64,000 nucleotides of DNA from Rhodococcus maanshanensis NBRC 100610 (GCF_001894865.1 NZ_BCXA01000016.1:1-64000); one strand, 5' to 3'; numbered from the stretch's first letter, positions 1 through 64,000 are shown. Translations and numbers: made by a program. The notes: generated by a model not told the origin, from the letters alone.

Positions 1-3000
1 CCCCGGCCGCCAACGTCGAAAAAACCCGCCGTGACGAAGTCGGCCACCCGATCGGACAGGTCGCCTGTCGAGACCTCGATCGGCACCAGGTCCGGGACCA
101 CCCATGCCGCGGGGACGATCACCTGCGCCGGACCTTCGCTCGACTCCGGATACATCGTGCGCAACGACTCGTGCCGTTCGAACACGTCGCGAACCGCGGC
201 ACGCAAGGCCGTCATGTCGAGCGCACCCGACAGCCGCACCACGACCGGGATGTTGTTCACGGCCGACCCCGGATCGAACCGGTTCAGGAACCACATCCGC
301 TGCTGCGCCGGCGACAGCGGAATACGATCCGGGCGCGGCCCGGCCACCAGCGCCGCGCGCGCCGTGCCTGAATCCCGCTCGATCCGCACCGCGAGCGCTG
401 CAACCGTCGGGGACTCGAACAACAGGCGAACCGGAACCGTCACGCCAAGTGCGGATCCGAGACGCGCCGCCACCCGAGTCGCGATCAGCGAGTTCCCGCC
501 GAGGTCGAAGAAGTTGTCGTCCAACCCGACTCGCGGAAGGCCGAGCACCTCCGAGATCGTCCCTGCGACGATCTCCTCTACCGGCGTCGACGGCGCGCGG
601 AACGCCGTCGACACGAACTCCGGCACGGGCAGCGCGCCGCGGTCGAGCTTCCCGTTCGCCGTCAACGGGATCGCGTCCAGCACCGTCACCACCGAAGGCA
701 CCATGTGCGCGGGCAGGGACCTGGCCGCGAACGCGGTCAACTCCTCGGGGTCCGCCGACTCCCCTGCCGTGGCCACCACGTACGCGGCCAGCACCGTCGC
801 CCCCGACGGGGCGGGCCTGCCCACCGTCACCGCGAAGTCCACCGACGGGTGCGCAGTCAACGCCGCGTCGATCTCACCGAGTTCGATGCGGAAGCCACGG
901 ATCTTCACCTGGAAGTCGCCGCGTCCGATGTACTCGAGCTCCAGATCCGACGGCCTACCCCCTGCCGCGGGAGCGAGCCACCGCACCATGTCGCCCGTAC
1001 GGTACATCCGCGCACCGGTCGACGAGAACGGGTTCGCCACAAAGCGATCCGCTGTCAGACCCGATCGGTTGTGATAGCCCCGCGCCATCGCCGGACCCGC
1101 GACGTACAGTTCGCCGACCACCCCGACCGGCACCGGGCGAAGCCGCCGATCGAGCACCATCGCGGTCACGCCGCGGATCGGGCCGCCGATCGTCACCGCC
1201 CCGCCGGGGGCGAGCGCGGCACTGGCCGACACCATGACGGTCATCTCGGTCGGCCCGTACGCGTTATACAGGCCCCGATCCGCACCCCAGCGAGTCACCA
1301 GGTCCGCGCTCAGGGCCTCGCCGCCCATCACGACCACCCGCAGCGAATCGAGACCGTCTGGCGCGAGCGCGGTTGCAGCGGACGGGGTGATGAAGGCATG
1401 CGTGACCCGCTGGCGATCGATGATGTCCGCCAGCTCACCGCCCCCGTAGACGCCGGGCGGGACGATCACCAGTGCCGCGCCTGCCGCCGTCGCCATCAGG
1501 ATCTCGAGGATGGACGCGTCGAAACTCGGTGACGAGGAGTGCAGCACCCGCGACGAGGCCGTCACCGAGTACCGCTGTCGCTGCTCGAGGGCGAAGCCGG
1601 CGATGCCCTGGTGCGTGACCACCACGCCCTTGGGTACCCCGGTCGAGCCGGAGGTGTAGATCATGTACGCCGGCTGGGCCGGGTGTGTGACACCGCACCT
1701 GTCCCGGTCACCGACCGGCGCCGTCGAGAGCGCCGCCCACTCCAGCGCGACGGACTCGTCGTCGAGCGTCAGCCAGTTCGCGTCCGGCAACCCGGCCACG
1801 TGCGCGGCCAGGGTGAGGCCGACCGCCGCCCCCGAATCGGCGAGCATGTGCCCGAGTCGGTCGACTGGGTAGGCCGGGTCCATCGGCACGACGGCGGCGC
1901 CGGCCTTGGCCACCGCCCAGAGCGCCAGCATCGACTCGACCGATCGGGGCAGGGCGACCGCGACGAACGACTCCGGACCGATGCCGCGCGCGATCAGCAA
2001 GCGCGCCAGGGCGTTCGAGCGGGCGTCGAGCTCGCCGTAGTCCACGGTGCGGGATCCGAACTCCAGTGCGGGCGCAGTCGGCTCGGCGACGGCCGTCGAC
2101 AACAGCTCGGCAAGGGTGACCGGCGGCTCCGCGGTGCGGCCCGAGACCGGACACAGCGCCGCGCGCTCACGGGCGTCCATCACCTCGATGTCACCGATCG
2201 GGGCCGACGGATCCTGCGCCACCGCGTTGAGCAGCAGAACGAACCGTGCGGCGAGGATGCGCACGGTCGACTCGTCGAAAAGGTCCGTGGCATAGACGAA
2301 GGTGCCCGCGATCCCCGACCGGTCGGCCCGTTCCCCCAGCGAGAGCTGCAGATCGTATTTCGCGTACGCGATCCCTGGATCGACCTCGCTCACCACCAGA
2401 CCTGGCAACTCCAGTACCGCGGGCTCAGCATTTTCCAGCGCGAGCACGACCTGAAAGATCGGCGAGTGCGCTGTGGACCGTTCCGGCGCGAGGACCTCCA
2501 CGAGTCGCTCGAAGGGCACCTCCGCGTGTGCCAGCGCGCCGATGTCCGATTCCCTTGTGCTGCGGAGCAACTCGGCGAATGACACCGACTGGTCCAGCAC
2601 GGTTCGCAGGGCAAGCGTGTTGACGAACATGCCAACCAGGTCGTCGAGTACGTGCTCCCCGCGGCCTGCCGTCGGCGTGCCGATGACGATGTCGTCGGTG
2701 CCCGAGACCTTCGACAGCAGCAACGCGAAGGCGGCGTGCAGGGTGGTGAACATGGTCGCCTCATGCTCGCGGGACAACGCCGACAAGCGGCGGTGCAGAT
2801 CCCGCCCGACCTCGAACTCGACCCGCCCACCCTCGAACGAGGCGGCCGCCGGGCGTGGGCGGTCGGTGGGTAGCGGCAGCAGGTCGGGGATGCCGGACAG
2901 CTCCTCGAGCCAGTACCGGACCTGGCGGGAGAGAAGGGATTCCGGGTCCTCGTCGCTGCCGAGCAACTCGCGCTGCCAAATCGAGTAGTCCGCGTACTGC

Positions 3001-5600
3001 ACGGGGAGCGGCTCCGGGTCGTGCCTGCCGCCCGCCACCACGCTCGTATAGGCGGCCACCACCTCGCGGGCGAGCGGCGCCATCGAGACGCCGTCGGCCG
3101 CGATGTGGTGCAGCAGGAACAGCAGCACGTGCTCGCCCCGACTCAGTTCGAACAGTCGCACCCGCACCGGCGCCTCGATCGTCACGTCGAATCCGGCCGC
3201 CGCCTGCTCGATGAGCCTGCCGCGCAGATCCGCCTCGTCCGCAACCCGAATCGGATGGAGATCCGCGTCGACCCCCGCGACCGGGATCACCACCTGCCGG
3301 GGCCCATCGCCGTCGTCCGGGAACACCGTGCGCAGCGACTCGTGCCTGCCCAACACGCTGAGGACCGAGGTCCGCAGCGCCTCGTTGTCGAGTTCTCCGC
3401 CCAGCCGGATCCCGAGCGGGAGGTTGTATGCGGGCGATGAGGTGTCGAACTGGTTGATGAACCACATCCGGGCCTGCGCGAGCGACAGCGGTATCCGATC
3501 CGGGCGCGGCCCGGCGACCAGTTCGGGCCGACGGCGCGCGCCATCGGCCCGAGCCGACGCCAGGGCGGCGAGCCCGGCGACCGTCGGCGCGTCGAACACC
3601 TCTCGCAGGCTCACGTCGCTGCCGAGTGCCGCGTTGACCCGGGCCACCACCCGTGCGGCGGACAGCGAGTTGCCGCCATGATCGAAGAAGGAGTCAAAGG
3701 CTGCCACCCGTTCGACCCCGAGGATCTCGCCGAAGATCCGCGCGACCACCACCTCGGCCGGGGTCGACGGCTCCCCGTGCTCACCGGGCGCGGATTCGAA
3801 GTCCGGCCTGGGCAGCGACTTCCGATCGAGCTTGCCGTGCACCGTGATCGGAAACTCCGCGAGCGTCAGCACGATGATCGGCACCATGTAACCGGGCAAT
3901 GAGCGGCCCAGGAACGCGCGCAACTCATCGCCGTCGACCGACTCCCCGACGGCGGCGACCGTGTAGCCGACCAGCTGCTGATTTCCTGGAACGTCCTCCC
4001 GGACCACCGCGACCGCCTGCGCCACCGACGGGTGCGCGAGCATCGCGGATTCGATCTCCCCGAGTTCGATCCGGAAACCACGGATCTTCACCTGGAAGTC
4101 CGTGCGCCCCAGGTATTCCAGGGTCCCATCCGCCCGACGGCGCACCTCGTCTCCCGAGCGGTACATCAGCTCGCCGGGAAGACCCCGCGGGTTTGCCACG
4201 AACCGCGCCGCCGTGAGATCGGAGCGCCCGAGATAGCCCCGAGCGAGCTGGGGACCCGCGAGGTACAGCTCCCCCGCGATTCCGGCCGGCAGCTCCCGGA
4301 GACGACGATCCAAGACATGGCCCTGCAACCCGTCGTATGCCCGACCGATGGGCACCCGGTCTGCGTCCTCGTCCTCGTCGGTGGTTTCGTGCCTGGTGCC
4401 GGACACCGTGAACTCGGTCGGTCCGTACTCGTTGTTCACCCGGGCGCGCAGGGCGCCGCGCACCTCCGTCAGCAACCTCGGCGACATCTCCTCACCGCCA
4501 CTGAACACCTCGCGCAGGGAGTCGGCTTCACCGGGCTTCAGCGAGGACACGAACACCTGGAGCATCGAGGGGACGAAGTGCATCACGGTGATGCCGTGCC
4601 GGTCGGTGGCCTCGGCCAGATAGCGAGGATCCCGGTGTCCATCGTGATCCGCCAGTACGAGCCTGGCTCCCGACGCCAGCGTCCACCACAGCTCACGCAC
4701 TGAGGCGTCGAAGGTCACGGGCGTCTTCTGGAGCACCCGGTCGTCTCCGCCGAGCGCGTACAGCGCCTGCCTGCGCTCGATGAGCCCGACCACCGCAGAA
4801 TGGGGAACCGTCACGCCCTTCGGCCGTCCGGTCGAACCCGAGGTGAAGATGACATACGCGGGATTGGCCGGCCGCAACGGCCGAAGCCGGTCGATGTCCG
4901 TGATCGGGTTCGAGGGATACTCGGCCGTGTCGGTCGAGTCCAGGTCGATCACGATGGCCCCAGCAGGCCACGTCATCTCCTCGCTGGACCGGGTCAGCAC
5001 GCAGACCGGGGCCGCAGTCGCGAGCACATCCGCGACCCGCTCCTCCGGATGATCGGGGTCGATCGGCACATAGGCGCCGCCTGCCTTGACGATGGCGTAC
5101 ATCGCCACCATCATCTCCAGGGACCGACGAAACCCCAGGCCAACCGTTGTCTCCGGTCCCACACCTCGGGCGATGAGGAGTCGAGCGAGCCGGTTCACCC
5201 GTCCGTCGAACTCCGCGTACGTCCACGCGACGCCGTCGAACTCCAGTGCGGTCGCGTCGGGTGTCCGCCGAACCTGCGCGTCGAACACCGCGACCAACGT
5301 CCGGCCGATCTGGGCATTGGGGCCCCCGTGCTCGGACTGGAGGGCCCGTTCGTCGTCCCTGATCCGATCGAGGACGGCTCCGATCCCACCCTCGGCGCCC
5401 ACGATCGCCGGAACGAGTCCGGTGAGAACCACAGCCACGACGGCATCGGCATCCATGCCTCGATCCGCCAATGCCCCTGCCAGCAGCTGCATGCGCTCGT
5501 CGAGCTCCCGATAGGTCACCGACACATCGCCGACACGCGCGGCGACACCGCCGGGGCGTGCCTTCGCCAGCACGGCGATCGACCGGGGGAAATCCGACAA
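1..5600 (-). CDS. NRPS3: non-ribosomal peptide synthetase, N-terminal part (runs off the window)
   Basis: Modular peptide synthetase, at least 1866 residues, with the C-terminus beyond position 1. Order: adenylation-like stub (about residues 1-95), A1 (100-585), carrier T1 (active Ser about 644 in HGGNS), C2 (705-1140, intact HHIAADG), A2 (1160-1635), T2 (Ser about 1703, LGGNS) and the start of C3. Pocket codes read by eye are DARHFGEVSK for A1, which matches no code I know, and DALFVGAVMK for A2, hydrophobic or aromatic in character. The chosen start is TTG at 5600, with GGAG six bases upstream (5607-5610); no better in-frame ATG or GTG is seen. It has no leading C domain, so it either initiates a peptide or accepts one from a protein ending in an orphan C domain, as NRPS1 does. 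It is separated from mbtH by hairpins and a palindrome, so it probably has its own promoter. The family is certain; substrates and partner are not. Confidence 0.93.
5300..5600 (-). other. Adenylation-domain stub at the N-terminus of NRPS3
   Basis: The first ~95 residues resemble only the beginning of an adenylation domain. They contain VTYRELDER, then a helix-like stretch and a VVLTGLVP segment, followed by a linker. A complete second A-domain start (about residue 100, [11 protein letters not shown]) comes next. The same arrangement occurs at the N-terminus of NRPS2, and a matching stub ends NRPS1. The sequence similarity is seen directly; a docking role is inferred. Confidence 0.6.
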
Positions 5601-5690
5601 AACGTACTCCGAAGCTATCGAGCCAAAGCCACGCCGATCCCCCCGGCACCATTCGGCCTGACCATCGCATAGTGCGAACCAGAGTGACAA

Positions 5691-5729
5691 GATACGTGAC
5701 CAGGCCGCTCCGTGTTCGGGTCACGTATC
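5691..5729. promoter_or_regulatory. Palindromic operator candidate upstream of NRPS3
   Basis: Perfect 10-bp arms GATACGTGAC (5691-5700) and GTCACGTATC (5720-5729) are separated by 19 bases, about 90 bp upstream of the NRPS3 start. A further GTGAC half-site lies at 5684-5688. The octamer GTCACGTA recurs upstream of NRPS1 (49637-49644). A dimeric regulator site is plausible; the protein is unknown. Confidence 0.45.
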
Positions 5730-5743
5730 TGAGGACGCACAAA

Positions 5744-5785
5744 ACCCCAGCCGCCTGCACTCGGTTGAGTGCGGGAGACTGGGGT
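5744..5785 (-). terminator. Two-tier hairpin with T-run between mbtH and NRPS3
   Basis: On the minus strand an outer 7-bp stem (ACCCCAG with CTGGGGT) encloses an inner 6-bp stem (GCACTC, loop AACC, GAGTGC). It is followed by a short T run (TTTT at 5744-5741). This fits a Rho-independent terminator or attenuator after mbtH; a role as an NRPS3 leader structure is the alternative. Confidence 0.45.
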
Positions 5786-5850
5786 CGAGGTCGAACCGGG
5801 ACTCGTCCCGGCCACGCCAACCGGAGGCCTCGCGGCAACCGACGACGAAG

Positions 5851-5878
5851 GGAGCCACCGGGGTGTCCCGGTGGCTCC
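5851..5878 (-). terminator. Strong hairpin downstream of mbtH
   Basis: A perfect 12-bp inverted repeat (GGAGCCACCGGG and CCCGGTGGCTCC) with a 4-nt loop lies 22-49 nt after the mbtH stop codon. No good T tract follows, as is common for high-G+C actinobacterial terminators. Confidence 0.6.
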
Positions 5879-5899
5879 GCGTCGCGCGTCCTGCGTCGG

Positions 5900-6130
5900 C
5901 TACCGGGCGCCCGCGTGGGCGTCGGCCTCCATCGCCTCGATCAGGCTCTTCGGACGCATGTCGGTCCAGTTCGCTTCCACGTAGGCCACGCAGGCCTCGC
6001 GCGAATCCTCGCCGAACACGCTCGTCCACCCGGCCGGCACGTCAGCGAAGACCGGCCACAGCGAGTGCTGACCCTCCTCGTTCACCAGGACCAGGAACTT
6101 CGCATCGGCATCGTCGAAGGGGTTGCTCAT
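5900..6130 (-). CDS. mbtH-like: MbtH-like NRPS accessory protein
   Basis: 76-residue protein of the usual MbtH size. It carries the family signature: [12 protein letters not shown] with the conserved S-x-W-P, then PAGW and, near the C-terminus, NWTDMRP. MbtH proteins bind the adenylation domains of certain NRPSs and are needed for their solubility or activity. ATG start with a purine-rich AAAGG about 10 bases upstream. It lies 74 bp after the NRPS2 stop codon on the same strand and before hairpins, so it most likely ends the NRPS1-NRPS2-mbtH transcript. It can also serve NRPS3 in trans. Confidence 0.97.
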
Positions 6131-6204
6131 CTTGTTGCGCCTTTCATGAAGAACTGAACTGTCAATTCGTGAATCTCGTCTGTTTCGTGGTTCGTGCCCT
6201 CAGG

Positions 6205-6995
6205 TCACCGCCCGGCCTCCCACAGGTCGTTCAGGACCTCGGCGATCCGGCCCAGCGACGCGGACGACGCCATCCCCCAGTGCGTAGCCTCGATCGGATG
6301 GTTGTGGATCCGTCCGTCCACTGCCTCCGTCCACGTCGACACGTTGCGCGTGCCGTCGACGTCGTCGAGCGCCGCTGTGAAGAAGATCAGGTCACCCTTG
6401 TACCGTTCGGGCTGGTAATCCACCATCATCGACAGCGAGCGTTCGGCGGAGCCGATCGCCCTCGTGACGCGATCTGCACCGAGCCCGTTGAACGGCTCCG
6501 GCAGACCTGCCACCAGGTCCACCACGACGTCCGCATTCAGCGCCGCGTCCAGATCCACCAGGCCGGCCGACTCCGCGGCCGGCAGCAGGCCGCCGAGCAG
6601 CTCTCCTGTCGTCATGGCGCCCGACGGCTCGGACGGCAGGTCACCGCGGCCGGCGACGCTGTCCATCATCGACAGCAACGCGACCTCCTGCCCCTCGGCC
6701 TGCAACTGCACCGCCATCGCGTGTGCGATCACCCCGCCCAAGGACCAGCCGAGCAGGTGGTATGGGCCCTCCGGCTGCACCGAGCGGATCTCTCGGACGT
6801 AGCGGTCGGCCCAGTCCTCGATCGACCCAGGAAGTTCGCCTGCTTCACCGAGCGCGGGCGACTGCAGTCCGTAGACCGCGCGATCACGATCGATGTGCGC
6901 GGAGAGTCCACCGAACGCCCAGGACAGCCCGATCACCGGGTGGACGCAGAACAACGGGGGTTTCGACCCGCCCTCGCGGAGGGGCAGCAGGACAC
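6205..6995 (-). other. C-terminal type I thioesterase domain of NRPS2
   Basis: The last ~260 residues form an alpha/beta-hydrolase thioesterase. It has LFCVHP near its start, the nucleophile motif GWSLGG (Ser about residue 8263), a following MMDSVAG aspartate and a late histidine in ATHWGM (about 8418). This domain hydrolyses or cyclises the finished peptide. The catalytic triad looks complete. Whether release is linear or macrocyclic cannot be read from sequence. Confidence 0.9.
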
Positions 6996-9900
6996 CGAAC
7001 GCGGCCTCCCCGCCCGGGTCAACCTCACCACGAAGGGCGACATCGATGCGGGCCGCCAGTTTCTCGGGTGTGGCGTCGGAGAACAGCCAGAGGACCGGCA
7101 CCCGGATGTCGAACGCCGCGCCGAGCCGAGCGGCCACCTGGGTGGCCATCAGCGAGTTGCCACCGAGCTCGAAGAAGTTGTCGTCCAGACCAACCCGCTC
7201 GACCCCGAGCAGAACCGCGATGGTGGAGGCCACGATCTCCTCCACCGGCGTGGTCGGTGCCCGGAACTCCCTGGCCTCGAACACCGGAGCCGGCAGCGCC
7301 TTGCGATCGACCTTGCCGTTCACGTTGAGCGGTAGCGCATCGAGCACCATCACCACCGACGGCACCATGTACGACGGCACAGCCCCCGACAGCCCATCGC
7401 GAACGGTCTGCCCGTCCAGCGTGGCCCCGTCGGCGTCGCCGACGACGTACCCCACCAACTGCGTGCCGGCGTACGCGCCCTCGCGAGCGACGACCACGGT
7501 CTCGGCCACCCCGGGGTAGGCCCGCAGCGCGGACTCGATCTCGCCGAGCTCGATCCGGAAGCCACGCACCTTCACCTGGAAGTCGGCTCGCGCGAGGTAG
7601 TCGAGATTGCCGTCCGGCAACCACCGCACGACGTCGCCGGTCCGATACATCCGCTCACCGTCGGCAAACGGATTTGCCACGAACCGATCCGCCGTCAGAT
7701 CGCTACGACCGTGGTAGCCACGAGCCAGCTGCGCACCCGCCAGGTAGAGCTCGCCCGGGACACCCACCGGCACCGGATGCAACCGCGAATCGAGCACGAA
7801 CACCTGGGTGTTCCACTCGGGCGCACCGATCGGAACGGTGACCAGGTCCGCCTCGGATGCCCGGTACGAGGTGACCGAGACCGCAGCCTCGGTCGGACCG
7901 TAGAGATTGTCCAACCGTGCCGCACTCACCCGACGCAACCGCGCGGCCGTCGCCGCGGGCAACGCTTCACCGATCGCCAGCACCCGGGTCACCGACTCCG
8001 GGAACACCGCAGCCGTGTCCGCGAGCAACATCGACAGCATCGACGGCACCACGTGCAACGTCGTCACCGACTCACGGGCCATCAGATCGAGCAGGTAGCC
8101 CGGATCCTGATGACCGTCCGCACGGGCGATGACCAACCGCGCCCCGGTCTGCAACGCCCACCAGAACTCCCAGACCGACAAGTCGAATGTGGCCGCCGTC
8201 TTGAGCAGCACCGCGTCCTGCCCGCCGAGCCGGTATTCGGCCTGCTTCCACACCAGCTGATTGACGACCGCCGCATGCGATATCGCGACGCCCTTCGGCC
8301 TCCCGGTCGAACCGGACGTGAAGATGACATAGGCCGGATTCGACGGCCGCAACGGCGCGATCCGATCGGTGTCGACCACCGGCGACGAATCGAGGCCCGA
8401 CAGATCCTCCGTATCCACCGACAACACCCGAACCTCGCCCGGCAGATCCACCGAGTCGGCGCTGCGGACGAGCACTGTCGTCGGAGCCGCCGAATCGAGT
8501 ACCAGCGCAATTCGCTCCGCCGGGTGATCGGGATCCACCGGCACGTACGCACCGCCCGCCTTGACGATCGCATACATGCCGACCAGCAAGTCGACCGACC
8601 GACGCATCGCAAGGCCGACCAACGACTCCGGGCCGACGCCGTCCGCGATCAGCCTGCGCGCCAACCGGTTCACCCGAGCGTCGAATTCCCCATAGCTGAC
8701 CGTCTCACCCTCGAACACGAGCGCCGCAGACCCCGGCGTCCGCGCGACCTGAGCATCGAACAGGTCCACAAGTGTCGCGTCCGCGACGTCCTCGTCGGTC
8801 GCATTCCAGTCGCCGAGCACCCGATCGGCCTCGGCGCCGTCGAACAACTCGACATCGCCGACCACCACGGTCGGATCATCGACCATCGCCTCGAGAATCC
8901 GGACCAACCGAACCGAGAAAGCCTCGGCCGTCGCCGCGTCGAACAACGCCGTCGCATACGTGATGCCACCTGACAATCCCGCCGGGTTCCCGTCGGTGTC
9001 GTACAGGTCCGCGACGATCAGATGCAGATCGAACTGCGAGACCTCCGACTCGAAATCGAGCGCCGCGATCGACAGGCCGGGCAGTTCGGCATTCGACCCG
9101 CCGATGTTCTGGAACGAGAAGCCCACCTGGCACAACGGGTGCCGAGCCGTCGACCTGGTCGGATTGAGCACCTCGACCAACCGCTCGAACGGAACATCGG
9201 AGTTCCCGAAGGCACCCAGATCCGTCTCCCGAACCCGAGCAAACAGTTCCGCGAAGCTCTCCGAACCATCGACCTCGGTCCGGAACACGAGCGTGTTGAC
9301 GAACATGCCGATCATGTCGTCCAGAGCAGCCTCGCCACGCCCGGCAAACGGCGTCCCCACCGCAATGTCCGACGTGCCCGACATTCGCGCCAACAACACC
9401 GCGAACGCGGCATGCACAACCATGAACAATGTCGAATTGTGCTCACGCGCAAGATCACTGAGCCGTCGATGCAGATCCGAACCAACCTCGAGCTCGACTC
9501 GACCACCGTGGTACGACTGCACCACCGGCCGCGGCCGGTCCGTCGGCAGATCGAGCTGATCCGGCAACCCCGCCAACGCCGACTTCCAGTAACCCAGCTG
9601 CCGCGAGATCAGCGACAGCGGATCATCCTCCGATCCGAGCACCTCCCGCTGCCACAACGCGTAATCCGCGTACTGCACCGGCAACGGAGCCCATCCAGGA
9701 ACCTCCCCCGCCGACCGAGCCGCGTAGGCCACCATCACGTCGCGGGTAAGCGGTCCCATCGACAACCCGTCCGCCGAAATATGGTGAACCACCACAGCCA
9801 GTACGTGCTCGACCACCGCACCCGTCCCGAGCTCCGGCCGATCGACACGCAACAGCAGTGCGCGCACCGGCACCTGCTCGGTCACGTCGAAACCGCCCTG

Positions 9901-12900
9901 CAAGAACGCCCCGACCACACCCATGACCTCGGACTCGGCCACCGTCACCGCCGACAGGTCCGGCACCGCATCGCCTGCAGGAACGATCACCTGCACCGGA
10001 CCGTCCACCGTCTCCGGATACACCGTCCGCAACACCTCGTGCCGCGCGACGACATCACCGACCGCAGCCTGCAACGCATCCACGTCGAGATCACCCGACA
10101 ACCGGATCGCTGCCGGAATGTTGTACGCCGCAGACTCCGCATCGAACCGGTTCAAGAACCACATCCGAGACTGAGCCATCGACAACGGAACCGACTCCGG
10201 ACGCTCCCCCGCCACCAACTCCGGACGGCGTCCCTGGCCTGCGATCGCGGCGACCCGTGTCGCCAGGCCGACGACAGTGGATTCCTCGAAGAGCTCGCGA
10301 ACCGGCACCACAGTGTCCAGCGCCGCCCCCAGGCGGGCCACGACCTGCATCGCGATCAGTGAGTTTCCACCGAGCTCGAAGAAGTTGTCGTCCAGACCAA
10401 CCCGCTCGAGACCGAGCACATCACCGAACACCGTCGCGACGATCTGCTCCGTCTCGGTGACCGGTGCCCTGAACTCCCTGGCCTCGAACACCGGAGCCGG
10501 CAGCGCCTTGCGATCGACCTTGCCCGACGAATTCACCGGCAAGGCGTCGAGCACCATGACCCTCGACGGCACCATGTACGACGGCACCCGGCCTTCGACT
10601 GCCTTGACGATCTCATCGACATCCACATCGGGAGCCGCCGTCACGTAGCCGACGAGGTGCTGACCCGTCGCGGTGGCGACGACCGCAGCCGCCGACTGAC
10701 GCACGGACGGATGCGCGGCCAGCGCCGCCTCCACCTCACCGAGTTCGATCCGCAAACCGTGCAACTTCACCTGGAAATCGGTGCGGCCCAAGAACTCCAA
10801 CTCGCCCGAGCGGTTCCACCGAGCCAGGTCACCGGACCTGTACATCCGCTCGCCGCCGGCGAACGGGTTCGCCACGAACCGCTCCGCCGTCAGGTCCGGC
10901 CGCGACTCGTAGCCGCGTGCCAACTGCACACCCGCCAGATACAGCTCACCCGGCACACCCACCGGCACCGGATGCAGACGCGCATCGAGTACGAACAACT
11001 CCGTACCCTCGACCGGTCCACCGATCGGCACGATGGCAACGTCGGATTCGACCGCCTCACGACGGGTCACCTGCATCGCTGCCTCGGTCGGGCCGTAGAG
11101 GTTGTGCACCACAGCACCGGTGACCCGCCCGAACTCCGCCGCGACTCCCGCGGGCAACGACTCTCCACCGGCGAACACCCGCTTCAAAGCCGGGGTGCCC
11201 GACTCCGGCAGCGCTGCCAGCACCATCGGCAGCATCGACGGCACGAACTGCACGGTCGTCACCGCCTGCTCCACCAGCACAGTCGCCAGGTACTGCGGAT
11301 CCCGATGACCGTCCGCACTCGCCAGCACCATTCGGGCACCGGTCTGCAACGGCCAGAAGAACTCCCACACCGACGCATCGAAGGTCGCCGGTGTCTTCTG
11401 CAACACCGAGTCCTGCTCGTCGAGCGCGTACTCGGCCTGCATCGACACCAGCTGGTTCGACGCCGCGCCGTGCGTAACCGCGACACCCTTCGGCCGCCCG
11501 GTCGAGCCGGATGTGAACAACACGTATGCCGTGTTCTCCGGACTCGGAACGCCGATGCGGTCAGACGCGGTGATCGGCCGGACGTCGCCCAGGTCGAGGT
11601 CGGCGATCACGACGGCGGTCCGCCCGACCGAGACCTCACCCGAGTCCGTATCGACCAGCACGTACTCGGGATTCGCCGTGTCGATCACGTACCCGAACCG
11701 CTCGGCCGGCTGATCCGGATCGACCGGCACGTACGCACCACCGGCGCGGATGACCGCGTACATCGCGACCACCTGTTCCGTCGACCGGCGCATGGCCAAC
11801 ACGACCCGCGACTCGACGCCGACACCGAGATCGATCAGATGCCGAGCGACGGCGTTGACCCGATCGTCGAACTGCCGATACGTCAATGTCTCCGAGTCAC
11901 CCACGAGCGCGACCGCATCCGGCGTTCGAGCAACCTGATCGGCGAACAGCGAATCAAGCGTCGCCGAGGCGGCAGGCGCACCGGAGGCGTTCCACTCCCG
12001 CAAGACCAGCTCACGTTCGCCCTCACCGAGAAGATCGATATCGCCGACCGGCAGCTCGGCGTCGTCTGCCACCGCACGAAGGACCCGGACCAACCCGTCG
12101 ACGAGGCGCTGCGCGCCCGCGGCGTCGAACAGCGACGTGGCGTAGGTCAACGCCCCGGAAACACCGGCAGGAACGCCGTTGCCGTCGTAGCGGTCGCCGA
12201 ACCCGAAGTCGAGATCGAACTTGGCAAGCACCACGTCCGAGTCGATGCCCTCGATCCTGAGCCCGTCGAACTCGACCTGCGGCGTGTCCAGATCCTGGAA
12301 CGACACCACTGCCTGGAAGAGCGGCGAGTACGCCTGTGAGCGGACCGGGTTGAGCGCCTCGACGACCTGCTCGAACGGCACGTCCGCGTGGCCGAACGCA
12401 CCGAGGTCGGTTTCCCGGGCCCGAGCAAGCACCTCACGGAAGGACGCGTGGCCGTCGACCTCGGTGCGTAGCACCAAGGTGTTGACGAACATGCCGACCA
12501 GGTCGTCCAGCTCAGCCTCGCCGCGCCCGGCGACCGGCGTACCAATGACGATGTCACTGGTACCGGACAGTCGAGCGAGCAATACCGCCACCGCGGCATG
12601 CATCACCATGAAGAGCGTCGCACCACTGCGGCGTGCGACCGCATCGAGCGCCGCATGAAGGTCGGCCTCGATCGCGAACTCCTGGAAGGCCCCGAGATTC
12701 GACGCCACAGCCGGTCGCGGATGAGTCGTCGGGAGTTCCAGGACGTCCGGTGCACCCCGCAGCGTGGACCGCCAGTAGTCCAACTGGGTGGCGAGCAAGG
12801 ACTCCGGATCCCGCTCCGAGCCGAGCAACTCACGCTGCCACATTGCGTAGTCGGCGTACTGCACAGGCAGGCTCTCCCACACCGGAGCCACCCCAGCGCT

Positions 12901-15900
12901 GCGTGCGGCATAGGCCAGCATCACGTCCCGGGTCAGCGGGGTCGTGGAGAAGCCGTCGCACGCGATGTGGTGCACCACCATGACCAGCACGTGGTCGGTC
13001 TCGGACTCGTCGACGCGCAACAGCGCGGCTCGCAGCGGCACACCCGCGGTGACATCGAAGCCCGCCGTGAGGACACCCGACACCCGGTCGAACACCTCGT
13101 CGGCCCGCACCGACTCGAGCGGGAGATCCACCGCATGGTCAGGCAGAATCACCTGGTACCCGGTGCCGTCGAGCTCCCGGTACACGGTGCGCAGCACCTC
13201 GTGCCGCGCCACCACGTCGCCGATGGCCGCCCGCAATGCCTGAACGTCCAGGTCGCCGAACAGGCGCATCGCCGCGGGAATGTTGTACACCGAGGACTCT
13301 GGATCGAAGCGGTTCAGGAACCACATGCGAGTCTGTGCCAGCGACAGCGGCACCCGCTCCGGACGTGGCCGGGCGGCCAGCTCGATCCGCCGGCCGACAC
13401 CGACCTGAGCCTGCAGACGAGCCGCCAACGCCTCGACCGTCGGAGCATCGAACAACTCGCGGACCGCGATCCGGGTGTCCAGCTTCGCCCCGATACGAGC
13501 AACCACCTGCATCGCCACCAGCGAGTTGCCGCCAAGTCCGAAGAAGTCGTCGTCGAGCCCGATTCGGTCGAGGCCGAGTACCTCGCCGAACACCGCCGCC
13601 ACTGCCTGCTCGGCCTCGGTGACCGGTACCCGGAACTCCTTGGCCTCGAACACCGGGGCGGGCAACGCCTTGCGATCCAGCTTGCCCGACGAGTTCACCG
13701 GGAACGCGTCGAGCACCAGCACCTGGGACGGCACCATGTACGCCGGCAGGTTGGTACCGACCGCGGCCCTGATCACACCGGCGTCGAGCGCCGCTCCTGC
13801 GGCCGCAGTCACGTAGCCGACCAGGTGTTCGCCTGCGCGTGGATCCTCCACCAGCACGACCAGAGCCTGCGACACCCCTTCGGCCTGCATCATCGCGGAC
13901 TCGATCTCGCCGAGCTCGATCCGCAGACCACGGAGCTTCACCTGGAAGTCGGTGCGCCCCAAGTAGACGAGGTCACCTCGAACGTCCCAGCGGACCAGGT
14001 CGCCGGTGCGGTACATCCGGTCACCAGAGGCACCGAACGGGTTCGCCACGAAGCGGTCCGCAGTGAGGTCGACCCGGCCGTGGTAGCCGCGAGCGAGCTG
14101 ATCGCCGGCAAGGTAGAGCTCACCTGCGACACCGACCGGGACAACGTTCAGCCGCGAATCCAGAACGTAAGCCTGAGTGTTCCAGGCCGGTCCACCGATC
14201 GGCACCGCGCCTCGAACCGGGCCGTCGATCTCGTAGCCGGTCGTGGTGATCGCGGCCTCGGTGGGGCCGTAGGTGTTGTGGAGTCCGCCGGAGAAGTTCG
14301 AGCGGATGGTGTCGACCAGCTCGGCCGACAGCGCCTCGCCACCGCTGTGCAGGTGCCGCAGCGATGCCAACGCGTCGCCCGCCCCGTCCGCGATCATCGC
14401 GGCCAGCACCGACGGCACGAACTCCGCGATGGAGATTCCATGCTCACGCATGAGCCCGGCGAGGTAGTCCAGTTCGAGGTGTCCACCCGGGCGGGTGATG
14501 ATCAGCCGACCTCCGACATGCATCGGCAGGAAGCACTCCCACACCGAGACATCGAAGGTGAACGGCGCCCGCTGCATGATCCGGTCGGCCGAGGTCACCT
14601 GGTACTCGCCCTCGAGCCAGTGCAACTGGTTGACGATCGCGTGGTGCGAGACCGCGACACCCTTCGGCCGGCCGGTCGAGCCCGAGGTGTACAGAACGTA
14701 GGCCGTGTTGCCGGTGTGCAGCGGCGCAACTCGCTCGGCGTCGGTGATCGGCGCGACGTCGTAGCCGTTGAGCGCCAGGTCGGCAGTCGCGACCATCCGG
14801 ACGCCGGGCAACGGCGCGAGCGCCACGGTCGGGGTCATCAGGATCAGGCTCGGTTGGGCCGACTCCACCACATACGCAATGCGATCCGCCGGATGGTCCG
14901 GGTCGATCGGCACGTACGCGCCGCCCGCCTTCACGATCGCGTACATCGCGATCAACATGTCCAGCGAGCGGTACGCGGCCAGGCCCACCAGATCGTCCGG
15001 ACCGACGCCCTGCACGATCAGCCAGCGGGCCAACCTGTTCACCCGCGTGTCGAACTCGGCGTAGGTGAGCGAGTCACCCTCGAAGACCAGGGCGATGTCG
15101 TCGGGGCGGCGGGCCACCTGAGCGTCGACGAGGTCCACAAGGGTCGCCTCGGGCACCGTGACCTCGCTGGCATTCCATTCCTCGAGCACCGTGGTCAGTT
15201 CATCGGGTGACAGCAGCCCGATGTCGCCGACCTGGGCGTCGACCGACGCCACGATCGCGGCCAGGATCCGCTGCAGACTCCGAGCGAATCGATCGACGGT
15301 GGACGCGTCGAACAGGTCCGTCGCGTAGGTCAGGCCCACGTCGATGCCGACAGGCAGACCGGCCTCGTCGTACCGATCGACGAAGGTGAAGTCGAGGTCG
15401 AACCACGTCAGGGTGGCGTCGTGATCGACCGCGGACACGTGCAAGCCGGGCAGGTCCAGTTCGGTCCGCGCCAGGTTCTGGAAGGTGAGCGAGACCTGGA
15501 ACAGCGGCGAATGAGACTGCGAACGAACCGGACTGAGCACGTCCACGAGGCGCTCGAACGGAACGTCGGAATTCCCGAACGCACCGAGGTCGGTGTCGCG
15601 GACCTGGGCCAGCAGATCGGCGAAGCCGGCATCGGGGGCCACGTTCGCGCGCAGGACCAGGGTGTTGACGAACATGCCGACGAGGTCGTCGAGTGCGGCC
15701 TCGCCGCGTCCCGCGATCGGTGCTCCGATCGCGATGTCCTCGGAACCGGACAGCCTGCTCATCAGCACCGACAATGCCGCGTGCACGACCATGAACAGGG
15801 TCGCGTTGTGCTCCTTCGCAATCCTGCGGAGACCGTCGTGGATTCCGGCGTCGATCGAGAAGGTCTTCCGCGCACCTTGATTCGACGCCACCGCGGGCCG

Positions 15901-18900
15901 CGGACGGTCGGTCGGCAGCTCGAGCAGGTCAGGCAGGCCGGCGAGCGCCTTGCGCCAGTAGCCGAGCTGACGGCTCACCAGGGATTCGGGATCCTCCTCG
16001 GTTCCCAGGACGTCTCGCTGCCAGAGCGCGAAGTCCGCGTACCCCACAGTAAGCGGGGACCAACCGGGCCCACGGCCCTCTGCCCGCGCGGTGTAGGCGA
16101 TCATCACGTCCCGGGTCAGCGGGGCGATGGACCAGCCGTCTGCGCTGATGTGATGAACCACGAGTACCAGCACGTAGTCGGTGCTCGCGGGTCGCTCCGA
16201 AGGATCCGTTCCAACTGGAGTCGTGCGGAACAGGCCCGCTCGAATGGGCACCTCGGTGGTGACGTCGAAGCTCGTCGACAGCAACTCGACGACCCTTCCG
16301 ACGACCTCGTCCTCGGTGACGTCCTCGGGGGACAGGTCGGGAAGTGCCTGCGACACGGGCACAACCAGCTGGAAGGCCTCGCCGTCGTTCTCCGGGTACA
16401 GCGTGCGAAGCGGCTCGTGCCGTTCGAGCACGTCGCCGACTGCCAGCTGCAGCGCGTCTACGTTCAACTCCCCGGACAGCCGCAGCGCGACCGGGATGTT
16501 GTACGCGGCGGACTCGGTGTCGAAGCGGTTGAGGAACCACATCCGCTGCTGCGCGAGCGAGAGCGGAATCCGATCCGGACGCTCCTGGGCGGCCAGCGCC
16601 TTGCGTCCTCCCTGCCCCGCGTACTGCGACACAGCAGCCGCGAGGGCCGCGACTGTCGAGGAATCGAAGAGAGTGCGGACCGGCACCGTGGTGTCGAACT
16701 CCGCGCCCAGTCGCGCGGTGACCTGCGTCGCGATCAGCGAGTTGCCGCCCAGCTCGAAGAAGTCGTCGTCCGCGCCGACCAGGTCGACCCCCAACAGTTC
16801 GGCGAATGTCGCGGCGACTATCTCCTCGACCGGGTTCGAGGGCGCCCGGAACACCTTCGCCTCGAAGACCGGCGCGGGCAGTGCCTTCCGGTCCAGCTTG
16901 CCGGACGCGTTCAGCGGGAACTCCTCGAGCACCACGAAGGCGGACGGCACCATGTAAGACGGCAGCGATGCGGCCACCGCCGACTTGACGGCACGCTGAT
17001 CGATCTCCGCACCGGCGGCGGGAACCAGGTACGCGACCAACGCCTCGCCGGTCAGCGGACTGCGGTGCAGGGTCACCACCGACTGGCTCACCTCGGGGAC
17101 TGTCAGGAGGCTGGTCTCGATCTCGCCGAGTTCGATCCGCAGTCCGCGCAACTTCACCTGGAAGTCCGTGCGGCCCAGGTAATCGATCTCGCCGTTCGGC
17201 TGCCACGCCACCAGATCGCCCGTGCGGTACATCCGCCCGCCCGCGGCGAACGGATTCGCCACGAAGCGATCGGCGGTCAGATCCACACGACCGACGTACC
17301 CGCGAGCCAACTGCGCTCCCGCCAGATACAGCTCACCCGCGACACCCACCGGCACCGGCTGCAAGCGCGAATCCAGCACGAACACCTGGGTGTTCCACAC
17401 CGGCGCACCGATCGGCACGGCCACCTCGTCGGCGTCGGTGACCTCGTGGAACGTCACATCGACCGCGGCCTCGGTCGGCCCGTACAGGTTGTGCAGCCGG
17501 GCCTGCGGCAGGACTTCCCGCAGCGACGCAGCGGTCTGGGCGGGAAGCGCCTCACCCGAGGCGAAGACCCGAACCAACGTCGACGCCGTGGCCACCGTCG
17601 ATTCGGTCACGAACAACGCCAGCATCGACGGCACGAAGTGCATGGTCGTCACCGACTGCTCCACGATCACCCGAGTCAGGTAGGCAGGATCACGATGCCC
17701 GTCCGGCGCCGCGATCACCAGTCGCGCACCCACCTGCAACGGCCAGAACAACTCCCACACCGACACGTCGAAAGTCACCGGCGTCTTCTGCAGCACGACG
17801 TCGTCGACGCCGAGGCCGTACTCGGCCTGCATCCAGATCAGACGGTTCACAATCGCGCGGTGCGAGACCGCAACGCCCTTGGGCCGACCCGTCGAACCCG
17901 AGGTGAAGATCACGTACGCGGTGTTGTCCGTGTGCAGCGCCGAGAGGCGCTCCGCATCCGTTACCGGTGTGGCCGCGAACCCCGACAGGTCCACGCTGTC
18001 CACCAGGATGACGGAGTCGTCCCCGACGATCGTCACGTCGTCTCGGGACGTGGACAGCACGCACACCGGGGCAGCGGTCTCGAGAATGTGCCCGATCCGG
18101 TCCGCCGGCTGATCCGGATCAACCGGCACGTACGCGCCACCGGCCTTGACCACCGCGTAGATACCCACCAACAGGTCCAGCGACCTCCGCATCGCCAGCG
18201 CCACCAGCGACTCCGGCCCAACGCCCATCGAGATCAGATGCCGCGCAAGACGATTGGCCCGAGCGTCGAAATCACTGTACGACAACTCCGCACCCTCGAA
18301 GGTGAGGGCGATCGCGTCCGGCGTCCGGGCCACCTCCTCGCCGAACAGCTCCACCAGGGTGGTGGGCTCGATCAGCGCGCCGGTCGCGTTCCACTCGGAC
18401 AGGACGCACTCGCGCTCGTCCGCTCCGAGGACGTCGACATCACCGATGAGCGCCTCCGGCTCGGCGACTACGGCGCGCAGGACCCGCACGAACCGGGCCG
18501 CGATGGACTCGGCGGTCGACCTCTCGAACAGATCGGTGGCGTATCGCAACCCGCCGACGATGCCACCGGGAACTCCGTCGATCTCCACGTTCTCCGTGAT
18601 TGCCAATGCGAGATCGAACTGGGCCGTGTCGGCCTCGTAGTCGAAGGTACTGACCGTCAGCCCGGGCAGCTCGAGGGCAGCACCCTGGTGACCGTCGAAA
18701 GTCAGGGACACCTGGAACAGCGGCGAGTACGCCTGCGAACGTACCGGGTTGATCACCTCGACCAGTCGTTCGAAAGGAATGTCGGCACGGCCGAAGGCGG
18801 CGAGATCCGTTTCGCGGATCCGTCCCAGCAGCTCCGCGAAGGACGCCTCGCCGTCCACCTCGGTGCGGAGCACCAGGGTGTTGACGAACATCCCGACCAG

Positions 18901-21900
18901 GTCGTCGAGCTCTGCGGCACTACGCCCGGCGACCGGGGTGCCGATCGCGATGTCGGAGGTGCCCGACAGCCGGGACAGCAACACGCTGAACACCGCCTGG
19001 ATCGCCATGAAGGTCGACGCGCCGTTCGCCCGGGCGACCGCTCCGAGACCCGCCGCCAGCTCCGGCTCGATCTCGAAGCGCAGCAGCGATCCTCGATTCG
19101 AGGCAACGGCCGGTCGCGGATGGTCGGTGGGCAGCTCGAGCAGGTCCGGCAGGCCGGCCAGCGTCTCCACCCAGTACTCGATCTGCTTCGCTGCCACCGA
19201 CTCCGGATCGTCCTCGGACCCGAGAACCTCACGCTGCCACAGCGTGAAGTCCGCGTACTGAACGGGCAACGGGGCCCAGCCGGGCGCCTCCCCCGCCGAC
19301 CGTGCCACGTAGGCCGTCATCACGTCACGTGCCAGCGGCCCGGTGGAGACACCGTCCGCGCTGATGTGGTGAATCACCAGGACGAGGGCGAACTCGGTGT
19401 TCCCCGGCCCTCCCGCGGGCTCGACTCCTGGCGTACCGATGCGAAGCAGCTTGCCCCGCACCGGTACTGCCGCGGTCACGTCGAATCCCGTACCGAGCAC
19501 GGACGCGATCGTGGTGAACAGGTCCTCGGGTGCCACATCGATCGGGTTCAGGTCCAGATCGATGTCCTCGACAGGGAGGATCAGCTGAACCGGAACGCCG
19601 TCGATCTCCGGGAACATGGTGCGCAGCGACTCGTGACGGCCGATCACGTCCCGCACGGCCAGTTGCAGGGCAGCGGTGTCCAGCTCGCCGACCAACCTGA
19701 TGGCCATCGGGATGTTGTAGGCCACGGACTCGGTGTCGAACCTGTTCAGGAACCACATACGGTTCTGCGCCAACGACAGCGGGATTCGATCCGGACGCGC
19801 CACCGGCACCAGCGCCGGCGACGCGACTCCGCCGGCGACGACGACCGCCCTCGCGGCGAGCCCAGCTACGGAAGAAGCCTCGAACACCTCACGAACACCG
19901 AGCCGCGAACCCAGTACATCGTTGACACGTGAGGTCAGCCGCATAGCGGTCAACGAGTTTCCGCCGAGTTCGAAGAAGTCGTCGTCGAGGCCCACCAGCT
20001 CGAGGCCGAGAACCTCACCGAAGACATCCGCGACGATCTGCTCGACGGGCGATGAGGGTGCACGGAACGCCTTCGCCTCGAACACGGGCGCGGGCAATGC
20101 CTTCCGGTCCAGTTTGCCGCTCGAGTTCAACGGGAATCCCTCGAGTACGACCAGGGCCGACGGCACCATGTACGACGGCAGGGCCTGACCGATCGAGCTC
20201 CGCAGCTCCCCGACATCGACCGCGGTTCCCGCCGATGGCACGACATAGCCTACGAGCTGATCACCGGTCGACGTGCCGACGACCACGGCAACGGACTGAC
20301 TGACCGACGGGTGCGCCAACAACGCCGATTCGATCTCGCCGAGCTCGATACGCTGGCCACGGAACTTCACCTGGAAATCGGTGCGTCCGATGTAGTCGAG
20401 CTCCCCCGACGCACTCCAGGTGACCAGATCGCCGGTGCGGTACATCCGATCACCCACAGCATCCCCCGTCGCTCCGGAGAACGGGTTTGCCACGAATCGG
20501 TCCGACGTCAGGTCCACCCGGCCGTAGTAACCGCGCGCCAACTGGACGCCCGCCAGGTACAGCTCACCCGGCACGCCGACGGGAACCGGCCGCAGCCGCG
20601 AATCCAGCACGAACACCTGTGAATTCCACTCCGGGCGACCGATCGACACCGATCCACCCGCAGCGGTTTCGGTGACATCGGCGTACGTGATCGACACCGC
20701 TGCCTCGGTGGGGCCGTACAGGTTGTGCAGTCGCGCAGCGCAGACAGCCGCGAACCCACGAACCGTCTCGGCCGGCAGCGCCTCACCGATGACGAACACA
20801 TGCTGCAGCGAGGTGAGGGACTCCGCCGGGGCGTACTCCGCGAACACCGTCAGCATCGACGGCACGAAGTCCGTCATCGTCACTGCATGCGCGCGGATCG
20901 TCTCCGCCACGTACGCCGAATCCCGGTGCCCGTCCGGCGTCGCCACCACCAGCTGCGCCCCGACCCGCAACGGCAGGAAGTAGCCCCACAACGACACGTC
21001 GAACGTCGTCGCAGTCTTCTGGAGGTACACGTCCGACTCGTCGATGCCGTACTCCGCCTGCATCCACGTCACCTGGTTCACGATCGCGCCATGGCTGACG
21101 GCGACGCCCTTGGGCTTGCCGGTCGAGCCCGACGTGAAGATCACGTACGCCGGATGCGCCGGTTCCAACCGTGCAACCCGATCCGTATCGGAGATCGGTT
21201 CTGCCGAGTACGCCGCCAGATCCACGGTGTCGATCCGGATGACAGACCTGTCCCCCGGAACCTCGAAACCGTCCCTCGCGGTCGTCAAAACGCACACCGG
21301 TGCCGCGGTGTCGAGAATGTGCCCAATCCGATCCACCGGATGGTCCGGATCGACGGGCACGTACGCCCCGCCTGCCTCGATCACCGCGTACATTCCGACA
21401 ACAAGGTCAAGCGAGCGGCGAACTGCCAACGCCACCAACGACTCCGGACCGACGCCCTCCGCGATGAGCAGCCTGGCCAGCCGGTTCACTCGCTCCGAGA
21501 ACTCCGCATAGGTCAGCGAACTGTCCTCGAACACGACAGCCGTCGAATCCGCAGACACCGAGACCTGCGCGTCGAACGCATCGAGCAGCAACTCGCCGGC
21601 ATCAACTACATGCGTCGAATCGTTCCAACCGACCAACACCCGATCCAGCTCGTCGGTTGCCAGCAGCGCAATGTCGCCGACCAGACGCTCGGGCTCCGCC
21701 ACCACCGCCTCGAGCACTCGCACGAATCGGTCACCGAACACGATCGCGGACGACTCGTCGAACAGGTCCGTCGCGTAGGTCAGCTCCACCACCATTCCGG
21801 CTGTCTCGCCGGCCTCCGGTGCCGTCTCCGCGAACGTCCACTGCAGGTCGAACTTCGCCACCGCGGTGTCGAGATCAACCGCGCTGACGCTGAGCTCCGG

Positions 21901-24900
21901 CAACTCCACCGCGGTCTGGCTCAGGTTCTGGAAGAACAACGCCACCTGGAACAGCGGGTGCCGCGCCTGCGACCGGACCGGATTGAGCACCTCCACCAAC
22001 CGCTCGAACGGCGCATCTGCATGGCCCATCGCGGCCACGTCACCACTCCTGGTCTGCGCCAACAGATCCGAGAACGAAGCATCCGGTCGGACCTGGCTGC
22101 GCAACACCAGCGTGTTGACGAACATACCGACCACGTCATCGAGTGCGGCCTCGCCGCGGCCTGCCACCGGGGTGCCCACCGCGATGTCCTCGGTGCCACT
22201 GAGCCGCGCCAGCAGGATCGCGAGCGCGGAATGCACCACCATGAACAGCGTCGTGTTCTGCTGTCGGGCAAGCTCGTTCAACGCCGCATGCAAGTGTCCG
22301 TCAATTGCGAACGTGTGCACGGCGCCGCGGTTCGACGCGACCAGCGGACGTGCCCGATCCGCGGGCAAATCCAACTGGTCGGGCAGATCGGCGAGCACCG
22401 AACGCCAGAAGCCGAACTGCTCGGCGATGACCGAGTCCGGGTCGTCCTCGGATCCCAGCACCGAACGCTGCCACAATGCGTAATCCGCGTACTGGATCGG
22501 CAGCGGCGTCCAGCCCGGGGCCTGCCCCGCGCTGCGCGCGGCGTAGGCGACCATCAGATCCCGCGTCAGCGGGGCCATCGACCAGCCGTCGGAGCTGATG
22601 TGGTGCACGACCATGACGAGGACGTACTCGTCTGTCGCGTCCAGCCGGTCGGCCGACTCCAGCGTGAACAGGTTCGCGCGCAGCGGGACCTCGCTGGTGA
22701 CGTCGAATCCGCGGGAAACCAGCGACACGACCGTGTCGAGGATCTCGTCCTCGGCCACCGCGACGGGGATCAGGTCCGGCGCCGCCTGCTCCGCGGACAC
22801 GATCATCTGGCAGGGATCGCCGTCGATCTCGGGGTAGAGCGTTCGCAGCGACTCGTGCCGTTCGAACACGTCCACCACGGCCAGACGAAGCGCCGCGAGA
22901 TCCAGCCGACCGGACAGTCGCAGTGCGATCGGCATGTTGTAGAGCGCCGATTCGGGATCGAAGCGGTTGAGGAACCACATCCGCTGCTGCGCAAGCGAGA
23001 GCGGGATCCGCTCCGGACGTTCCTGGGCGACCAGCGCCGCACGCCCACCTCTGCCAACGTACTGCTCGATGGCGGCGGCGAGTGCCTCCACTGTCGACGC
23101 CTCGAACAGGGTGCGCACCGGAACCGTCGCGTTCAGGGTCACACCCAGCCGCGCGGTCAACTGGGTCGCGATCAACGAGTTCCCGCCGAGACCGAAGAAG
23201 TCGTCGTCGAGTCCGACTCGCTCGATGTCGAGCACCTCGGCGAAGGTCGCCGCGACCGCCTCCTCGACGGCGTTGGTCGGGGCACGATAGGCCTTCGCCG
23301 CGAACACCGGCGCCGGCAGCGCCTTTCGATCGAGCTTGCCGACCGGGGTACGCGGGATCTCGTCCAGGACCATGATCACCGACGGGACCATGTGCTGTGC
23401 CAGCGACTGCTCGAGTACCGACTTGAGCGCGTCGACATCGACCTCGACGCCATCGCCCGCCAGCACGTAGGAAACCAGAGAGCTGACCCCACCGGCACCG
23501 GAGTGGCCCAGTGTGACCGCGAACTCGATGCCGGGCTGCGCACTGAGCAATGAGTCGATCTCACCCAGTTCGACGCGGAACCCGCGCACCTTCACCTGGA
23601 AGTCCGACCGTCCGACGTAATCCAGTTCGCCGGTGTCGGTCCACCGCACCAGATCGCCGGTGCGGTACATGCGTCCGCCCGGCCGGCCGAACGGGTCCGC
23701 GACGAAGCGGTCCGCCGTCAGGTCGGGGCGCCCGCGGTAGCCACGGGCCAGGCTCGACCCGCCGATGTACAGCTCGCCGACGACGCCGTCCGGGACCAGG
23801 TTCAACCGGGTGTCGAGTACCAGGGCCCGCACACCGCAGACCGGCCGCCCGATGGTGACGGGCTGCCCCGGCACCATCGGTTCGGTGAAGGAGACGACGA
23901 TGGTCGTCTCGGTGGGACCGTATCCGTTCAGGAACTCCCGGTCGCCGCCCCACCTGGCCACCAGCTCGGGCGGGCACGCCTCGCCGCCGACCCCGATCAT
24001 GCGCAGGTCGGGCAGCCCGGACGGGTCCAGCGATGCCAGCGTCGTCGGGGTCATCATGGCGTGGGTCACGCGCTCGCCGCGCAACAGCTCCGCCAGCTCC
24101 GTACCGCCGTAGATCGTCGTGGGAGCGATCACCAGGCACGCGCCGGACGTCGCGGCGAGCAGCATCTCGTTGACGGAGATGTCGAAGCTCGGAGAGGCGA
24201 AGTGCAGCACCCGCGAATCCGCGGTCGTGACGGTGGCTCGGCGCTGGAACTCTACGAAGTCCGCCAGGCCGACATGGGTGACCACGACGCCCTTGGGCTT
24301 TCCGGTGGAGCCGGAGGTGTAGATCACCCAGGCCGGCTGCTCGAGCCGCACCGGCACGGTGCGGTCGACATCGGTGACCACCGCGGTCGAGGTCTCGGAC
24401 AACTGCGCGGCGAGGTCGGCGTCATCGAGAACGAGCCACTGCACAGAGCTCGGCAGTGCCTCCACGAACTGTCCCGCGGTGATACCGACAACGACCTCCG
24501 AATCGGAGACCATGTGCTCGATCCGGTCCGCCGGGTAGCTCGGGTCGATCGGCACATAGGCCGCACCGGTCTTCGCCACCGCCCAGATCGAGAGCACCGA
24601 TTCCACCGAGCGGGGCAGCGCCATCGCGACGACCGACTCCGGGCCCGCGCCGCGGGCGATGAGCACGCGCGCCAGCCGCGACGATTCCTCGTCGAGCTCG
24701 CGGTAGGTGATCGATCGGCCGTCGCTGGAGAGCGCAGCCCTCGACGGGTTCGATGCCGCTGCCGCGGCGAGGAGTTCGGGAAGTGTCTTCGGCTCGGTCG
24801 TTCCCGCGCCGATCCTGGCTGCGAGATCGGCATGCTCGGGCGAGGACAGGATCTCGATATCCCCCACCGGCGTGTCCACGCCCACCACGATCGACTCGAG

Positions 24901-27900
24901 TACGCGGACGAACCGGGCGACGAAGCCCTCGACCGTCGCGCGGTCGAACAGGTCGGTCGCGTAGTTGAAGCCGCCGGCGATGCCCGCAGGCGAACCGTCG
25001 ACATCGAAGTTCTCGGAGAGGTTCACCTGCAGGTCGGTGCGGGCGACCTTCGGGTCGAAGTCCACACCTGCGACACGAAGCCCCGGCAGTTCCAGCGAGG
25101 TCTGTCCGGTGTTCTGCAGGGCGAGCGCCACCTGGGACAGCGGGGTCCTGGACTGGGAACGCTCGGGGCTGAGCACCTCGACGAGCCGCTCGAACGGAAC
25201 ATCGGCATTCGCAAAGGCGGACAGGTCCACCTCGCGGGTGGCCGCGAGGAATTCGGCGAACGAACGGGCCGGCGGCACCTCTGTCCGGAGCACCAAGGTG
25301 TTGACGAACATGCCGACCAGATCGTCGAGCGCGGCCTCGCCCCGCCCCGCGACCGGTGTGCCGATCGCGATGTCCTCGGTCCCGCTGAGGCGAGCAAGCA
25401 GCACGGCCAGCGCGGAGTGCAGCACCATGAACATGGTCGAGGTGTGGTTGCGCGCGAGCTCGATCAGTCCATGGTGAAGTTCGGCCTCGATCCTGAACTC
25501 GACCGTGTCGCCGGCGTGAGAGGCAACCATCGGCCGCACTCGATCCGCCGGAAGATCCAGCTGGACCGGCAGGTTGTCGAGGGTCTCCGACCAGAACGAG
25601 AGCTGCTGTGTGACCAGCGAATCGGGATCGTCTTCGGACCCGAGGACCTCCCGCTGCCACAGCGCGAAGTCCGCGTACTGCACCTCGAGTGGCGCCCATC
25701 CGGGTCGCTCACCTGCACACCGGGCGGCATAGGCAGTCATAACGTCTCTGGTCAGGGGACCGATCGAGAATCCGTCGCCCGCAATGTGATGGACAACCAG
25801 GACCAGCACGTGCTCGTCGGTGCCTGTCACGGCGAACAACGCAGCTCGCACCGGTATCGCGGCGGTGACGTCGAAGCCCTGCGCCGCGAGAGCGACCACG
25901 TGCTCCAACACCTCGTTCTCGCCGACCTCGACCGCCGCCAACTCCAGCGTTGCGGACGCAGCGGGCAGGATCACCTGATGTCCCATGCCGTCGAGTGCCG
26001 GGTATACGGTGCGCAGGACCTCGTGCCGCGCCACCAGATCCCCGATCGCGGCCCGCAGCGCCTCGACGTCCAACGCACCGGTCAACCGGACCGCCACCGG
26101 AATGTTGCCGGCCGCAGAGGTCGTGTCGAACTGGTTGATGAACCACATGCGCTGCTGTGCCAGCGACAGTGGAATCACATCCGGACGCGGCTTCGCCGTC
26201 AGCTCGACCCTGCCGCCCGAGCCGGCATGCGCCTGCAGACGGGTCGAGAGTGCCGCCACGCTCGACGCCTCGAACAGCTCGCGAACCGGCACCCTGGCGT
26301 CGAGCGCCGCCCCGATCCGCGCCATCATCTGCGCGGCGATCAGCGAGTTGCCGCCGAGTTCGAAGAAGTCGTCGTCGAGACCGACCCGGGGGACGCCGAG
26401 CACCTCGGCGAACACGCCCGCCACGACCTGCTCGATCGGCGTCGACGGGGCACGGAACGCCTTCGCCTCGAACACCGGCGCAGGCAATGCCTTCCGGTCC
26501 AGCTTGCCGTTCGCCGTCAGCGGGATCTCGTCGAGCACCACGAACGCGGACGGCACCATGTACTCCGGCAACAACCCCGCGGCACCGTCCCGCACCGCGG
26601 CCACATCAAGCTCCGGCCCGCCCGGCACCACGTAGGCGACGAGCACCGGGTTACCCGGGGCGTCCTCGCGCACGATCACCGCGACCTGACCCACCGACTC
26701 CTGCGCCAGCACAGCCGCCTCGATCTCACCGAGCTCGATGCGGAAGCCGCGAACCTTCACCTGATCGTCCGCGCGGCCGAGGTACTCGAGCTCACCATCG
26801 CGGTTCCACCGCGCAAGGTCACCCGAGCGATACAGGGCAGACCCCTCCGGGTCGAACGGGTTCGCCACGAACCGCGCAGCCGTCAACGCCGGCTGACCGA
26901 GGTAGCCACGCGCCAACTGCACACCGGCGACGTACATCTCACCCGGAACCCCGACCGGGACCGGCCGCATCCGAGTATCGAGGACGAACACCCGCAGCCC
27001 GGCGATCGCCTGGCCGACGAGGCTGCCCGAAGCGGTCGCTGCGGCGAGCTCGTCGAGACGACGATGCGAGACGTGCACCGTGGTCTCGGTGATGCCGTAC
27101 ATGTTCACCAGCACCGGAGCGTCGCCGCGACGGGAATACCAGTCGCTCAGGCGACGCAGCTCGAGCGCCTCACCACCGAAGACCACATACCGCAGAGACA
27201 GCTCCGCAGGCGCCTGCCGATCCGCCTCCGCCAACTGGTAGAACGCCGACGGCGTCTGGTTGAGCACCGTCACCCGCTCCCGCGCCAGCAGCTCCAGGAA
27301 CTGCTCCGGCGAACGCGACGTGAAGTAGTCGACGACCACCAACGTGCCGCCGTACAGCAACGGACCCCACAGCTCCCACACCGAGAAGTCGAACGCATAC
27401 GAGTGGAACATCGTCCACACGTCCGACTCGTCGAAACCGAACTCCGACTCCGTGTTCGACATCAACCGCGTCACCGTCCGGTGCGGAACCTGCACACCCT
27501 TCGGACGACCCGTCGACCCCGACGTGTAGATCACGTACGCCACGTTGCCCGCCCGCAGCGGAGCTGGCCGGTCGGAATCGACGACCACCGCCGACGACAC
27601 CGAAGACAGATCCACCGCATCCAGCTCGACGACCGCAAGCCCGTCAGGCAAACCGATCTCGCGACCGGTCCAGGTCACCACACACACCGGCGCCGCATCG
27701 GCCAGCATGTACTCGATGCGATCCGCCGGATACGTCGGATCGACAGGCAGGTACCCACCGCCCGCCTTGAGCACCGCCAGCAGCGCAACCACCAGGTCAG
27801 CGGATCGCGGCAGCGCCACCGCCACCAGCGACTCCGGCCCCACCCCCGCCTCGATCAGTACCCGGGCCAGGCGATTCGCCTGCTCGTCCAGCTCCCGGTA

Positions 27901-30900
27901 AGTCACCGACGTGTCCTCGAACCGCACCGCGACCCGCTCCGGGAAGCTCGCCGCCGCGGCTCCGAAGCGCTCGACCAGCGTGGCGTCTTCACCGGCGTCC
28001 GGTCCCGCCGCGGGCCAGACCTCGAGGAGGTTACGACGCTCGTCGGACGACACCAGGTCGATGTCGCCGACCGCGGCGAACGGATCGGCGGTCACCGCGT
28101 CGAGCAGGCGCACGAATCGCTGGGCGAACGTGCGCATCGTCGCATCGTCGAACAGATCCGTGGCGTATGTGAGCTCGGCCGTCATACCCGTCGGCGCACC
28201 CTCGCCGGAGAACGTCTCCGACATCGTCACCTGCAGGTCGAACTTCGCGACACCGGCGTCGACCTCCACGCCGCTCACGGTCAGCCCCGGCAGTTCGAGC
28301 GTCGGCACGTCCATGTTCTGGAAGGTCAGCACCACTTGGAACAGCGGATGCCGCGCTTGCGAACGTGCCGGGTTCAGCACCTCCACCAGCCGCTCGAACG
28401 GCACGTCCGCATGGGCAAACGCACCGAGGTCGCTCGCGCGGACACGGGCCAACAGATCGGAGAAGGACTCCGAGTCCTCCACCTGGGTCCGCAACACCAA
28501 CGTGTTGACGAACATGCCGATCACATCGTCGATCGCCGCCTCGCCACGGCCGGCGACCGGCGTGCCGATCGCGATGTCCGAGGTGCCGGACAGCCGCGCG
28601 AGCAGCACCGACAGGGCTGCGTGCACGACCATGAACAGCGAGGTGTTGTTCTCCCGGGCAATGGAATTGAGATGCGCCGTCGACTCGGGCGCAATCTCGA
28701 ACCGATGGGTCCGACCATGGTTGGAGATTGCCGCCGGCCGAGGGCGATCGCTGGGGAGGTCCAGCTGGTCGGGCAGCCCTGCCAATTCGTCACGCCAGTA
28801 GTCGAGCTGCTTGGCGATCACCGACTCCGGATCGTCCTCCGAGCCGAGAACCTCGCGCTGCCAGAGACTGAAGTCCGCATACTGCACCGGCAACGGATCC
28901 CACGACGGCGCGTCGCCGACCGAGCGGGATGCGTACGCCGTCACCACGTCCCGGATCAGCGGCCCCATCGAGAAGCCGTCGGCCGCGATGTGATGGACGA
29001 CGAGCACCAGCACGAACTCGTGCTCTTCCGCGGAATCCGCATCGACCTGGTAGAGGTTCGCCCGCATCGGGACGGCCGAGGTGACGTCGAATCCGACCGA
29101 GATGTCCGCGGTGACCCGCTGCAGCAACTCGTCCGCGGACACCGTCACCGGGGTCAGGTCCGGCGTCGCCTGCTCGGCCGTCAGGATCACCTGGGCCGGC
29201 CCCTGCGCCGAGTCCGGGTACACGGTCCGCAGCACCTCGTGCCGCGCCACGACGTCGGCGACCGCCGCCTGCATCGCGGAGAGATCGAGCCGACCCCGCA
29301 GGCGAACCGGTATCGGAATGTTGTTGGCCGCCGACTCGGTGTCGAACCGGTTGAGGAACCACATCCGAGACTGGGCCAGCGACAACGGGATTCGGTCAGG
29401 ACGCTCACGCGCGGCGAGTGGAATGGCGCTAACCGGCGCATTCACCGCGCCCTCGATGACGAGCGCGAGCTCGGCCACGGTAGGCGCGTCGAAGAACTCA
29501 CGCACATCGATCCGGACACCGAAGTCACGGTTGAACCGGGCGATCGCTCTGGTCGCGATGAGCGAGTTGCCGCCGAGCTCGAAGAAGTCGTCGTCCACGC
29601 CGATCTTCTCGAGTCCGAGCAGATCGGAGAACAACTCCGTCAGCTTCTCCTCTGTCGGCGTGCTCGGCGCCCGGTACTCGCGGGCGAGGGAGGAGAAGTC
29701 CGGAGTCGGCAATGCCTTGCGGTCGAGCTTGCCGCTCGCGTTCAGCGGGAATGCCTCGAGCGCCACGAACAGTGACGGCACCATGTATTCCGGCAACTTC
29801 CGCTTCAGATCCGCACGAAGCTCGCGGTGGTCCGGGACCGTGCCTGCGGTCGGCACCAGGTACGCGACGAGGTGCTCGCCGACTGTCGGATCGTTGTGCA
29901 CGACGACGACAGCCTGTACCACCTCACTGCGGCTGAGCAGCGCGGACTCGATCTCGCCGAGCTCTATACGCAGGCCCCGCAGCTTGACCTGGAAGTCGAT
30001 CCGTCCGAGGTAGTCGACGGAAGCATCCGCGCGCCACCGAACGAGATCGCCGGTGCGGTACATCCGAGCGCCCGGCCCACCGTAGGGGTTCGCCACGAAT
30101 CGGTCTGCCGTCAGGTCCGGACGCTCGACGTACCCCCGCGCCAGCTGAACGCCCGCCAGGTACAACTCACCCGGAACCCCGACAGGCACCGGACGCAGTC
30201 CGTCGTCGAGGATCAGCAGTTCGCATTCTGCGAGCGCAGATCCGATGGGCATGGTCACGTCGTCGAGCTCACTGACCCGGTGGTGCGAAACGTCGACCGC
30301 GGCCTCTGTCGGACCGTACATATTGTGCAGCGGCACGTCGCTGACCGTGCGGAACCGGGCCGCGGTCTCGGGGGGCAACGCCTCACCGGACGAGAAAACG
30401 ATTCGCAGCGAGCGCACCAGCGGTGCCGTCGGCTCGAGGAGGTACAGCGAGAGCATCGACGGGACGAACTGCGCCAGAGTGACACCGTGTTCGAGCATTG
30501 TTCGCGCGAGGTAGGCGGGGTCGCGGTGACCGTCGTGGGTGGCGATCACCAGCCGAGCACCCGCGCTGAGCGGCCAGAACAGCTCCCACAGCGAGACGTC
30601 GAACGTGAACGGCGTCTTGTGCAGGACGACGTCGTCTGCGTCCAGTCCGAAGGTCCGCTGTCGCCACACCAGGTTGCTCACGATTGAGCGATGCGACACC
30701 GCGACGCCCTTGGGCTTGCCTGTCGACCCGGACGTGAAGATCACGTAGGCGATGTTGTCCGCCGACAACGCCGTCAGCCGGTCGGCATCGGTGACCGGTT
30801 CGCCCGAATGCTCCGACAGGTCGAGCTCGTCGATCTCGAGCACCGTCACGCCCGAGGGCAGCGGAACCCCGTCGCGTGCGGTGGTGAGGACGGCCGCGGG

Positions 30901-31536
30901 GTCCGCCACGTCCAGCACATGCCCGAGGCGATCCGCCGGGTGATCCGGATCGAGGGGAACATAGGCGCCGCCGGCCTTGAGGATCGCGTACATGCCGACC
31001 AGCAAGTCGAGGGACCGGCGAATCGCGAGGCCGACATGATCCTCGGGCTTGACCCCCATGGCCAGGAGGTGACGGGCAAGCCGGTTGGCTCGGTCGTCGA
31101 ACTCCGCGTACGTCAGCCGGGCACCCTCGAACTCGAGCGCGATCGCGTCGGGCGTCCGTGTGACCTGCTCCTCGAACAGGCTCAACAGGGTCTGCGCCAC
31201 TGCCCCGCCACCCGAGTCCGATTCGGCGTCCGGATGCGCCTCGGCCGCGTCGGCGAGCAACGCCTCCAGAACCCGGGCCAGGCCACCCGCCTCGTCCGTA
31301 TCGTCCAGGTCAGGGAGCAACCCGGCGATGACGACCGGGATCAACGCATCCGAACCCAGTGCGCCGCCCATGGCGGCGTCGAGGGTCTCGAGCTCGGTGT
31401 GCAACGTCTGATACGTGATGTCGGTGCCCTGGTGGGTAATGGCCCGCCGCTCGGGTTCGGTCCTCACCACCGCGGCGATCACTCGCTGGAGATCCTCGAC
31501 AAAAAGAACCCGCCCCCGCGGATTTCCACCCGACAT
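6205..31536 (-). CDS. NRPS2: eight-module terminating non-ribosomal peptide synthetase with thioesterase
   Basis: About 8443 residues. Order: adenylation-like stub (1-108), A1-T1, seven C-A-T modules, then a type I thioesterase. Carrier serines lie at about 654, 1730, 2786, 3860, 4932, 6004, 7058 and 8128, a regular 1054-1076-residue repeat. All eight are LGGNS. All seven C domains keep HHxxxDG. Pocket codes by eye: A1 DVWQFSMVDK (Ser-like), A2 DFWNVGMVHK (Thr), A3 DINMGGGIVK (unassigned), A4 DVWDFILVSK (unassigned), A5 DVWHFSLVDK (Ser), A6 DVWEHGTITK (Glu at the fourth position suggests a basic side chain such as Orn), A7 DAWQFGLMQK (Gln-like), A8 DLWHLILVSK (unassigned, identical to NRPS1 A5). 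No epimerization or methylation domain was seen. The start is ATG at 31536 with GGGAGG nine bases upstream; the longer open frame to 31614 lacks such a site. It is expected to accept the NRPS1 chain and release the product. Confidence 0.95.
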   Translation of the reverse strand: MSGGNPRGRVLFVEDLQRVIAAVVRTEPERRAITHQGTDITYQTLHTELETLDAAMGGALGSDALIPVVIAGLLPDLDDTDEAGGLARVLEALLADAAEAHPDAESDSGGGAVAQTLLSLFEEQVTRTPDAIALEFEGARLTYAEFDDRANRLARHLLAMGVKPEDHVGLAIRRSLDLLVGMYAILKAGGAYVPLDPDHPADRLGHVLDVADPAAVLTTARDGVPLPSGVTVLEIDELDLSEHSGEPVTDADRLTALSADNIAYVIFTSGSTGKPKGVAVSHRSIVSNLVWRQRTFGLDADDVVLHKTPFTFDVSLWELFWPLSAGARLVIATHDGHRDPAYLARTMLEHGVTLAQFVPSMLSLYLLEPTAPLVRSLRIVFSSGEALPPETAARFRTVSDVPLHNMYGPTEAAVDVSHHRVSELDDVTMPIGSALAECELLILDDGLRPVPVGVPGELYLAGVQLARGYVERPDLTADRFVANPYGGPGARMYRTGDLVRWRADASVDYLGRIDFQVKLRGLRIELGEIESALLSRSEVVQAVVVVHNDPTVGEHLVAYLVPTAGTVPDHRELRADLKRKLPEYMVPSLFVALEAFPLNASGKLDRKALPTPDFSSLAREYRAPSTPTEEKLTELFSDLLGLEKIGVDDDFFELGGNSLIATRAIARFNRDFGVRIDVREFFDAPTVAELALVIEGAVNAPVSAIPLAARERPDRIPLSLAQSRMWFLNRFDTESAANNIPIPVRLRGRLDLSAMQAAVADVVARHEVLRTVYPDSAQGPAQVILTAEQATPDLTPVTVSADELLQRVTADISVGFDVTSAVPMRANLYQVDADSAEEHEFVLVLVVHHIAADGFSMGPLIRDVVTAYASRSVGDAPSWDPLPVQYADFSLWQREVLGSEDDPESVIAKQLDYWRDELAGLPDQLDLPSDRPRPAAISNHGRTHRFEIAPESTAHLNSIARENNTSLFMVVHAALSVLLARLSGTSDIAIGTPVAGRGEAAIDDVIGMFVNTLVLRTQVEDSESFSDLLARVRASDLGAFAHADVPFERLVEVLNPARSQARHPLFQVVLTFQNMDVPTLELPGLTVSGVEVDAGVAKFDLQVTMSETFSGEGAPTGMTAELTYATDLFDDATMRTFAQRFVRLLDAVTADPFAAVGDIDLVSSDERRNLLEVWPAAGPDAGEDATLVERFGAAAASFPERVAVRFEDTSVTYRELDEQANRLARVLIEAGVGPESLVAVALPRSADLVVALLAVLKAGGGYLPVDPTYPADRIEYMLADAAPVCVVTWTGREIGLPDGLAVVELDAVDLSSVSSAVVVDSDRPAPLRAGNVAYVIYTSGSTGRPKGVQVPHRTVTRLMSNTESEFGFDESDVWTMFHSYAFDFSVWELWGPLLYGGTLVVVDYFTSRSPEQFLELLARERVTVLNQTPSAFYQLAEADRQAPAELSLRYVVFGGEALELRRLSDWYSRRGDAPVLVNMYGITETTVHVSHRRLDELAAATASGSLVGQAIAGLRVFVLDTRMRPVPVGVPGEMYVAGVQLARGYLGQPALTAARFVANPFDPEGSALYRSGDLARWNRDGELEYLGRADDQVKVRGFRIELGEIEAAVLAQESVGQVAVIVREDAPGNPVLVAYVVPGGPELDVAAVRDGAAGLLPEYMVPSAFVVLDEIPLTANGKLDRKALPAPVFEAKAFRAPSTPIEQVVAGVFAEVLGVPRVGLDDDFFELGGNSLIAAQMMARIGAALDARVPVRELFEASSVAALSTRLQAHAGSGGRVELTAKPRPDVIPLSLAQQRMWFINQFDTTSAAGNIPVAVRLTGALDVEALRAAIGDLVARHEVLRTVYPALDGMGHQVILPAASATLELAAVEVGENEVLEHVVALAAQGFDVTAAIPVRAALFAVTGTDEHVLVLVVHHIAGDGFSIGPLTRDVMTAYAARCAGERPGWAPLEVQYADFALWQREVLGSEDDPDSLVTQQLSFWSETLDNLPVQLDLPADRVRPMVASHAGDTVEFRIEAELHHGLIELARNHTSTMFMVLHSALAVLLARLSGTEDIAIGTPVAGRGEAALDDLVGMFVNTLVLRTEVPPARSFAEFLAATREVDLSAFANADVPFERLVEVLSPERSQSRTPLSQVALALQNTGQTSLELPGLRVAGVDFDPKVARTDLQVNLSENFDVDGSPAGIAGGFNYATDLFDRATVEGFVARFVRVLESIVVGVDTPVGDIEILSSPEHADLAARIGAGTTEPKTLPELLAAAAASNPSRAALSSDGRSITYRELDEESSRLARVLIARGAGPESVVAMALPRSVESVLSIWAVAKTGAAYVPIDPSYPADRIEHMVSDSEVVVGITAGQFVEALPSSVQWLVLDDADLAAQLSETSTAVVTDVDRTVPVRLEQPAWVIYTSGSTGKPKGVVVTHVGLADFVEFQRRATVTTADSRVLHFASPSFDISVNEMLLAATSGACLVIAPTTIYGGTELAELLRGERVTHAMMTPTTLASLDPSGLPDLRMIGVGGEACPPELVARWGGDREFLNGYGPTETTIVVSFTEPMVPGQPVTIGRPVCGVRALVLDTRLNLVPDGVVGELYIGGSSLARGYRGRPDLTADRFVADPFGRPGGRMYRTGDLVRWTDTGELDYVGRSDFQVKVRGFRVELGEIDSLLSAQPGIEFAVTLGHSGAGGVSSLVSYVLAGDGVEVDVDALKSVLEQSLAQHMVPSVIMVLDEIPRTPVGKLDRKALPAPVFAAKAYRAPTNAVEEAVAATFAEVLDIERVGLDDDFFGLGGNSLIATQLTARLGVTLNATVPVRTLFEASTVEALAAAIEQYVGRGGRAALVAQERPERIPLSLAQQRMWFLNRFDPESALYNMPIALRLSGRLDLAALRLAVVDVFERHESLRTLYPEIDGDPCQMIVSAEQAAPDLIPVAVAEDEILDTVVSLVSRGFDVTSEVPLRANLFTLESADRLDATDEYVLVMVVHHISSDGWSMAPLTRDLMVAYAARSAGQAPGWTPLPIQYADYALWQRSVLGSEDDPDSVIAEQFGFWRSVLADLPDQLDLPADRARPLVASNRGAVHTFAIDGHLHAALNELARQQNTTLFMVVHSALAILLARLSGTEDIAVGTPVAGRGEAALDDVVGMFVNTLVLRSQVRPDASFSDLLAQTRSGDVAAMGHADAPFERLVEVLNPVRSQARHPLFQVALFFQNLSQTAVELPELSVSAVDLDTAVAKFDLQWTFAETAPEAGETAGMVVELTYATDLFDESSAIVFGDRFVRVLEAVVAEPERLVGDIALLATDELDRVLVGWNDSTHVVDAGELLLDAFDAQVSVSADSTAVVFEDSSLTYAEFSERVNRLARLLIAEGVGPESLVALAVRRSLDLVVGMYAVIEAGGAYVPVDPDHPVDRIGHILDTAAPVCVLTTARDGFEVPGDRSVIRIDTVDLAAYSAEPISDTDRVARLEPAHPAYVIFTSGSTGKPKGVAVSHGAIVNQVTWMQAEYGIDESDVYLQKTATTFDVSLWGYFLPLRVGAQLVVATPDGHRDSAYVAETIRAHAVTMTDFVPSMLTVFAEYAPAESLTSLQHVFVIGEALPAETVRGFAAVCAARLHNLYGPTEAAVSITYADVTETAAGGSVSIGRPEWNSQVFVLDSRLRPVPVGVPGELYLAGVQLARGYYGRVDLTSDRFVANPFSGATGDAVGDRMYRTGDLVTWSASGELDYIGRTDFQVKFRGQRIELGEIESALLAHPSVSQSVAVVVGTSTGDQLVGYVVPSAGTAVDVGELRSSIGQALPSYMVPSALVVLEGFPLNSSGKLDRKALPAPVFEAKAFRAPSSPVEQIVADVFGEVLGLELVGLDDDFFELGGNSLTAMRLTSRVNDVLGSRLGVREVFEASSVAGLAARAVVVAGGVASPALVPVARPDRIPLSLAQNRMWFLNRFDTESVAYNIPMAIRLVGELDTAALQLAVRDVIGRHESLRTMFPEIDGVPVQLILPVEDIDLDLNPIDVAPEDLFTTIASVLGTGFDVTAAVPVRGKLLRIGTPGVEPAGGPGNTEFALVLVIHHISADGVSTGPLARDVMTAYVARSAGEAPGWAPLPVQYADFTLWQREVLGSEDDPESVAAKQIEYWVETLAGLPDLLELPTDHPRPAVASNRGSLLRFEIEPELAAGLGAVARANGASTFMAIQAVFSVLLSRLSGTSDIAIGTPVAGRSAAELDDLVGMFVNTLVLRTEVDGEASFAELLGRIRETDLAAFGRADIPFERLVEVINPVRSQAYSPLFQVSLTFDGHQGAALELPGLTVSTFDYEADTAQFDLALAITENVEIDGVPGGIVGGLRYATDLFERSTAESIAARFVRVLRAVVAEPEALIGDVDVLGADERECVLSEWNATGALIEPTTLVELFGEEVARTPDAIALTFEGAELSYSDFDARANRLARHLISMGVGPESLVALAMRRSLDLLVGIYAVVKAGGAYVPVDPDQPADRIGHILETAAPVCVLSTSRDDVTIVGDDSVILVDSVDLSGFAATPVTDAERLSALHTDNTAYVIFTSGSTGRPKGVAVSHRAIVNRLIWMQAEYGLGVDDVVLQKTPVTFDVSVWELFWPLQVGARLVIAAPDGHRDPAYLTRVIVEQSVTTMHFVPSMLALFVTESTVATASTLVRVFASGEALPAQTAASLREVLPQARLHNLYGPTEAAVDVTFHEVTDADEVAVPIGAPVWNTQVFVLDSRLQPVPVGVAGELYLAGAQLARGYVGRVDLTADRFVANPFAAGGRMYRTGDLVAWQPNGEIDYLGRTDFQVKLRGLRIELGEIETSLLTVPEVSQSVVTLHRSPLTGEALVAYLVPAAGAEIDQRAVKSAVAASLPSYMVPSAFVVLEEFPLNASGKLDRKALPAPVFEAKVFRAPSNPVEEIVAATFAELLGVDLVGADDDFFELGGNSLIATQVTARLGAEFDTTVPVRTLFDSSTVAALAAAVSQYAGQGGRKALAAQERPDRIPLSLAQQRMWFLNRFDTESAAYNIPVALRLSGELNVDALQLAVGDVLERHEPLRTLYPENDGEAFQLVVPVSQALPDLSPEDVTEDEVVGRVVELLSTSFDVTTEVPIRAGLFRTTPVGTDPSERPASTDYVLVLVVHHISADGWSIAPLTRDVMIAYTARAEGRGPGWSPLTVGYADFALWQRDVLGTEEDPESLVSRQLGYWRKALAGLPDLLELPTDRPRPAVASNQGARKTFSIDAGIHDGLRRIAKEHNATLFMVVHAALSVLMSRLSGSEDIAIGAPIAGRGEAALDDLVGMFVNTLVLRANVAPDAGFADLLAQVRDTDLGAFGNSDVPFERLVDVLSPVRSQSHSPLFQVSLTFQNLARTELDLPGLHVSAVDHDATLTWFDLDFTFVDRYDEAGLPVGIDVGLTYATDLFDASTVDRFARSLQRILAAIVASVDAQVGDIGLLSPDELTTVLEEWNASEVTVPEATLVDLVDAQVARRPDDIALVFEGDSLTYAEFDTRVNRLARWLIVQGVGPDDLVGLAAYRSLDMLIAMYAIVKAGGAYVPIDPDHPADRIAYVVESAQPSLILMTPTVALAPLPGVRMVATADLALNGYDVAPITDAERVAPLHTGNTAYVLYTSGSTGRPKGVAVSHHAIVNQLHWLEGEYQVTSADRIMQRAPFTFDVSVWECFLPMHVGGRLIITRPGGHLELDYLAGLMREHGISIAEFVPSVLAAMIADGAGDALASLRHLHSGGEALSAELVDTIRSNFSGGLHNTYGPTEAAITTTGYEIDGPVRGAVPIGGPAWNTQAYVLDSRLNVVPVGVAGELYLAGDQLARGYHGRVDLTADRFVANPFGASGDRMYRTGDLVRWDVRGDLVYLGRTDFQVKLRGLRIELGEIESAMMQAEGVSQALVVLVEDPRAGEHLVGYVTAAAGAALDAGVIRAAVGTNLPAYMVPSQVLVLDAFPVNSSGKLDRKALPAPVFEAKEFRVPVTEAEQAVAAVFGEVLGLDRIGLDDDFFGLGGNSLVAMQVVARIGAKLDTRIAVRELFDAPTVEALAARLQAQVGVGRRIELAARPRPERVPLSLAQTRMWFLNRFDPESSVYNIPAAMRLFGDLDVQALRAAIGDVVARHEVLRTVYRELDGTGYQVILPDHAVDLPLESVRADEVFDRVSGVLTAGFDVTAGVPLRAALLRVDESETDHVLVMVVHHIACDGFSTTPLTRDVMLAYAARSAGVAPVWESLPVQYADYAMWQRELLGSERDPESLLATQLDYWRSTLRGAPDVLELPTTHPRPAVASNLGAFQEFAIEADLHAALDAVARRSGATLFMVMHAAVAVLLARLSGTSDIVIGTPVAGRGEAELDDLVGMFVNTLVLRTEVDGHASFREVLARARETDLGAFGHADVPFEQVVEALNPVRSQAYSPLFQAVVSFQDLDTPQVEFDGLRIEGIDSDVVLAKFDLDFGFGDRYDGNGVPAGVSGALTYATSLFDAAGAQRLVDGLVRVLRAVADDAELPVGDIDLLGEGERELVLREWNASGAPAASATLDSLFADQVARTPDAVALVGDSETLTYRQFDDRVNAVARHLIDLGVGVESRVVLAMRRSTEQVVAMYAVIRAGGAYVPVDPDQPAERFGYVIDTANPEYVLVDTDSGEVSVGRTAVVIADLDLGDVRPITASDRIGVPSPENTAYVLFTSGSTGRPKGVAVTHGAASNQLVSMQAEYALDEQDSVLQKTPATFDASVWEFFWPLQTGARMVLASADGHRDPQYLATVLVEQAVTTVQFVPSMLPMVLAALPESGTPALKRVFAGGESLPAGVAAEFGRVTGAVVHNLYGPTEAAMQVTRREAVESDVAIVPIGGPVEGTELFVLDARLHPVPVGVPGELYLAGVQLARGYESRPDLTAERFVANPFAGGERMYRSGDLARWNRSGELEFLGRTDFQVKLHGLRIELGEVEAALAAHPSVRQSAAAVVATATGQHLVGYVTAAPDVDVDEIVKAVEGRVPSYMVPSRVMVLDALPVNSSGKVDRKALPAPVFEAREFRAPVTETEQIVATVFGDVLGLERVGLDDNFFELGGNSLIAMQVVARLGAALDTVVPVRELFEESTVVGLATRVAAIAGQGRRPELVAGERPESVPLSMAQSRMWFLNRFDAESAAYNIPAAIRLSGDLDVDALQAAVGDVVARHEVLRTVYPETVDGPVQVIVPAGDAVPDLSAVTVAESEVMGVVGAFLQGGFDVTEQVPVRALLLRVDRPELGTGAVVEHVLAVVVHHISADGLSMGPLTRDVMVAYAARSAGEVPGWAPLPVQYADYALWQREVLGSEDDPLSLISRQLGYWKSALAGLPDQLDLPTDRPRPVVQSYHGGRVELEVGSDLHRRLSDLAREHNSTLFMVVHAAFAVLLARMSGTSDIAVGTPFAGRGEAALDDMIGMFVNTLVFRTEVDGSESFAELFARVRETDLGAFGNSDVPFERLVEVLNPTRSTARHPLCQVGFSFQNIGGSNAELPGLSIAALDFESEVSQFDLHLIVADLYDTDGNPAGLSGGITYATALFDAATAEAFSVRLVRILEAMVDDPTVVVGDVELFDGAEADRVLGDWNATDEDVADATLVDLFDAQVARTPGSAALVFEGETVSYGEFDARVNRLARRLIADGVGPESLVGLAMRRSVDLLVGMYAIVKAGGAYVPVDPDHPAERIALVLDSAAPTTVLVRSADSVDLPGEVRVLSVDTEDLSGLDSSPVVDTDRIAPLRPSNPAYVIFTSGSTGRPKGVAISHAAVVNQLVWKQAEYRLGGQDAVLLKTAATFDLSVWEFWWALQTGARLVIARADGHQDPGYLLDLMARESVTTLHVVPSMLSMLLADTAAVFPESVTRVLAIGEALPAATAARLRRVSAARLDNLYGPTEAAVSVTSYRASEADLVTVPIGAPEWNTQVFVLDSRLHPVPVGVPGELYLAGAQLARGYHGRSDLTADRFVANPFADGERMYRTGDVVRWLPDGNLDYLARADFQVKVRGFRIELGEIESALRAYPGVAETVVVAREGAYAGTQLVGYVVGDADGATLDGQTVRDGLSGAVPSYMVPSVVMVLDALPLNVNGKVDRKALPAPVFEAREFRAPTTPVEEIVASTIAVLLGVERVGLDDNFFELGGNSLMATQVAARLGAAFDIRVPVLWLFSDATPEKLAARIDVALRGEVDPGGEAAFGVLLPLREGGSKPPLFCVHPVIGLSWAFGGLSAHIDRDRAVYGLQSPALGEAGELPGSIEDWADRYVREIRSVQPEGPYHLLGWSLGGVIAHAMAVQLQAEGQEVALLSMMDSVAGRGDLPSEPSGAMTTGELLGGLLPAAESAGLVDLDAALNADVVVDLVAGLPEPFNGLGADRVTRAIGSAERSLSMMVDYQPERYKGDLIFFTAALDDVDGTRNVSTWTEAVDGRIHNHPIEATHWGMASSASLGRIAEVLNDLWEAGR
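27065..27880 (-). repeat. Near-identical Thr adenylation segment, copy in NRPS2 module 2
   Basis: DNA encoding the core of a Thr-type A domain (code DFWNVGMVHK). It is almost identical over hundreds of bases to segments at 37425-38240 and 40632-41450 in NRPS1. For example, the block encoding FHSYAFDFSVWELWGPLLYG is nearly unchanged. Its N-lobe part (27725-27880) matches the 41290-41450 copy best. Confidence 0.85.
31210..31536 (-). other. Adenylation-domain stub at the N-terminus of NRPS2
   Basis: Residues 1-108 resemble only an A-domain beginning (ITHQGTDITYQTLHTEL, then AGLLPDL). They precede a complete A domain that starts near SLFEEQVTRTPDAIAL. The stub parallels the C-terminal stub of NRPS1 and the N-terminal stub of NRPS3. 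It probably marks an ancestral split within a C-A junction; a docking function is inferred. Confidence 0.6.
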
Positions 31537-31564
31537 CTTGCTGTTCCTCCCACTACCACACTGC

Positions 31565-31590
31565 GCCCCGGACCCGGACCGTTCCGGGGC
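31565..31590 (-). promoter_or_regulatory. Hairpin in the NRPS1-NRPS2 intergenic region
   Basis: 8-bp perfect inverted repeat (GCCCCGGA and TCCGGGGC) with a 10-nt loop, 15 bp upstream of the NRPS2 Shine-Dalgarno site (31546-31550). No T run follows. It may influence NRPS2 translation or mRNA stability. Confidence 0.4.
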
Positions 31591-31612
31591 AAATTCACAA
31601 CACAAATCCGTC

Positions 31613-31658
31613 ACCGTCCGGCGTCGTCCGCCAGAACTATAGGGTCACGCCGGACGGT
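31613..31658 (-). promoter_or_regulatory. Long hairpin spanning the NRPS1 stop codon
   Basis: Perfect 12-bp inverted repeat (ACCGTCCGGCGT at 31613-31624, ACGCCGGACGGT at 31647-31658) with a 22-nt loop. One arm touches the NRPS1 stop codon (31645-31647). With the hairpin at 31565-31590 it gives two tandem stems in the 108-nt gap, a possible attenuator or mRNA-processing element between the two giant genes. Confidence 0.45.
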
Positions 31659-31944
31659 CGGACTGTGCTTTCTCCACAATTGATCGAGAGGCGCTGATCA
31701 GCGATTCCAATGCCCTCGCGTGCCCCTCCGCGCCGAGCGCCGGGAGGATACCCGGCAGCAATCCCGACAGTGAGACGGTCACCAACGCCTCCGGTTTGAG
31801 GGCCGATCCCATCGACTTGGAGACCGCCACCAGTTTCGTGCCGAGCTGGCCGTAGGTGACATCCCGACCATCGTGGGACAGCGCGATCGCATCCGGCTCC
31901 GCGGCCGCGGCTGCGGCGACGAGATCCGGAAGATCACGCACGGT
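31645..31944 (-). other. Adenylation-domain stub at the C-terminus of NRPS1
   Basis: After the sixth C domain the last ~100 residues begin like an A domain (DLPDLVAAAAAAEPD, DVTYGQL). They continue through VSLSGLLPGILP, then stop with no nucleotide-binding motif. The layout and the GLLP segment match the N-terminal stubs of NRPS2 and NRPS3. Confidence 0.6.
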
Positions 31945-34900
31945 CAACGCCGGCTTCGGCGCGAACCGCGAGCGCTCCTGATCGGTGAGGATGTCGATGG
32001 ACCGCAGCACCACGGCCGGGTCCTCGGCGATGGCCTCCAGGATCCGGGCGAACCGACCCGCGAAGAGCTTGATCGTCTCCGGATCGAACAGGTCCGCCGC
32101 GTACGTGAACCTCATCTGGATCTCCGCGAGCCTGCCGAGATCGTCGAACTGCTCCATACCTGTCAACTGCAGATCGAACTTGGCCTGATCGAATCCGTCG
32201 TCGAACGCGGAGACCTCGAGACCCGGCAACTGCAGCGAACGGGTCGTCATGTTCTGGAAGGCGAACATGACCTGGAACAACGGGGTGTATGCGGCCGAGC
32301 GCTGGCACCCCACCACATCGACCAGCCGCTCGAACGGCACGTCGGCGTGGCCGAAGGCGGCCAAGTCCTTGCTCCGTGCCTGCCCGAGCAGCTCCTCGAA
32401 CGTGCTCCCCGAACTGACCTGGGTGCGCAGCACGACCGTGTTGACGAACATACCGATCAGTTCGTCGAGCACCTGCTCACCCCGGCCCGCGACAGGGGTG
32501 CCGATCGCGATGTCGGTCGATCCACTCATCCGCGACATCAGCACCGCGAAGGCGCTGTGGATCACCATGAACATCGTCGCGTTGTTGTCCCGGGCGATCC
32601 GGCTCAGACGATCGGTGACGTCCGACCCGACCACGAAATCGAACGAGCCGCCCCTCATCGACTGGCGAGCGGGACGCGGCCGATCGGCCGGCAGTTCGAG
32701 TTGCTCCGGGACCCCCGCGAGTTCGTCCGTCCAGTACGCCAGCTGACGCGCGATCAGGCTCTCCGGGTCGTCCTCGGATCCGAGCAGCTCACGCTGCCAG
32801 AGGCTGTAGTCGGCATACTGCACCGGCAGCGGCGACCACGACGGAACCTGCCCGTCGACCCGCGAGGAGTAGGCGATCATCACGTCCCGGGTGAGCGGAC
32901 CCATCGAGAAGCCGTCCGCGCTGATGTGGTGAACCACAACCACGAAGACGTACTCGGTCGGGGCCAGCTCGAACAGGGCGGCCCGGACCGGCACGGACTC
33001 GGTGACGTCAAAGCCGGTTCCGACCATTTCCGCGAGCGCCTCGCCCATGGCCTGCTCGGTCACCTGAACCGGCGCGAGGCTCGGCGCCATCTCCTCGAGC
33101 GGGACGATCGCCTGGACGGGACCGTCGGCTGTGTCCGGATACATCGTCCGCAACACCTCGTGCCGCTCGAGCACGTCGAGCACCGCGGCCTCAAGCGCGG
33201 GCACGTCCAACAGACCCGACAACCTGATTGCGCCCGGAATGTTGTACGCGGCTGAATCCGGGGCCATCTGGTTGAGCACCCACATCCGTTGCTGCGCCAG
33301 CGACAGCGGTATCCGCGCCGGCCGTTCCGCCGCGACCAACGCCAGTCGACCGCCGGAGCCTGCGTGCGCCTCGACACGCACCGCGAGCTCACCGATCGTC
33401 GGCGTATCGAACAGCCACAGCACCGGCACCTGGGTGTCCAGCGCCGCCCCCAGCCGGGCAGCGACCTGAGTCGCCACCAGCGAGTTGCCCCCGAGCGCGA
33501 AGAAGTCGTCGTCCAGACCGACCTGCTCGGCCCCCAGCACGCCCGCGATGATGTCCGCCACCAACTGCTCGACGACGGTGGCCGGAGCTCGGAACTCCGC
33601 CGCCCCGAACTCCGGATCCGGAAGGGCCTTGCGGTCGATCTTGCCGTTGATGTTCAGCGGTAGCGCCTCGAGAACCACGAAGGCCGAGGGCACCATGTAG
33701 CTCGGCAACACCGCCGCTGCGGCTGCCTTCAGCCGCGCCACGTCGATATCGGTGTCCACCGCAGGCACCAGGTAGGCGACCAGCCGCTCGCCGGTGCGCT
33801 CATCCGAACGAGCCGTCACGACCACCGCCGCGACGGACTCCTCGCGTGCCAGCGCGGCCTCGATCTCGCCGAGCTCGATCCGGAAGCCGCGGACCTTGAC
33901 CTGGAAGTCGCTGCGCTCGAGGTACTCGAGCTCGCCGTCCGCGCGCCATGCCACCAGGTCACCGGTGCGGTACATGCGCTCGCCCGCCGGACCGAACGGA
34001 TCTGCAACGAACCGGTCCGCGGTCAGATCGACACGCCCGTGGTAGCCGCGAGCGAGCTGGGCACCTGCGAGGTATAGCTCGCCGCCCACCCCGGCTGGCA
34101 CCGGGTTGAGCCGGGCGTCGAGCACGTAGACGCGGGTGTTCCATTCCGGGGTACCGATCGGCACCGATGCGGTGTCGAGATCGGTGACCTCGTGCGAGGT
34201 GACCGAGACCGCTGCCTCCGTCGGCCCGTACAGGTTGAACAGTCGTGCGGCGTTGGCCGCGCGGAACGACTGGGCGGTCGCCGCGGGCAGCGCCTCACCG
34301 ATCGCGAGCACGCGCCGCAACGAATCGGACAGCGCGCCACCCGCCGCTGCAGTCGAGAGCATCGACACCATCGACGGCACCGCGTGGAGGGTGGTGACGG
34401 CCTGGGTCCGGATCAGGTCGAGGAGGTAGTCGGGGTCCTGGTGCCCGCCGGGCTTCGCGATGACCAGGCGGCCACCCGAGACGACAGGAGTCCAGAACTC
34501 CCACACCGACAGGTCGAAGGTGGCGGCGGTCTTGAGCAGGGCCGCGTCCGATCCGTCGAGCCCGAATTCCGCCCGCATCCAGAGCAGCTGGTTGACGATC
34601 GCGGAATGGCTCACGGCCACGCCCTTTGGCCGGCCCGTCGAACCGGACGTGAAGATCACGTACGCCGGGTGCTCGGGACGCAACGGACGAATCCGGTCCG
34701 CATCCGTGACGGCGGTGTCCGGGTAGCGGGAGAGGTCCTCCTGGTCCAGGAGGAGGACAGACCTGTCCCCTGCTCCGTCGAAATCGTCTCGCGCGGTGGA
34801 CAGCACGCACACCGGTGCCGCGGTCTCGAGGATGTGGCCGATCCGCTCGGCGGGGTGGTCGGGGTCGATCGGGACGTAGGCGCCGCCCGCGGCGACGACC

Positions 34901-37900
34901 GCGTACATGCCGACGACCAGGTCGGTCGAGCGCCGCATGGCCAGCGCCACCAACGACTCGGACCCGACACCCAGCTCGATCAGCCTGCGCGCCAACCGGT
35001 TCACTCGCGAGCCGAAGTCGCGGTAGCACAGTTCGGAGCCCTCGAACCACAGCGCCGGTGCGCTCGGGGTGGCCGCGACCTGCGCGTCGAACAGATCGGC
35101 CAGGGTCAGGTCGGCGACCTGCTCGCCGGTGTCGTTCCACCGCTCCAGCAGACGCTCCCGCTCGGCGGCGTCGAGGAGCTCGAGGTCGCCGACCGTCACG
35201 TCGGGGTCGGCCACCGCAGCCTCGACGATCCGCACGAATCGCTCGGCGAACCGCTCCACCGATGCCTGGTCGAACAGGTCCGTCGCGTAGTGGAACATCG
35301 CGTCCACGCCGACCGGTGCACCGTCGGAGTCGAAGCGCTCGGTGAGGAACAACTGCAGGTCGAACTGCGTGATCTGGTTGTCGATCTCGAGCGCCGACAC
35401 GCTGAGGCCGGGCAGTTCGAGACTCTTCTTGGCCACGTTCTGGAACGAGAAGCCGACCTGGAACAGCGGATGCCGCGCCGTGGACCGGGTGGGGTTGAGG
35501 ACCTCGACGAGGCGCTCGAACGGCACGTCGGCGTGGCCGAATGCCGCTAGATCCGACTCGCGTACCGCCGACACCAGCTCGGCGAAGGTCTTCGATCCGT
35601 CGACGTGGGTGCGGAAGACCAGCGTGTTGACGAACATGCCGATCAGGTCGTCCATCGCGGCCTCACCGCGACCTGCGATCGGGGTGCCGACCGAGATGTC
35701 GTCGGTCCCGGACAGTCGGGCCAACAGCACCGCGAGCGCGGTATGGGTGGCCATGAACAGCGTCGCACCCTGACTGCGGGCCACACTCGCCAAGCCACGA
35801 TGCAGGCGAGCGTCGAGCTCGAAGGCCACCCGCCCACCCTGGTTCGAACGCACCGCAGGGCGAGGACGGTCGCTCGGCAGGTCCAGCTGGTCGGGAAGCC
35901 CTGCTAGGGTTCGCCGCCAGAAGTCGAGCTGCTGGCCGGCGACCGAGGTCGGGTCCTCCTCGGAACCGAGCACGTCACGCTGCCACAGCGCGTAGTCCGC
36001 GTACTGCACGGACAGTTCCGACCACTCCGGGTCACCCCCGGCCAGGCGGGCGGAATAGGCGGTCATCACGTCGCGGACAAAGGGCGTGATCGACGAACCG
36101 TCGGCGGCGATGTGGTGGACCACGAACGCGAGCACGAACTCACCGGTCGCCAGTCGTTCCGCAGACTCCACTCCCGCGCCGTCGATCTCGAACAGGCACA
36201 CCCGCAGCGGCACCTCGACCGTGACGTCGAACTGCGTGGTCGCGAACTCGAACAGTCGCTGTGGCAGCTCATCGGCACCCACAAGAACCGGATCCAGCTC
36301 GCGCCTCACCGCGCCAGGGGCCTCGATGAGCTGGAACGGACCGTCGCCGGTCTCGGGGTAGCGCGTGCGCAGCGACTCGTGCCGCGCGATGACATCGGCC
36401 AGCGCGGACTCCAGCGCGTGGCGATCGAGTTCACCGGTGAGCCTGATCGCCATCGGGATGTTGTACGCGCTCGAACTGCTGTCGAAGCGGTTGAGGAACC
36501 ACATCCGTTGCTGGGCCAGGGACAGCGGAATCCGCTCCGGCCGGTCCTGCGCGACCAGCGCGGGACGGGCACCGGTGCCCGCGAGAGCGCCGACTGCCGA
36601 GGCGACGGCGGCCACGGTCGACGACTCGAACAGCGTCCGCACCGGGACGCGGGTGTCGAGCGCCACACCGATCCGGGCGACCACCTGCGCGGCGATCAGC
36701 GAGTTGCCGCCGAGCTCGAAGAAGTCGTCGTCGAGACCGACCCGCTCGAGACCGAGCACCTCGGCGAACACGCCTGCCACGATCTCCTCGGCGGGCGTCG
36801 ACGGGGCGCGGTACTCTCGCACCTCGAAAACAGGCGCAGGCAATGCCTTTCGGTCCAGCTTGCCGTTCGCCGTCAGCGGGATCTCGTCGAGCACCACGAA
36901 CGCGGACGGCACCATGTACTCCGGCAGCGCCGTCGCGGCACCGTCCCGCACCGCGGAGACGTCCAGGCCGGAGCCGCTCGGCACGACGTAGGCGACGAGC
37001 GTGGGGTTGCCGGGAGTGTCCTCGCGGACGATCACCGCGGCCTGACCCACCGACTCCTGCGCCAGCACGGCCGCCTCGATCTCACCGAGCTCGATGCGGA
37101 AGCCGCGAACCTTCACCTGGTCGTCGGCACGACCGAGGTACTCGAGCTCGCCGGACGCGTTCCAGCGGGCGAGGTCACCCGAGCGGTAGAGCGCAGATCC
37201 GTCGGCATCGAACGGGTTCGCCACGAAGCGCGCCGAACTCAGCGCCGGCTGCCCGAGGTAGCCGCGCGCCAATTGCACACCCGCGACGTACATCTCGCCA
37301 GGGACGCCGACCGGCGCCGGCTGCAGCCGGCCGTCGAGCACGTAGACCCGGAGACCGTCGATCGCCTGGCCGACGATGCTCGCCGAAGCCGCGGCGGCCG
37401 TCTGCGCGTCGATCTCCCGGTACGACACGTGCACCGTCGTCTCGGTGATGCCGTACATGTTCACCAACGTCGGAGCGGTGTCCGGATGCCGGTCGTACCA
37501 GTCGCTCAGGCGACGCAGCTCGAGGGCCTCACCACCGAAGACCACATACCGCAGTGACAGCTCCGCAGGCGCCTGCCGATCCGCCTCCGCCAACTGGTAG
37601 AACGCCGACGGCGTCTGGTTGAGCACCGTCACCCGCTCCCGCGCCAGCAGCTCCAGGAACTGCTCCGGCGAACGCGAGGTGTAGTAGTCGACGACCACCA
37701 GCGTGCCGCCGTACAGCAGCGGACCCCACAGCTCCCACACCGAGAAGTCGAACGCATACGAGTGGAACATCGTCCACACGTCCGACTCGTCGAAACCGAA
37801 CCGCCGCTCGGTGTTCCGCATCAACCGCGTAACGGTGCGGTGCGGAACCTGCACGCCCTTCGGACGACCCGTCGACCCCGACGTGTAGATCACGTACGCG

Positions 37901-40900
37901 ACATTGCCCGGCCGCAGCGGGGCCAACCGCTCGGAATCGGCGACCGGCGCCGCCGAGCCCCCGGACAGGTCCAGCGTGTCCAGCTCGATCACCGGAAGCC
38001 CGGTGGGCAGGGCGATCTCGCGGCCGGTCCAGGTCACCACGCACACCGGAGCGGCGTCGGAGAGCATGTACTCGATGCGATCCGCCGGATACGTCGGATC
38101 GACGGGCAGGTACCCACCGCCGGCCTTGAGCACCGCCAGCAGCGCGACCACCAGGTCCAGCGAGCGCGGCAACGCCACGGCGGCAAGGGTCTCAGGACCG
38201 ACGCCCGCCGCGATCAGCCTGCGTGCCAACCGGTTCGTGCGTTCGTCGAGCTCGCGATAGGTGAGACCGTCCGCACCGAAGCGCACCGCGACCCGATCGG
38301 GGAAGCTCACCGCCGCCACTGAGAATCGTTCGATCAGCGTGGCGTCGACACCGGCATCAGGGCCTGCCGCGGGCCACACCTCGAGTAGGTTGCGACGCTC
38401 ATCGGACGACACCAGATCGATGTCCCCGACTGCGCTGCTCGGGTCAGCGGAGACCGCGCCGAGCACTTGCACGAGTCGCTTCGCGAATGCGTGCATCGTC
38501 GCATCGTCGAAGAGGTCGGTGGCATAGGTGAGCTCGGCAGACATCCCCGTCGGTGCACCGTCGTCGGCGAAGGTCTCCGACATCGTCACCTGGAGATCGA
38601 ACTTCGCGACGCGGGCATCGATCTCGACGCCGCTCACGGTCAGCCCGGGCAGTTCGAGCGTCGGCACGTCCATGTTCTGGAAAGTCAGTGCCACCTGGAA
38701 CAGCGGGTGCCGCGCCTGCGAACGGGCCGGACTGAGGACCTCCACGAGCCGCTCGAACGGCACGTCCGTGTTGGCGAAGGCCGCGACATCGACCGACCGG
38801 GTCTGTCCGAGGATCTCCTCGAAGCTCGAACCGGAATCGACCTCGGTGCGCAGGACCAACGTGCCGACGAACATGCCGACCAGATCGTCGAGCGCGGCTT
38901 CACCACGCCCCGCGACCGGCGCACCGATCGCGATATCGGAGGTGCCCGACAACCGCGCCAGCAACACCGACAGGGCCGCATGCACGACCATGAACAGGGT
39001 GGCCCCCTGCGTGCGGGCCAGACCGCTCAGGTCGCGATGCAGGTCGGCATCGATCGTGAAACGGTGCGCTGCACCGCGATACGACGCAACGGCCGGGCGC
39101 GTGCGGTCGCTCGGCAGGTCCAGCTGGTCGGGCAATCCGGCCAGCGCGTCCGCCCAGTACCGCAACTGCGTGGACACCAACGACTGCGGGTCCTCCTCGG
39201 ACCCGAGCACCTCGCGCTGCCACAGCGCGTAATCCACGTACTGCACCGGCAACGGTGACCACGCCGGCGCCACACCCGCGGCGCGCGCGGCGTACGCGGT
39301 CATCACGTCCCGCACCAGCGGACTCATCGACCAGCCGTCAGCACTGATGTGGTGCACGACGAACACGAGCACGAACTCGGTAACCGAGGTCTGCAGAAGC
39401 GTCACTCGCAGCGGGACCTGATCGGTCACGTCGAACCCGGTCGCCGCTTCCCGGACGAGCGCCTCGAACATCTCACTCTCGTTCGCCGCGACGGGCGTCA
39501 GGTCGGGCATCGCCTGCGCGACAGGGACGATCACCTGGACCGGGCCGTCGGCAGTGTCCGGGTACACCGTGCACAGGACCTCGTGGCGGTCGAGCAGGTC
39601 CGCGACCGCCGCACGCAACGCCTCGAGATCGACCGAACCGGTCAGGCGCACCGCGATCGGTATGTTGTTCATCGCCGACTCGGTGTCGAACTGGTTCAGG
39701 AACCACATCCGCGACTGCGCAGGGGAGAGCGGGATCCGCTCGGGGCGCGGTCCGGCGACGAGCGCCACGCGCCCGCCCTCACCTTCGAGCGCACCGACAG
39801 CGGCCGCGAGCGCGACGACGGTCGACGACTCGAACAGGATCCGCACCGGGACGCGGGTGTCGAGCGCCGCACCGATCCGTGCCGCCACCTGCGCGGCGAT
39901 CAGCGAGTTGCCGCCGAGCTCGAAGAAGTCGTCGTCGAGACCGACCCGTTCGAGACCGAGCACCTCGGCGAACACGCCCGCCACGACACCCTCGATCGCG
40001 GACTCCGGTGCACGGAACTCGCGGACCTCGACGGCGGGAGCGGGCAACGCCCGCCGATCCAGCTTGCCATTGGCCGTCAGCGGGATCTCGTCGACGACCA
40101 CGAACGCGGACGGCACCATGTACTCCGGCAGCACCGCAGCCGCGCCCTCGCGCACACCGGGAACGTCCACCGTGACACCGGCAGCGAGCACCAGGTACGC
40201 CACCAGACGCGCGCTGCCAGGAACATCCTCGCGGACGATCACGGCGACCTGCGCGACCGAATCCTGAGCCAGGAGCGCCGACTCGATCTCGCCGAGCTCG
40301 ATGCGGAAACCGCGAACCTTGACCTGATCGTCCGCGCGGCCTAGGTACTCGAGGTCCCCGTTGCGGTTCCAACGGGCGAGGTCGCCCGAGCGGTACAGCC
40401 TCGAACCGTCCACTCCGAACGGATCGGCCACGAACCGCGACGCCGAGAGCGCCGGCTGACCGAGGTAGCCACGCGACAACTGCACACCCGCGACGTACAT
40501 CTCGCCGGGAACGCCGACCGGGACAGGGCTGAGTCGCTCGTCGAGAACGTAGACGCGCAACCCCGCGATCGCCTGACCGACCACCGATGCCGACGCCGAC
40601 GCCGCCATCACCGCGTCGATCTCGCGATACGACACGTGCACCGTCGTCTCGGTGATGCCGTACATGTTCACCAACGTCGGAGCGGTGTCCGGATGCCGGT
40701 CGTACCAGTCGCTCAGGCGACGCAGCTCGAGCGCCTCACCACCGAAGACCACATACCGCAGAGACAGCTCCGCCCCGGACTGCCGATCCGCCTCCGCCAA
40801 CTGGTAGAACGCCGACGGCGTCTGGTTGAGCACCGTCACCCGCTCCCGCGCCAGCAGCTCCAGGAACTGCTCCGGCGAACGCGACGTGAAGTAGTCGACG

Positions 40901-43900
40901 ACCACCAACGTGCCGCCGTACAGCAACGGACCCCACAGCTCCCACACCGAGAAGTCGAACGCATACGAGTGGAACATCGTCCATACATCGGACTCGTCGA
41001 AACCGAACCGGTCCTCGGTGTTCGACATCAACCGCGTCACGGTCCGGTGCGGAACCTGCACACCCTTCGGACGACCCGTCGACCCCGACGTGTAGATCAC
41101 GTACGCGACATTGTCCGGCCGCAGCGGAGAACGGCGGTCCGGATCCGAGATCGCCGCGGCCGAGACCGCGTCCAGGGCCACGACGTCCAGCTCGATCACC
41201 GGCAGCGCGGAGGGCAGCCCCATCTCGCGACCGGTCCAGGTCAGCACACACACCGGCGCCGCATCGGCCAGCATGTACTCGATGCGATCCGCCGGATAGG
41301 TCGGATCGACGGGGAGGTACCCACCGCCCGCCTTGAGCACCGCCAGCAGCGCAACCACCAGGTCAGCGGATCGCGGCAGCGCCACCGCCACCAGCGACTC
41401 CGGCCCCACCCCCGCCTCGATCAGTACCCGGGCCAGGCGGTTCGCCCGCTCGTCGAGCTCCCGGTAGGTCAGCGACACGCCCTCGAACCGAACCGCGACC
41501 GAGTCGGCCCGGCGGGCCGCGACCGCCTCGAACCCTGCCACCAGCGTCCGCTCGACACCAGAGTCGACACCGGACGAGTTCCACTGCGACAGAACGCATT
41601 CACGCTCGGTCGCACCGAGCAGGTCGATGTCGCCCACGGGCGCAGCCGGATCGGCCACGATCGCGGTGAGGATCCCGACGAAGCGGCGCTCGAACTCGCG
41701 AATCGTCTCCGCGTCGAACAGATCGGTCGCGTAGGTCAGCTCGGCGGCCAGACCGGCCGCCCCGGAATCGTCGCCGGTCGACTCGGTCAGGTTCAGCTGC
41801 AGGTCGAACTTGGAGATCTGCTCGTCGTACTCGAGCGCGTGAATGTTGAGGCCCGGCAGTTCCAGTTCCGTGCGGGCCTGGTTCTGCAGGGAGAGGACCA
41901 CCTGGAACAGCGGGTGCCGTGCCTGCGAGCGGGCCGGACTGAGCACCTCCACCAAACGCTCGAACGGCACGTCCGCGTTCCCGAACGCAGCCACATCGGT
42001 TTCCCGCGCCCGCGAGAGGATCTCGGTGAACGAGCGAGCCGTGTCCACCTCGGTGCGGAGCACCAGCGTGTTGACGAACATGCCGACCAGGTCGTCCAGC
42101 GCGGCCTCGCCACGGCCCGCGACCGGCGCACCGATCGCGATGTCCGAAGTGCCCGACAGTCGTGCGAGCAGTACCGACAGCGCTGCGTGCACGACCATGA
42201 ACAAGGTGGCGCCCTGCGCGCGGGCCAGTTCGCCGAGTGCGCGGTGCAAGTCAGCATCGATATCAAAGCGATGCATCGCACCGCGGTAGGACGCGGCCAC
42301 CGGACGCTGCCGATCGCTCGGCAGGTCCAGCTGGTCCGGCAGCCCGGCGAGAGTCCGCGTCCAATAGGAGAGCTGGACGGCGGCCACCGACTCCGGATCC
42401 TCCTCGGACCCGAGCAGTTCACGCTGCCACAGCGCGTAGTCCGCATACTGCACCGGCAACGGTGCCCATGCCGGCGCCGTACCCGCGGCACGCGCCGCGT
42501 ACGCGACCATCACGTCGCGCGCCATCGGGGCCATCGACCAGCCGTCGGCGCTGATGTGGTGCACCACCATCGCCAGCACGAACTCGGTGTCAGACGTCCT
42601 CAGCAGCGACACCCTCAGGGGTGCCTGCTCGGTCACGTCGAAACCCGTGGAGAAGAACTCGACGAGCTTGCCCACCAGATCCGATTGCGTCACGACGACG
42701 GGAGCGAGGACCGGTGCCACCTTGTTGACGGGAAGCACGACCTGCTGTGCGCCGGACTCGGTGTCCGGGAACACCGTTCGCAGCGCCTCGTGACGATCGA
42801 TCACGTCGGCGACTGCTCGTTCCAGCGCATCCACATCCAGCTCACCCGACAGGGCGATCGCCAGCGGCAGGTTGTAGGTCACCGACTCCGGATCGAAGCG
42901 GTTGAGGAACCACATGCGTTGCTGCGCCGGTGAGAGCGGGATCCGCTCGGGGCGTACCCCCGCAACCAACGCCGCACGACGAGGTCCGGTGTACGACTCG
43001 AGCCGCGCCGCGAGGGCGGCGACAGTAGGCGCCTCGAAGAGAACCCGCACCGGGACGGTTGCATCGAGTGCCGCCCCCAGTCGGGCGGTGACCTGGGTGC
43101 CGATCAGCGAGTTGCCACCGAGCTCGAAGAAGTCGTCGTCGATACCCACTCGGTCGAGGCCGAGCACCTCGGCGAACACCTCGGCGACGATCGACTCATG
43201 CTGTGTCGATGGGCCGCGATAGGAACGAGCCTCGAAAACAGGTTCCGGCAACGCCTTTCGATCCAGCTTGCCGACCGGAGTGAGCGGAACGGCGTCGATG
43301 ACCATGATCGACGAGGGCACCATGTGTGCCGGCAGGAGCTTCGCGGCGGACTCCCTGATCACCGCAGGGTCCAGTTCTGCGCCGTCCGCCCCGTGCAGGT
43401 ACGACACCAGTGAGGTGACACCCCCGGCACCCTGGTGCCCGATCGTCACCGCGAAGTCGACCCCGGGTTGCGCCGCGAGTACCGCGTCGATTTCACCGAG
43501 CTCGATGCGGAAGCCTCGGACCTTCACCTGGAAGTCCGTCCGGCCCAGGTACTCGATCTCGCGATCCGCGGTCCAGCGCGCGAGGTCGCCGGTACGGTAC
43601 ATCCGCTGCCCCGGTTCCCCGAACGGATCGGCCACGAATCGATCGGCGGTCAGATCCGGACGGCCCCGGTAGGCCCGGGCCAGCCCGGCACCCACCACGT
43701 ACAGCTCGCCGACCACACCGGCCGGCACCGGGTGCAGCCGCCGGTCGAGCACAAGCGAACCGAGGCCGGCGACCGGCCCGCCGATCGTGACCAGCATGCC
43801 TGCGGTCAACACGTCGGTGCTGGTGGCAAGGACGGTCGACTCCGTCGGGCCGTAGGCATTGATGAAACGCCTGTCTGCCGACCACCTGGCCATCAACTCG

Positions 43901-46900
43901 GGCGGGCACGCCTCACCGGCGACCATCAGCGTCGCGAGGTCGTCGAGCCCGGTCGGGTCCATCGTCGCGAGTGCGCCCGGCGTGATGATGGCGTGGGTGA
44001 CCCGCCGCTCGCGCAGCAGATCCGCCAGTTCCACTCCACCGAACACGTCGGAGGGCACGATCACCATGGTGGCGCCCGACCCGAACGCCATCAGCGCCTC
44101 GTACACCGCGACATCGAAACTCGGCGAGGCCACGTGCAACGAACGCGATCCGGGCGCCAGCCGATAGTGGAGCCTCTGGTGCTCGACTGCGTTCGCCAGG
44201 CCGGCGTGGGTGACCACGACGCCCTTCGGCCTACCCGTCGAACCCGAGGTGTAGATGACGTAGGCGGGATGCGCGATCCGGAGCGGTGCGATCCGGTCGG
44301 CATCGGACACCGGCGCCGCGGAGACTGCCGCGCATCGCCCGATCACCTCGGCGCCCTCGATCGCCAGCCAGCGCAGGTCGGTCGGCAGCCGGTCGACGAA
44401 ATCCGCCACCGTGACACCGATGACCGCACCGCTGTCGGACACCATGTGCGCAACGCGTTCGGCGGGGTACTTCGGGTCGACGGGCACGAACGCAGCTCCG
44501 GTCTTCGCGACTGCCCATACCACCAGCACCGACTCGATCGAACGCGGAATTGCCACGGCTACAGTGCATTCCGGTCCAGCACCCTCTGCGATCAGGACCC
44601 GGGCCAGACGCGAGGAACGCTCGTCGAGCTCGCGGTAGGTCAGCTCCCGACCACCCGCACCGACCAGGGCAATCGCATCGGGATCGAGAGACGCCCCTGC
44701 AACGAAGATCTCTGCCATCGTCTGCGGCGTCGGCGGCGCCGACGGCACGGACGGCATGGCTCCGCCCCACCTGTCGGACAGATCGGCCCGCTCGCTCGGG
44801 TCGAGAATCTCGACGTCACCGACCGGGACGCCCGGCGTCGCCACGACTGCGTCCAGGATCCTGACGAAGCGCTCGGCAAAGCCGTTCACCGTGGACTCGT
44901 CGAAAAGGTCCTTTGCGTAGATGAATTCGGCGGCCACATTCTCGCGCGCGCCGATGGCCCCCGGCCGGTCGGAGATTGTGAGCTGCAGGTCGAACTTGGA
45001 CACGTCGACCCTGACCTCGTCCGCCGACACTGTCAGACCCGGCAGTTCTACCTCGGCCCTGTCCATGTTCTCGAATGACAGCACCACCTGGAACAACGGA
45101 TGGCGGGCGGTCGATCGCGCCGGGTTGAGCACCTGCACCAGTCGCTCGAACGGGACGTCGGCGTGGCCGAACGCCGCGAGGTCGTCCTCCCGCACCCGGC
45201 TCAGCAGGTCGGCGAAGGACGCGTTCGGGTCCACCTGGGTGCGCAACACGAGAGTGTTGACGAACATGCCGACCAGGTTGTCGAGAGCCTGCTCCCCACG
45301 GCCGGCGACGACCGTGCCCACCGCAATGTCGGTTGTACCGCTCAGTCGGGACAGCAGCACCGCCAACGCGGCGTGCGTCACCATGAACGGCGTCACACCC
45401 TGCGCGCGTGCGTATCCGACAAGCAACTCGTAGGTGTTGGCGGGAATCTCGAAGGCCAACCGACCGCCTTCGAAGGACTGGATCGCAGGGCGCGGGCGGT
45501 CCGATGGCAGATCCAGCTGGTCGGGTACACCCGCCAGGGCATTCTTCCAGTACTCGATCTGCCTTGCGGACAACGATTCCGGGTCGTCCTCGGAGCCGAG
45601 CAGCTCACGCTGCCACAGGCTGTAGTCCGCGTACTGTGCCGTCAGCGGCGACCAGGCCGGGGCAATTCCCTCGGACCGGGCCGTGTACGCCACCATCACG
45701 TCACGCGCCAGGACCGCCCACGACATCCCGTCCGCGGCGATATGGTGCAGGACCATCGCGACCGCGAGTTCCTGTTTACCCAGTGCGAAGACCCTGATCC
45801 GAATCGGGATCTCGTTCGTGACGTCGAAACCGGCCCCGGCGAAATCGGCGAGACGCTGCGGCAGCTCCGCCTCGGTGGTGGGCTCGGTGAACCGGTCAGC
45901 GTCGGCTCCGAGGTCGATCTCGCTGCTCGGGATCACCACCTGATGCGCGCCGGTGTCCGAGTCCGGAAACACCGTGCGGAGGGATTCGTGCCGCTCCACC
46001 ACGTCTGTGAGGGCCGCGGCCAGGGCTCCCGGGTCCACTGCTCCCGACAGCCGAACCACAAAGGGCAGGTTGTAGGTCGCTGCCGCCGTGTCGTACTGGT
46101 TCAGGAACCACATCCGCTGTTGCGCCGGCGACAACGGAACGAAGTCGGGTCGCGGACGCGCGATCAACTGCGGGCGTGAATCAGCCACACCCGTGAATGA
46201 TTCCGCGCGAACGGCGATTCCGGCGACGGTGGGAGCCTCGAAGAGCGCCCGAACGCCGAGCCGGATGCCGAAGGCTGCGCCGATCCGCGACACCACCTGG
46301 TTGGCGACCAGCGAGTCTCCACCGAGTTCGAAGAAGCTGTCGTCGATCCCGACCTGCGGCACGTGCAGCACGTCCGCGAAGATCCCGGCGACGATCTCTT
46401 CGGTTGGCGTGCGCGGCGCCCTGAAGGCCGCGCGTCCCGAGACGAAGATCGGCGTGGGCAGCGCCCTGCGGTCGAGCTTGCCACTCGCGTTGACAGGGAA
46501 AGCCTCGAGCACCACGACGACGGCAGGAACCATGTACGCAGGCAGCGACCGGCCGACCATGGCCTTCAGTTCATCGACGTCGACCGCGGCGCCCTCGACG
46601 GGGACGACGTAGCCGACGAGCTGCTCGCCGGAGTGCAGATCGCTCCGCACCATGGCCACCGACTGCGCGACCCGCTCGTCCGTCAACATCGCAGACTCGA
46701 TCTCACCGAGCTCGATCCGTAGCCCGCGCAGCTTGACCTGGAAGTCCGTGCGGCCGATGTACTCCAACTCGCCCGTCGCCGTCCAGGTCACCAAGTCGCC
46801 CGTGCGGTACATCCGCGCGCCAGGGGCCCCGAACGGACTGGCAACGAACCTGTCCGCCGTCAGGTCGGCACGACCGACATATCCACGAGCCAACTGCGCT

Positions 46901-49509
46901 CCGGCCAGGTACAGCTCTCCCGCAACACCCACCGGCACCGGACGCAGTCGCGAATCCAGCACGAACACCTGGGTGTTCCATACCGGCGCACCAATCGGCA
47001 CGCTCGTCACGTCTGCCGGGGTCACCTCGTGGAACGTGACGTCAACCGCGGCCTCCGTCGGACCGTACAGGTTGTGCAACCGCACCGCGGGAAGCTGTTC
47101 CCGCAGGATCGCGGCCGTCTGTGCGGGCAATGCCTCACCCGACGCGAACAGCTGACGCAACGACGTCGCGCCGACCACCGAGGGCTCCGCCACGAAGACC
47201 GCCAGCATCGACGGCACAAAATGCGCCGTCGTCACCGACTCCTCCGCGATCACGGTCGCCAGATACGCCGGATCACGATGGCCGTCCGGGGCCGCGATCA
47301 CCAGTCGCCCGCCGACCTGCAACGGCCAGAACAACTCCCACACAGACACATCGAAGGTCACCGGGGTCTTCTGCAACACCACATCGTCGGAGGTCAAGCC
47401 GTACTCGGCCTGCATCCACACCAGGCGGTTCACGATGGCTGCGTGCGAGACCGCCACACCCTTGGGTCGACCTGTCGACCCGGATGTGAAGATCACATAC
47501 GCCGTGTTGTCCGGGCCGAGAGCAGAGATCCGATCGGCGTCCGAGATCGGTGCACCATCGACCGACGACAGGTCCAGAGCGTCGATCAATAGGACAGACC
47601 GCTCCCCCAGGATCTCGAAATCATCACGCGTGGTGGACAACACGCACGCCGGTGCCGCCGTCTCGATGATGTTGGCAATACGATCCGCAGGCTGATCCGG
47701 GTCGACCGGAACATACGCGCCGCCGGCCTTCACCACCGCATAGATGCCGACCAGCAGATCAAGCGATCGCCGCATGGCCAACGCCACCAACGACTCCGGC
47801 CCGACGCCGAGTGTGATCAGATGTCGCGCAAGGCGATTGACCCGCACATCGAACTCGGTGTACGACAAAGAGTCACCTCCGAACGACAGTGCCACACTGT
47901 CCGGAGACGTCGCGACCCGCGCTTCGAACAACGACACCAACGTGTCATCGCCGATCACCTGATCCGTCGCGTTCCAACCGGTCACCACCAACTCCCGCTC
48001 GGCGTCCGTGGTGACGTTCAGGTCCCACACCCTGTCGGTCGGGTCTGCGACGAGGAACTGATCGAAGTAGGACAGGAACCTGGCGTGGTAGCCCTGCGCC
48101 AGCTCTTCGGTGTACAGGTTCGGGTTGGTCTCGAAGTCGATGTGGGTCCGGGTCCCGGCGACGCTCTGATAGAAGTTGACCGCCATGTCCTCCACCGTGC
48201 CGGTGGAGAGGATGTTGAACTCGCCGGTCACCGGACCGAGGTTGACCTCACTGTGGAAGAGCATGATGTTGACCAGAGGTCCCAGCAGGTCACGCTGCAT
48301 GTTGCCGGACGCGGAATCTCGCCGAATGTCCTCATGCCGGTACCGCTGGTGTCGGAGCGCACCCGAGACTGCGATCTGCACGGACTTGAGCAGATCCGCA
48401 ACCGTGGTGTCGTTGCCGACATGAAACCGCAAGGGCACCACGTTGGAGAGCATTCCACCCGAGTGGCGCATGGGCGCGGTGGTCCGGGCGGTGACCGGCA
48501 GGCTCAGGATGACGTCCTCGGTATCTGTCATCTGCGCCAGAAAGCCGGCAAAGGCCGCGATCAGCATTGCTGCCGGAGACGAATTCTGTTGCGCAACAGC
48601 ATCGACGAGGTTTCTCGACACATCATCGGACAGGGCCGCGCTGGCCACCCCGTTCAGCGAGGCCGGCGCCGCGGTCCGGCCGCTGAGGCTGGTGCCCTCC
48701 TCCATTCCTGCGATCCGCTGCGCCCAGTACTCACCGTCGGCCGCGAACCGGGAGCTCTCGCGGTATGCGAGGTCGGACTCGTACAGACTGCGCAGGCTGC
48801 AGGCCTTGGACGGCGCGGGTTCACGCCCCTCCAGGAGCGCTGTGTACAGCTCGGACACGCGCATCATGTAGGCCATCGCACCGAAGCCGTCGAGGGCAAT
48901 GTGATGGACCCGCGAGTACCAGAAGTAGCGCTCGTCCTCGATCCGCAGGATGGTGGCGCAGATCAACCGGTCCGTCAGCAGGTCAAGGGGCGCGCTGAAC
49001 TCCGCGCGCATCCACTCATGTGCGGCCGCCACTGGGTCGCCGTGGCCACGGAAGTCCACGAATCCGACGTGATCCTCGATGGACATGTCGATGACCTGAT
49101 ACGGAGTGCCGTCGAGCTCCATCAGACGCAGGTAGCCGGTGCCGAACTCCGCAGAACCGATATGGCTGGCATCGTCGAGAATCTGCAGGTCCAGCGGTCC
49201 GCGCAGGTCCACGTACTGCGCGATGTTGATCGGGACGTCCGGGTCGACGTGCTGGGCATACCACATACCGAGCTGCGCGGGAGAGAGCGGGAAGGTGTCC
49301 GCTGCGTCGGTTGCACTGCCCAGTTGACCGCCCGCGCTTGCTACTCGGCCGACCTCGATGTCGATGTCGCGTTGTTCCCGAGGCGCATACGTGCCGTCGT
49401 TGTCGGCCCCGTCGTGCATGTTCGGCTTCAACTGATACCTCATTTTCCGGAACGCCGCGGAGTCCCAAACACCACTTGAGTCCGTCAGTCCGAGCCCATG
49501 AGCCTTCAA
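31645..49509 (-). CDS. NRPS1: initiating lipopeptide-type non-ribosomal peptide synthetase
   Basis: About 5954 residues. Order: starter C (70-500), A1-T1, four C-A-T modules, a sixth C domain (5400-5835) without an A domain, and an A-like stub (5855-5954). Carrier serines lie at about 1066 (LGGDS), 2133, 3201, 4269 and 5342. HHxxxDG is intact in every C domain. Pocket codes by eye: A1 DVWHFSLVDK (Ser), A2 DVYIMAAVLK (unassigned, hydrophobic), A3 and A4 DFWNVGMVHK (Thr), A5 DLWHLILVSK (unassigned). A leading C domain before A1 is the usual sign that the first residue is N-acylated. No acyl-AMP ligase is in the window. The start is uncertain: TTG at 49509 lacks a clear ribosome site, and ATG at 49440 (MRYQLKPNM) is an alternative. 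The orphan C domain implies transfer to an A-T-initial partner such as NRPS2. Confidence 0.94.
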   Translation of the reverse strand: MKAHGLGLTDSSGVWDSAAFRKMRYQLKPNMHDGADNDGTYAPREQRDIDIEVGRVASAGGQLGSATDAADTFPLSPAQLGMWYAQHVDPDVPINIAQYVDLRGPLDLQILDDASHIGSAEFGTGYLRLMELDGTPYQVIDMSIEDHVGFVDFRGHGDPVAAAHEWMRAEFSAPLDLLTDRLICATILRIEDERYFWYSRVHHIALDGFGAMAYMMRVSELYTALLEGREPAPSKACSLRSLYESDLAYRESSRFAADGEYWAQRIAGMEEGTSLSGRTAAPASLNGVASAALSDDVSRNLVDAVAQQNSSPAAMLIAAFAGFLAQMTDTEDVILSLPVTARTTAPMRHSGGMLSNVVPLRFHVGNDTTVADLLKSVQIAVSGALRHQRYRHEDIRRDSASGNMQRDLLGPLVNIMLFHSEVNLGPVTGEFNILSTGTVEDMAVNFYQSVAGTRTHIDFETNPNLYTEELAQGYHARFLSYFDQFLVADPTDRVWDLNVTTDAERELVVTGWNATDQVIGDDTLVSLFEARVATSPDSVALSFGGDSLSYTEFDVRVNRLARHLITLGVGPESLVALAMRRSLDLLVGIYAVVKAGGAYVPVDPDQPADRIANIIETAAPACVLSTTRDDFEILGERSVLLIDALDLSSVDGAPISDADRISALGPDNTAYVIFTSGSTGRPKGVAVSHAAIVNRLVWMQAEYGLTSDDVVLQKTPVTFDVSVWELFWPLQVGGRLVIAAPDGHRDPAYLATVIAEESVTTAHFVPSMLAVFVAEPSVVGATSLRQLFASGEALPAQTAAILREQLPAVRLHNLYGPTEAAVDVTFHEVTPADVTSVPIGAPVWNTQVFVLDSRLRPVPVGVAGELYLAGAQLARGYVGRADLTADRFVASPFGAPGARMYRTGDLVTWTATGELEYIGRTDFQVKLRGLRIELGEIESAMLTDERVAQSVAMVRSDLHSGEQLVGYVVPVEGAAVDVDELKAMVGRSLPAYMVPAVVVVLEAFPVNASGKLDRRALPTPIFVSGRAAFRAPRTPTEEIVAGIFADVLHVPQVGIDDSFFELGGDSLVANQVVSRIGAAFGIRLGVRALFEAPTVAGIAVRAESFTGVADSRPQLIARPRPDFVPLSPAQQRMWFLNQYDTAAATYNLPFVVRLSGAVDPGALAAALTDVVERHESLRTVFPDSDTGAHQVVIPSSEIDLGADADRFTEPTTEAELPQRLADFAGAGFDVTNEIPIRIRVFALGKQELAVAMVLHHIAADGMSWAVLARDVMVAYTARSEGIAPAWSPLTAQYADYSLWQRELLGSEDDPESLSARQIEYWKNALAGVPDQLDLPSDRPRPAIQSFEGGRLAFEIPANTYELLVGYARAQGVTPFMVTHAALAVLLSRLSGTTDIAVGTVVAGRGEQALDNLVGMFVNTLVLRTQVDPNASFADLLSRVREDDLAAFGHADVPFERLVQVLNPARSTARHPLFQVVLSFENMDRAEVELPGLTVSADEVRVDVSKFDLQLTISDRPGAIGARENVAAEFIYAKDLFDESTVNGFAERFVRILDAVVATPGVPVGDVEILDPSERADLSDRWGGAMPSVPSAPPTPQTMAEIFVAGASLDPDAIALVGAGGRELTYRELDERSSRLARVLIAEGAGPECTVAVAIPRSIESVLVVWAVAKTGAAFVPVDPKYPAERVAHMVSDSGAVIGVTVADFVDRLPTDLRWLAIEGAEVIGRCAAVSAAPVSDADRIAPLRIAHPAYVIYTSGSTGRPKGVVVTHAGLANAVEHQRLHYRLAPGSRSLHVASPSFDVAVYEALMAFGSGATMVIVPSDVFGGVELADLLRERRVTHAIITPGALATMDPTGLDDLATLMVAGEACPPELMARWSADRRFINAYGPTESTVLATSTDVLTAGMLVTIGGPVAGLGSLVLDRRLHPVPAGVVGELYVVGAGLARAYRGRPDLTADRFVADPFGEPGQRMYRTGDLARWTADREIEYLGRTDFQVKVRGFRIELGEIDAVLAAQPGVDFAVTIGHQGAGGVTSLVSYLHGADGAELDPAVIRESAAKLLPAHMVPSSIMVIDAVPLTPVGKLDRKALPEPVFEARSYRGPSTQHESIVAEVFAEVLGLDRVGIDDDFFELGGNSLIGTQVTARLGAALDATVPVRVLFEAPTVAALAARLESYTGPRRAALVAGVRPERIPLSPAQQRMWFLNRFDPESVTYNLPLAIALSGELDVDALERAVADVIDRHEALRTVFPDTESGAQQVVLPVNKVAPVLAPVVVTQSDLVGKLVEFFSTGFDVTEQAPLRVSLLRTSDTEFVLAMVVHHISADGWSMAPMARDVMVAYAARAAGTAPAWAPLPVQYADYALWQRELLGSEEDPESVAAVQLSYWTRTLAGLPDQLDLPSDRQRPVAASYRGAMHRFDIDADLHRALGELARAQGATLFMVVHAALSVLLARLSGTSDIAIGAPVAGRGEAALDDLVGMFVNTLVLRTEVDTARSFTEILSRARETDVAAFGNADVPFERLVEVLSPARSQARHPLFQVVLSLQNQARTELELPGLNIHALEYDEQISKFDLQLNLTESTGDDSGAAGLAAELTYATDLFDAETIREFERRFVGILTAIVADPAAPVGDIDLLGATERECVLSQWNSSGVDSGVERTLVAGFEAVAARRADSVAVRFEGVSLTYRELDERANRLARVLIEAGVGPESLVAVALPRSADLVVALLAVLKAGGGYLPVDPTYPADRIEYMLADAAPVCVLTWTGREMGLPSALPVIELDVVALDAVSAAAISDPDRRSPLRPDNVAYVIYTSGSTGRPKGVQVPHRTVTRLMSNTEDRFGFDESDVWTMFHSYAFDFSVWELWGPLLYGGTLVVVDYFTSRSPEQFLELLARERVTVLNQTPSAFYQLAEADRQSGAELSLRYVVFGGEALELRRLSDWYDRHPDTAPTLVNMYGITETTVHVSYREIDAVMAASASASVVGQAIAGLRVYVLDERLSPVPVGVPGEMYVAGVQLSRGYLGQPALSASRFVADPFGVDGSRLYRSGDLARWNRNGDLEYLGRADDQVKVRGFRIELGEIESALLAQDSVAQVAVIVREDVPGSARLVAYLVLAAGVTVDVPGVREGAAAVLPEYMVPSAFVVVDEIPLTANGKLDRRALPAPAVEVREFRAPESAIEGVVAGVFAEVLGLERVGLDDDFFELGGNSLIAAQVAARIGAALDTRVPVRILFESSTVVALAAAVGALEGEGGRVALVAGPRPERIPLSPAQSRMWFLNQFDTESAMNNIPIAVRLTGSVDLEALRAAVADLLDRHEVLCTVYPDTADGPVQVIVPVAQAMPDLTPVAANESEMFEALVREAATGFDVTDQVPLRVTLLQTSVTEFVLVFVVHHISADGWSMSPLVRDVMTAYAARAAGVAPAWSPLPVQYVDYALWQREVLGSEEDPQSLVSTQLRYWADALAGLPDQLDLPSDRTRPAVASYRGAAHRFTIDADLHRDLSGLARTQGATLFMVVHAALSVLLARLSGTSDIAIGAPVAGRGEAALDDLVGMFVGTLVLRTEVDSGSSFEEILGQTRSVDVAAFANTDVPFERLVEVLSPARSQARHPLFQVALTFQNMDVPTLELPGLTVSGVEIDARVAKFDLQVTMSETFADDGAPTGMSAELTYATDLFDDATMHAFAKRLVQVLGAVSADPSSAVGDIDLVSSDERRNLLEVWPAAGPDAGVDATLIERFSVAAVSFPDRVAVRFGADGLTYRELDERTNRLARRLIAAGVGPETLAAVALPRSLDLVVALLAVLKAGGGYLPVDPTYPADRIEYMLSDAAPVCVVTWTGREIALPTGLPVIELDTLDLSGGSAAPVADSERLAPLRPGNVAYVIYTSGSTGRPKGVQVPHRTVTRLMRNTERRFGFDESDVWTMFHSYAFDFSVWELWGPLLYGGTLVVVDYYTSRSPEQFLELLARERVTVLNQTPSAFYQLAEADRQAPAELSLRYVVFGGEALELRRLSDWYDRHPDTAPTLVNMYGITETTVHVSYREIDAQTAAAASASIVGQAIDGLRVYVLDGRLQPAPVGVPGEMYVAGVQLARGYLGQPALSSARFVANPFDADGSALYRSGDLARWNASGELEYLGRADDQVKVRGFRIELGEIEAAVLAQESVGQAAVIVREDTPGNPTLVAYVVPSGSGLDVSAVRDGAATALPEYMVPSAFVVLDEIPLTANGKLDRKALPAPVFEVREYRAPSTPAEEIVAGVFAEVLGLERVGLDDDFFELGGNSLIAAQVVARIGVALDTRVPVRTLFESSTVAAVASAVGALAGTGARPALVAQDRPERIPLSLAQQRMWFLNRFDSSSSAYNIPMAIRLTGELDRHALESALADVIARHESLRTRYPETGDGPFQLIEAPGAVRRELDPVLVGADELPQRLFEFATTQFDVTVEVPLRVCLFEIDGAGVESAERLATGEFVLAFVVHHIAADGSSITPFVRDVMTAYSARLAGGDPEWSELSVQYADYALWQRDVLGSEEDPTSVAGQQLDFWRRTLAGLPDQLDLPSDRPRPAVRSNQGGRVAFELDARLHRGLASVARSQGATLFMATHTALAVLLARLSGTDDISVGTPIAGRGEAAMDDLIGMFVNTLVFRTHVDGSKTFAELVSAVRESDLAAFGHADVPFERLVEVLNPTRSTARHPLFQVGFSFQNVAKKSLELPGLSVSALEIDNQITQFDLQLFLTERFDSDGAPVGVDAMFHYATDLFDQASVERFAERFVRIVEAAVADPDVTVGDLELLDAAERERLLERWNDTGEQVADLTLADLFDAQVAATPSAPALWFEGSELCYRDFGSRVNRLARRLIELGVGSESLVALAMRRSTDLVVGMYAVVAAGGAYVPIDPDHPAERIGHILETAAPVCVLSTARDDFDGAGDRSVLLLDQEDLSRYPDTAVTDADRIRPLRPEHPAYVIFTSGSTGRPKGVAVSHSAIVNQLLWMRAEFGLDGSDAALLKTAATFDLSVWEFWTPVVSGGRLVIAKPGGHQDPDYLLDLIRTQAVTTLHAVPSMVSMLSTAAAGGALSDSLRRVLAIGEALPAATAQSFRAANAARLFNLYGPTEAAVSVTSHEVTDLDTASVPIGTPEWNTRVYVLDARLNPVPAGVGGELYLAGAQLARGYHGRVDLTADRFVADPFGPAGERMYRTGDLVAWRADGELEYLERSDFQVKVRGFRIELGEIEAALAREESVAAVVVTARSDERTGERLVAYLVPAVDTDIDVARLKAAAAAVLPSYMVPSAFVVLEALPLNINGKIDRKALPDPEFGAAEFRAPATVVEQLVADIIAGVLGAEQVGLDDDFFALGGNSLVATQVAARLGAALDTQVPVLWLFDTPTIGELAVRVEAHAGSGGRLALVAAERPARIPLSLAQQRMWVLNQMAPDSAAYNIPGAIRLSGLLDVPALEAAVLDVLERHEVLRTMYPDTADGPVQAIVPLEEMAPSLAPVQVTEQAMGEALAEMVGTGFDVTESVPVRAALFELAPTEYVFVVVVHHISADGFSMGPLTRDVMIAYSSRVDGQVPSWSPLPVQYADYSLWQRELLGSEDDPESLIARQLAYWTDELAGVPEQLELPADRPRPARQSMRGGSFDFVVGSDVTDRLSRIARDNNATMFMVIHSAFAVLMSRMSGSTDIAIGTPVAGRGEQVLDELIGMFVNTVVLRTQVSSGSTFEELLGQARSKDLAAFGHADVPFERLVDVVGCQRSAAYTPLFQVMFAFQNMTTRSLQLPGLEVSAFDDGFDQAKFDLQLTGMEQFDDLGRLAEIQMRFTYAADLFDPETIKLFAGRFARILEAIAEDPAVVLRSIDILTDQERSRFAPKPALTVRDLPDLVAAAAAAEPDAIALSHDGRDVTYGQLGTKLVAVSKSMGSALKPEALVTVSLSGLLPGILPALGAEGHARALESLISASRSIVEKAQSDRPA
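37425..38240 (-). repeat. Near-identical Thr adenylation segment, copy in NRPS1 module 4
   Basis: Second copy of the Thr-type A-domain core also found at 27065-27880 and 40632-41450. Its core is nearly identical to the others. Its N-lobe differs (LARRLIAAGVGPET instead of LARVLIEAGVGPES). The preceding condensation tail (38350-38680) closely matches that of NRPS2 module 2 (28030-28330). Confidence 0.85.
40632..41450 (-). repeat. Near-identical Thr adenylation segment, copy in NRPS1 module 3
   Basis: Third copy of the Thr-type A-domain core. It matches the NRPS2 module-2 copy closely in both core and N-lobe (41290-41450 against 27725-27880 differ at only a few bases), although the upstream condensation domains of the two modules are clearly different. 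Confidence 0.85.
48030..49293 (-). other. Starter-type condensation domain of NRPS1
   Basis: Begins FPLSPAQLGMWYAQHVDPD. Its active motif is HHIALDG at about residue 202. It lacks the RMWFLNRFD signature of the other C domains in the locus. It lies ahead of the first A domain, so it most likely joins an acyl group, typically a fatty acid, to the first amino acid. The acyl donor is not encoded here. Confidence 0.75.
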
Positions 49510-50080
49510 CGGCCGACGAAGGACATACGAGGACGCAAGTCAGATTCGACAAGGAAGGAACCGCATCGCCGAGAAATGCGAGCGGGTACGGGTGCGCGAG
49601 TTGCGCACTGAGAACTATCGTCTGGTCATGCGACCTGTCACGTAGTCACACATCTTCCCGCGGTTCGCACAATCGCCGAACTGCGACGAGGTCTCAACCT
49701 CATCGTGAAGGACACCGAAGCAGCCCCCTGCGCACTGAGTCCATGGATCCACCCTGCGCTCATTGATCGCCCTCCCGAGGAACAATCACGCCGCCACGAG
49801 TGGCAACGTCCCGAAATCGCGGCGAGTTCTGCCCGCACCGCAGGATGTAATCTACATCTCAACCAGGTCCGGTCACGCCCTTTTGGTATTTCTTCTAACA
49901 AGCGTCCAGGACCTCGCCCAGATTGTCGCGATTCACGCGCCCCGTCAGCTCGCCCTCACGCCGAGCGCGCGCGCATTATCCGAGGTCAACGGCATTCTGA
50001 TCGCCCCGAGCGGGCGTTGTGCGCGAGTCACAGCGGTATTGTGATTTGGTCACAGTCCGTGACCTTGGCACACGACCCGG
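49510..50080. promoter_or_regulatory. Non-coding region upstream of NRPS1
   Basis: 571 bp between the PPOX gene stop and the NRPS1 start, with no ORF of convincing coding character. It holds a direct GTCAC repeat (GTCACGTAGTCAC, 49637-49649) and the palindrome GTGCGC-N5-GCGCAC (49592-49608). Near the PPOX stop, 50026-50063, is a cluster of GTCACA, TGTGA and GTGAC half-sites. It most likely carries the promoter and control sites for the NRPS operon. Confidence 0.55.
49614..49641 (-). promoter_or_regulatory. Candidate sigma-70-like promoter for NRPS1
   Basis: On the minus strand GTGACA (49641-49636) and GATAGT (49619-49614) are spaced 16 bp apart, resembling -35 and -10 elements. The predicted transcript start would lie about 95 nt before the TTG start. 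The -35 element overlaps the GTCAC repeat. Weak evidence. Confidence 0.25.
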
Positions 50081-50506
50081 TCAGCCCGTGACGTCCAGAT
50101 CGGCGATCACCTTGGTCGGACGGAGGCGCACCACCAGCTCCCCCGGCACGCCGTTCCGACGGCCGAACTCCTCCGCCCGGTCGGCCCCCATGTACCGGCC
50201 ACCGATCGCGGTCGCGATCCGGATCAGTTCCTCAGGGTCCTCGGACACCGTTGCCACCCCCTGCACCTGAACGAAGGCATACGGCGGCTGTTCGAGGTCG
50301 ACACAGATCACCACCCGGCCGTCACGCGCGACGGCGCGACCCTTGGCGGTGCCTGCGCCGGTGTTGAACACCAGATCATCACCGTCGACGACGAACCACA
50401 CCGGAGCGACCAGCGGCCGGCCGTCGGAGGCGGTGAAACCGAGCTTGCCCGTTCGGGTGCCCGCGGACAGGAACTCGCGAACGGCGGGATCGGCCAGAGT
50501 GGTCAT
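50081..50506 (-). CDS. PPOX-class FMN/F420-dependent split-barrel protein
   Basis: 141-residue protein of the pyridoxamine-5'-phosphate-oxidase-like split-barrel superfamily. It shows the typical core: GKLGFTASDGRPLVAPVWFVVDGDDLVFNT, later GTAKGRAVARDGRVVICVD, then a C-terminal ELVVRLRPTKVIADLDVTG. Mycobacterial relatives of this size bind F420 or flavin and reduce small substrates. It is the last gene of the operon that starts with the acyl-CoA dehydrogenase, 40 bp after the SDR stop. Substrate and cofactor cannot be decided from sequence alone. Confidence 0.8.
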   Translation of the reverse strand: MTTLADPAVREFLSAGTRTGKLGFTASDGRPLVAPVWFVVDGDDLVFNTGAGTAKGRAVARDGRVVICVDLEQPPYAFVQVQGVATVSEDPEELIRIATAIGGRYMGADRAEEFGRRNGVPGELVVRLRPTKVIADLDVTG

Positions 50507-50546
50507 CCGCGGGAGGCTACGCGGTCGGGCCGCCGGGCGCGAGAGT

Positions 50547-51296
50547 TCAGGCGCGATATCCGTCGGTGCCCGCCCTGGTCATGACGATGTTCGGGATCAC
50601 GGCCCGCGACGAGAGTCTCAGCAGTGCGTCGACCATCTCGACGACGTCGTTGACCTCGAGCATCGCCCCCGGCGGCACCTGATCGTGGGTCCAGGCGCTC
50701 ATGTCGGTGTCCACGAAGGCCGGCGAGATGGTCGTGGCACACACACCGTTGCCGGATTCCTCGGCGTTCAACGTCGCGGCCACACTGATCAGCGCCGCCT
50801 TCGTCGCGCCGTACACCGCAAGGCCGTGCTCCGCGTACACACCGGTGATGGACGCGAGCGCGACCACCTTCGCCCCGCGACCCGGGTTGGCGGCGGCCCC
50901 CGCCCGCAGCAACGGTAGCGACTGCTGGAGCAACTGGAACGGCCCGCGGAGGTTCACCGCCAGGGTCTTGTCGAACCGGCGCAGCGGAAAGTCCTCGATC
51001 GCGCCCGCGGTGCCGACCCCCGCGTTGAGGATCAGTGCGGTCATCGGACCGAGCCGATCCGCATGAGCCGCGGTCACTCTGGCGATATCGGCCTCGTCGG
51101 CCATGTCGCCCGCGATCGAGACCACTTCGGCCGCACCCGCGGCCCGCAGCTCCCCCGCGACGGAATCGAGCCGCGCGGCGTCCCTTGCGGTGATCGTCAA
51201 CGAGTAGCCCGACTGCGCGAGCCGCGTCGCGATCCCGAGCCCGATTCCCCTCGAGGCGCCGGTGACCAGTGCCGTTCGGTTCACGCCGCCGCTCAC
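50547..51296 (-). CDS. Short-chain dehydrogenase/reductase (classical SDR)
   Basis: 249-residue NAD(P)-dependent oxidoreductase. It has the nucleotide-binding TGASRGIG near residue 13, NAGVG near 92 and the catalytic Ser...YGATK (ASITGVYAEHGLAVYGATK). Its ATG overlaps the stop of the upstream kinase-like gene as ATGA (51293-51296), which indicates translational coupling. In this operon it is probably the step that oxidises or reduces a hydroxy/keto acyl-CoA or acid intermediate. The exact substrate is unknown. Confidence 0.88.
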   Translation of the reverse strand: MSGGVNRTALVTGASRGIGLGIATRLAQSGYSLTITARDAARLDSVAGELRAAGAAEVVSIAGDMADEADIARVTAAHADRLGPMTALILNAGVGTAGAIEDFPLRRFDKTLAVNLRGPFQLLQQSLPLLRAGAAANPGRGAKVVALASITGVYAEHGLAVYGATKAALISVAATLNAEESGNGVCATTISPAFVDTDMSAWTHDQVPPGAMLEVNDVVEMVDALLRLSSRAVIPNIVMTRAGTDGYRA

Positions 51297-52315
51297 AGCG
51301 TCGCTCCCTTCAGTGCACGCAACCCGGCCGCGATGAACTCGGGTGTCGCCTCGGCGGCCCGCACCGCTCCTGCGCCGGAGTCCGATCCCTGCAGCGCGCG
51401 ATGGGTGATCCCCTCACCGATCACCCCCAACTTGAAGTTGGCGAGCGCGAGGTAGAAACTCCAGTCGCCGAGGTCGCGACCCGACGCGATGGCGTAACTC
51501 TGCGCCAACGCGCCGGCCGACGGCAGCCGATCGCTGGTCCAGGCCGCCTGGGATCCGAGCACCAGGTCGAACACCGGATCCCGGTACACACACATCAGGG
51601 CGACGTCGGTCAGTGGATCACCCAGTGTCGACATCTCCCAGTCCACCACGGCCCGGACCTGACCGGGGTCGTGCGAATCCAGGATCGTGTTGTCGATCCT
51701 GAAGTCGCCGTGCACGATCGACGAGGCCGAGGCCGTCGGTATGGCATCGGTCAGCGCCGCATGCAGGACCGCCACGTCGGGAAGTTCCCTCGTCTTGACC
51801 CGATCCCATTGTCCCGCCCAGAGTTTCACCTGGCGCGCGACGAACCCATCCGGCCGCCCGAAGTCACCCAGCCCCACCGCCCGGTAGTCGACCGCGTGCA
51901 GATCGGCCAGGACCCGCACCAGTGCGTCGGCGCTGACCGCGACCTGATCGTCGGACATCTCAGCGAGGTCGGCCTGGTCCCGGACCACCGTTCCCTCGAC
52001 GAACTCGACCACGGTCATCGGCGCGCCGAGGGCGGAGCCGTCGGCATCGAAGGCGACGGTCCGCGCAACCGGCACGGCCGTACCCTGCAACGCCGAGGTC
52101 ACGGTGTACTCCCTGGCCATGTCGTGCGCCGACGGGGTCAACCCACTGGTCGGCGGCCGCCGCACCACCCACGACGACCGGTCGTCCCAGGCCCTGTAGG
52201 TCAGATTGGATCTGCCGCCGCTGATCAGCTCGACGTGCAGCTCCCCATACAGCTCGATCCCGCTGTCGAGCAGGAAGCGTTGCAGCGCAGCAATGTCCAT
52301 TCCGTGCAGGCTCAC
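51293..52315 (-). CDS. Aminoglycoside-phosphotransferase-fold kinase, ACAD10/LvaA-like
   Basis: 340 residues. It has the APH-fold catalytic loop IVHGDFRIDN and the metal-binding VVDWEMSTLGDPLTDVA. The GTG start at 52315 overlaps the dehydrogenase stop (GTGA, 52312-52315) and has GGGAGG four bases upstream. An internal ATG at 52300 is the alternative. Relatives joined or coupled to acyl-CoA dehydrogenases (ACAD10/ACAD11 in animals, LvaA in the Pseudomonas putida levulinate pathway) phosphorylate 4-hydroxyacyl-CoA so that the phosphate can be eliminated. The direct coupling here argues for that role and against antibiotic resistance. Confidence 0.82.
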   Translation of the reverse strand: MSLHGMDIAALQRFLLDSGIELYGELHVELISGGRSNLTYRAWDDRSSWVVRRPPTSGLTPSAHDMAREYTVTSALQGTAVPVARTVAFDADGSALGAPMTVVEFVEGTVVRDQADLAEMSDDQVAVSADALVRVLADLHAVDYRAVGLGDFGRPDGFVARQVKLWAGQWDRVKTRELPDVAVLHAALTDAIPTASASSIVHGDFRIDNTILDSHDPGQVRAVVDWEMSTLGDPLTDVALMCVYRDPVFDLVLGSQAAWTSDRLPSAGALAQSYAIASGRDLGDWSFYLALANFKLGVIGEGITHRALQGSDSGAGAVRAAEATPEFIAAGLRALKGATL

Positions 52316-53520
52316 TTTGCCTCCCTCAGCTCTCGCTTGGCCGCCCCGACGACCCGCTTGGCGATGGCCCAACGGTGCACCTCGGACGGCCCGTCGTAGA
52401 CCCGGAACGGACGAACCTCCCGTGAGAGCCGGGCAAGCGGCAGGTCGCCGGAGACCCCCATGCCGCCGCACATCTGCATGCTCCGGTCCACGATCCGGAA
52501 GACCGCTTCAGCCGCATAGGTCTTCGCGATCGACGTCGCATTCGACGCCGGGTCGCCCCTGTCGAGCTCCCAGCAGGCCCGCACCAACAGCGCCCGGGTC
52601 GCGGCGATGTCGATCTCGTTGTCAGCCAACATCTTCTGGACCATGCCGAGGTCGCCCAATCTGGACCCGAAGCCTTCCCGCTCCGCCACCCGGGCCACCG
52701 CGACGTCGTGGCCACGGCGGGCGGCACCCAGCCAGCGCATCACGTGGGTCATCCTGGCCGGGCCGAGCCGCACCTGGGCGTACTCGAAGCCGCGGTCGAC
52801 CTCGCCGAGGACCGCGGCGTCGGGCACCAGCAAGTCCTCGAAGAAGACCTCACAGTGCCCGCCGATCATCGCCCGGTCCAGGGTGTCGATGTGTCGTCCG
52901 ACCCTGATCCCTTGGCTGTCGGCAGGCGCAAGGAACATCGTGGCCCCGCCGCGCTGACCGGGCTCACCCGAGGTGCGCGCCATGATGATGAAGAAGCCTG
53001 CGCCGTCGGCACCGGTGATGAACCACTTGTGCCCGTTGATCCGCCAGCCGCCGTCCGCCCGGACCGCGCGGGTGGTGAGCGCCGACGGGTCCGATCCCGC
53101 CCCCGGCGCCGGCTCGGTCATCGCGAAGGCCGATCGGACGTCCCCGTGGGCAAGCGGCGCGAGGAACTGCTGCTTCTGCTCGGGGTTGGCGATGTGCGCC
53201 AGCATGTGGACGTTGCCCTCGTCGGGTGCCGCGATGTTCAACGCCGTGGGACCGAACAGCGAGTAGCCGGCCTCCTCGAACACCGGGGCGCGGTCCGACA
53301 TGTTCAACCCGTGACCACCGAACTCGAGCGGGGCGTGTGGGGCGAATACCCCGGCATCCTTGGCCGCCTGCTGCATGCCGATCCGCAGCGCGTCGCCGCC
53401 GCCCGCCGTGATGTCCCCGGCGTGCTCGTCCTCGATGGGCAGGACGACGTCGCGGGTGAAGGTCCTGGTGCGGTCGATGAGGTCCTGCACCTCGAGGGAA
53501 TAGGTCAGATCGATCGACAC
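52312..53520 (-). CDS. fadE-like: Acyl-CoA dehydrogenase of the ACAD10/11-like group
   Basis: 402-residue FAD enzyme. The flavin- and substrate-binding stretch FAMTEPAPGAGSDPS and the C-terminal VYDGPSEVHRWAIAKRV are clear. At the position of the usual catalytic YEG glutamate this protein reads YDG. The chosen start is GTG at 53520, because AGGAGG sits at ideal spacing; the open frame continues upstream to 53577. It is the first gene of a four-gene operon, followed with stop/start overlap by the kinase-like gene. The known paired enzymes act on 4-hydroxyacyl-CoA, with the dehydrogenase handling the phosphorylated intermediate. It is divergent from the XRE-TetR regulator at 53667. Confidence 0.88.
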   Translation of the reverse strand: MSIDLTYSLEVQDLIDRTRTFTRDVVLPIEDEHAGDITAGGGDALRIGMQQAAKDAGVFAPHAPLEFGGHGLNMSDRAPVFEEAGYSLFGPTALNIAAPDEGNVHMLAHIANPEQKQQFLAPLAHGDVRSAFAMTEPAPGAGSDPSALTTRAVRADGGWRINGHKWFITGADGAGFFIIMARTSGEPGQRGGATMFLAPADSQGIRVGRHIDTLDRAMIGGHCEVFFEDLLVPDAAVLGEVDRGFEYAQVRLGPARMTHVMRWLGAARRGHDVAVARVAEREGFGSRLGDLGMVQKMLADNEIDIAATRALLVRACWELDRGDPASNATSIAKTYAAEAVFRIVDRSMQMCGGMGVSGDLPLARLSREVRPFRVYDGPSEVHRWAIAKRVVGAAKRELREAK

Positions 53521-53633
53521 ACTCACTACCTCCTGCGTCATGGAGCCGAGCGATCGCTCGGCAGATGATTTCCACACGATCTCACAGGTTTATCTGCCCG
53601 TCAAAGGAGTTCAACGGACGATGCCAGCTAGTA

Positions 53634-53652
53634 TGTTCAACATTTCTGAACA
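53634..53652. promoter_or_regulatory. Palindrome between fadE-like gene and XRE-TetR regulator
   Basis: TGTTCA-N7-TGAACA lies in the 146-bp divergent gap. It overlaps the downstream edge of a TAGTAT -10-like element (53629-53634). A third TTCAAC lies at 53610. It is a good candidate for autoregulation and for control of the fadE operon by the fused regulator. Confidence 0.45.
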
Positions 53653-53666
53653 GATTGGACGGAGAG

Positions 53667-54560
53667 TTGACCAAGACCGAACACCTGCCCGACGCGATCA
53701 GGCGGACGCGCAGGTCGGCGGGCCTGACGCTGCGAGAGCTCGCGAGGCAGCTGGCGATCAGCCCGGCAACGCTCAGCGCAATCGAGAACGGCAAGACCGG
53801 CGTCTCGGTCGAGCGACTGCACGCCCTCGCCGGGGCACTCGGCACAACCGCCGCACAGCTGATGGGCGAGCCCGGCACCACCTCCGCCCGGGGAACCCCC
53901 GCCGCGGACCGCCGAGTGCGCACTTCCCGGCGCGAATCCCCAGGAACGGCGACGGCAGCTGCACAGTCGGCGGGCGACTGGCGCGTGTTCCCGTCGCTGC
54001 GCATCGATCCGGTGCTCGCGGCCGCGATCGACTCGTTCGTCGAAACCGGGTATCACGGCGCGACCATGCGGTCTATCGCCGAGCGGGCGGGCATGAGCGT
54101 TCCCGGCATGTATCACCACTACCGGGACAAGCAGGAGCTACTGGTGCGGGCGCTCGATCTCACGATGGACGAGCTGCACTGGCGGGTGCGCGCGGCCCGC
54201 GACCACGGCACGGGCGGGATCGAGCGGGTCGGCCTCATCGTCGAGGCGCTCGCGCTCTATCACACGCATCGCCGGGAGCTCGCGTTCATCGGCGCCAGCG
54301 AGATGCGCAGCCTCGAACCGGCCAACCGAGCGCGGATCACGGACTCCCGCAATCAGATTCAGTATCTTCTCGACGACGAGATCGATGCCGCCATCGCCGA
54401 GGGGAGCCTCACGACGCGGCACGCGAGGGATGCCGGACGGGCCATCTCGACGATGTGCACCTCGCTGCCGCAGTGGTTCCGGATCGACGGGCCGTCCACG
54501 CCCGAGCAGATCGCCACGGAGTACGCGGGTTTCGCTCTCGATCTGCTCGGGCGGCGGTGA
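53667..54560 (+). CDS. Two-headed transcription regulator: XRE helix-turn-helix fused to TetR
   Basis: 297 residues from the TTG at 53667. Residues 8-65 form a Cro/C1-type HTH (TLRELARQLAISPATLSAIENG). A Ser/Arg-rich linker of about 50 residues follows, and residues ~118-165 form a TetR-type HTH (ATMRSIAERAGMSVPGMYHHY) with a C-terminal ligand-binding region. The start is uncertain, since GGAG is only two bases upstream; the frame is open from 53565. It is divergent from the acyl-CoA dehydrogenase operon with a palindrome between, so it most likely controls that operon in response to an acyl-CoA-like ligand. It converges with the SDR at 54568. Confidence 0.85.
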   Translation: MTKTEHLPDAIRRTRRSAGLTLRELARQLAISPATLSAIENGKTGVSVERLHALAGALGTTAAQLMGEPGTTSARGTPAADRRVRTSRRESPGTATAAAQSAGDWRVFPSLRIDPVLAAAIDSFVETGYHGATMRSIAERAGMSVPGMYHHYRDKQELLVRALDLTMDELHWRVRAARDHGTGGIERVGLIVEALALYHTHRRELAFIGASEMRSLEPANRARITDSRNQIQYLLDDEIDAAIAEGSLTTRHARDAGRAISTMCTSLPQWFRIDGPSTPEQIATEYAGFALDLLGRR

Positions 54561-54567
54561 GCGAACG

Positions 54568-55482
54568 CTACAGACCCAGACGCGAGTTCTCGTTGCGCGG
54601 CTGCCCGGCCATGTCCGAGTTCGGTCGCGCCTCGGCGACCAGGGCCGGGATGACCTCACCCAGCTCCGCCGGATCCCACCGGCCGTTCTTCGACACCCCC
54701 GGCCCAGCCACCCAGGTCTCCGCGACACTGATCGAGCCGCCGTGCACATTGAAGATCCGGCCGGTGATGCCGTCGGACTCCGGCGACCCGAGCCAGACCA
54801 CGGTCGGCGAGATGTTCGCAGGCGCTGCCGCATCGAAGCCGGTGCGCTCCTTCTCGGCCTCCATCGCGGCGACGAAACCCTCGAGGCCCGCGGTCATCTG
54901 GGTGAGCGCGGTGGGGGCGATCGCGTTGACGGTGACGCCGAGCCGGGCGAGCTCGTCGGCGAGGATCACGGTGAACGCCGCGATACCTGCCTTCGCGGCG
55001 CCGTAGTTCGCCTGCCCGATGTTGCCGTACAGGCCCGACGGCGAGGAGGTGTTGATGATGCGCGGGTGCGCGACCGGCGTGCCCGCCTTGTGCTGCTCCC
55101 GCCAATACGACGCCGCGTGCTGAGAGGGCGCGAACGTCCCCCGCAGGTGCACGCGCATGATGTCGTCCCACTGATCGACCGTCATGTTGACGAACATCTT
55201 GTCGCGGAGGATGCCCGCGTTGTTGACGAGCACGTGCACGGTGCCGAACGTGTCGATCGCGCTGCGCACCAGCCGGCCCGCGCCGTCGAAGTCCGAGATG
55301 TCGTCCTTGTTCGCGATGGCCTCACCACCGAGCGCCTTGATCTCCTCGACGACCGCCTCGGCGGGCCCGAGGTCGTTGACGACGACCTTCGCTCCCTGCC
55401 TTGCGAACTCGAGCGCGTGCTCGCGGCCGATGCCGCCCGCGGCGCCGGTCACGATCACGACGCGTCCCTCGTTGATGCCCAT
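54568..55482 (-). CDS. SDR-family oxidoreductase (hydroxyacyl-CoA dehydrogenase-like)
   Basis: 304 residues. It has TGAAGGIGREHALEFA near the N-terminus, NNAGILRD in the middle and the active-site S-Y-K (INTSSPSGLYGNIGQANYGAAK). The C-terminal extension (GSPESDGITGRIFNVHGG and beyond) is typical of the subgroup that includes the 17-beta-hydroxysteroid/multifunctional-enzyme-type hydroxyacyl-CoA dehydrogenases. The start is ATG at 55482 with GAGGAG eight bases upstream; the longer frame to 55887 overlaps marR and is not used. It is 26 bp downstream of marR on the same strand. A lipid or sterol side-chain substrate is a reasonable guess only. Confidence 0.85.
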   Translation of the reverse strand: MGINEGRVVIVTGAAGGIGREHALEFARQGAKVVVNDLGPAEAVVEEIKALGGEAIANKDDISDFDGAGRLVRSAIDTFGTVHVLVNNAGILRDKMFVNMTVDQWDDIMRVHLRGTFAPSQHAASYWREQHKAGTPVAHPRIINTSSPSGLYGNIGQANYGAAKAGIAAFTVILADELARLGVTVNAIAPTALTQMTAGLEGFVAAMEAEKERTGFDAAAPANISPTVVWLGSPESDGITGRIFNVHGGSISVAETWVAGPGVSKNGRWDPAELGEVIPALVAEARPNSDMAGQPRNENSRLGL

Positions 55483-55508
55483 CCGTGCAACTCCTCGCAG
55501 CTTGTCGG

Positions 55509-55982
55509 TCAGTCCCGCGGCCAGCTCAGACCCTGTCGGTCCTCGATCTGTTCGTTCAGCCGCCGCAACAAGGTAACCAGATCCCGTCGATCCTTCTCGT
55601 CCCAATCGGCGACGAGGGAGTTGATGCCGTCGACGTTGTGCTTCCGGTCGGAATGCAGCGCGCGCAGTCCCCCGTCCGTCGGCCGGAGTTTCCTCGCCGT
55701 GCCGCCCTGTGGGTCGGGAATTCTCTCGGCCAGTCCCTGCCGGACGAGCGCGGCGGTCTGCCGGTTGATCGTGGACACGTCGAGGCCGAACGAGTCCGCC
55801 AGTTCCTTCAACGTCATCGGATCGCTGATCTCGAGGCGACTCAACAGCAGATACGCCGATCGGTCGAGCGCCTGCTGTTCCAACCACCGCTTGGTCACCA
55901 GGGTGGTGTGGCGGGCCATCAACGTGATCTCTCGCTCCAACCCGCGACCGGGGTCGATCTCCTCGGATTCCATCGGGGTCAT
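55509..55982 (-). CDS. MarR-family transcription regulator
   Basis: 157 residues from ATG at 55982. It has a winged-helix core: LLLSRLEISDPMTLKELADSFGLDVSTINRQTAALVRQGLAER, with the wing following. The longer frame starting with GTG at 56045 would run through the palindrome at 56015-56045, so the shorter start is preferred. It is divergent from the MFS exporter and upstream of the SDR. The likely role is repression of the exporter and of itself, relieved by a small phenolic or drug-like ligand. Confidence 0.87.
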   Translation of the reverse strand: MTPMESEEIDPGRGLEREITLMARHTTLVTKRWLEQQALDRSAYLLLSRLEISDPMTLKELADSFGLDVSTINRQTAALVRQGLAERIPDPQGGTARKLRPTDGGLRALHSDRKHNVDGINSLVADWDEKDRRDLVTLLRRLNEQIEDRQGLSWPRD

Positions 55983-56014
55983 CCTCGCATCACGCCGCCA
56001 CACTCCCGCCGATT

Positions 56015-56045
56015 GTGCACGATACACACGATGTGTAGCGTACAC
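56015..56045. promoter_or_regulatory. MarR operator candidate
   Basis: The core palindrome TACACA-CGA-TGTGTA (56023-56037) is flanked by imperfect arms GTGCACGA and GCGTACAC. It sits in the gap between marR and the MFS exporter and has the size and symmetry of a MarR dimer site. Confidence 0.6.
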
Positions 56046-56101
56046 ACCTGTTGCTTTCTCGGAATCGATAAGCGCTTAGAACACAAGAGAAGAGATCCGT
56101 C

Positions 56102-57562
56102 GTGACCATTTCGGCTCCCGGTGCAGCGCGGCGCACCCATTCCCCCACCTGGATCCTCGCCACACTGGCGTTCTCCGGCATCGTCGTCTCGCTCATGCAG
56201 ACCCTGGTCGTGCCGCTGATCCACGTGCTACCCGAGCTGCTGAACACCTCGGCCTCGACCGCCTCCTGGGTCATCACCTCCACCCTGCTGGCCGCGGCCG
56301 TCGTCACGCCCGTCTCCGGCCGCCTCGGCGACATGTTCGGCAAACGGCGAATGATCCTGATCAGCATGGCTTTTCTCGTCGCCGGATCGGTGGTGTGCGC
56401 ACTGAGCGAGACCGTCCCGCTGGTGATCATCGGCCGCATCCTGCAGGGCGCGGCCACCGGCGCGATCCCGCTCGGCATCAGCATCCTCCGCGACGAACTG
56501 CCCGCCGAGAAGGTGGGCGGCGCGATCTCGGTGATGAGTTCCACGATGGGTGTGGGCGGCGCGATCGGTATGCCGCTGGCCGCGGCGACGGCGCAGAACT
56601 TCAACTGGCACGTGCTGTTCTGGGCGTCTGCCGTGCTTGGCGCGCTGGTCGCGATCGCGGTCGCCGTCCTGGTCCCCGAGTCCCCTGTTCGTAATCCGGG
56701 ACGGTTCGACTATCTCGGCGCGATGGGGCTCGCGGCCGGACTCGTCTCGCTCCTGTTGGCGGTCACCAAGGGCGGCGAATGGGGCTGGACCAGTACGACC
56801 ACCCTCGGACTGCTCGCCGCGTCCGTCGTCGTGTTCCTGGCATGGGGCTTCGCCGAGCTGCGCACCGCCGAGCCCCTCGTCAACCTCAGGGTCTCCGCCT
56901 CCCGCCCGATCCTGCTGACCAACTTGGCCTCGGTCATGACCGGATTCGCCATGTACGCAACGTCGTTGACGGTTCCGCAGTTGCTGCAGTCACCGCCGGA
57001 GACCGGCTACGGGCTCGGCCAGTCGATGGTCATGGCCGGGCTGTGCATGGCGCCCGCCGGCATCGTGATGATGCTGCTCTCGCCGGTGTCGGCCCGCATC
57101 ACCAACCGGTACGGCCCGCGGACCACGCTGATGGTCGGCACCGTCGTCATCGCGTCCGGCTACCTGATCGGCGCCGTGCTGATGAACGAGGTCTGGCAGA
57201 TCGCGCTGGTCTCGACCATCATCGGCGCGGGAATCGGCATCTCGTATGCGGCCATGCCCGCGCTGATCATGCGCGCGGTCCCGCTGCACGAGACGGCGGC
57301 AGCGAACGGCCTCAACTCCCTGATGCGGATGGTCGGAACGTCGTTCGCGAGCGCCGTGATGACCGTCGTCCTGGCCAACATGACCATGTCCTTCGGCCCC
57401 GCCCTCGTGCCGACGCACAGGGCCTTCGTGGTGACCTTCCTGATCGGCGCCGCGGCCGCGCTGCTGGCGCTGCTCATCGCGGTCTTCATCCCGCGTGCGA
57501 CCACTGCCTCCGTCGTCACCTCCCCGCCGGTCGCGGAGTTGGAGCCCGAACCGGCTCGCTGA
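56102..57562 (+). CDS. MFS drug exporter, DHA2 (14-TM) family
   Basis: 486 residues with about 14 hydrophobic segments. The loop motif GRLGDMFGKRRM follows the second segment, and GRILQGAATGAIP marks the fourth-segment region. These are typical of DHA2-type drug:proton antiporters (EmrB/QacA-like). It starts with GTG at 56102, 57 bp from the putative MarR operator. The substrate is unknown. It lies only about 7 kb from the NRPS locus, but the MarR neighbour suggests a separate drug-responsive unit. Confidence 0.9.
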   Translation: MTISAPGAARRTHSPTWILATLAFSGIVVSLMQTLVVPLIHVLPELLNTSASTASWVITSTLLAAAVVTPVSGRLGDMFGKRRMILISMAFLVAGSVVCALSETVPLVIIGRILQGAATGAIPLGISILRDELPAEKVGGAISVMSSTMGVGGAIGMPLAAATAQNFNWHVLFWASAVLGALVAIAVAVLVPESPVRNPGRFDYLGAMGLAAGLVSLLLAVTKGGEWGWTSTTTLGLLAASVVVFLAWGFAELRTAEPLVNLRVSASRPILLTNLASVMTGFAMYATSLTVPQLLQSPPETGYGLGQSMVMAGLCMAPAGIVMMLLSPVSARITNRYGPRTTLMVGTVVIASGYLIGAVLMNEVWQIALVSTIIGAGIGISYAAMPALIMRAVPLHETAAANGLNSLMRMVGTSFASAVMTVVLANMTMSFGPALVPTHRAFVVTFLIGAAAALLALLIAVFIPRATTASVVTSPPVAELEPEPAR

Positions 57563-57564
57563 GC

Positions 57565-57606
57565 ATCGCGGACAGGTCACGCAATATCGCGGCACGGTCA
57601 CGCAAT
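57565..57606. repeat. Tandem 21-bp repeat upstream of the lipoprotein gene
   Basis: Two head-to-tail copies of a 21-bp unit (ATCGCGG...GGTCACGCAAT), 18 of 21 positions identical, immediately after the MFS stop and 40 bp before the lipoprotein start. Each copy contains GGTCACGCAATA. The 21-bp phase puts both sites on the same helix face, as expected for a response-regulator binding site. Confidence 0.5.
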
Positions 57607-57645
57607 AGAGCCCTCCCGACCAGCCGCTGTGCTTACGATGAGCGG

Positions 57646-58713
57646 GTGGCCACCGTCATCGCCGGGCAGGCCGCACGGCTTGCCCGACGAAGCACTGTCG
57701 CGAGGACCGGTCCGCGTGTGGGACACGCGCCGGGTCGATGGCTCGTGGTCGCATGCGCGGTGGCGGTCGCGGCGTGTTCGAACGGGCCGGAGCCACAGCC
57801 GCGGCCCCTCGCGCTGGATCGCGTGATCTCCGACGGCCAGCTGCCATGGACCGACCGCCTGCTACCCCCGCAGATCCCGACGGTCGTCCCGCCCGGTCCG
57901 CCCGGCGCCGACCTCCCGAACGCGGGCGACGGCCTCAGCGTCCCCGGTGATCGCGTCGGGTTGTACGGCGGAAGCCTCGACCGGGTCCTGTGCGATCGGG
58001 AACGGCTGGTCGCAGACCTCGAGAGCGATCCCATCAAGATGCAGGCCTGGTCTGGCGTGCTCGATGTCGACGATGTGCGCAGCTACGTACGCACCCTCAC
58101 GCCCGTACTGCTGCGCGCGGACACGAGGGTGACCAACTACGGCTACAGCGGAGAACGTGCCACGTCGTATCAGTCGGTGCTCGAAGCCGGGACCATCGTC
58201 CTCATCGACGACCACGGGACGCCACGGGTCCGGTGCGCACGGGGAAGCCCGCTGATCGATCCGCGGCCGAGTTCGGAGCCGGCCGCGACGGACGACGCGT
58301 GGCCCGGCTACGACGCCGAGCGACTGCTGGTCGTGCAACCCGCCCAGCAGCCGATGGCGCAGGTGACGGTCGTTGACCTGATGTCCGGGGGCCTGGCGGC
58401 CGTCCCGGTCGGGGCGGGACCACAGCAGCCCGCGGACCGACCCGGTCCACCGCCTCCGCTCCCACCCCCTGGCCCGCCGCCCCCGCCGCCTCCGCCCGTG
58501 GTGGAACCCGAACCGCTCGCGGTCGCGCCGCCCCCGGTCCAGCGGCAGGCGCCCGCGCCGCCGCCCGCGCCAGCACCGGCCCCCGAACCGCCACCACCGG
58601 CGCCGGAACCACCCCCGCCGCCCGCGCCGGTTCCCGTGGCCCCGCCACCACCGCCGCCGCAGATCCAGGTCCAGATACCGGGTCTGCCGCCGCTGGTGAT
58701 CCCGGTGCCCTGA
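57646..58713 (+). CDS. Secreted lipoprotein with DUF6777-like domain and proline-rich tail
   Basis: 355 residues from GTG at 57646. GTG at 57718 would give a more standard 20-residue signal peptide and is equally possible. A hydrophobic stretch ending AVAAC gives a lipobox cysteine (residue 44), so the protein is probably anchored outside the membrane. The folded part contains VGLYGGSLDRVLCDRERLV, DVRSYVRTLTPVLLRADTRVTNYGY and AGTIVLIDDHGTPRVRCA, resembling the actinobacterial DUF6777 family of unknown function. The last ~100 residues are mostly Pro with Ala, Glu and Val, a likely wall-spanning spacer. It lies alone between convergent units. Confidence 0.8.
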   Translation: MATVIAGQAARLARRSTVARTGPRVGHAPGRWLVVACAVAVAACSNGPEPQPRPLALDRVISDGQLPWTDRLLPPQIPTVVPPGPPGADLPNAGDGLSVPGDRVGLYGGSLDRVLCDRERLVADLESDPIKMQAWSGVLDVDDVRSYVRTLTPVLLRADTRVTNYGYSGERATSYQSVLEAGTIVLIDDHGTPRVRCARGSPLIDPRPSSEPAATDDAWPGYDAERLLVVQPAQQPMAQVTVVDLMSGGLAAVPVGAGPQQPADRPGPPPPLPPPGPPPPPPPPVVEPEPLAVAPPPVQRQAPAPPPAPAPAPEPPPPAPEPPPPPAPVPVAPPPPPPQIQVQIPGLPPLVIPVP

Positions 58714-58758
58714 CGCCCACGAGTCCCTGACGTCGGGACCACGGCTACGACGACACCG

Positions 58759-59520
58759 CTACGACAACACCTCGACGAGGGTCGTCTCGGTGTCGCCGAT
58801 CATGTACTTCTCGATCGCGTCGAGGTGCTTGCGCCAGAACTCCTGTGCGGCGTTCGCATCGCCCTCGCGCAGCAGACCGAGCAGCTTGAGATAAGCGCGA
58901 TGCGCCGCGCGGGCCGCCGGTCGCTCGTTGCCGCCGCCATGCGCGGCGATGAAGAGTGCATTGTGCGCGTCGATGATGTGCACCAACATCCCGCCGAGCA
59001 CGGCGAGCGTCTGGTTCCCGGCGAGGTCGATCAGCGCCTGGTGGACATCGACGTCGTGGCGCGCGAACGCCGCGGAGTCCTCCACGAGATCTGCACCCGC
59101 CTCGATCAGTTCCGCGAAGGTCGCGAGTGCCTCACCGCGATTACCCTCGGCCAGCATTCCCACCGCGGACACCTCGAGCGATGCCCGCGCCCGGTACACG
59201 TCGACGAGCGGGGTGCCCTGGTACTGCAACAGCAGGCCGGTGTACCGCGCGGCCACCGACGCGTCCGGCGCCAAGACCCGCGCGCCGCCGTGCGCACCGC
59301 GCAGCACCGTGATGATCGATTCGGATTCGAGGATTCGGAATGCCTCGCGCAGGGTCGGCCGCGACACCCCGAACTGTTCCATGAGCACGGCCTCGTTTGG
59401 CAACGGGTCGCCCACGTTCAGTTCGCCGGTGATGATCCGTCGCCGCAGGTTGGCAGCCACCAACTCACCGGCCTTCGGCACCCGGACCACCGTCGACTTC
59501 GTTCCGGACGTCACTCGCAC
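58759..59520 (-). CDS. GntR-family regulator, FadR (FCD) subfamily
   Basis: 253 residues. The N-terminal winged helix has GELNVGDPLPNEAVLMEQFGVSRPTLREAFRILESESII, followed by an all-helical FCD domain with metal-site-like histidines (RHDVDVHQALIDLAGN and later the HRAYL and KHLDAI regions). The start is GTG at 59520 with AAGGAG six bases upstream; the longer frame to 59574 is not needed. It follows livF by 81 bp on the same strand and probably regulates the importer operon in response to its substrate. Confidence 0.88.
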   Translation of the reverse strand: MRVTSGTKSTVVRVPKAGELVAANLRRRIITGELNVGDPLPNEAVLMEQFGVSRPTLREAFRILESESIITVLRGAHGGARVLAPDASVAARYTGLLLQYQGTPLVDVYRARASLEVSAVGMLAEGNRGEALATFAELIEAGADLVEDSAAFARHDVDVHQALIDLAGNQTLAVLGGMLVHIIDAHNALFIAAHGGGNERPAARAAHRAYLKLLGLLREGDANAAQEFWRKHLDAIEKYMIGDTETTLVEVLS

Positions 59521-59574
59521 CCCTCGCTCCTTTTGGGTCACGCCCCGCGCTGACCAGGACGGATGACCGACCAA

Positions 59575-59607
59575 GGGTACAAGAGTTGACCGAATTGCTT
59601 GTTACCC
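59575..59607. promoter_or_regulatory. Inverted repeat at the livF end / GntR leader
   Basis: GGGTACAAG (59575-59583) and CTTGTTACCC (59598-59607) form a near-perfect inverted repeat with one bulged base, overlapping the livF stop codon. It could be an operator for the following GntR gene or a weak transcription-processing hairpin. Confidence 0.3.
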
Positions 59608-60339
59608 GCTCTCCCCCTGCTCGCCCGACGAGAGGTAGGCACGCTGAACGGCGTCGAGGTCCGCGCCGATCTCGGCTGCGGTCCCCTCCAGCATCACCTG
59701 ACCGCGGCGCATCACGTACACGCGATCCGCGACCCGCAGGACCTGGCGAACGTGCTGCTCAACCAGGAGCACGCCGAGGTTCTCGGTGTCCGCGGCCGCC
59801 CGCACCACATCGAGGAGTCGCGCCACGATCTGCGGCGCCAGCCCGAGGGACAGCTCGTCCGCCAGGAGCAGCTTCGGGTTTCTGACCAGTGCCCTTGCCA
59901 GGGTGAGCATCTGCTGCTCACCGCCGGACAACAGCCCGGCCGGACGCCCGAGCAGCGCGCGCAGCTCCGGGAACACCGCGCACGCGGCCTCCGCGCTGAC
60001 GCCTGCCAATCGCAGGTTGTCCGCGGTCGTCAGCCCCATGATCACCGACCGCTCCTCGGTGACGTAGCTCAGGCCGCGCTTCGCCAGGGTGGCGAGCGAC
60101 GCCCGCTTGTCGGAGCCGAGCACGGACACCCGGCCCGAGATCGGCGCCAGCTCGCCCGCCACCGTCAGCATGGTGGTGGACTTGCCTGCGCCGTTGGCCC
60201 CGATGAGCGCCACCACCTCCCCCGAACGCACGGTGATGTCGAGGCCGCGGCACACGACGGTCCCTCCGTACCCGGCGCTCAGGCCCTGGCACTCGAGCAC
60301 CGCGGTGGACGGCATCGCCTTTTCCTGAGTGATCGTCAT
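59602..60339 (-). CDS. livF: ABC importer ATPase, LivF type
   Basis: 245 residues. It has Walker A GANGAGKST (about 47-55), signature LLSGGEQQML, Walker B LLLADELSLGLAP and switch histidine LLVEQHVRQV. The LADELSLGLAP form is characteristic of the LivF branch of hydrophobic amino acid/amide importers. Its ATG overlaps the stop of the LivHMG gene (ATGA, 60336-60339), so the two are translationally coupled. It forms the ATPase pair with the LivG domain of that protein. Confidence 0.93.
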   Translation of the reverse strand: MTITQEKAMPSTAVLECQGLSAGYGGTVVCRGLDITVRSGEVVALIGANGAGKSTTMLTVAGELAPISGRVSVLGSDKRASLATLAKRGLSYVTEERSVIMGLTTADNLRLAGVSAEAACAVFPELRALLGRPAGLLSGGEQQMLTLARALVRNPKLLLADELSLGLAPQIVARLLDVVRAAADTENLGVLLVEQHVRQVLRVADRVYVMRRGQVMLEGTAAEIGADLDAVQRAYLSSGEQGESG

Positions 60340-63077
60340 CGCGCTGCCTCCGTCGTCTCGTCCTCGGTACCCAGGTAGGCGTCGCGGACCGCCGGGCTGG
60401 CGGCGATCTCGTCCGGCGTCCCCGCCGCGATCACCCGGCCCGCCTCGAGCACCACGATCCGATCGCAGGTGGACATCACCAGACCCATGTCGTGTTCGAC
60501 CAGCAGTACGGCGGCGTTGCGCTCGACCGCCAACTGCCTGATGCACAAGGCGAGCTCGCGGCTCTCCGCGTCGTCCAGCCCCGCGGCCGGCTCGTCGAGC
60601 AGCACAACCGACGGCCCGGACGCGACCGCCCTGGCGATACCGACCAACCGCCGCCTGCCGTACGACAGTTCACCGGGAAGCGAGCCCAGATCCCCCTCCA
60701 GCTCGAAGTCGCGCACCGCGGTGGACGCGCTCGGCGAGAGCGGATGGTGCCCCGGTCGGATCAGATCCGTCAGCCAGGTGCGCCACGTCGATTCGTCGGC
60801 GCCCGCGTGGATGTTCTCGGCGACGGTGATGTCCTCGAACAGTTCGAGGGACTGGAAGGAGCGCCGCAGTCCACCCTTCGACCGTTTCGCGGTCGACCAT
60901 CCGGTGATGTCCTGCTCACCCAGCGTCACCTGCCCGGCCGCGGGGCTGACGAATCCGGTGATCGCGTCGATCACCGTCGTCTTGCCCGCGCCGTTCGGTC
61001 CGATCAGGCCGACCACCTGACCCGGTTCGACCGCGAGGTCGACCCCGTCGACGGCCGTGACCCCGCCGAACCGCACGGTCAGGCCCCGCACGGCGAGCGG
61101 CGTCGGCGTAGCGGTCCCGAGGGTCGTTTCGGCCGAGAGCTCTGGTGCCCGAACAGGTTTGCGCGTCGGCAGCGCCCGCATCCAGGGCTGCCTCTTGATC
61201 GCCGCACCGACCCGGGCGGCCATGTCGGCGATGCCGTTCTGATTGGTCAGCAGGATCACGATGAGCACGATCCCGCCGATCAACGTCGAGATGGCGCCGG
61301 TGGCGGAGCTGCTCTCCACCAATCGGCTGAAGAGGGCGCCGGGGGCCATCAAGGCCCCGATGACGCCGCCGATGACGAATCCGAGTCCGCCGGTCACCGC
61401 CTGCACCACGGCGTTGATCGACGCGAACACGTTGAACTCCAGGTAGGTGACCGCCGTGTTGCGCAGGCCGAGCAGGATGCCACCGACGCCGGCCAGCCCC
61501 GCCGCGACCGCGAACGCGTAGATCTTCACCGCGAACACGCTGATGCCGAGGGACGCGGCCGCGCGTTCGTTGGTGCGGACCGCGATCAGCCGCCTGCCGG
61601 TCCGAGACCGTCGCAGGTTCGCCACCATCAGCCCGCACAGCACGAGCACCACCAGGCACAGCAGGGCCCACCGCTCCGGGTACTCGGTCGCCGTCACCTC
61701 GAATCCGAACAGGCTCAGCTCCCGGATCCGCACCGCCCCGTCGATCTTGTCGCCGGTGAAGGTCGGATTGTTGAAGACCATCTCCTGGATCGTGAACCCG
61801 AGCCCGAGGGTGACAACCGCCAAGTTCACCCCGCGGGTGCGCAGCGCGGGTAGCGCGAAGACGACGCCGATCGCGATCACAGACCCGACACCGACGACCG
61901 CGGCCGGGATGAGCGGCCAGCCGGCCTGCCCGACCAGTCGCGCGGTGAACAGGGCGCCGAGTCCGCCGACGGTGTACTGGGCGAGTGAGAGTTGGCCTGC
62001 GAAGCCGGTCAGCACGACCACCGACAGCAGGAACACCGCCGCCGCGAGGGTCAGCGTCAGCGAGCGCAGCCAGTCGCCGCTGAAGGCGATGACCACGACC
62101 GCGAGCGTTCCGGCGACCACGGCCAGTGTGCGCCAATGGATCTGACCCGAACCCAGCCGTGGCATCCGTTCCGAGATGTGACTGCGCAGCGGCAGCCCCT
62201 TCCCGCGTACGACGAGCACCACGAGGATGACCAGGAACGGCACCGCGCGGTTGATGCCCGTCAGCGTCTCCAGCCCCAGCAGGTCGCGGATGCGATCCTG
62301 GTACAGCACGACCAGGCTCTCGCCCACGCCGAGGAGCAGCCCACCCAGCAGGGTCAGCGGGAACGACTTGAACCCGCCGAGAAGGGCGGCGGCCAACGCG
62401 GACACCGTGACGATGATGATGAAGGCGGTGGGGGTGAGTCCGGTGAGCGGAGCCACCAGGATTCCGGCCGTACCGGCCAGTGCGCCGCCGACGGTCCAGG
62501 TCAGTGCGGCCAATCGCTGGGGTGACCACCCGAGCGCGGCCGTGGCCCGTTCGTTCTCGGCCGCCGCGGTGATCGCCAGGCCGACCCGGGTGTATCGCGT
62601 CAGCCCCCAGAGCACCGCGGTCATACCGACCGCGATACCCAGCAGGATGAGCCGATCCTGCTGCACCACGACGTCACCCCAGTGGTAGGCGTCGTTCGGC
62701 AGATATGCCCGCACGCGAATGGATTTCGTTCCGTAGTACTGCTGCACGCCCGCCTGCAGAATGACGAGCAGGCCAAGCGTGGCGGCCAGCCGGACGATCG
62801 GTGCGGCGTTCGTCAGCCACCGCAGGACCAGCACTTGGAACAGCAGCCCGATGAGTCCGGCCACCAGCACGGCGACCGCGAAGGCCACCGGAAGCGACCA
62901 GTCGTACTCGCCCTTGAGCGTTTCCAGGCACACATACGCGGCGACCATCGCGATGGCGCCCTGGGCGAAGTTGACGACCCCGGATCCGCGGTAGACCAAC
63001 ACCACGCCGTGCGCCAACAATGCGTACGCCGAGCCCGCGCCGAGGCCGAGGATGGCGAACTGCAGGAATTCAGTCAT
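60336..63077 (-). CDS. livHMG: Single-chain LivH-LivM-LivG: two permease domains fused to an ABC ATPase
   Basis: 913 residues, equal to three usually separate proteins. Residues ~1-290 are a LivH-type permease (LGLGAGSAYALLAHGVVLVY). Residues ~315-615 are a LivM-type permease with GFAGQLSLAQYTVGGLGALF and RTRGVNLAVVTLGLGF. After a charged linker, residues ~655-913 are a LivG-type ATPase with GPNGAGKTT (about 694), signature LSYGRRR (about 804), Walker B VVLLDEPAAGLDD and LLVEHDMGL. LivM-LivG fusions occur in actinobacteria; the triple fusion is rarer. ATG at 63077 has GGAGAG upstream. It follows the binding-protein gene. Substrates of such importers include branched-chain amino acids, amides, urea and aromatic acids; which one applies here is unknown. 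Confidence 0.92.
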   Translation of the reverse strand: MTEFLQFAILGLGAGSAYALLAHGVVLVYRGSGVVNFAQGAIAMVAAYVCLETLKGEYDWSLPVAFAVAVLVAGLIGLLFQVLVLRWLTNAAPIVRLAATLGLLVILQAGVQQYYGTKSIRVRAYLPNDAYHWGDVVVQQDRLILLGIAVGMTAVLWGLTRYTRVGLAITAAAENERATAALGWSPQRLAALTWTVGGALAGTAGILVAPLTGLTPTAFIIIVTVSALAAALLGGFKSFPLTLLGGLLLGVGESLVVLYQDRIRDLLGLETLTGINRAVPFLVILVVLVVRGKGLPLRSHISERMPRLGSGQIHWRTLAVVAGTLAVVVIAFSGDWLRSLTLTLAAAVFLLSVVVLTGFAGQLSLAQYTVGGLGALFTARLVGQAGWPLIPAAVVGVGSVIAIGVVFALPALRTRGVNLAVVTLGLGFTIQEMVFNNPTFTGDKIDGAVRIRELSLFGFEVTATEYPERWALLCLVVLVLCGLMVANLRRSRTGRRLIAVRTNERAAASLGISVFAVKIYAFAVAAGLAGVGGILLGLRNTAVTYLEFNVFASINAVVQAVTGGLGFVIGGVIGALMAPGALFSRLVESSSATGAISTLIGGIVLIVILLTNQNGIADMAARVGAAIKRQPWMRALPTRKPVRAPELSAETTLGTATPTPLAVRGLTVRFGGVTAVDGVDLAVEPGQVVGLIGPNGAGKTTVIDAITGFVSPAAGQVTLGEQDITGWSTAKRSKGGLRRSFQSLELFEDITVAENIHAGADESTWRTWLTDLIRPGHHPLSPSASTAVRDFELEGDLGSLPGELSYGRRRLVGIARAVASGPSVVLLDEPAAGLDDAESRELALCIRQLAVERNAAVLLVEHDMGLVMSTCDRIVVLEAGRVIAAGTPDEIAASPAVRDAYLGTEDETTEAAR

Positions 63078-63098
63078 TGGACTCTCTCCGTGGACTCG

Positions 63099-63132
63099 GG
63101 CGCGGTCCCCGCGTCACCGCAGGGACCGCGCC
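63099..63132 (-). promoter_or_regulatory. Hairpin between binding-protein and permease genes
   Basis: Perfect 11-bp inverted repeat (GGCGCGGTCCC and GGGACCGCGCC) with a 12-nt loop in the 62-bp gap, with no T run. This position is common for stems that protect the upstream binding-protein mRNA or partially terminate, giving more binding protein than transporter. Confidence 0.55.
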
Positions 63133-63139
63133 GGTCGTG

Positions 63140-64000
63140 CTACTGACCGCGCAGGTCGTACTGCTTGGGATCGGTGACCACCGTGTCACCGTCGAACTTC
63201 ATCCGGTACATCATCGAGTTCGACACCCGCTGGAAGATCCCGAACGGCTCGACCGCGCCCGGGGTCCATGCCGGCACCAGGCCGAGCATGTCCAGGTCCT
63301 TGGCGGTCTCGAAACCCTGCATCACGGTGTTCGTGTTGACGGAACCGAGCCCCTGGGCCACCTGACTGAACGCACGCACCGAGAGCCACGAGAACAGCTC
63401 CGTGCCGGTGAGGTTCTCCCTCTCGAGCCCCTGCTCGCCGGAGGCCTCCATGTCCGCGAGGAACGGCTCGAGTCCGGGGAAGTCCTCGGTGCTCGACGAC
63501 GGCGCCGGGACCGGGCTGGTGTACACCGCGCTGGTCGCGAAGGCTCCCAGGTTCTGCAGATCCGCCTGCGTGAACGAGGTGGCGGCGTTGCCGTAGCTCA
63601 GCTTGGACCCGAGCTGGTCGAAGGACTCGGCGATCTGGTTGGACTCGTTGGCGGTCAGGGCCATGATCACGCCCTGGGCGTCGTTGCGTTCGGCCGCGAC
63701 GACGAACTGGGTGTAGTCGGTGGCACCGGCGCCGACCGCGACCTCGTTCACGATCTCGGCGCCCTTGGCCTGCACCGCAGGACCGAGCAGCTGGATGAGC
63801 ATCGCCGCGACCGGGACGTCGGGTCGCATCAGCGAGAGCTTCGTCTTGCCCTCGGCGACCAGGGTGTCCACGAGCCCGTACAGCGTGAGCAGCGAGCCGG
63901 AGAACGGGGTGAACACGTTGGGTGCGGTGAAGTCGGCGATGTTCATCGGGTTCAGGCCGATTCGCGGGATACCCGCGGTCTGGAGGATCTGCGAAACCGA
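63140..64000 (-). CDS. ABC transporter substrate-binding protein, LivK-like (N-terminus beyond the window)
   Basis: The C-terminal 286 residues are present, with the stop at 63140. The frame is open to the window edge, so the signal peptide is not seen. It has a type I periplasmic-binding fold of the Leu/Ile/Val-binding family, judged from its layout and position: GAEIVNEVAVGAGATDYTQFV followed by a region reading QGVIMALTANESNQIAESF, and near the end GAVEPFGIFQRVSNSMMYRM. It is first in the operon with LivHMG and LivF. Extracellular, probably lipid-anchored in an actinobacterium. The ligand is unknown. Confidence 0.85.
   Translation of the reverse strand, partial: SVSQILQTAGIPRIGLNPMNIADFTAPNVFTPFSGSLLTLYGLVDTLVAEGKTKLSLMRPDVPVAAMLIQLLGPAVQAKGAEIVNEVAVGAGATDYTQFVVAAERNDAQGVIMALTANESNQIAESFDQLGSKLSYGNAATSFTQADLQNLGAFATSAVYTSPVPAPSSSTEDFPGLEPFLADMEASGEQGLERENLTGTELFSWLSVRAFSQVAQGLGSVNTNTVMQGFETAKDLDMLGLVPAWTPGAVEPFGIFQRVSNSMMYRMKFDGDTVVTDPKQYDLRGQ

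Follow-up and report, generated by a model that had tools for sequence, protein, structure and literature searches.

How do two giant nonribosomal peptide synthetases recognize one another when the boundary between them falls between a condensation (C) and an adenylation (A) domain? In the window (the whole 64,000-nucleotide stretch of Rhodococcus maanshanensis NBRC 100610 DNA analyzed here), NRPS1 and NRPS2 share a reading frame, with one TGA and ∼108 nt between them (Table 1). NRPS1 ends in ∼107 residues bearing DVTYGQL and SLSGLLPGILP, with a profile core reaching to 8 residues short of its TGA stop; NRPS2 opens with a stub bearing DITYQTL and AGLLPDL, after which a complete A domain follows (Pfam AMP-binding at residues 147 to 495 of window:28615-31614, profile positions 1 to 383 of 384). 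NRPS2 probably starts at ATG 31536 and not at GTG 31614, because GGAGG lies 9 nt upstream and the Met here is invariant in a 14-row alignment.

Table 1. Positions of the synthetase genes, stubs and neighboring domains in the window
Feature	Position	Strand	Remarks
NRPS1 ORF	31645..49509	minus	Listed start TTG (candidate); six PF00668 matches, C-stub after the last
Terminal C domain of NRPS1	31972..33312	minus	PF00668, 331.9 bits; directly before C-stub
C-stub (alpha subtype) of NRPS1	31648..31968	minus	Profile core 31675-31941
Stretch between NRPS1 and NRPS2	31537..31644	minus	GGAGG at 31546-31550
N-stub (alpha subtype) of NRPS2	31201..31536	minus	Profile core 31234-31500
First adenylation core of NRPS2, complete	30130..31176	minus	PF00501 positions 1-383 of 384
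NRPS2	6205..31536	minus	Stop at 6205; thioesterase domain at end
NRPS3	1..5720	minus	Cut by contig end
N-stub (beta subtype) of NRPS3	5337..5597	minus	Profile search

The stubs are shortened adenylation N-lobes under purifying selection

A sequence-only reading of the window had noticed matching A-domain starts at the end of NRPS1 and the start of NRPS2, and this likeness held up: the two stubs share 39% identity (E = 2.1e-14 and 1.9e-14 in reciprocal searches) and are mutual best non-self matches in a whole-genome search, where the next matches beyond paralogous stubs were A-domain starts (from E = 1.2e-6, one search direction). Neither stub matched any Pfam family at E ≤ 1, and the NRPS3 stub scored 24.2 bits against PF00501, under the cut-off of 29.9; the stubs have no complete PF00501 core, and the catalytic part of the A domain is absent. 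Stub profiles align (approximately columns 7 to 63) to A-domain N-termini in solved structures, and fold matches were mostly N-lobes of A domains or acyl-CoA synthetases (LgrA and SlgN1; also FadD5), at Foldseek E-values all >0.3 and a maximum VIA Z of 5.3. The best VIA match aligned 77 residues across chain range 23..251, so that a long piece is skipped, and the stub seems to lack this piece as though it had been deleted. AlphaFold models consist of a helix, a beta-hairpin and then three or four helices, predicted to be folded (for the C-stub, pLDDT of 82 to 93 per ten-residue block). The stubs are homologous mini-domains of ∼90 residues, and they are not decaying: over 38 non-overlapping locus pairs, dN/dS was 0.22 for both C-stub and N-stub, compared with 0.14 for the flanking C tail and 0.20 for the A start.

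The same reading had proposed that one C-A junction was split inside the A N-lobe, with the remnants kept as recognition elements. This origin is not supported: the first A domain of NRPS2 is complete, and undivided NRPSs of ∼11,300 residues have a single stub with a C domain on one side and a complete A domain on the other. The mini-domain was internal to unsplit NRPSs in 27 of 111 loci, with two internal copies in one genome (G010); in G079, the sole unsplit enzyme for which its position was measured, it falls at frame residue 3133, approximately where a 3,210-residue frame of the window's genome ends in a beta C-stub. Docking between chains is unnecessary in such undivided enzymes, which counts against a docking reading. 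Nor are the stubs halves of one domain: a tree places them in separate paralogous groups (109 of 110 alpha C-stubs, support 0.85; 108 of 108 alpha N-stubs, support 0.31).

Stubs occur as matched pairs across Rhodococcus and Nocardia

Profile searches (E ≤ 1e-12) found six stubs in the genome, including the NRPS1/NRPS2 pair. The second C-stub belongs to a 3210-aa NRPS frame of contig C5, and the three further N-stubs to 8812-aa and 8820-aa frames on C5 and to NRPS3. The end of C5 and the start of the window's contig have 347 identical bases in common; joined across this overlap, NRPS3 forms a frame of ∼3109 residues with a TE-like GWSLGG at its end. Stub identities within the genome track the alpha and beta subtypes: the NRPS3 N-stub is identical to the C-stub of the 3210-aa frame at 35 of 88 positions, against 23 of 88 for that of NRPS1.

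The profile search of related genomes that the sequence-only reading had suggested bore out conservation, with matches in 158 of the 401 genomes sampled from the family. Linked C-stub/N-stub pairs numbered 139 (104 unique) in Rhodococcus, Nocardia and relatives, and sat specifically at the C/A boundary on facing subunit ends, as judged from sequence alone. The C-stub core ended 1 to 16 residues from the stop in the C rows examined; the outlier L060, at 46 residues, is a frame-broken N-stub. Among 71 Nocardia genomes, 46 had two stub matches, two had one (G404 and G417) and 23 had none; one of each stub was present in 46 of 48 stub-bearing genomes. The two were linked in 38 of these 46; in the other eight they lay on separate contigs or at a distance of >1 Mb, as in G352 (1.36 Mb) and G388 (1.8 Mb), each a single-contig genome. 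The unlinked stubs of G294, G250 and G352, read individually, were one N-terminal and one C-terminal. At locus L150, on a contig equal in length to the C-stub contig of G294, the gene directly after the C-stub NRPS gave AMP-binding matches only, and neither a carrier domain nor a carrier motif was found in it. In a Rhodococcus-like genus (g6), 33 of 37 genomes had stub matches, three of them fused, and all 30 split-type genomes combined one C-type match with one or more N-type matches (two N-type in nine). This co-occurrence, from which G404 and G417 depart, is in part inherited.

Subtypes matched throughout: the 104 unique pairs comprised 101 alpha/alpha, 3 beta/beta and no mixed pairs (117, 3 and 0 of 120 with repeats), the beta matching resting on three pairs. 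Distances among C-stubs correlated with those among N-stubs (r = 0.802), and a partial correlation remained given the flanking domains (r = 0.385, equalled by 0 of 500 permutations). The correlation of N-stub distances with the upstream C domain was nearly as high (r = 0.791), and shared ancestry therefore accounts for most of the distance correlation.

A probable docking pair at the C/A junction

We consider it likely that the stubs form a heterotypic docking-domain pair for NRPS subunits divided at the C/A boundary. The C-stub that follows the last C domain of one enzyme would bind the N-stub that precedes the first A-T of the next, and this pairing would deliver the downstream aminoacyl-carrier to the upstream C domain on its acceptor side. 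Specificity could come from the two subtypes, alpha for NRPS1 to NRPS2 and beta for the 3210-aa NRPS to the 8812-aa, 8820-aa and NRPS3 enzymes; since one beta C-stub enzyme is matched by three beta N-stub enzymes, a single upstream enzyme may feed several downstream ones. As many Rhodococcus and Nocardia genomes have the two-part set, usually with both members even where the genes are distant, it looks like a new mode of recognition between giant peptide synthetases.

Structure prediction, also proposed in the earlier reading, gave folded rather than disordered stubs, but AlphaFold placed the joined stubs with no confidence relative to each other (pTM 0.32; 0.44), and direct coupling between them (top-20, 0.823) barely exceeded that of the other five block pairs (0.707 to 0.811). 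The stubs might therefore act in cis, as a structural element separating C from A, of which each half kept a copy after fission, the copies covering exposed faces with no mutual binding. This account, which we regard as a minority possibility, fits the unsplit NRPSs with internal stubs and the second such stub in G010, and caps too would co-occur at any split ends. However, subtype matching and the residual distance correlation are unexpected for independent caps, two NRPS frames of the genome end in a C-type domain without a stub (C25, 7317 aa; C41, 5621 aa), and the genome's other C-A junctions have no stub match at E ≤ 1e-12.

A landing site on both stubs for a third protein (a tailoring enzyme, MbtH-like protein or scaffold) would account for their presence in split and unsplit enzymes alike, but a common partner does not require C- and N-stubs to diverge into distinct groups, and we think this improbable. 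Least credible of all is a neutral, functionless relic of fission or duplication: the missing catalytic part would agree with it, but the dN/dS of 0.22, conservation across several genera and retention of both stubs when unlinked all speak against it.

Comparison of the proposed docking pair with known docking systems

The NRPS sections of a 2021 review of docking describe no class for the C/A junction and, as the sequence-only reading had surmised, none like the stubs. In the betaHD/SLiM class described there, the partner bound by a betaHD domain is a disordered SLiM shorter than 15 residues, the interface being PCP/C or PCP/Cy, and one donor with several acceptors has been reported. The stub models share the order of helix and hairpin with betaHD (Pfam TubC_N, PF18563) and add extra helices, a likeness drawn through predicted models; the TubC_N profile matched none of the 21 stubs scanned (E ≤ 1) and nothing in the window's genome, control genomes likewise being without a match. 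In contrast to that class, the stubs are two homologues of ∼90 residues, both predicted to be folded, and the NRPS1 partner stands behind a C domain instead of forming a short disordered tail at a carrier. COM pairs, in the same sections, join a donor helix to a hand on the C domain at E/C junctions; the stubs resemble them as a matched donor and acceptor on NRPS subunit ends, but their junction is C/A, an A domain forms the acceptor side and the two parts are globular in models. PAX docking domains likewise place structured elements at both subunit ends, as an all-helical three-helix bundle at PCP/C for which the sections describe no homology between sides, whereas the stubs are homologous, contain a hairpin and lie at C/A.

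Related stubs at the facing ends of NRPS1 and NRPS2

The genome that contains the window is 5.67 Mb in size, rich in NRPS genes (97 PF00668 matches, Pfam) and close to Rhodococcus oryzae, whose counterpart of the NRPS1 stub is 99% identical. A reading made from the sequence alone had claimed that NRPS1 and NRPS2 carry related A-domain-like stubs at their facing ends. This was confirmed: the stub that ends NRPS1 (C-stub) and the stub that opens NRPS2 (N-stub), each a mini-domain of about 90 residues, share 39% identity (E = 2 × 10−14), and a complete A domain follows the latter. ATG 31536 is the most likely start of NRPS2, with GGAGG nine bases upstream and a Met that is invariant in a 14-row alignment. 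The stop of NRPS1 and the open frame of NRPS2 lie in the same reading frame. Of the two flanking gene groups in the window (see table), the one on the minus strand throughout lies ~1 kb upstream of NRPS1 and shares its strand.

Table. Locations of the stub-bearing synthetases and of other features discussed in the text (C5, C25 and C41 are other contigs of the same genome; L-numbers are sequence loci)
Feature	Location	Strand	Description
NRPS1	window 31645-49509	minus	5954 aa by listed start; end order C domain, stub, TGA
NRPS2	window, stop at 6205	minus	starts with stub related to that of NRPS1, then complete A domain
NRPS3	window 1-5720 + C5 end (L016)		about 3109 residues when joined across C5 and the window's contig, C16
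Gene group	window 50547-53577	minus	short-chain dehydrogenase, APH-family phosphotransferase and acyl-CoA dehydrogenase genes (Pfam)
Gene group	window 56102-58713; 59602-63946	plus; minus	MFS transporter, DUF6777 protein and branched-chain amino acid ABC transporter genes
8812-aa and 8820-aa frames	C5 171-198 kb (L002-L003)		open with beta N-stubs
NRPS frame	C25 39087-61040		ends in C-type domain
NRPS frame	C41 35916-52781		ends in C-type domain
~1020-aa Nocardia protein	L150 4312-7368; also L207		directly after C-stub NRPS; AMP-binding stretches only (L150)

Distribution of the stubs

A six-stub profile matched four of six genomes of the genus (E ≤ 10−12) and, within the family (E ≤ 10−10), 158 of 401 sampled genomes from 15 of 31 genera, a scan in which few candidates were scored per genome and some weak single matches may be ordinary A-domain starts. 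Across the order, matches were found in 7 genomes of the 298 searched, representing 4 of 76 genera, every one within the window's family; no genome among the matches listed had more than 17 candidates scored, and rarer occurrences are possible. A search of named genomes returned 51 loci, all from Rhodococcus, Prescottella, Antrihabitans or Nocardia. The first classified set of 111 loci (109 fetched, plus the window and C5) comprised 64 with a C-stub followed by an N-stub, 2 with a C-stub and two N-stubs (both from the window's own genome), 27 with an internal stub, 7 with a C-stub then an N-stub that has a long open frame upstream of it, 1 with a C-stub and a frame-broken N-stub, 6 with a C-stub alone and 4 with an N-stub alone. 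The enlarged locus set held 139 linked pairs (104 unique), with an inter-stub gap of 18 to 195 nt (89 unique pairs measured). At four Rhodococcus loci (L139, L142, L152 and L157), both stub genes occupy one frame with a single TAG between them, and the profile ends are just 18 nt apart.

Pairing, subtypes and constraint

C-stubs and N-stubs formed separate groups in nearest-neighbor comparison and in tree splits. The nearest neighbor at another locus (<85% identity) belonged to the same class for 113/113 C-stubs, 114/114 N-stubs and 25/25 internal stubs; tree splits united 109 of 110 alpha C-stubs (support 0.85) and all 108 alpha N-stubs (support only 0.31), with four ordinary A-domain starts, duplicates and any row of over 20 gaps left out. 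Mean identity was 37% for cognate pairs and 35% for all C-N combinations, and on these values C-stubs and N-stubs look like old paralogues. An RGM-type motif separates two subtypes, alpha and beta, and the 104 unique pairs were 101 alpha/alpha, 3 beta/beta and 0 mixed. Accordingly graded identities were seen within the window's genome: the alpha C-stub of NRPS1 matched the NRPS2 N-stub at 34/90 positions and the beta N-stubs at 22 to 25 of 88, and the beta C-stub on C5 matched the three beta N-stubs at 35 to 37 of 88 and the NRPS2 N-stub at 24/90.

Distances among C-stubs and among N-stubs were correlated more strongly than those of any other of the six block pairs (r = 0.802; N-stub versus C-domain tail, r = 0.791). 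Given both flanks, the partial r was 0.385, a value reached by 0 of 500 permutations, with shared ancestry only partly controlled. The sequence-only reading had held that a lack of conservation would count against docking; orthologous loci keep the stubs, with dN/dS of 0.22 for both C-stub and N-stub, 0.14 for the C-domain tail and 0.20 for the A-domain start (38 non-overlapping locus pairs). Constraint on the stubs is therefore similar to that on the neighboring A-domain start and less strict than that on the C-domain tail.

Predicted fold and possible stub-stub contact

The stubs of NRPS1 and NRPS2 had no Pfam match at E ≤ 1, and that of NRPS3 gave an AMP-binding match below threshold; of 10 C-stubs and 11 N-stubs scanned, two C-stubs (best E = 0.0018) and no N-stub had an AMP-binding match. 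The A-domain N termini of solved NRPSs align with the profile of either stub over about columns 7 to 63. AlphaFold models the C-stub as a helix, a beta-hairpin and three helices (pLDDT 82 to 93 per ten-residue block) and the N-stub as a helix, a beta-hairpin and three or four helices (pLDDT 62 to 89), and a second run gave similar models. Structural matches were mostly N-lobes of A domains or acyl-CoA synthetases and all weak, with Foldseek E above 0.3; the best VIA match was FadD5 (Z = 5.3, rmsd 3.6, 77 aligned), and unrelated folds were also among the VIA matches at Z = 3 to 4. Since the FadD5 alignment spans chain range 23..251, we infer that a stub may be an A-domain N-lobe which lacks a long internal segment.

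Joint structure prediction of the NRPS1 C terminus and NRPS2 N terminus, as the sequence-only reading had suggested, bore out the folding of the stubs but not a confident mutual placement, either in a read-through chain (382 aa, 14 rows; pTM 0.32) or in a compact chain made of the two stubs (215 aa, 14 rows; pTM 0.44). A 79-row alignment with half rows, in which N-stubs collapsed onto the C-stub, was set aside. Mean-field DCA between stubs was above random shuffles and hardly above other block pairs, and is not counted as evidence.

Unlinked stubs and stoichiometry

Of 71 Nocardia genomes, 46 had two matches, 2 had one and 23 had none, with C or N assigned here and in the Rhodococcus-like genus by score and ORF length and the stubs read in fetched loci only. 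The two matches were linked in 38 of the 46 genomes and lay on different contigs or >1 Mb apart in 8, two of these being single-contig genomes. Some Nocardia have no N-stub in the gene that follows the C-stub NRPS; whole-genome search of such genomes found one elsewhere, and in the three cases read (G294, G250 and G352) it lay at the N terminus of another large NRPS, which in G352 starts stub-A-T-C. The adjoining 1019-aa protein in Nocardia sp. AG03 (L150) has AMP-binding matches only, without carrier domain or motif, and is therefore unlikely to serve the terminal C domain as acceptor. In the Rhodococcus-like genus, 33 of 37 genomes had matches, 3 of them fused-type; each of the other 30 had one C-type match together with one or more N-type matches, and 9 had two N-type, the second copies being N-terminal where read (G255 and G248).

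A single beta C-stub stands against three beta N-stubs in the window's genome. The end of C5 and the start of C16 share 347 identical bases, and NRPS3 and the C5 beta cluster are for this reason probably in one locus; the joined NRPS3 has a TE-like end, which lies on C5. All beta N-stub proteins end in a TE-like motif shared with NRPS2, the one protein for which a Pfam thioesterase was tested. Together, the excess of beta N-stubs, the second N-type copies and the TE-like ends suggest possible branching, in which one upstream enzyme might feed several downstream. The 8812-aa and 8820-aa frames on C5 have almost the same N-stub followed by differing A-domain starts, a pattern that would fit transplantation of the stub.

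A candidate docking pair at the C/A boundary

We consider it likely that the stubs are a docking-domain pair, and regard them as a candidate new NRPS docking class. That the stubs bind each other, serve delivery to the C domain and permit branching would all follow from NRPS logic, by which a terminal C domain depends on the following protein for an aminoacyl-carrier. The fuller proposal is tentative and falls just short of being favored: a homologous pair derived from the A-domain N-lobe, with orthogonal subtypes, that would rejoin modules cut between C and A, connect unlinked loci and build branched assembly lines, one initiating synthetase feeding two or three alternative TE-terminated synthetases.

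Alternatively, the stub could be a spacer or cap acting in cis between C and A, its copies not binding each other. The strongest point for such a spacer is the single stub inside unsplit NRPSs at 27 of the 111 loci (mostly about 11,300 aa), flanked by a C domain and an A domain in the loci printed; against it can be set the matched subtypes and the residual correlation of distances of separate C-stubs and N-stubs. Split and fused enzymes seem to have this boundary in common, because the internal stub of genome G079 lies at residue 3133 of its frame, near where the beta C-stub frame of the window's genome ends (3210 aa); the two forms may be related either through fission with duplication or through fusion with loss. 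In one genome (G010, L205), a second internal stub follows ~2,300 residues after the first in an 11,431-aa NRPS frame. An origin of the fused stub as a recombinational chimera of C-stub and N-stub was not supported by half-by-half mean identities (0.440 to beta-C against 0.419 to beta-N in the first half, 0.405 against 0.490 in the second), calculated over 31 unique internal matches with four ordinary A-domain starts kept in the means (L185_16639, L138, L130 and L131, from later-fetched loci outside the 27).

The sections on NRPS docking of a 2021 review (PMC9113145) place COM at E/C, PAX at PCP/C and betaHD at PCP/C and PCP/Cy junctions, and list no class at the C/A boundary. No description of stub-like C/A docking was found in the titles and abstract starts searched, a scope outside which most subscription papers and all bioRxiv-only work fall, and the word "docking" does not occur in the main text of PMC5550956, PMC11433410 or PMC12153302. 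The earlier view that the stubs are unlike known docking types holds in that, compared with COM, PAX and betaHD, the junction differs, both partners are folded in models and the partners are homologous to each other. In the predicted models the order of structural elements resembles that of betaHD, and the stubs lack a TubC_N match; betaHD structures were absent among the fold-search matches listed, which proves nothing.

Docking elements determine which NRPS subunits communicate. A docking pair for the C/A cut would, if true, make C-domain and A-domain partners exchangeable at a boundary for which those review sections list no docking class. It would also predict which far-apart Rhodococcus and Nocardia NRPS genes form one assembly line, or several lines with one common start, and product predictions would change for many orphan clusters. 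Elsewhere in the window's genome, the NRPS frames on C25 and C41 end in their C-type domain without a stub.
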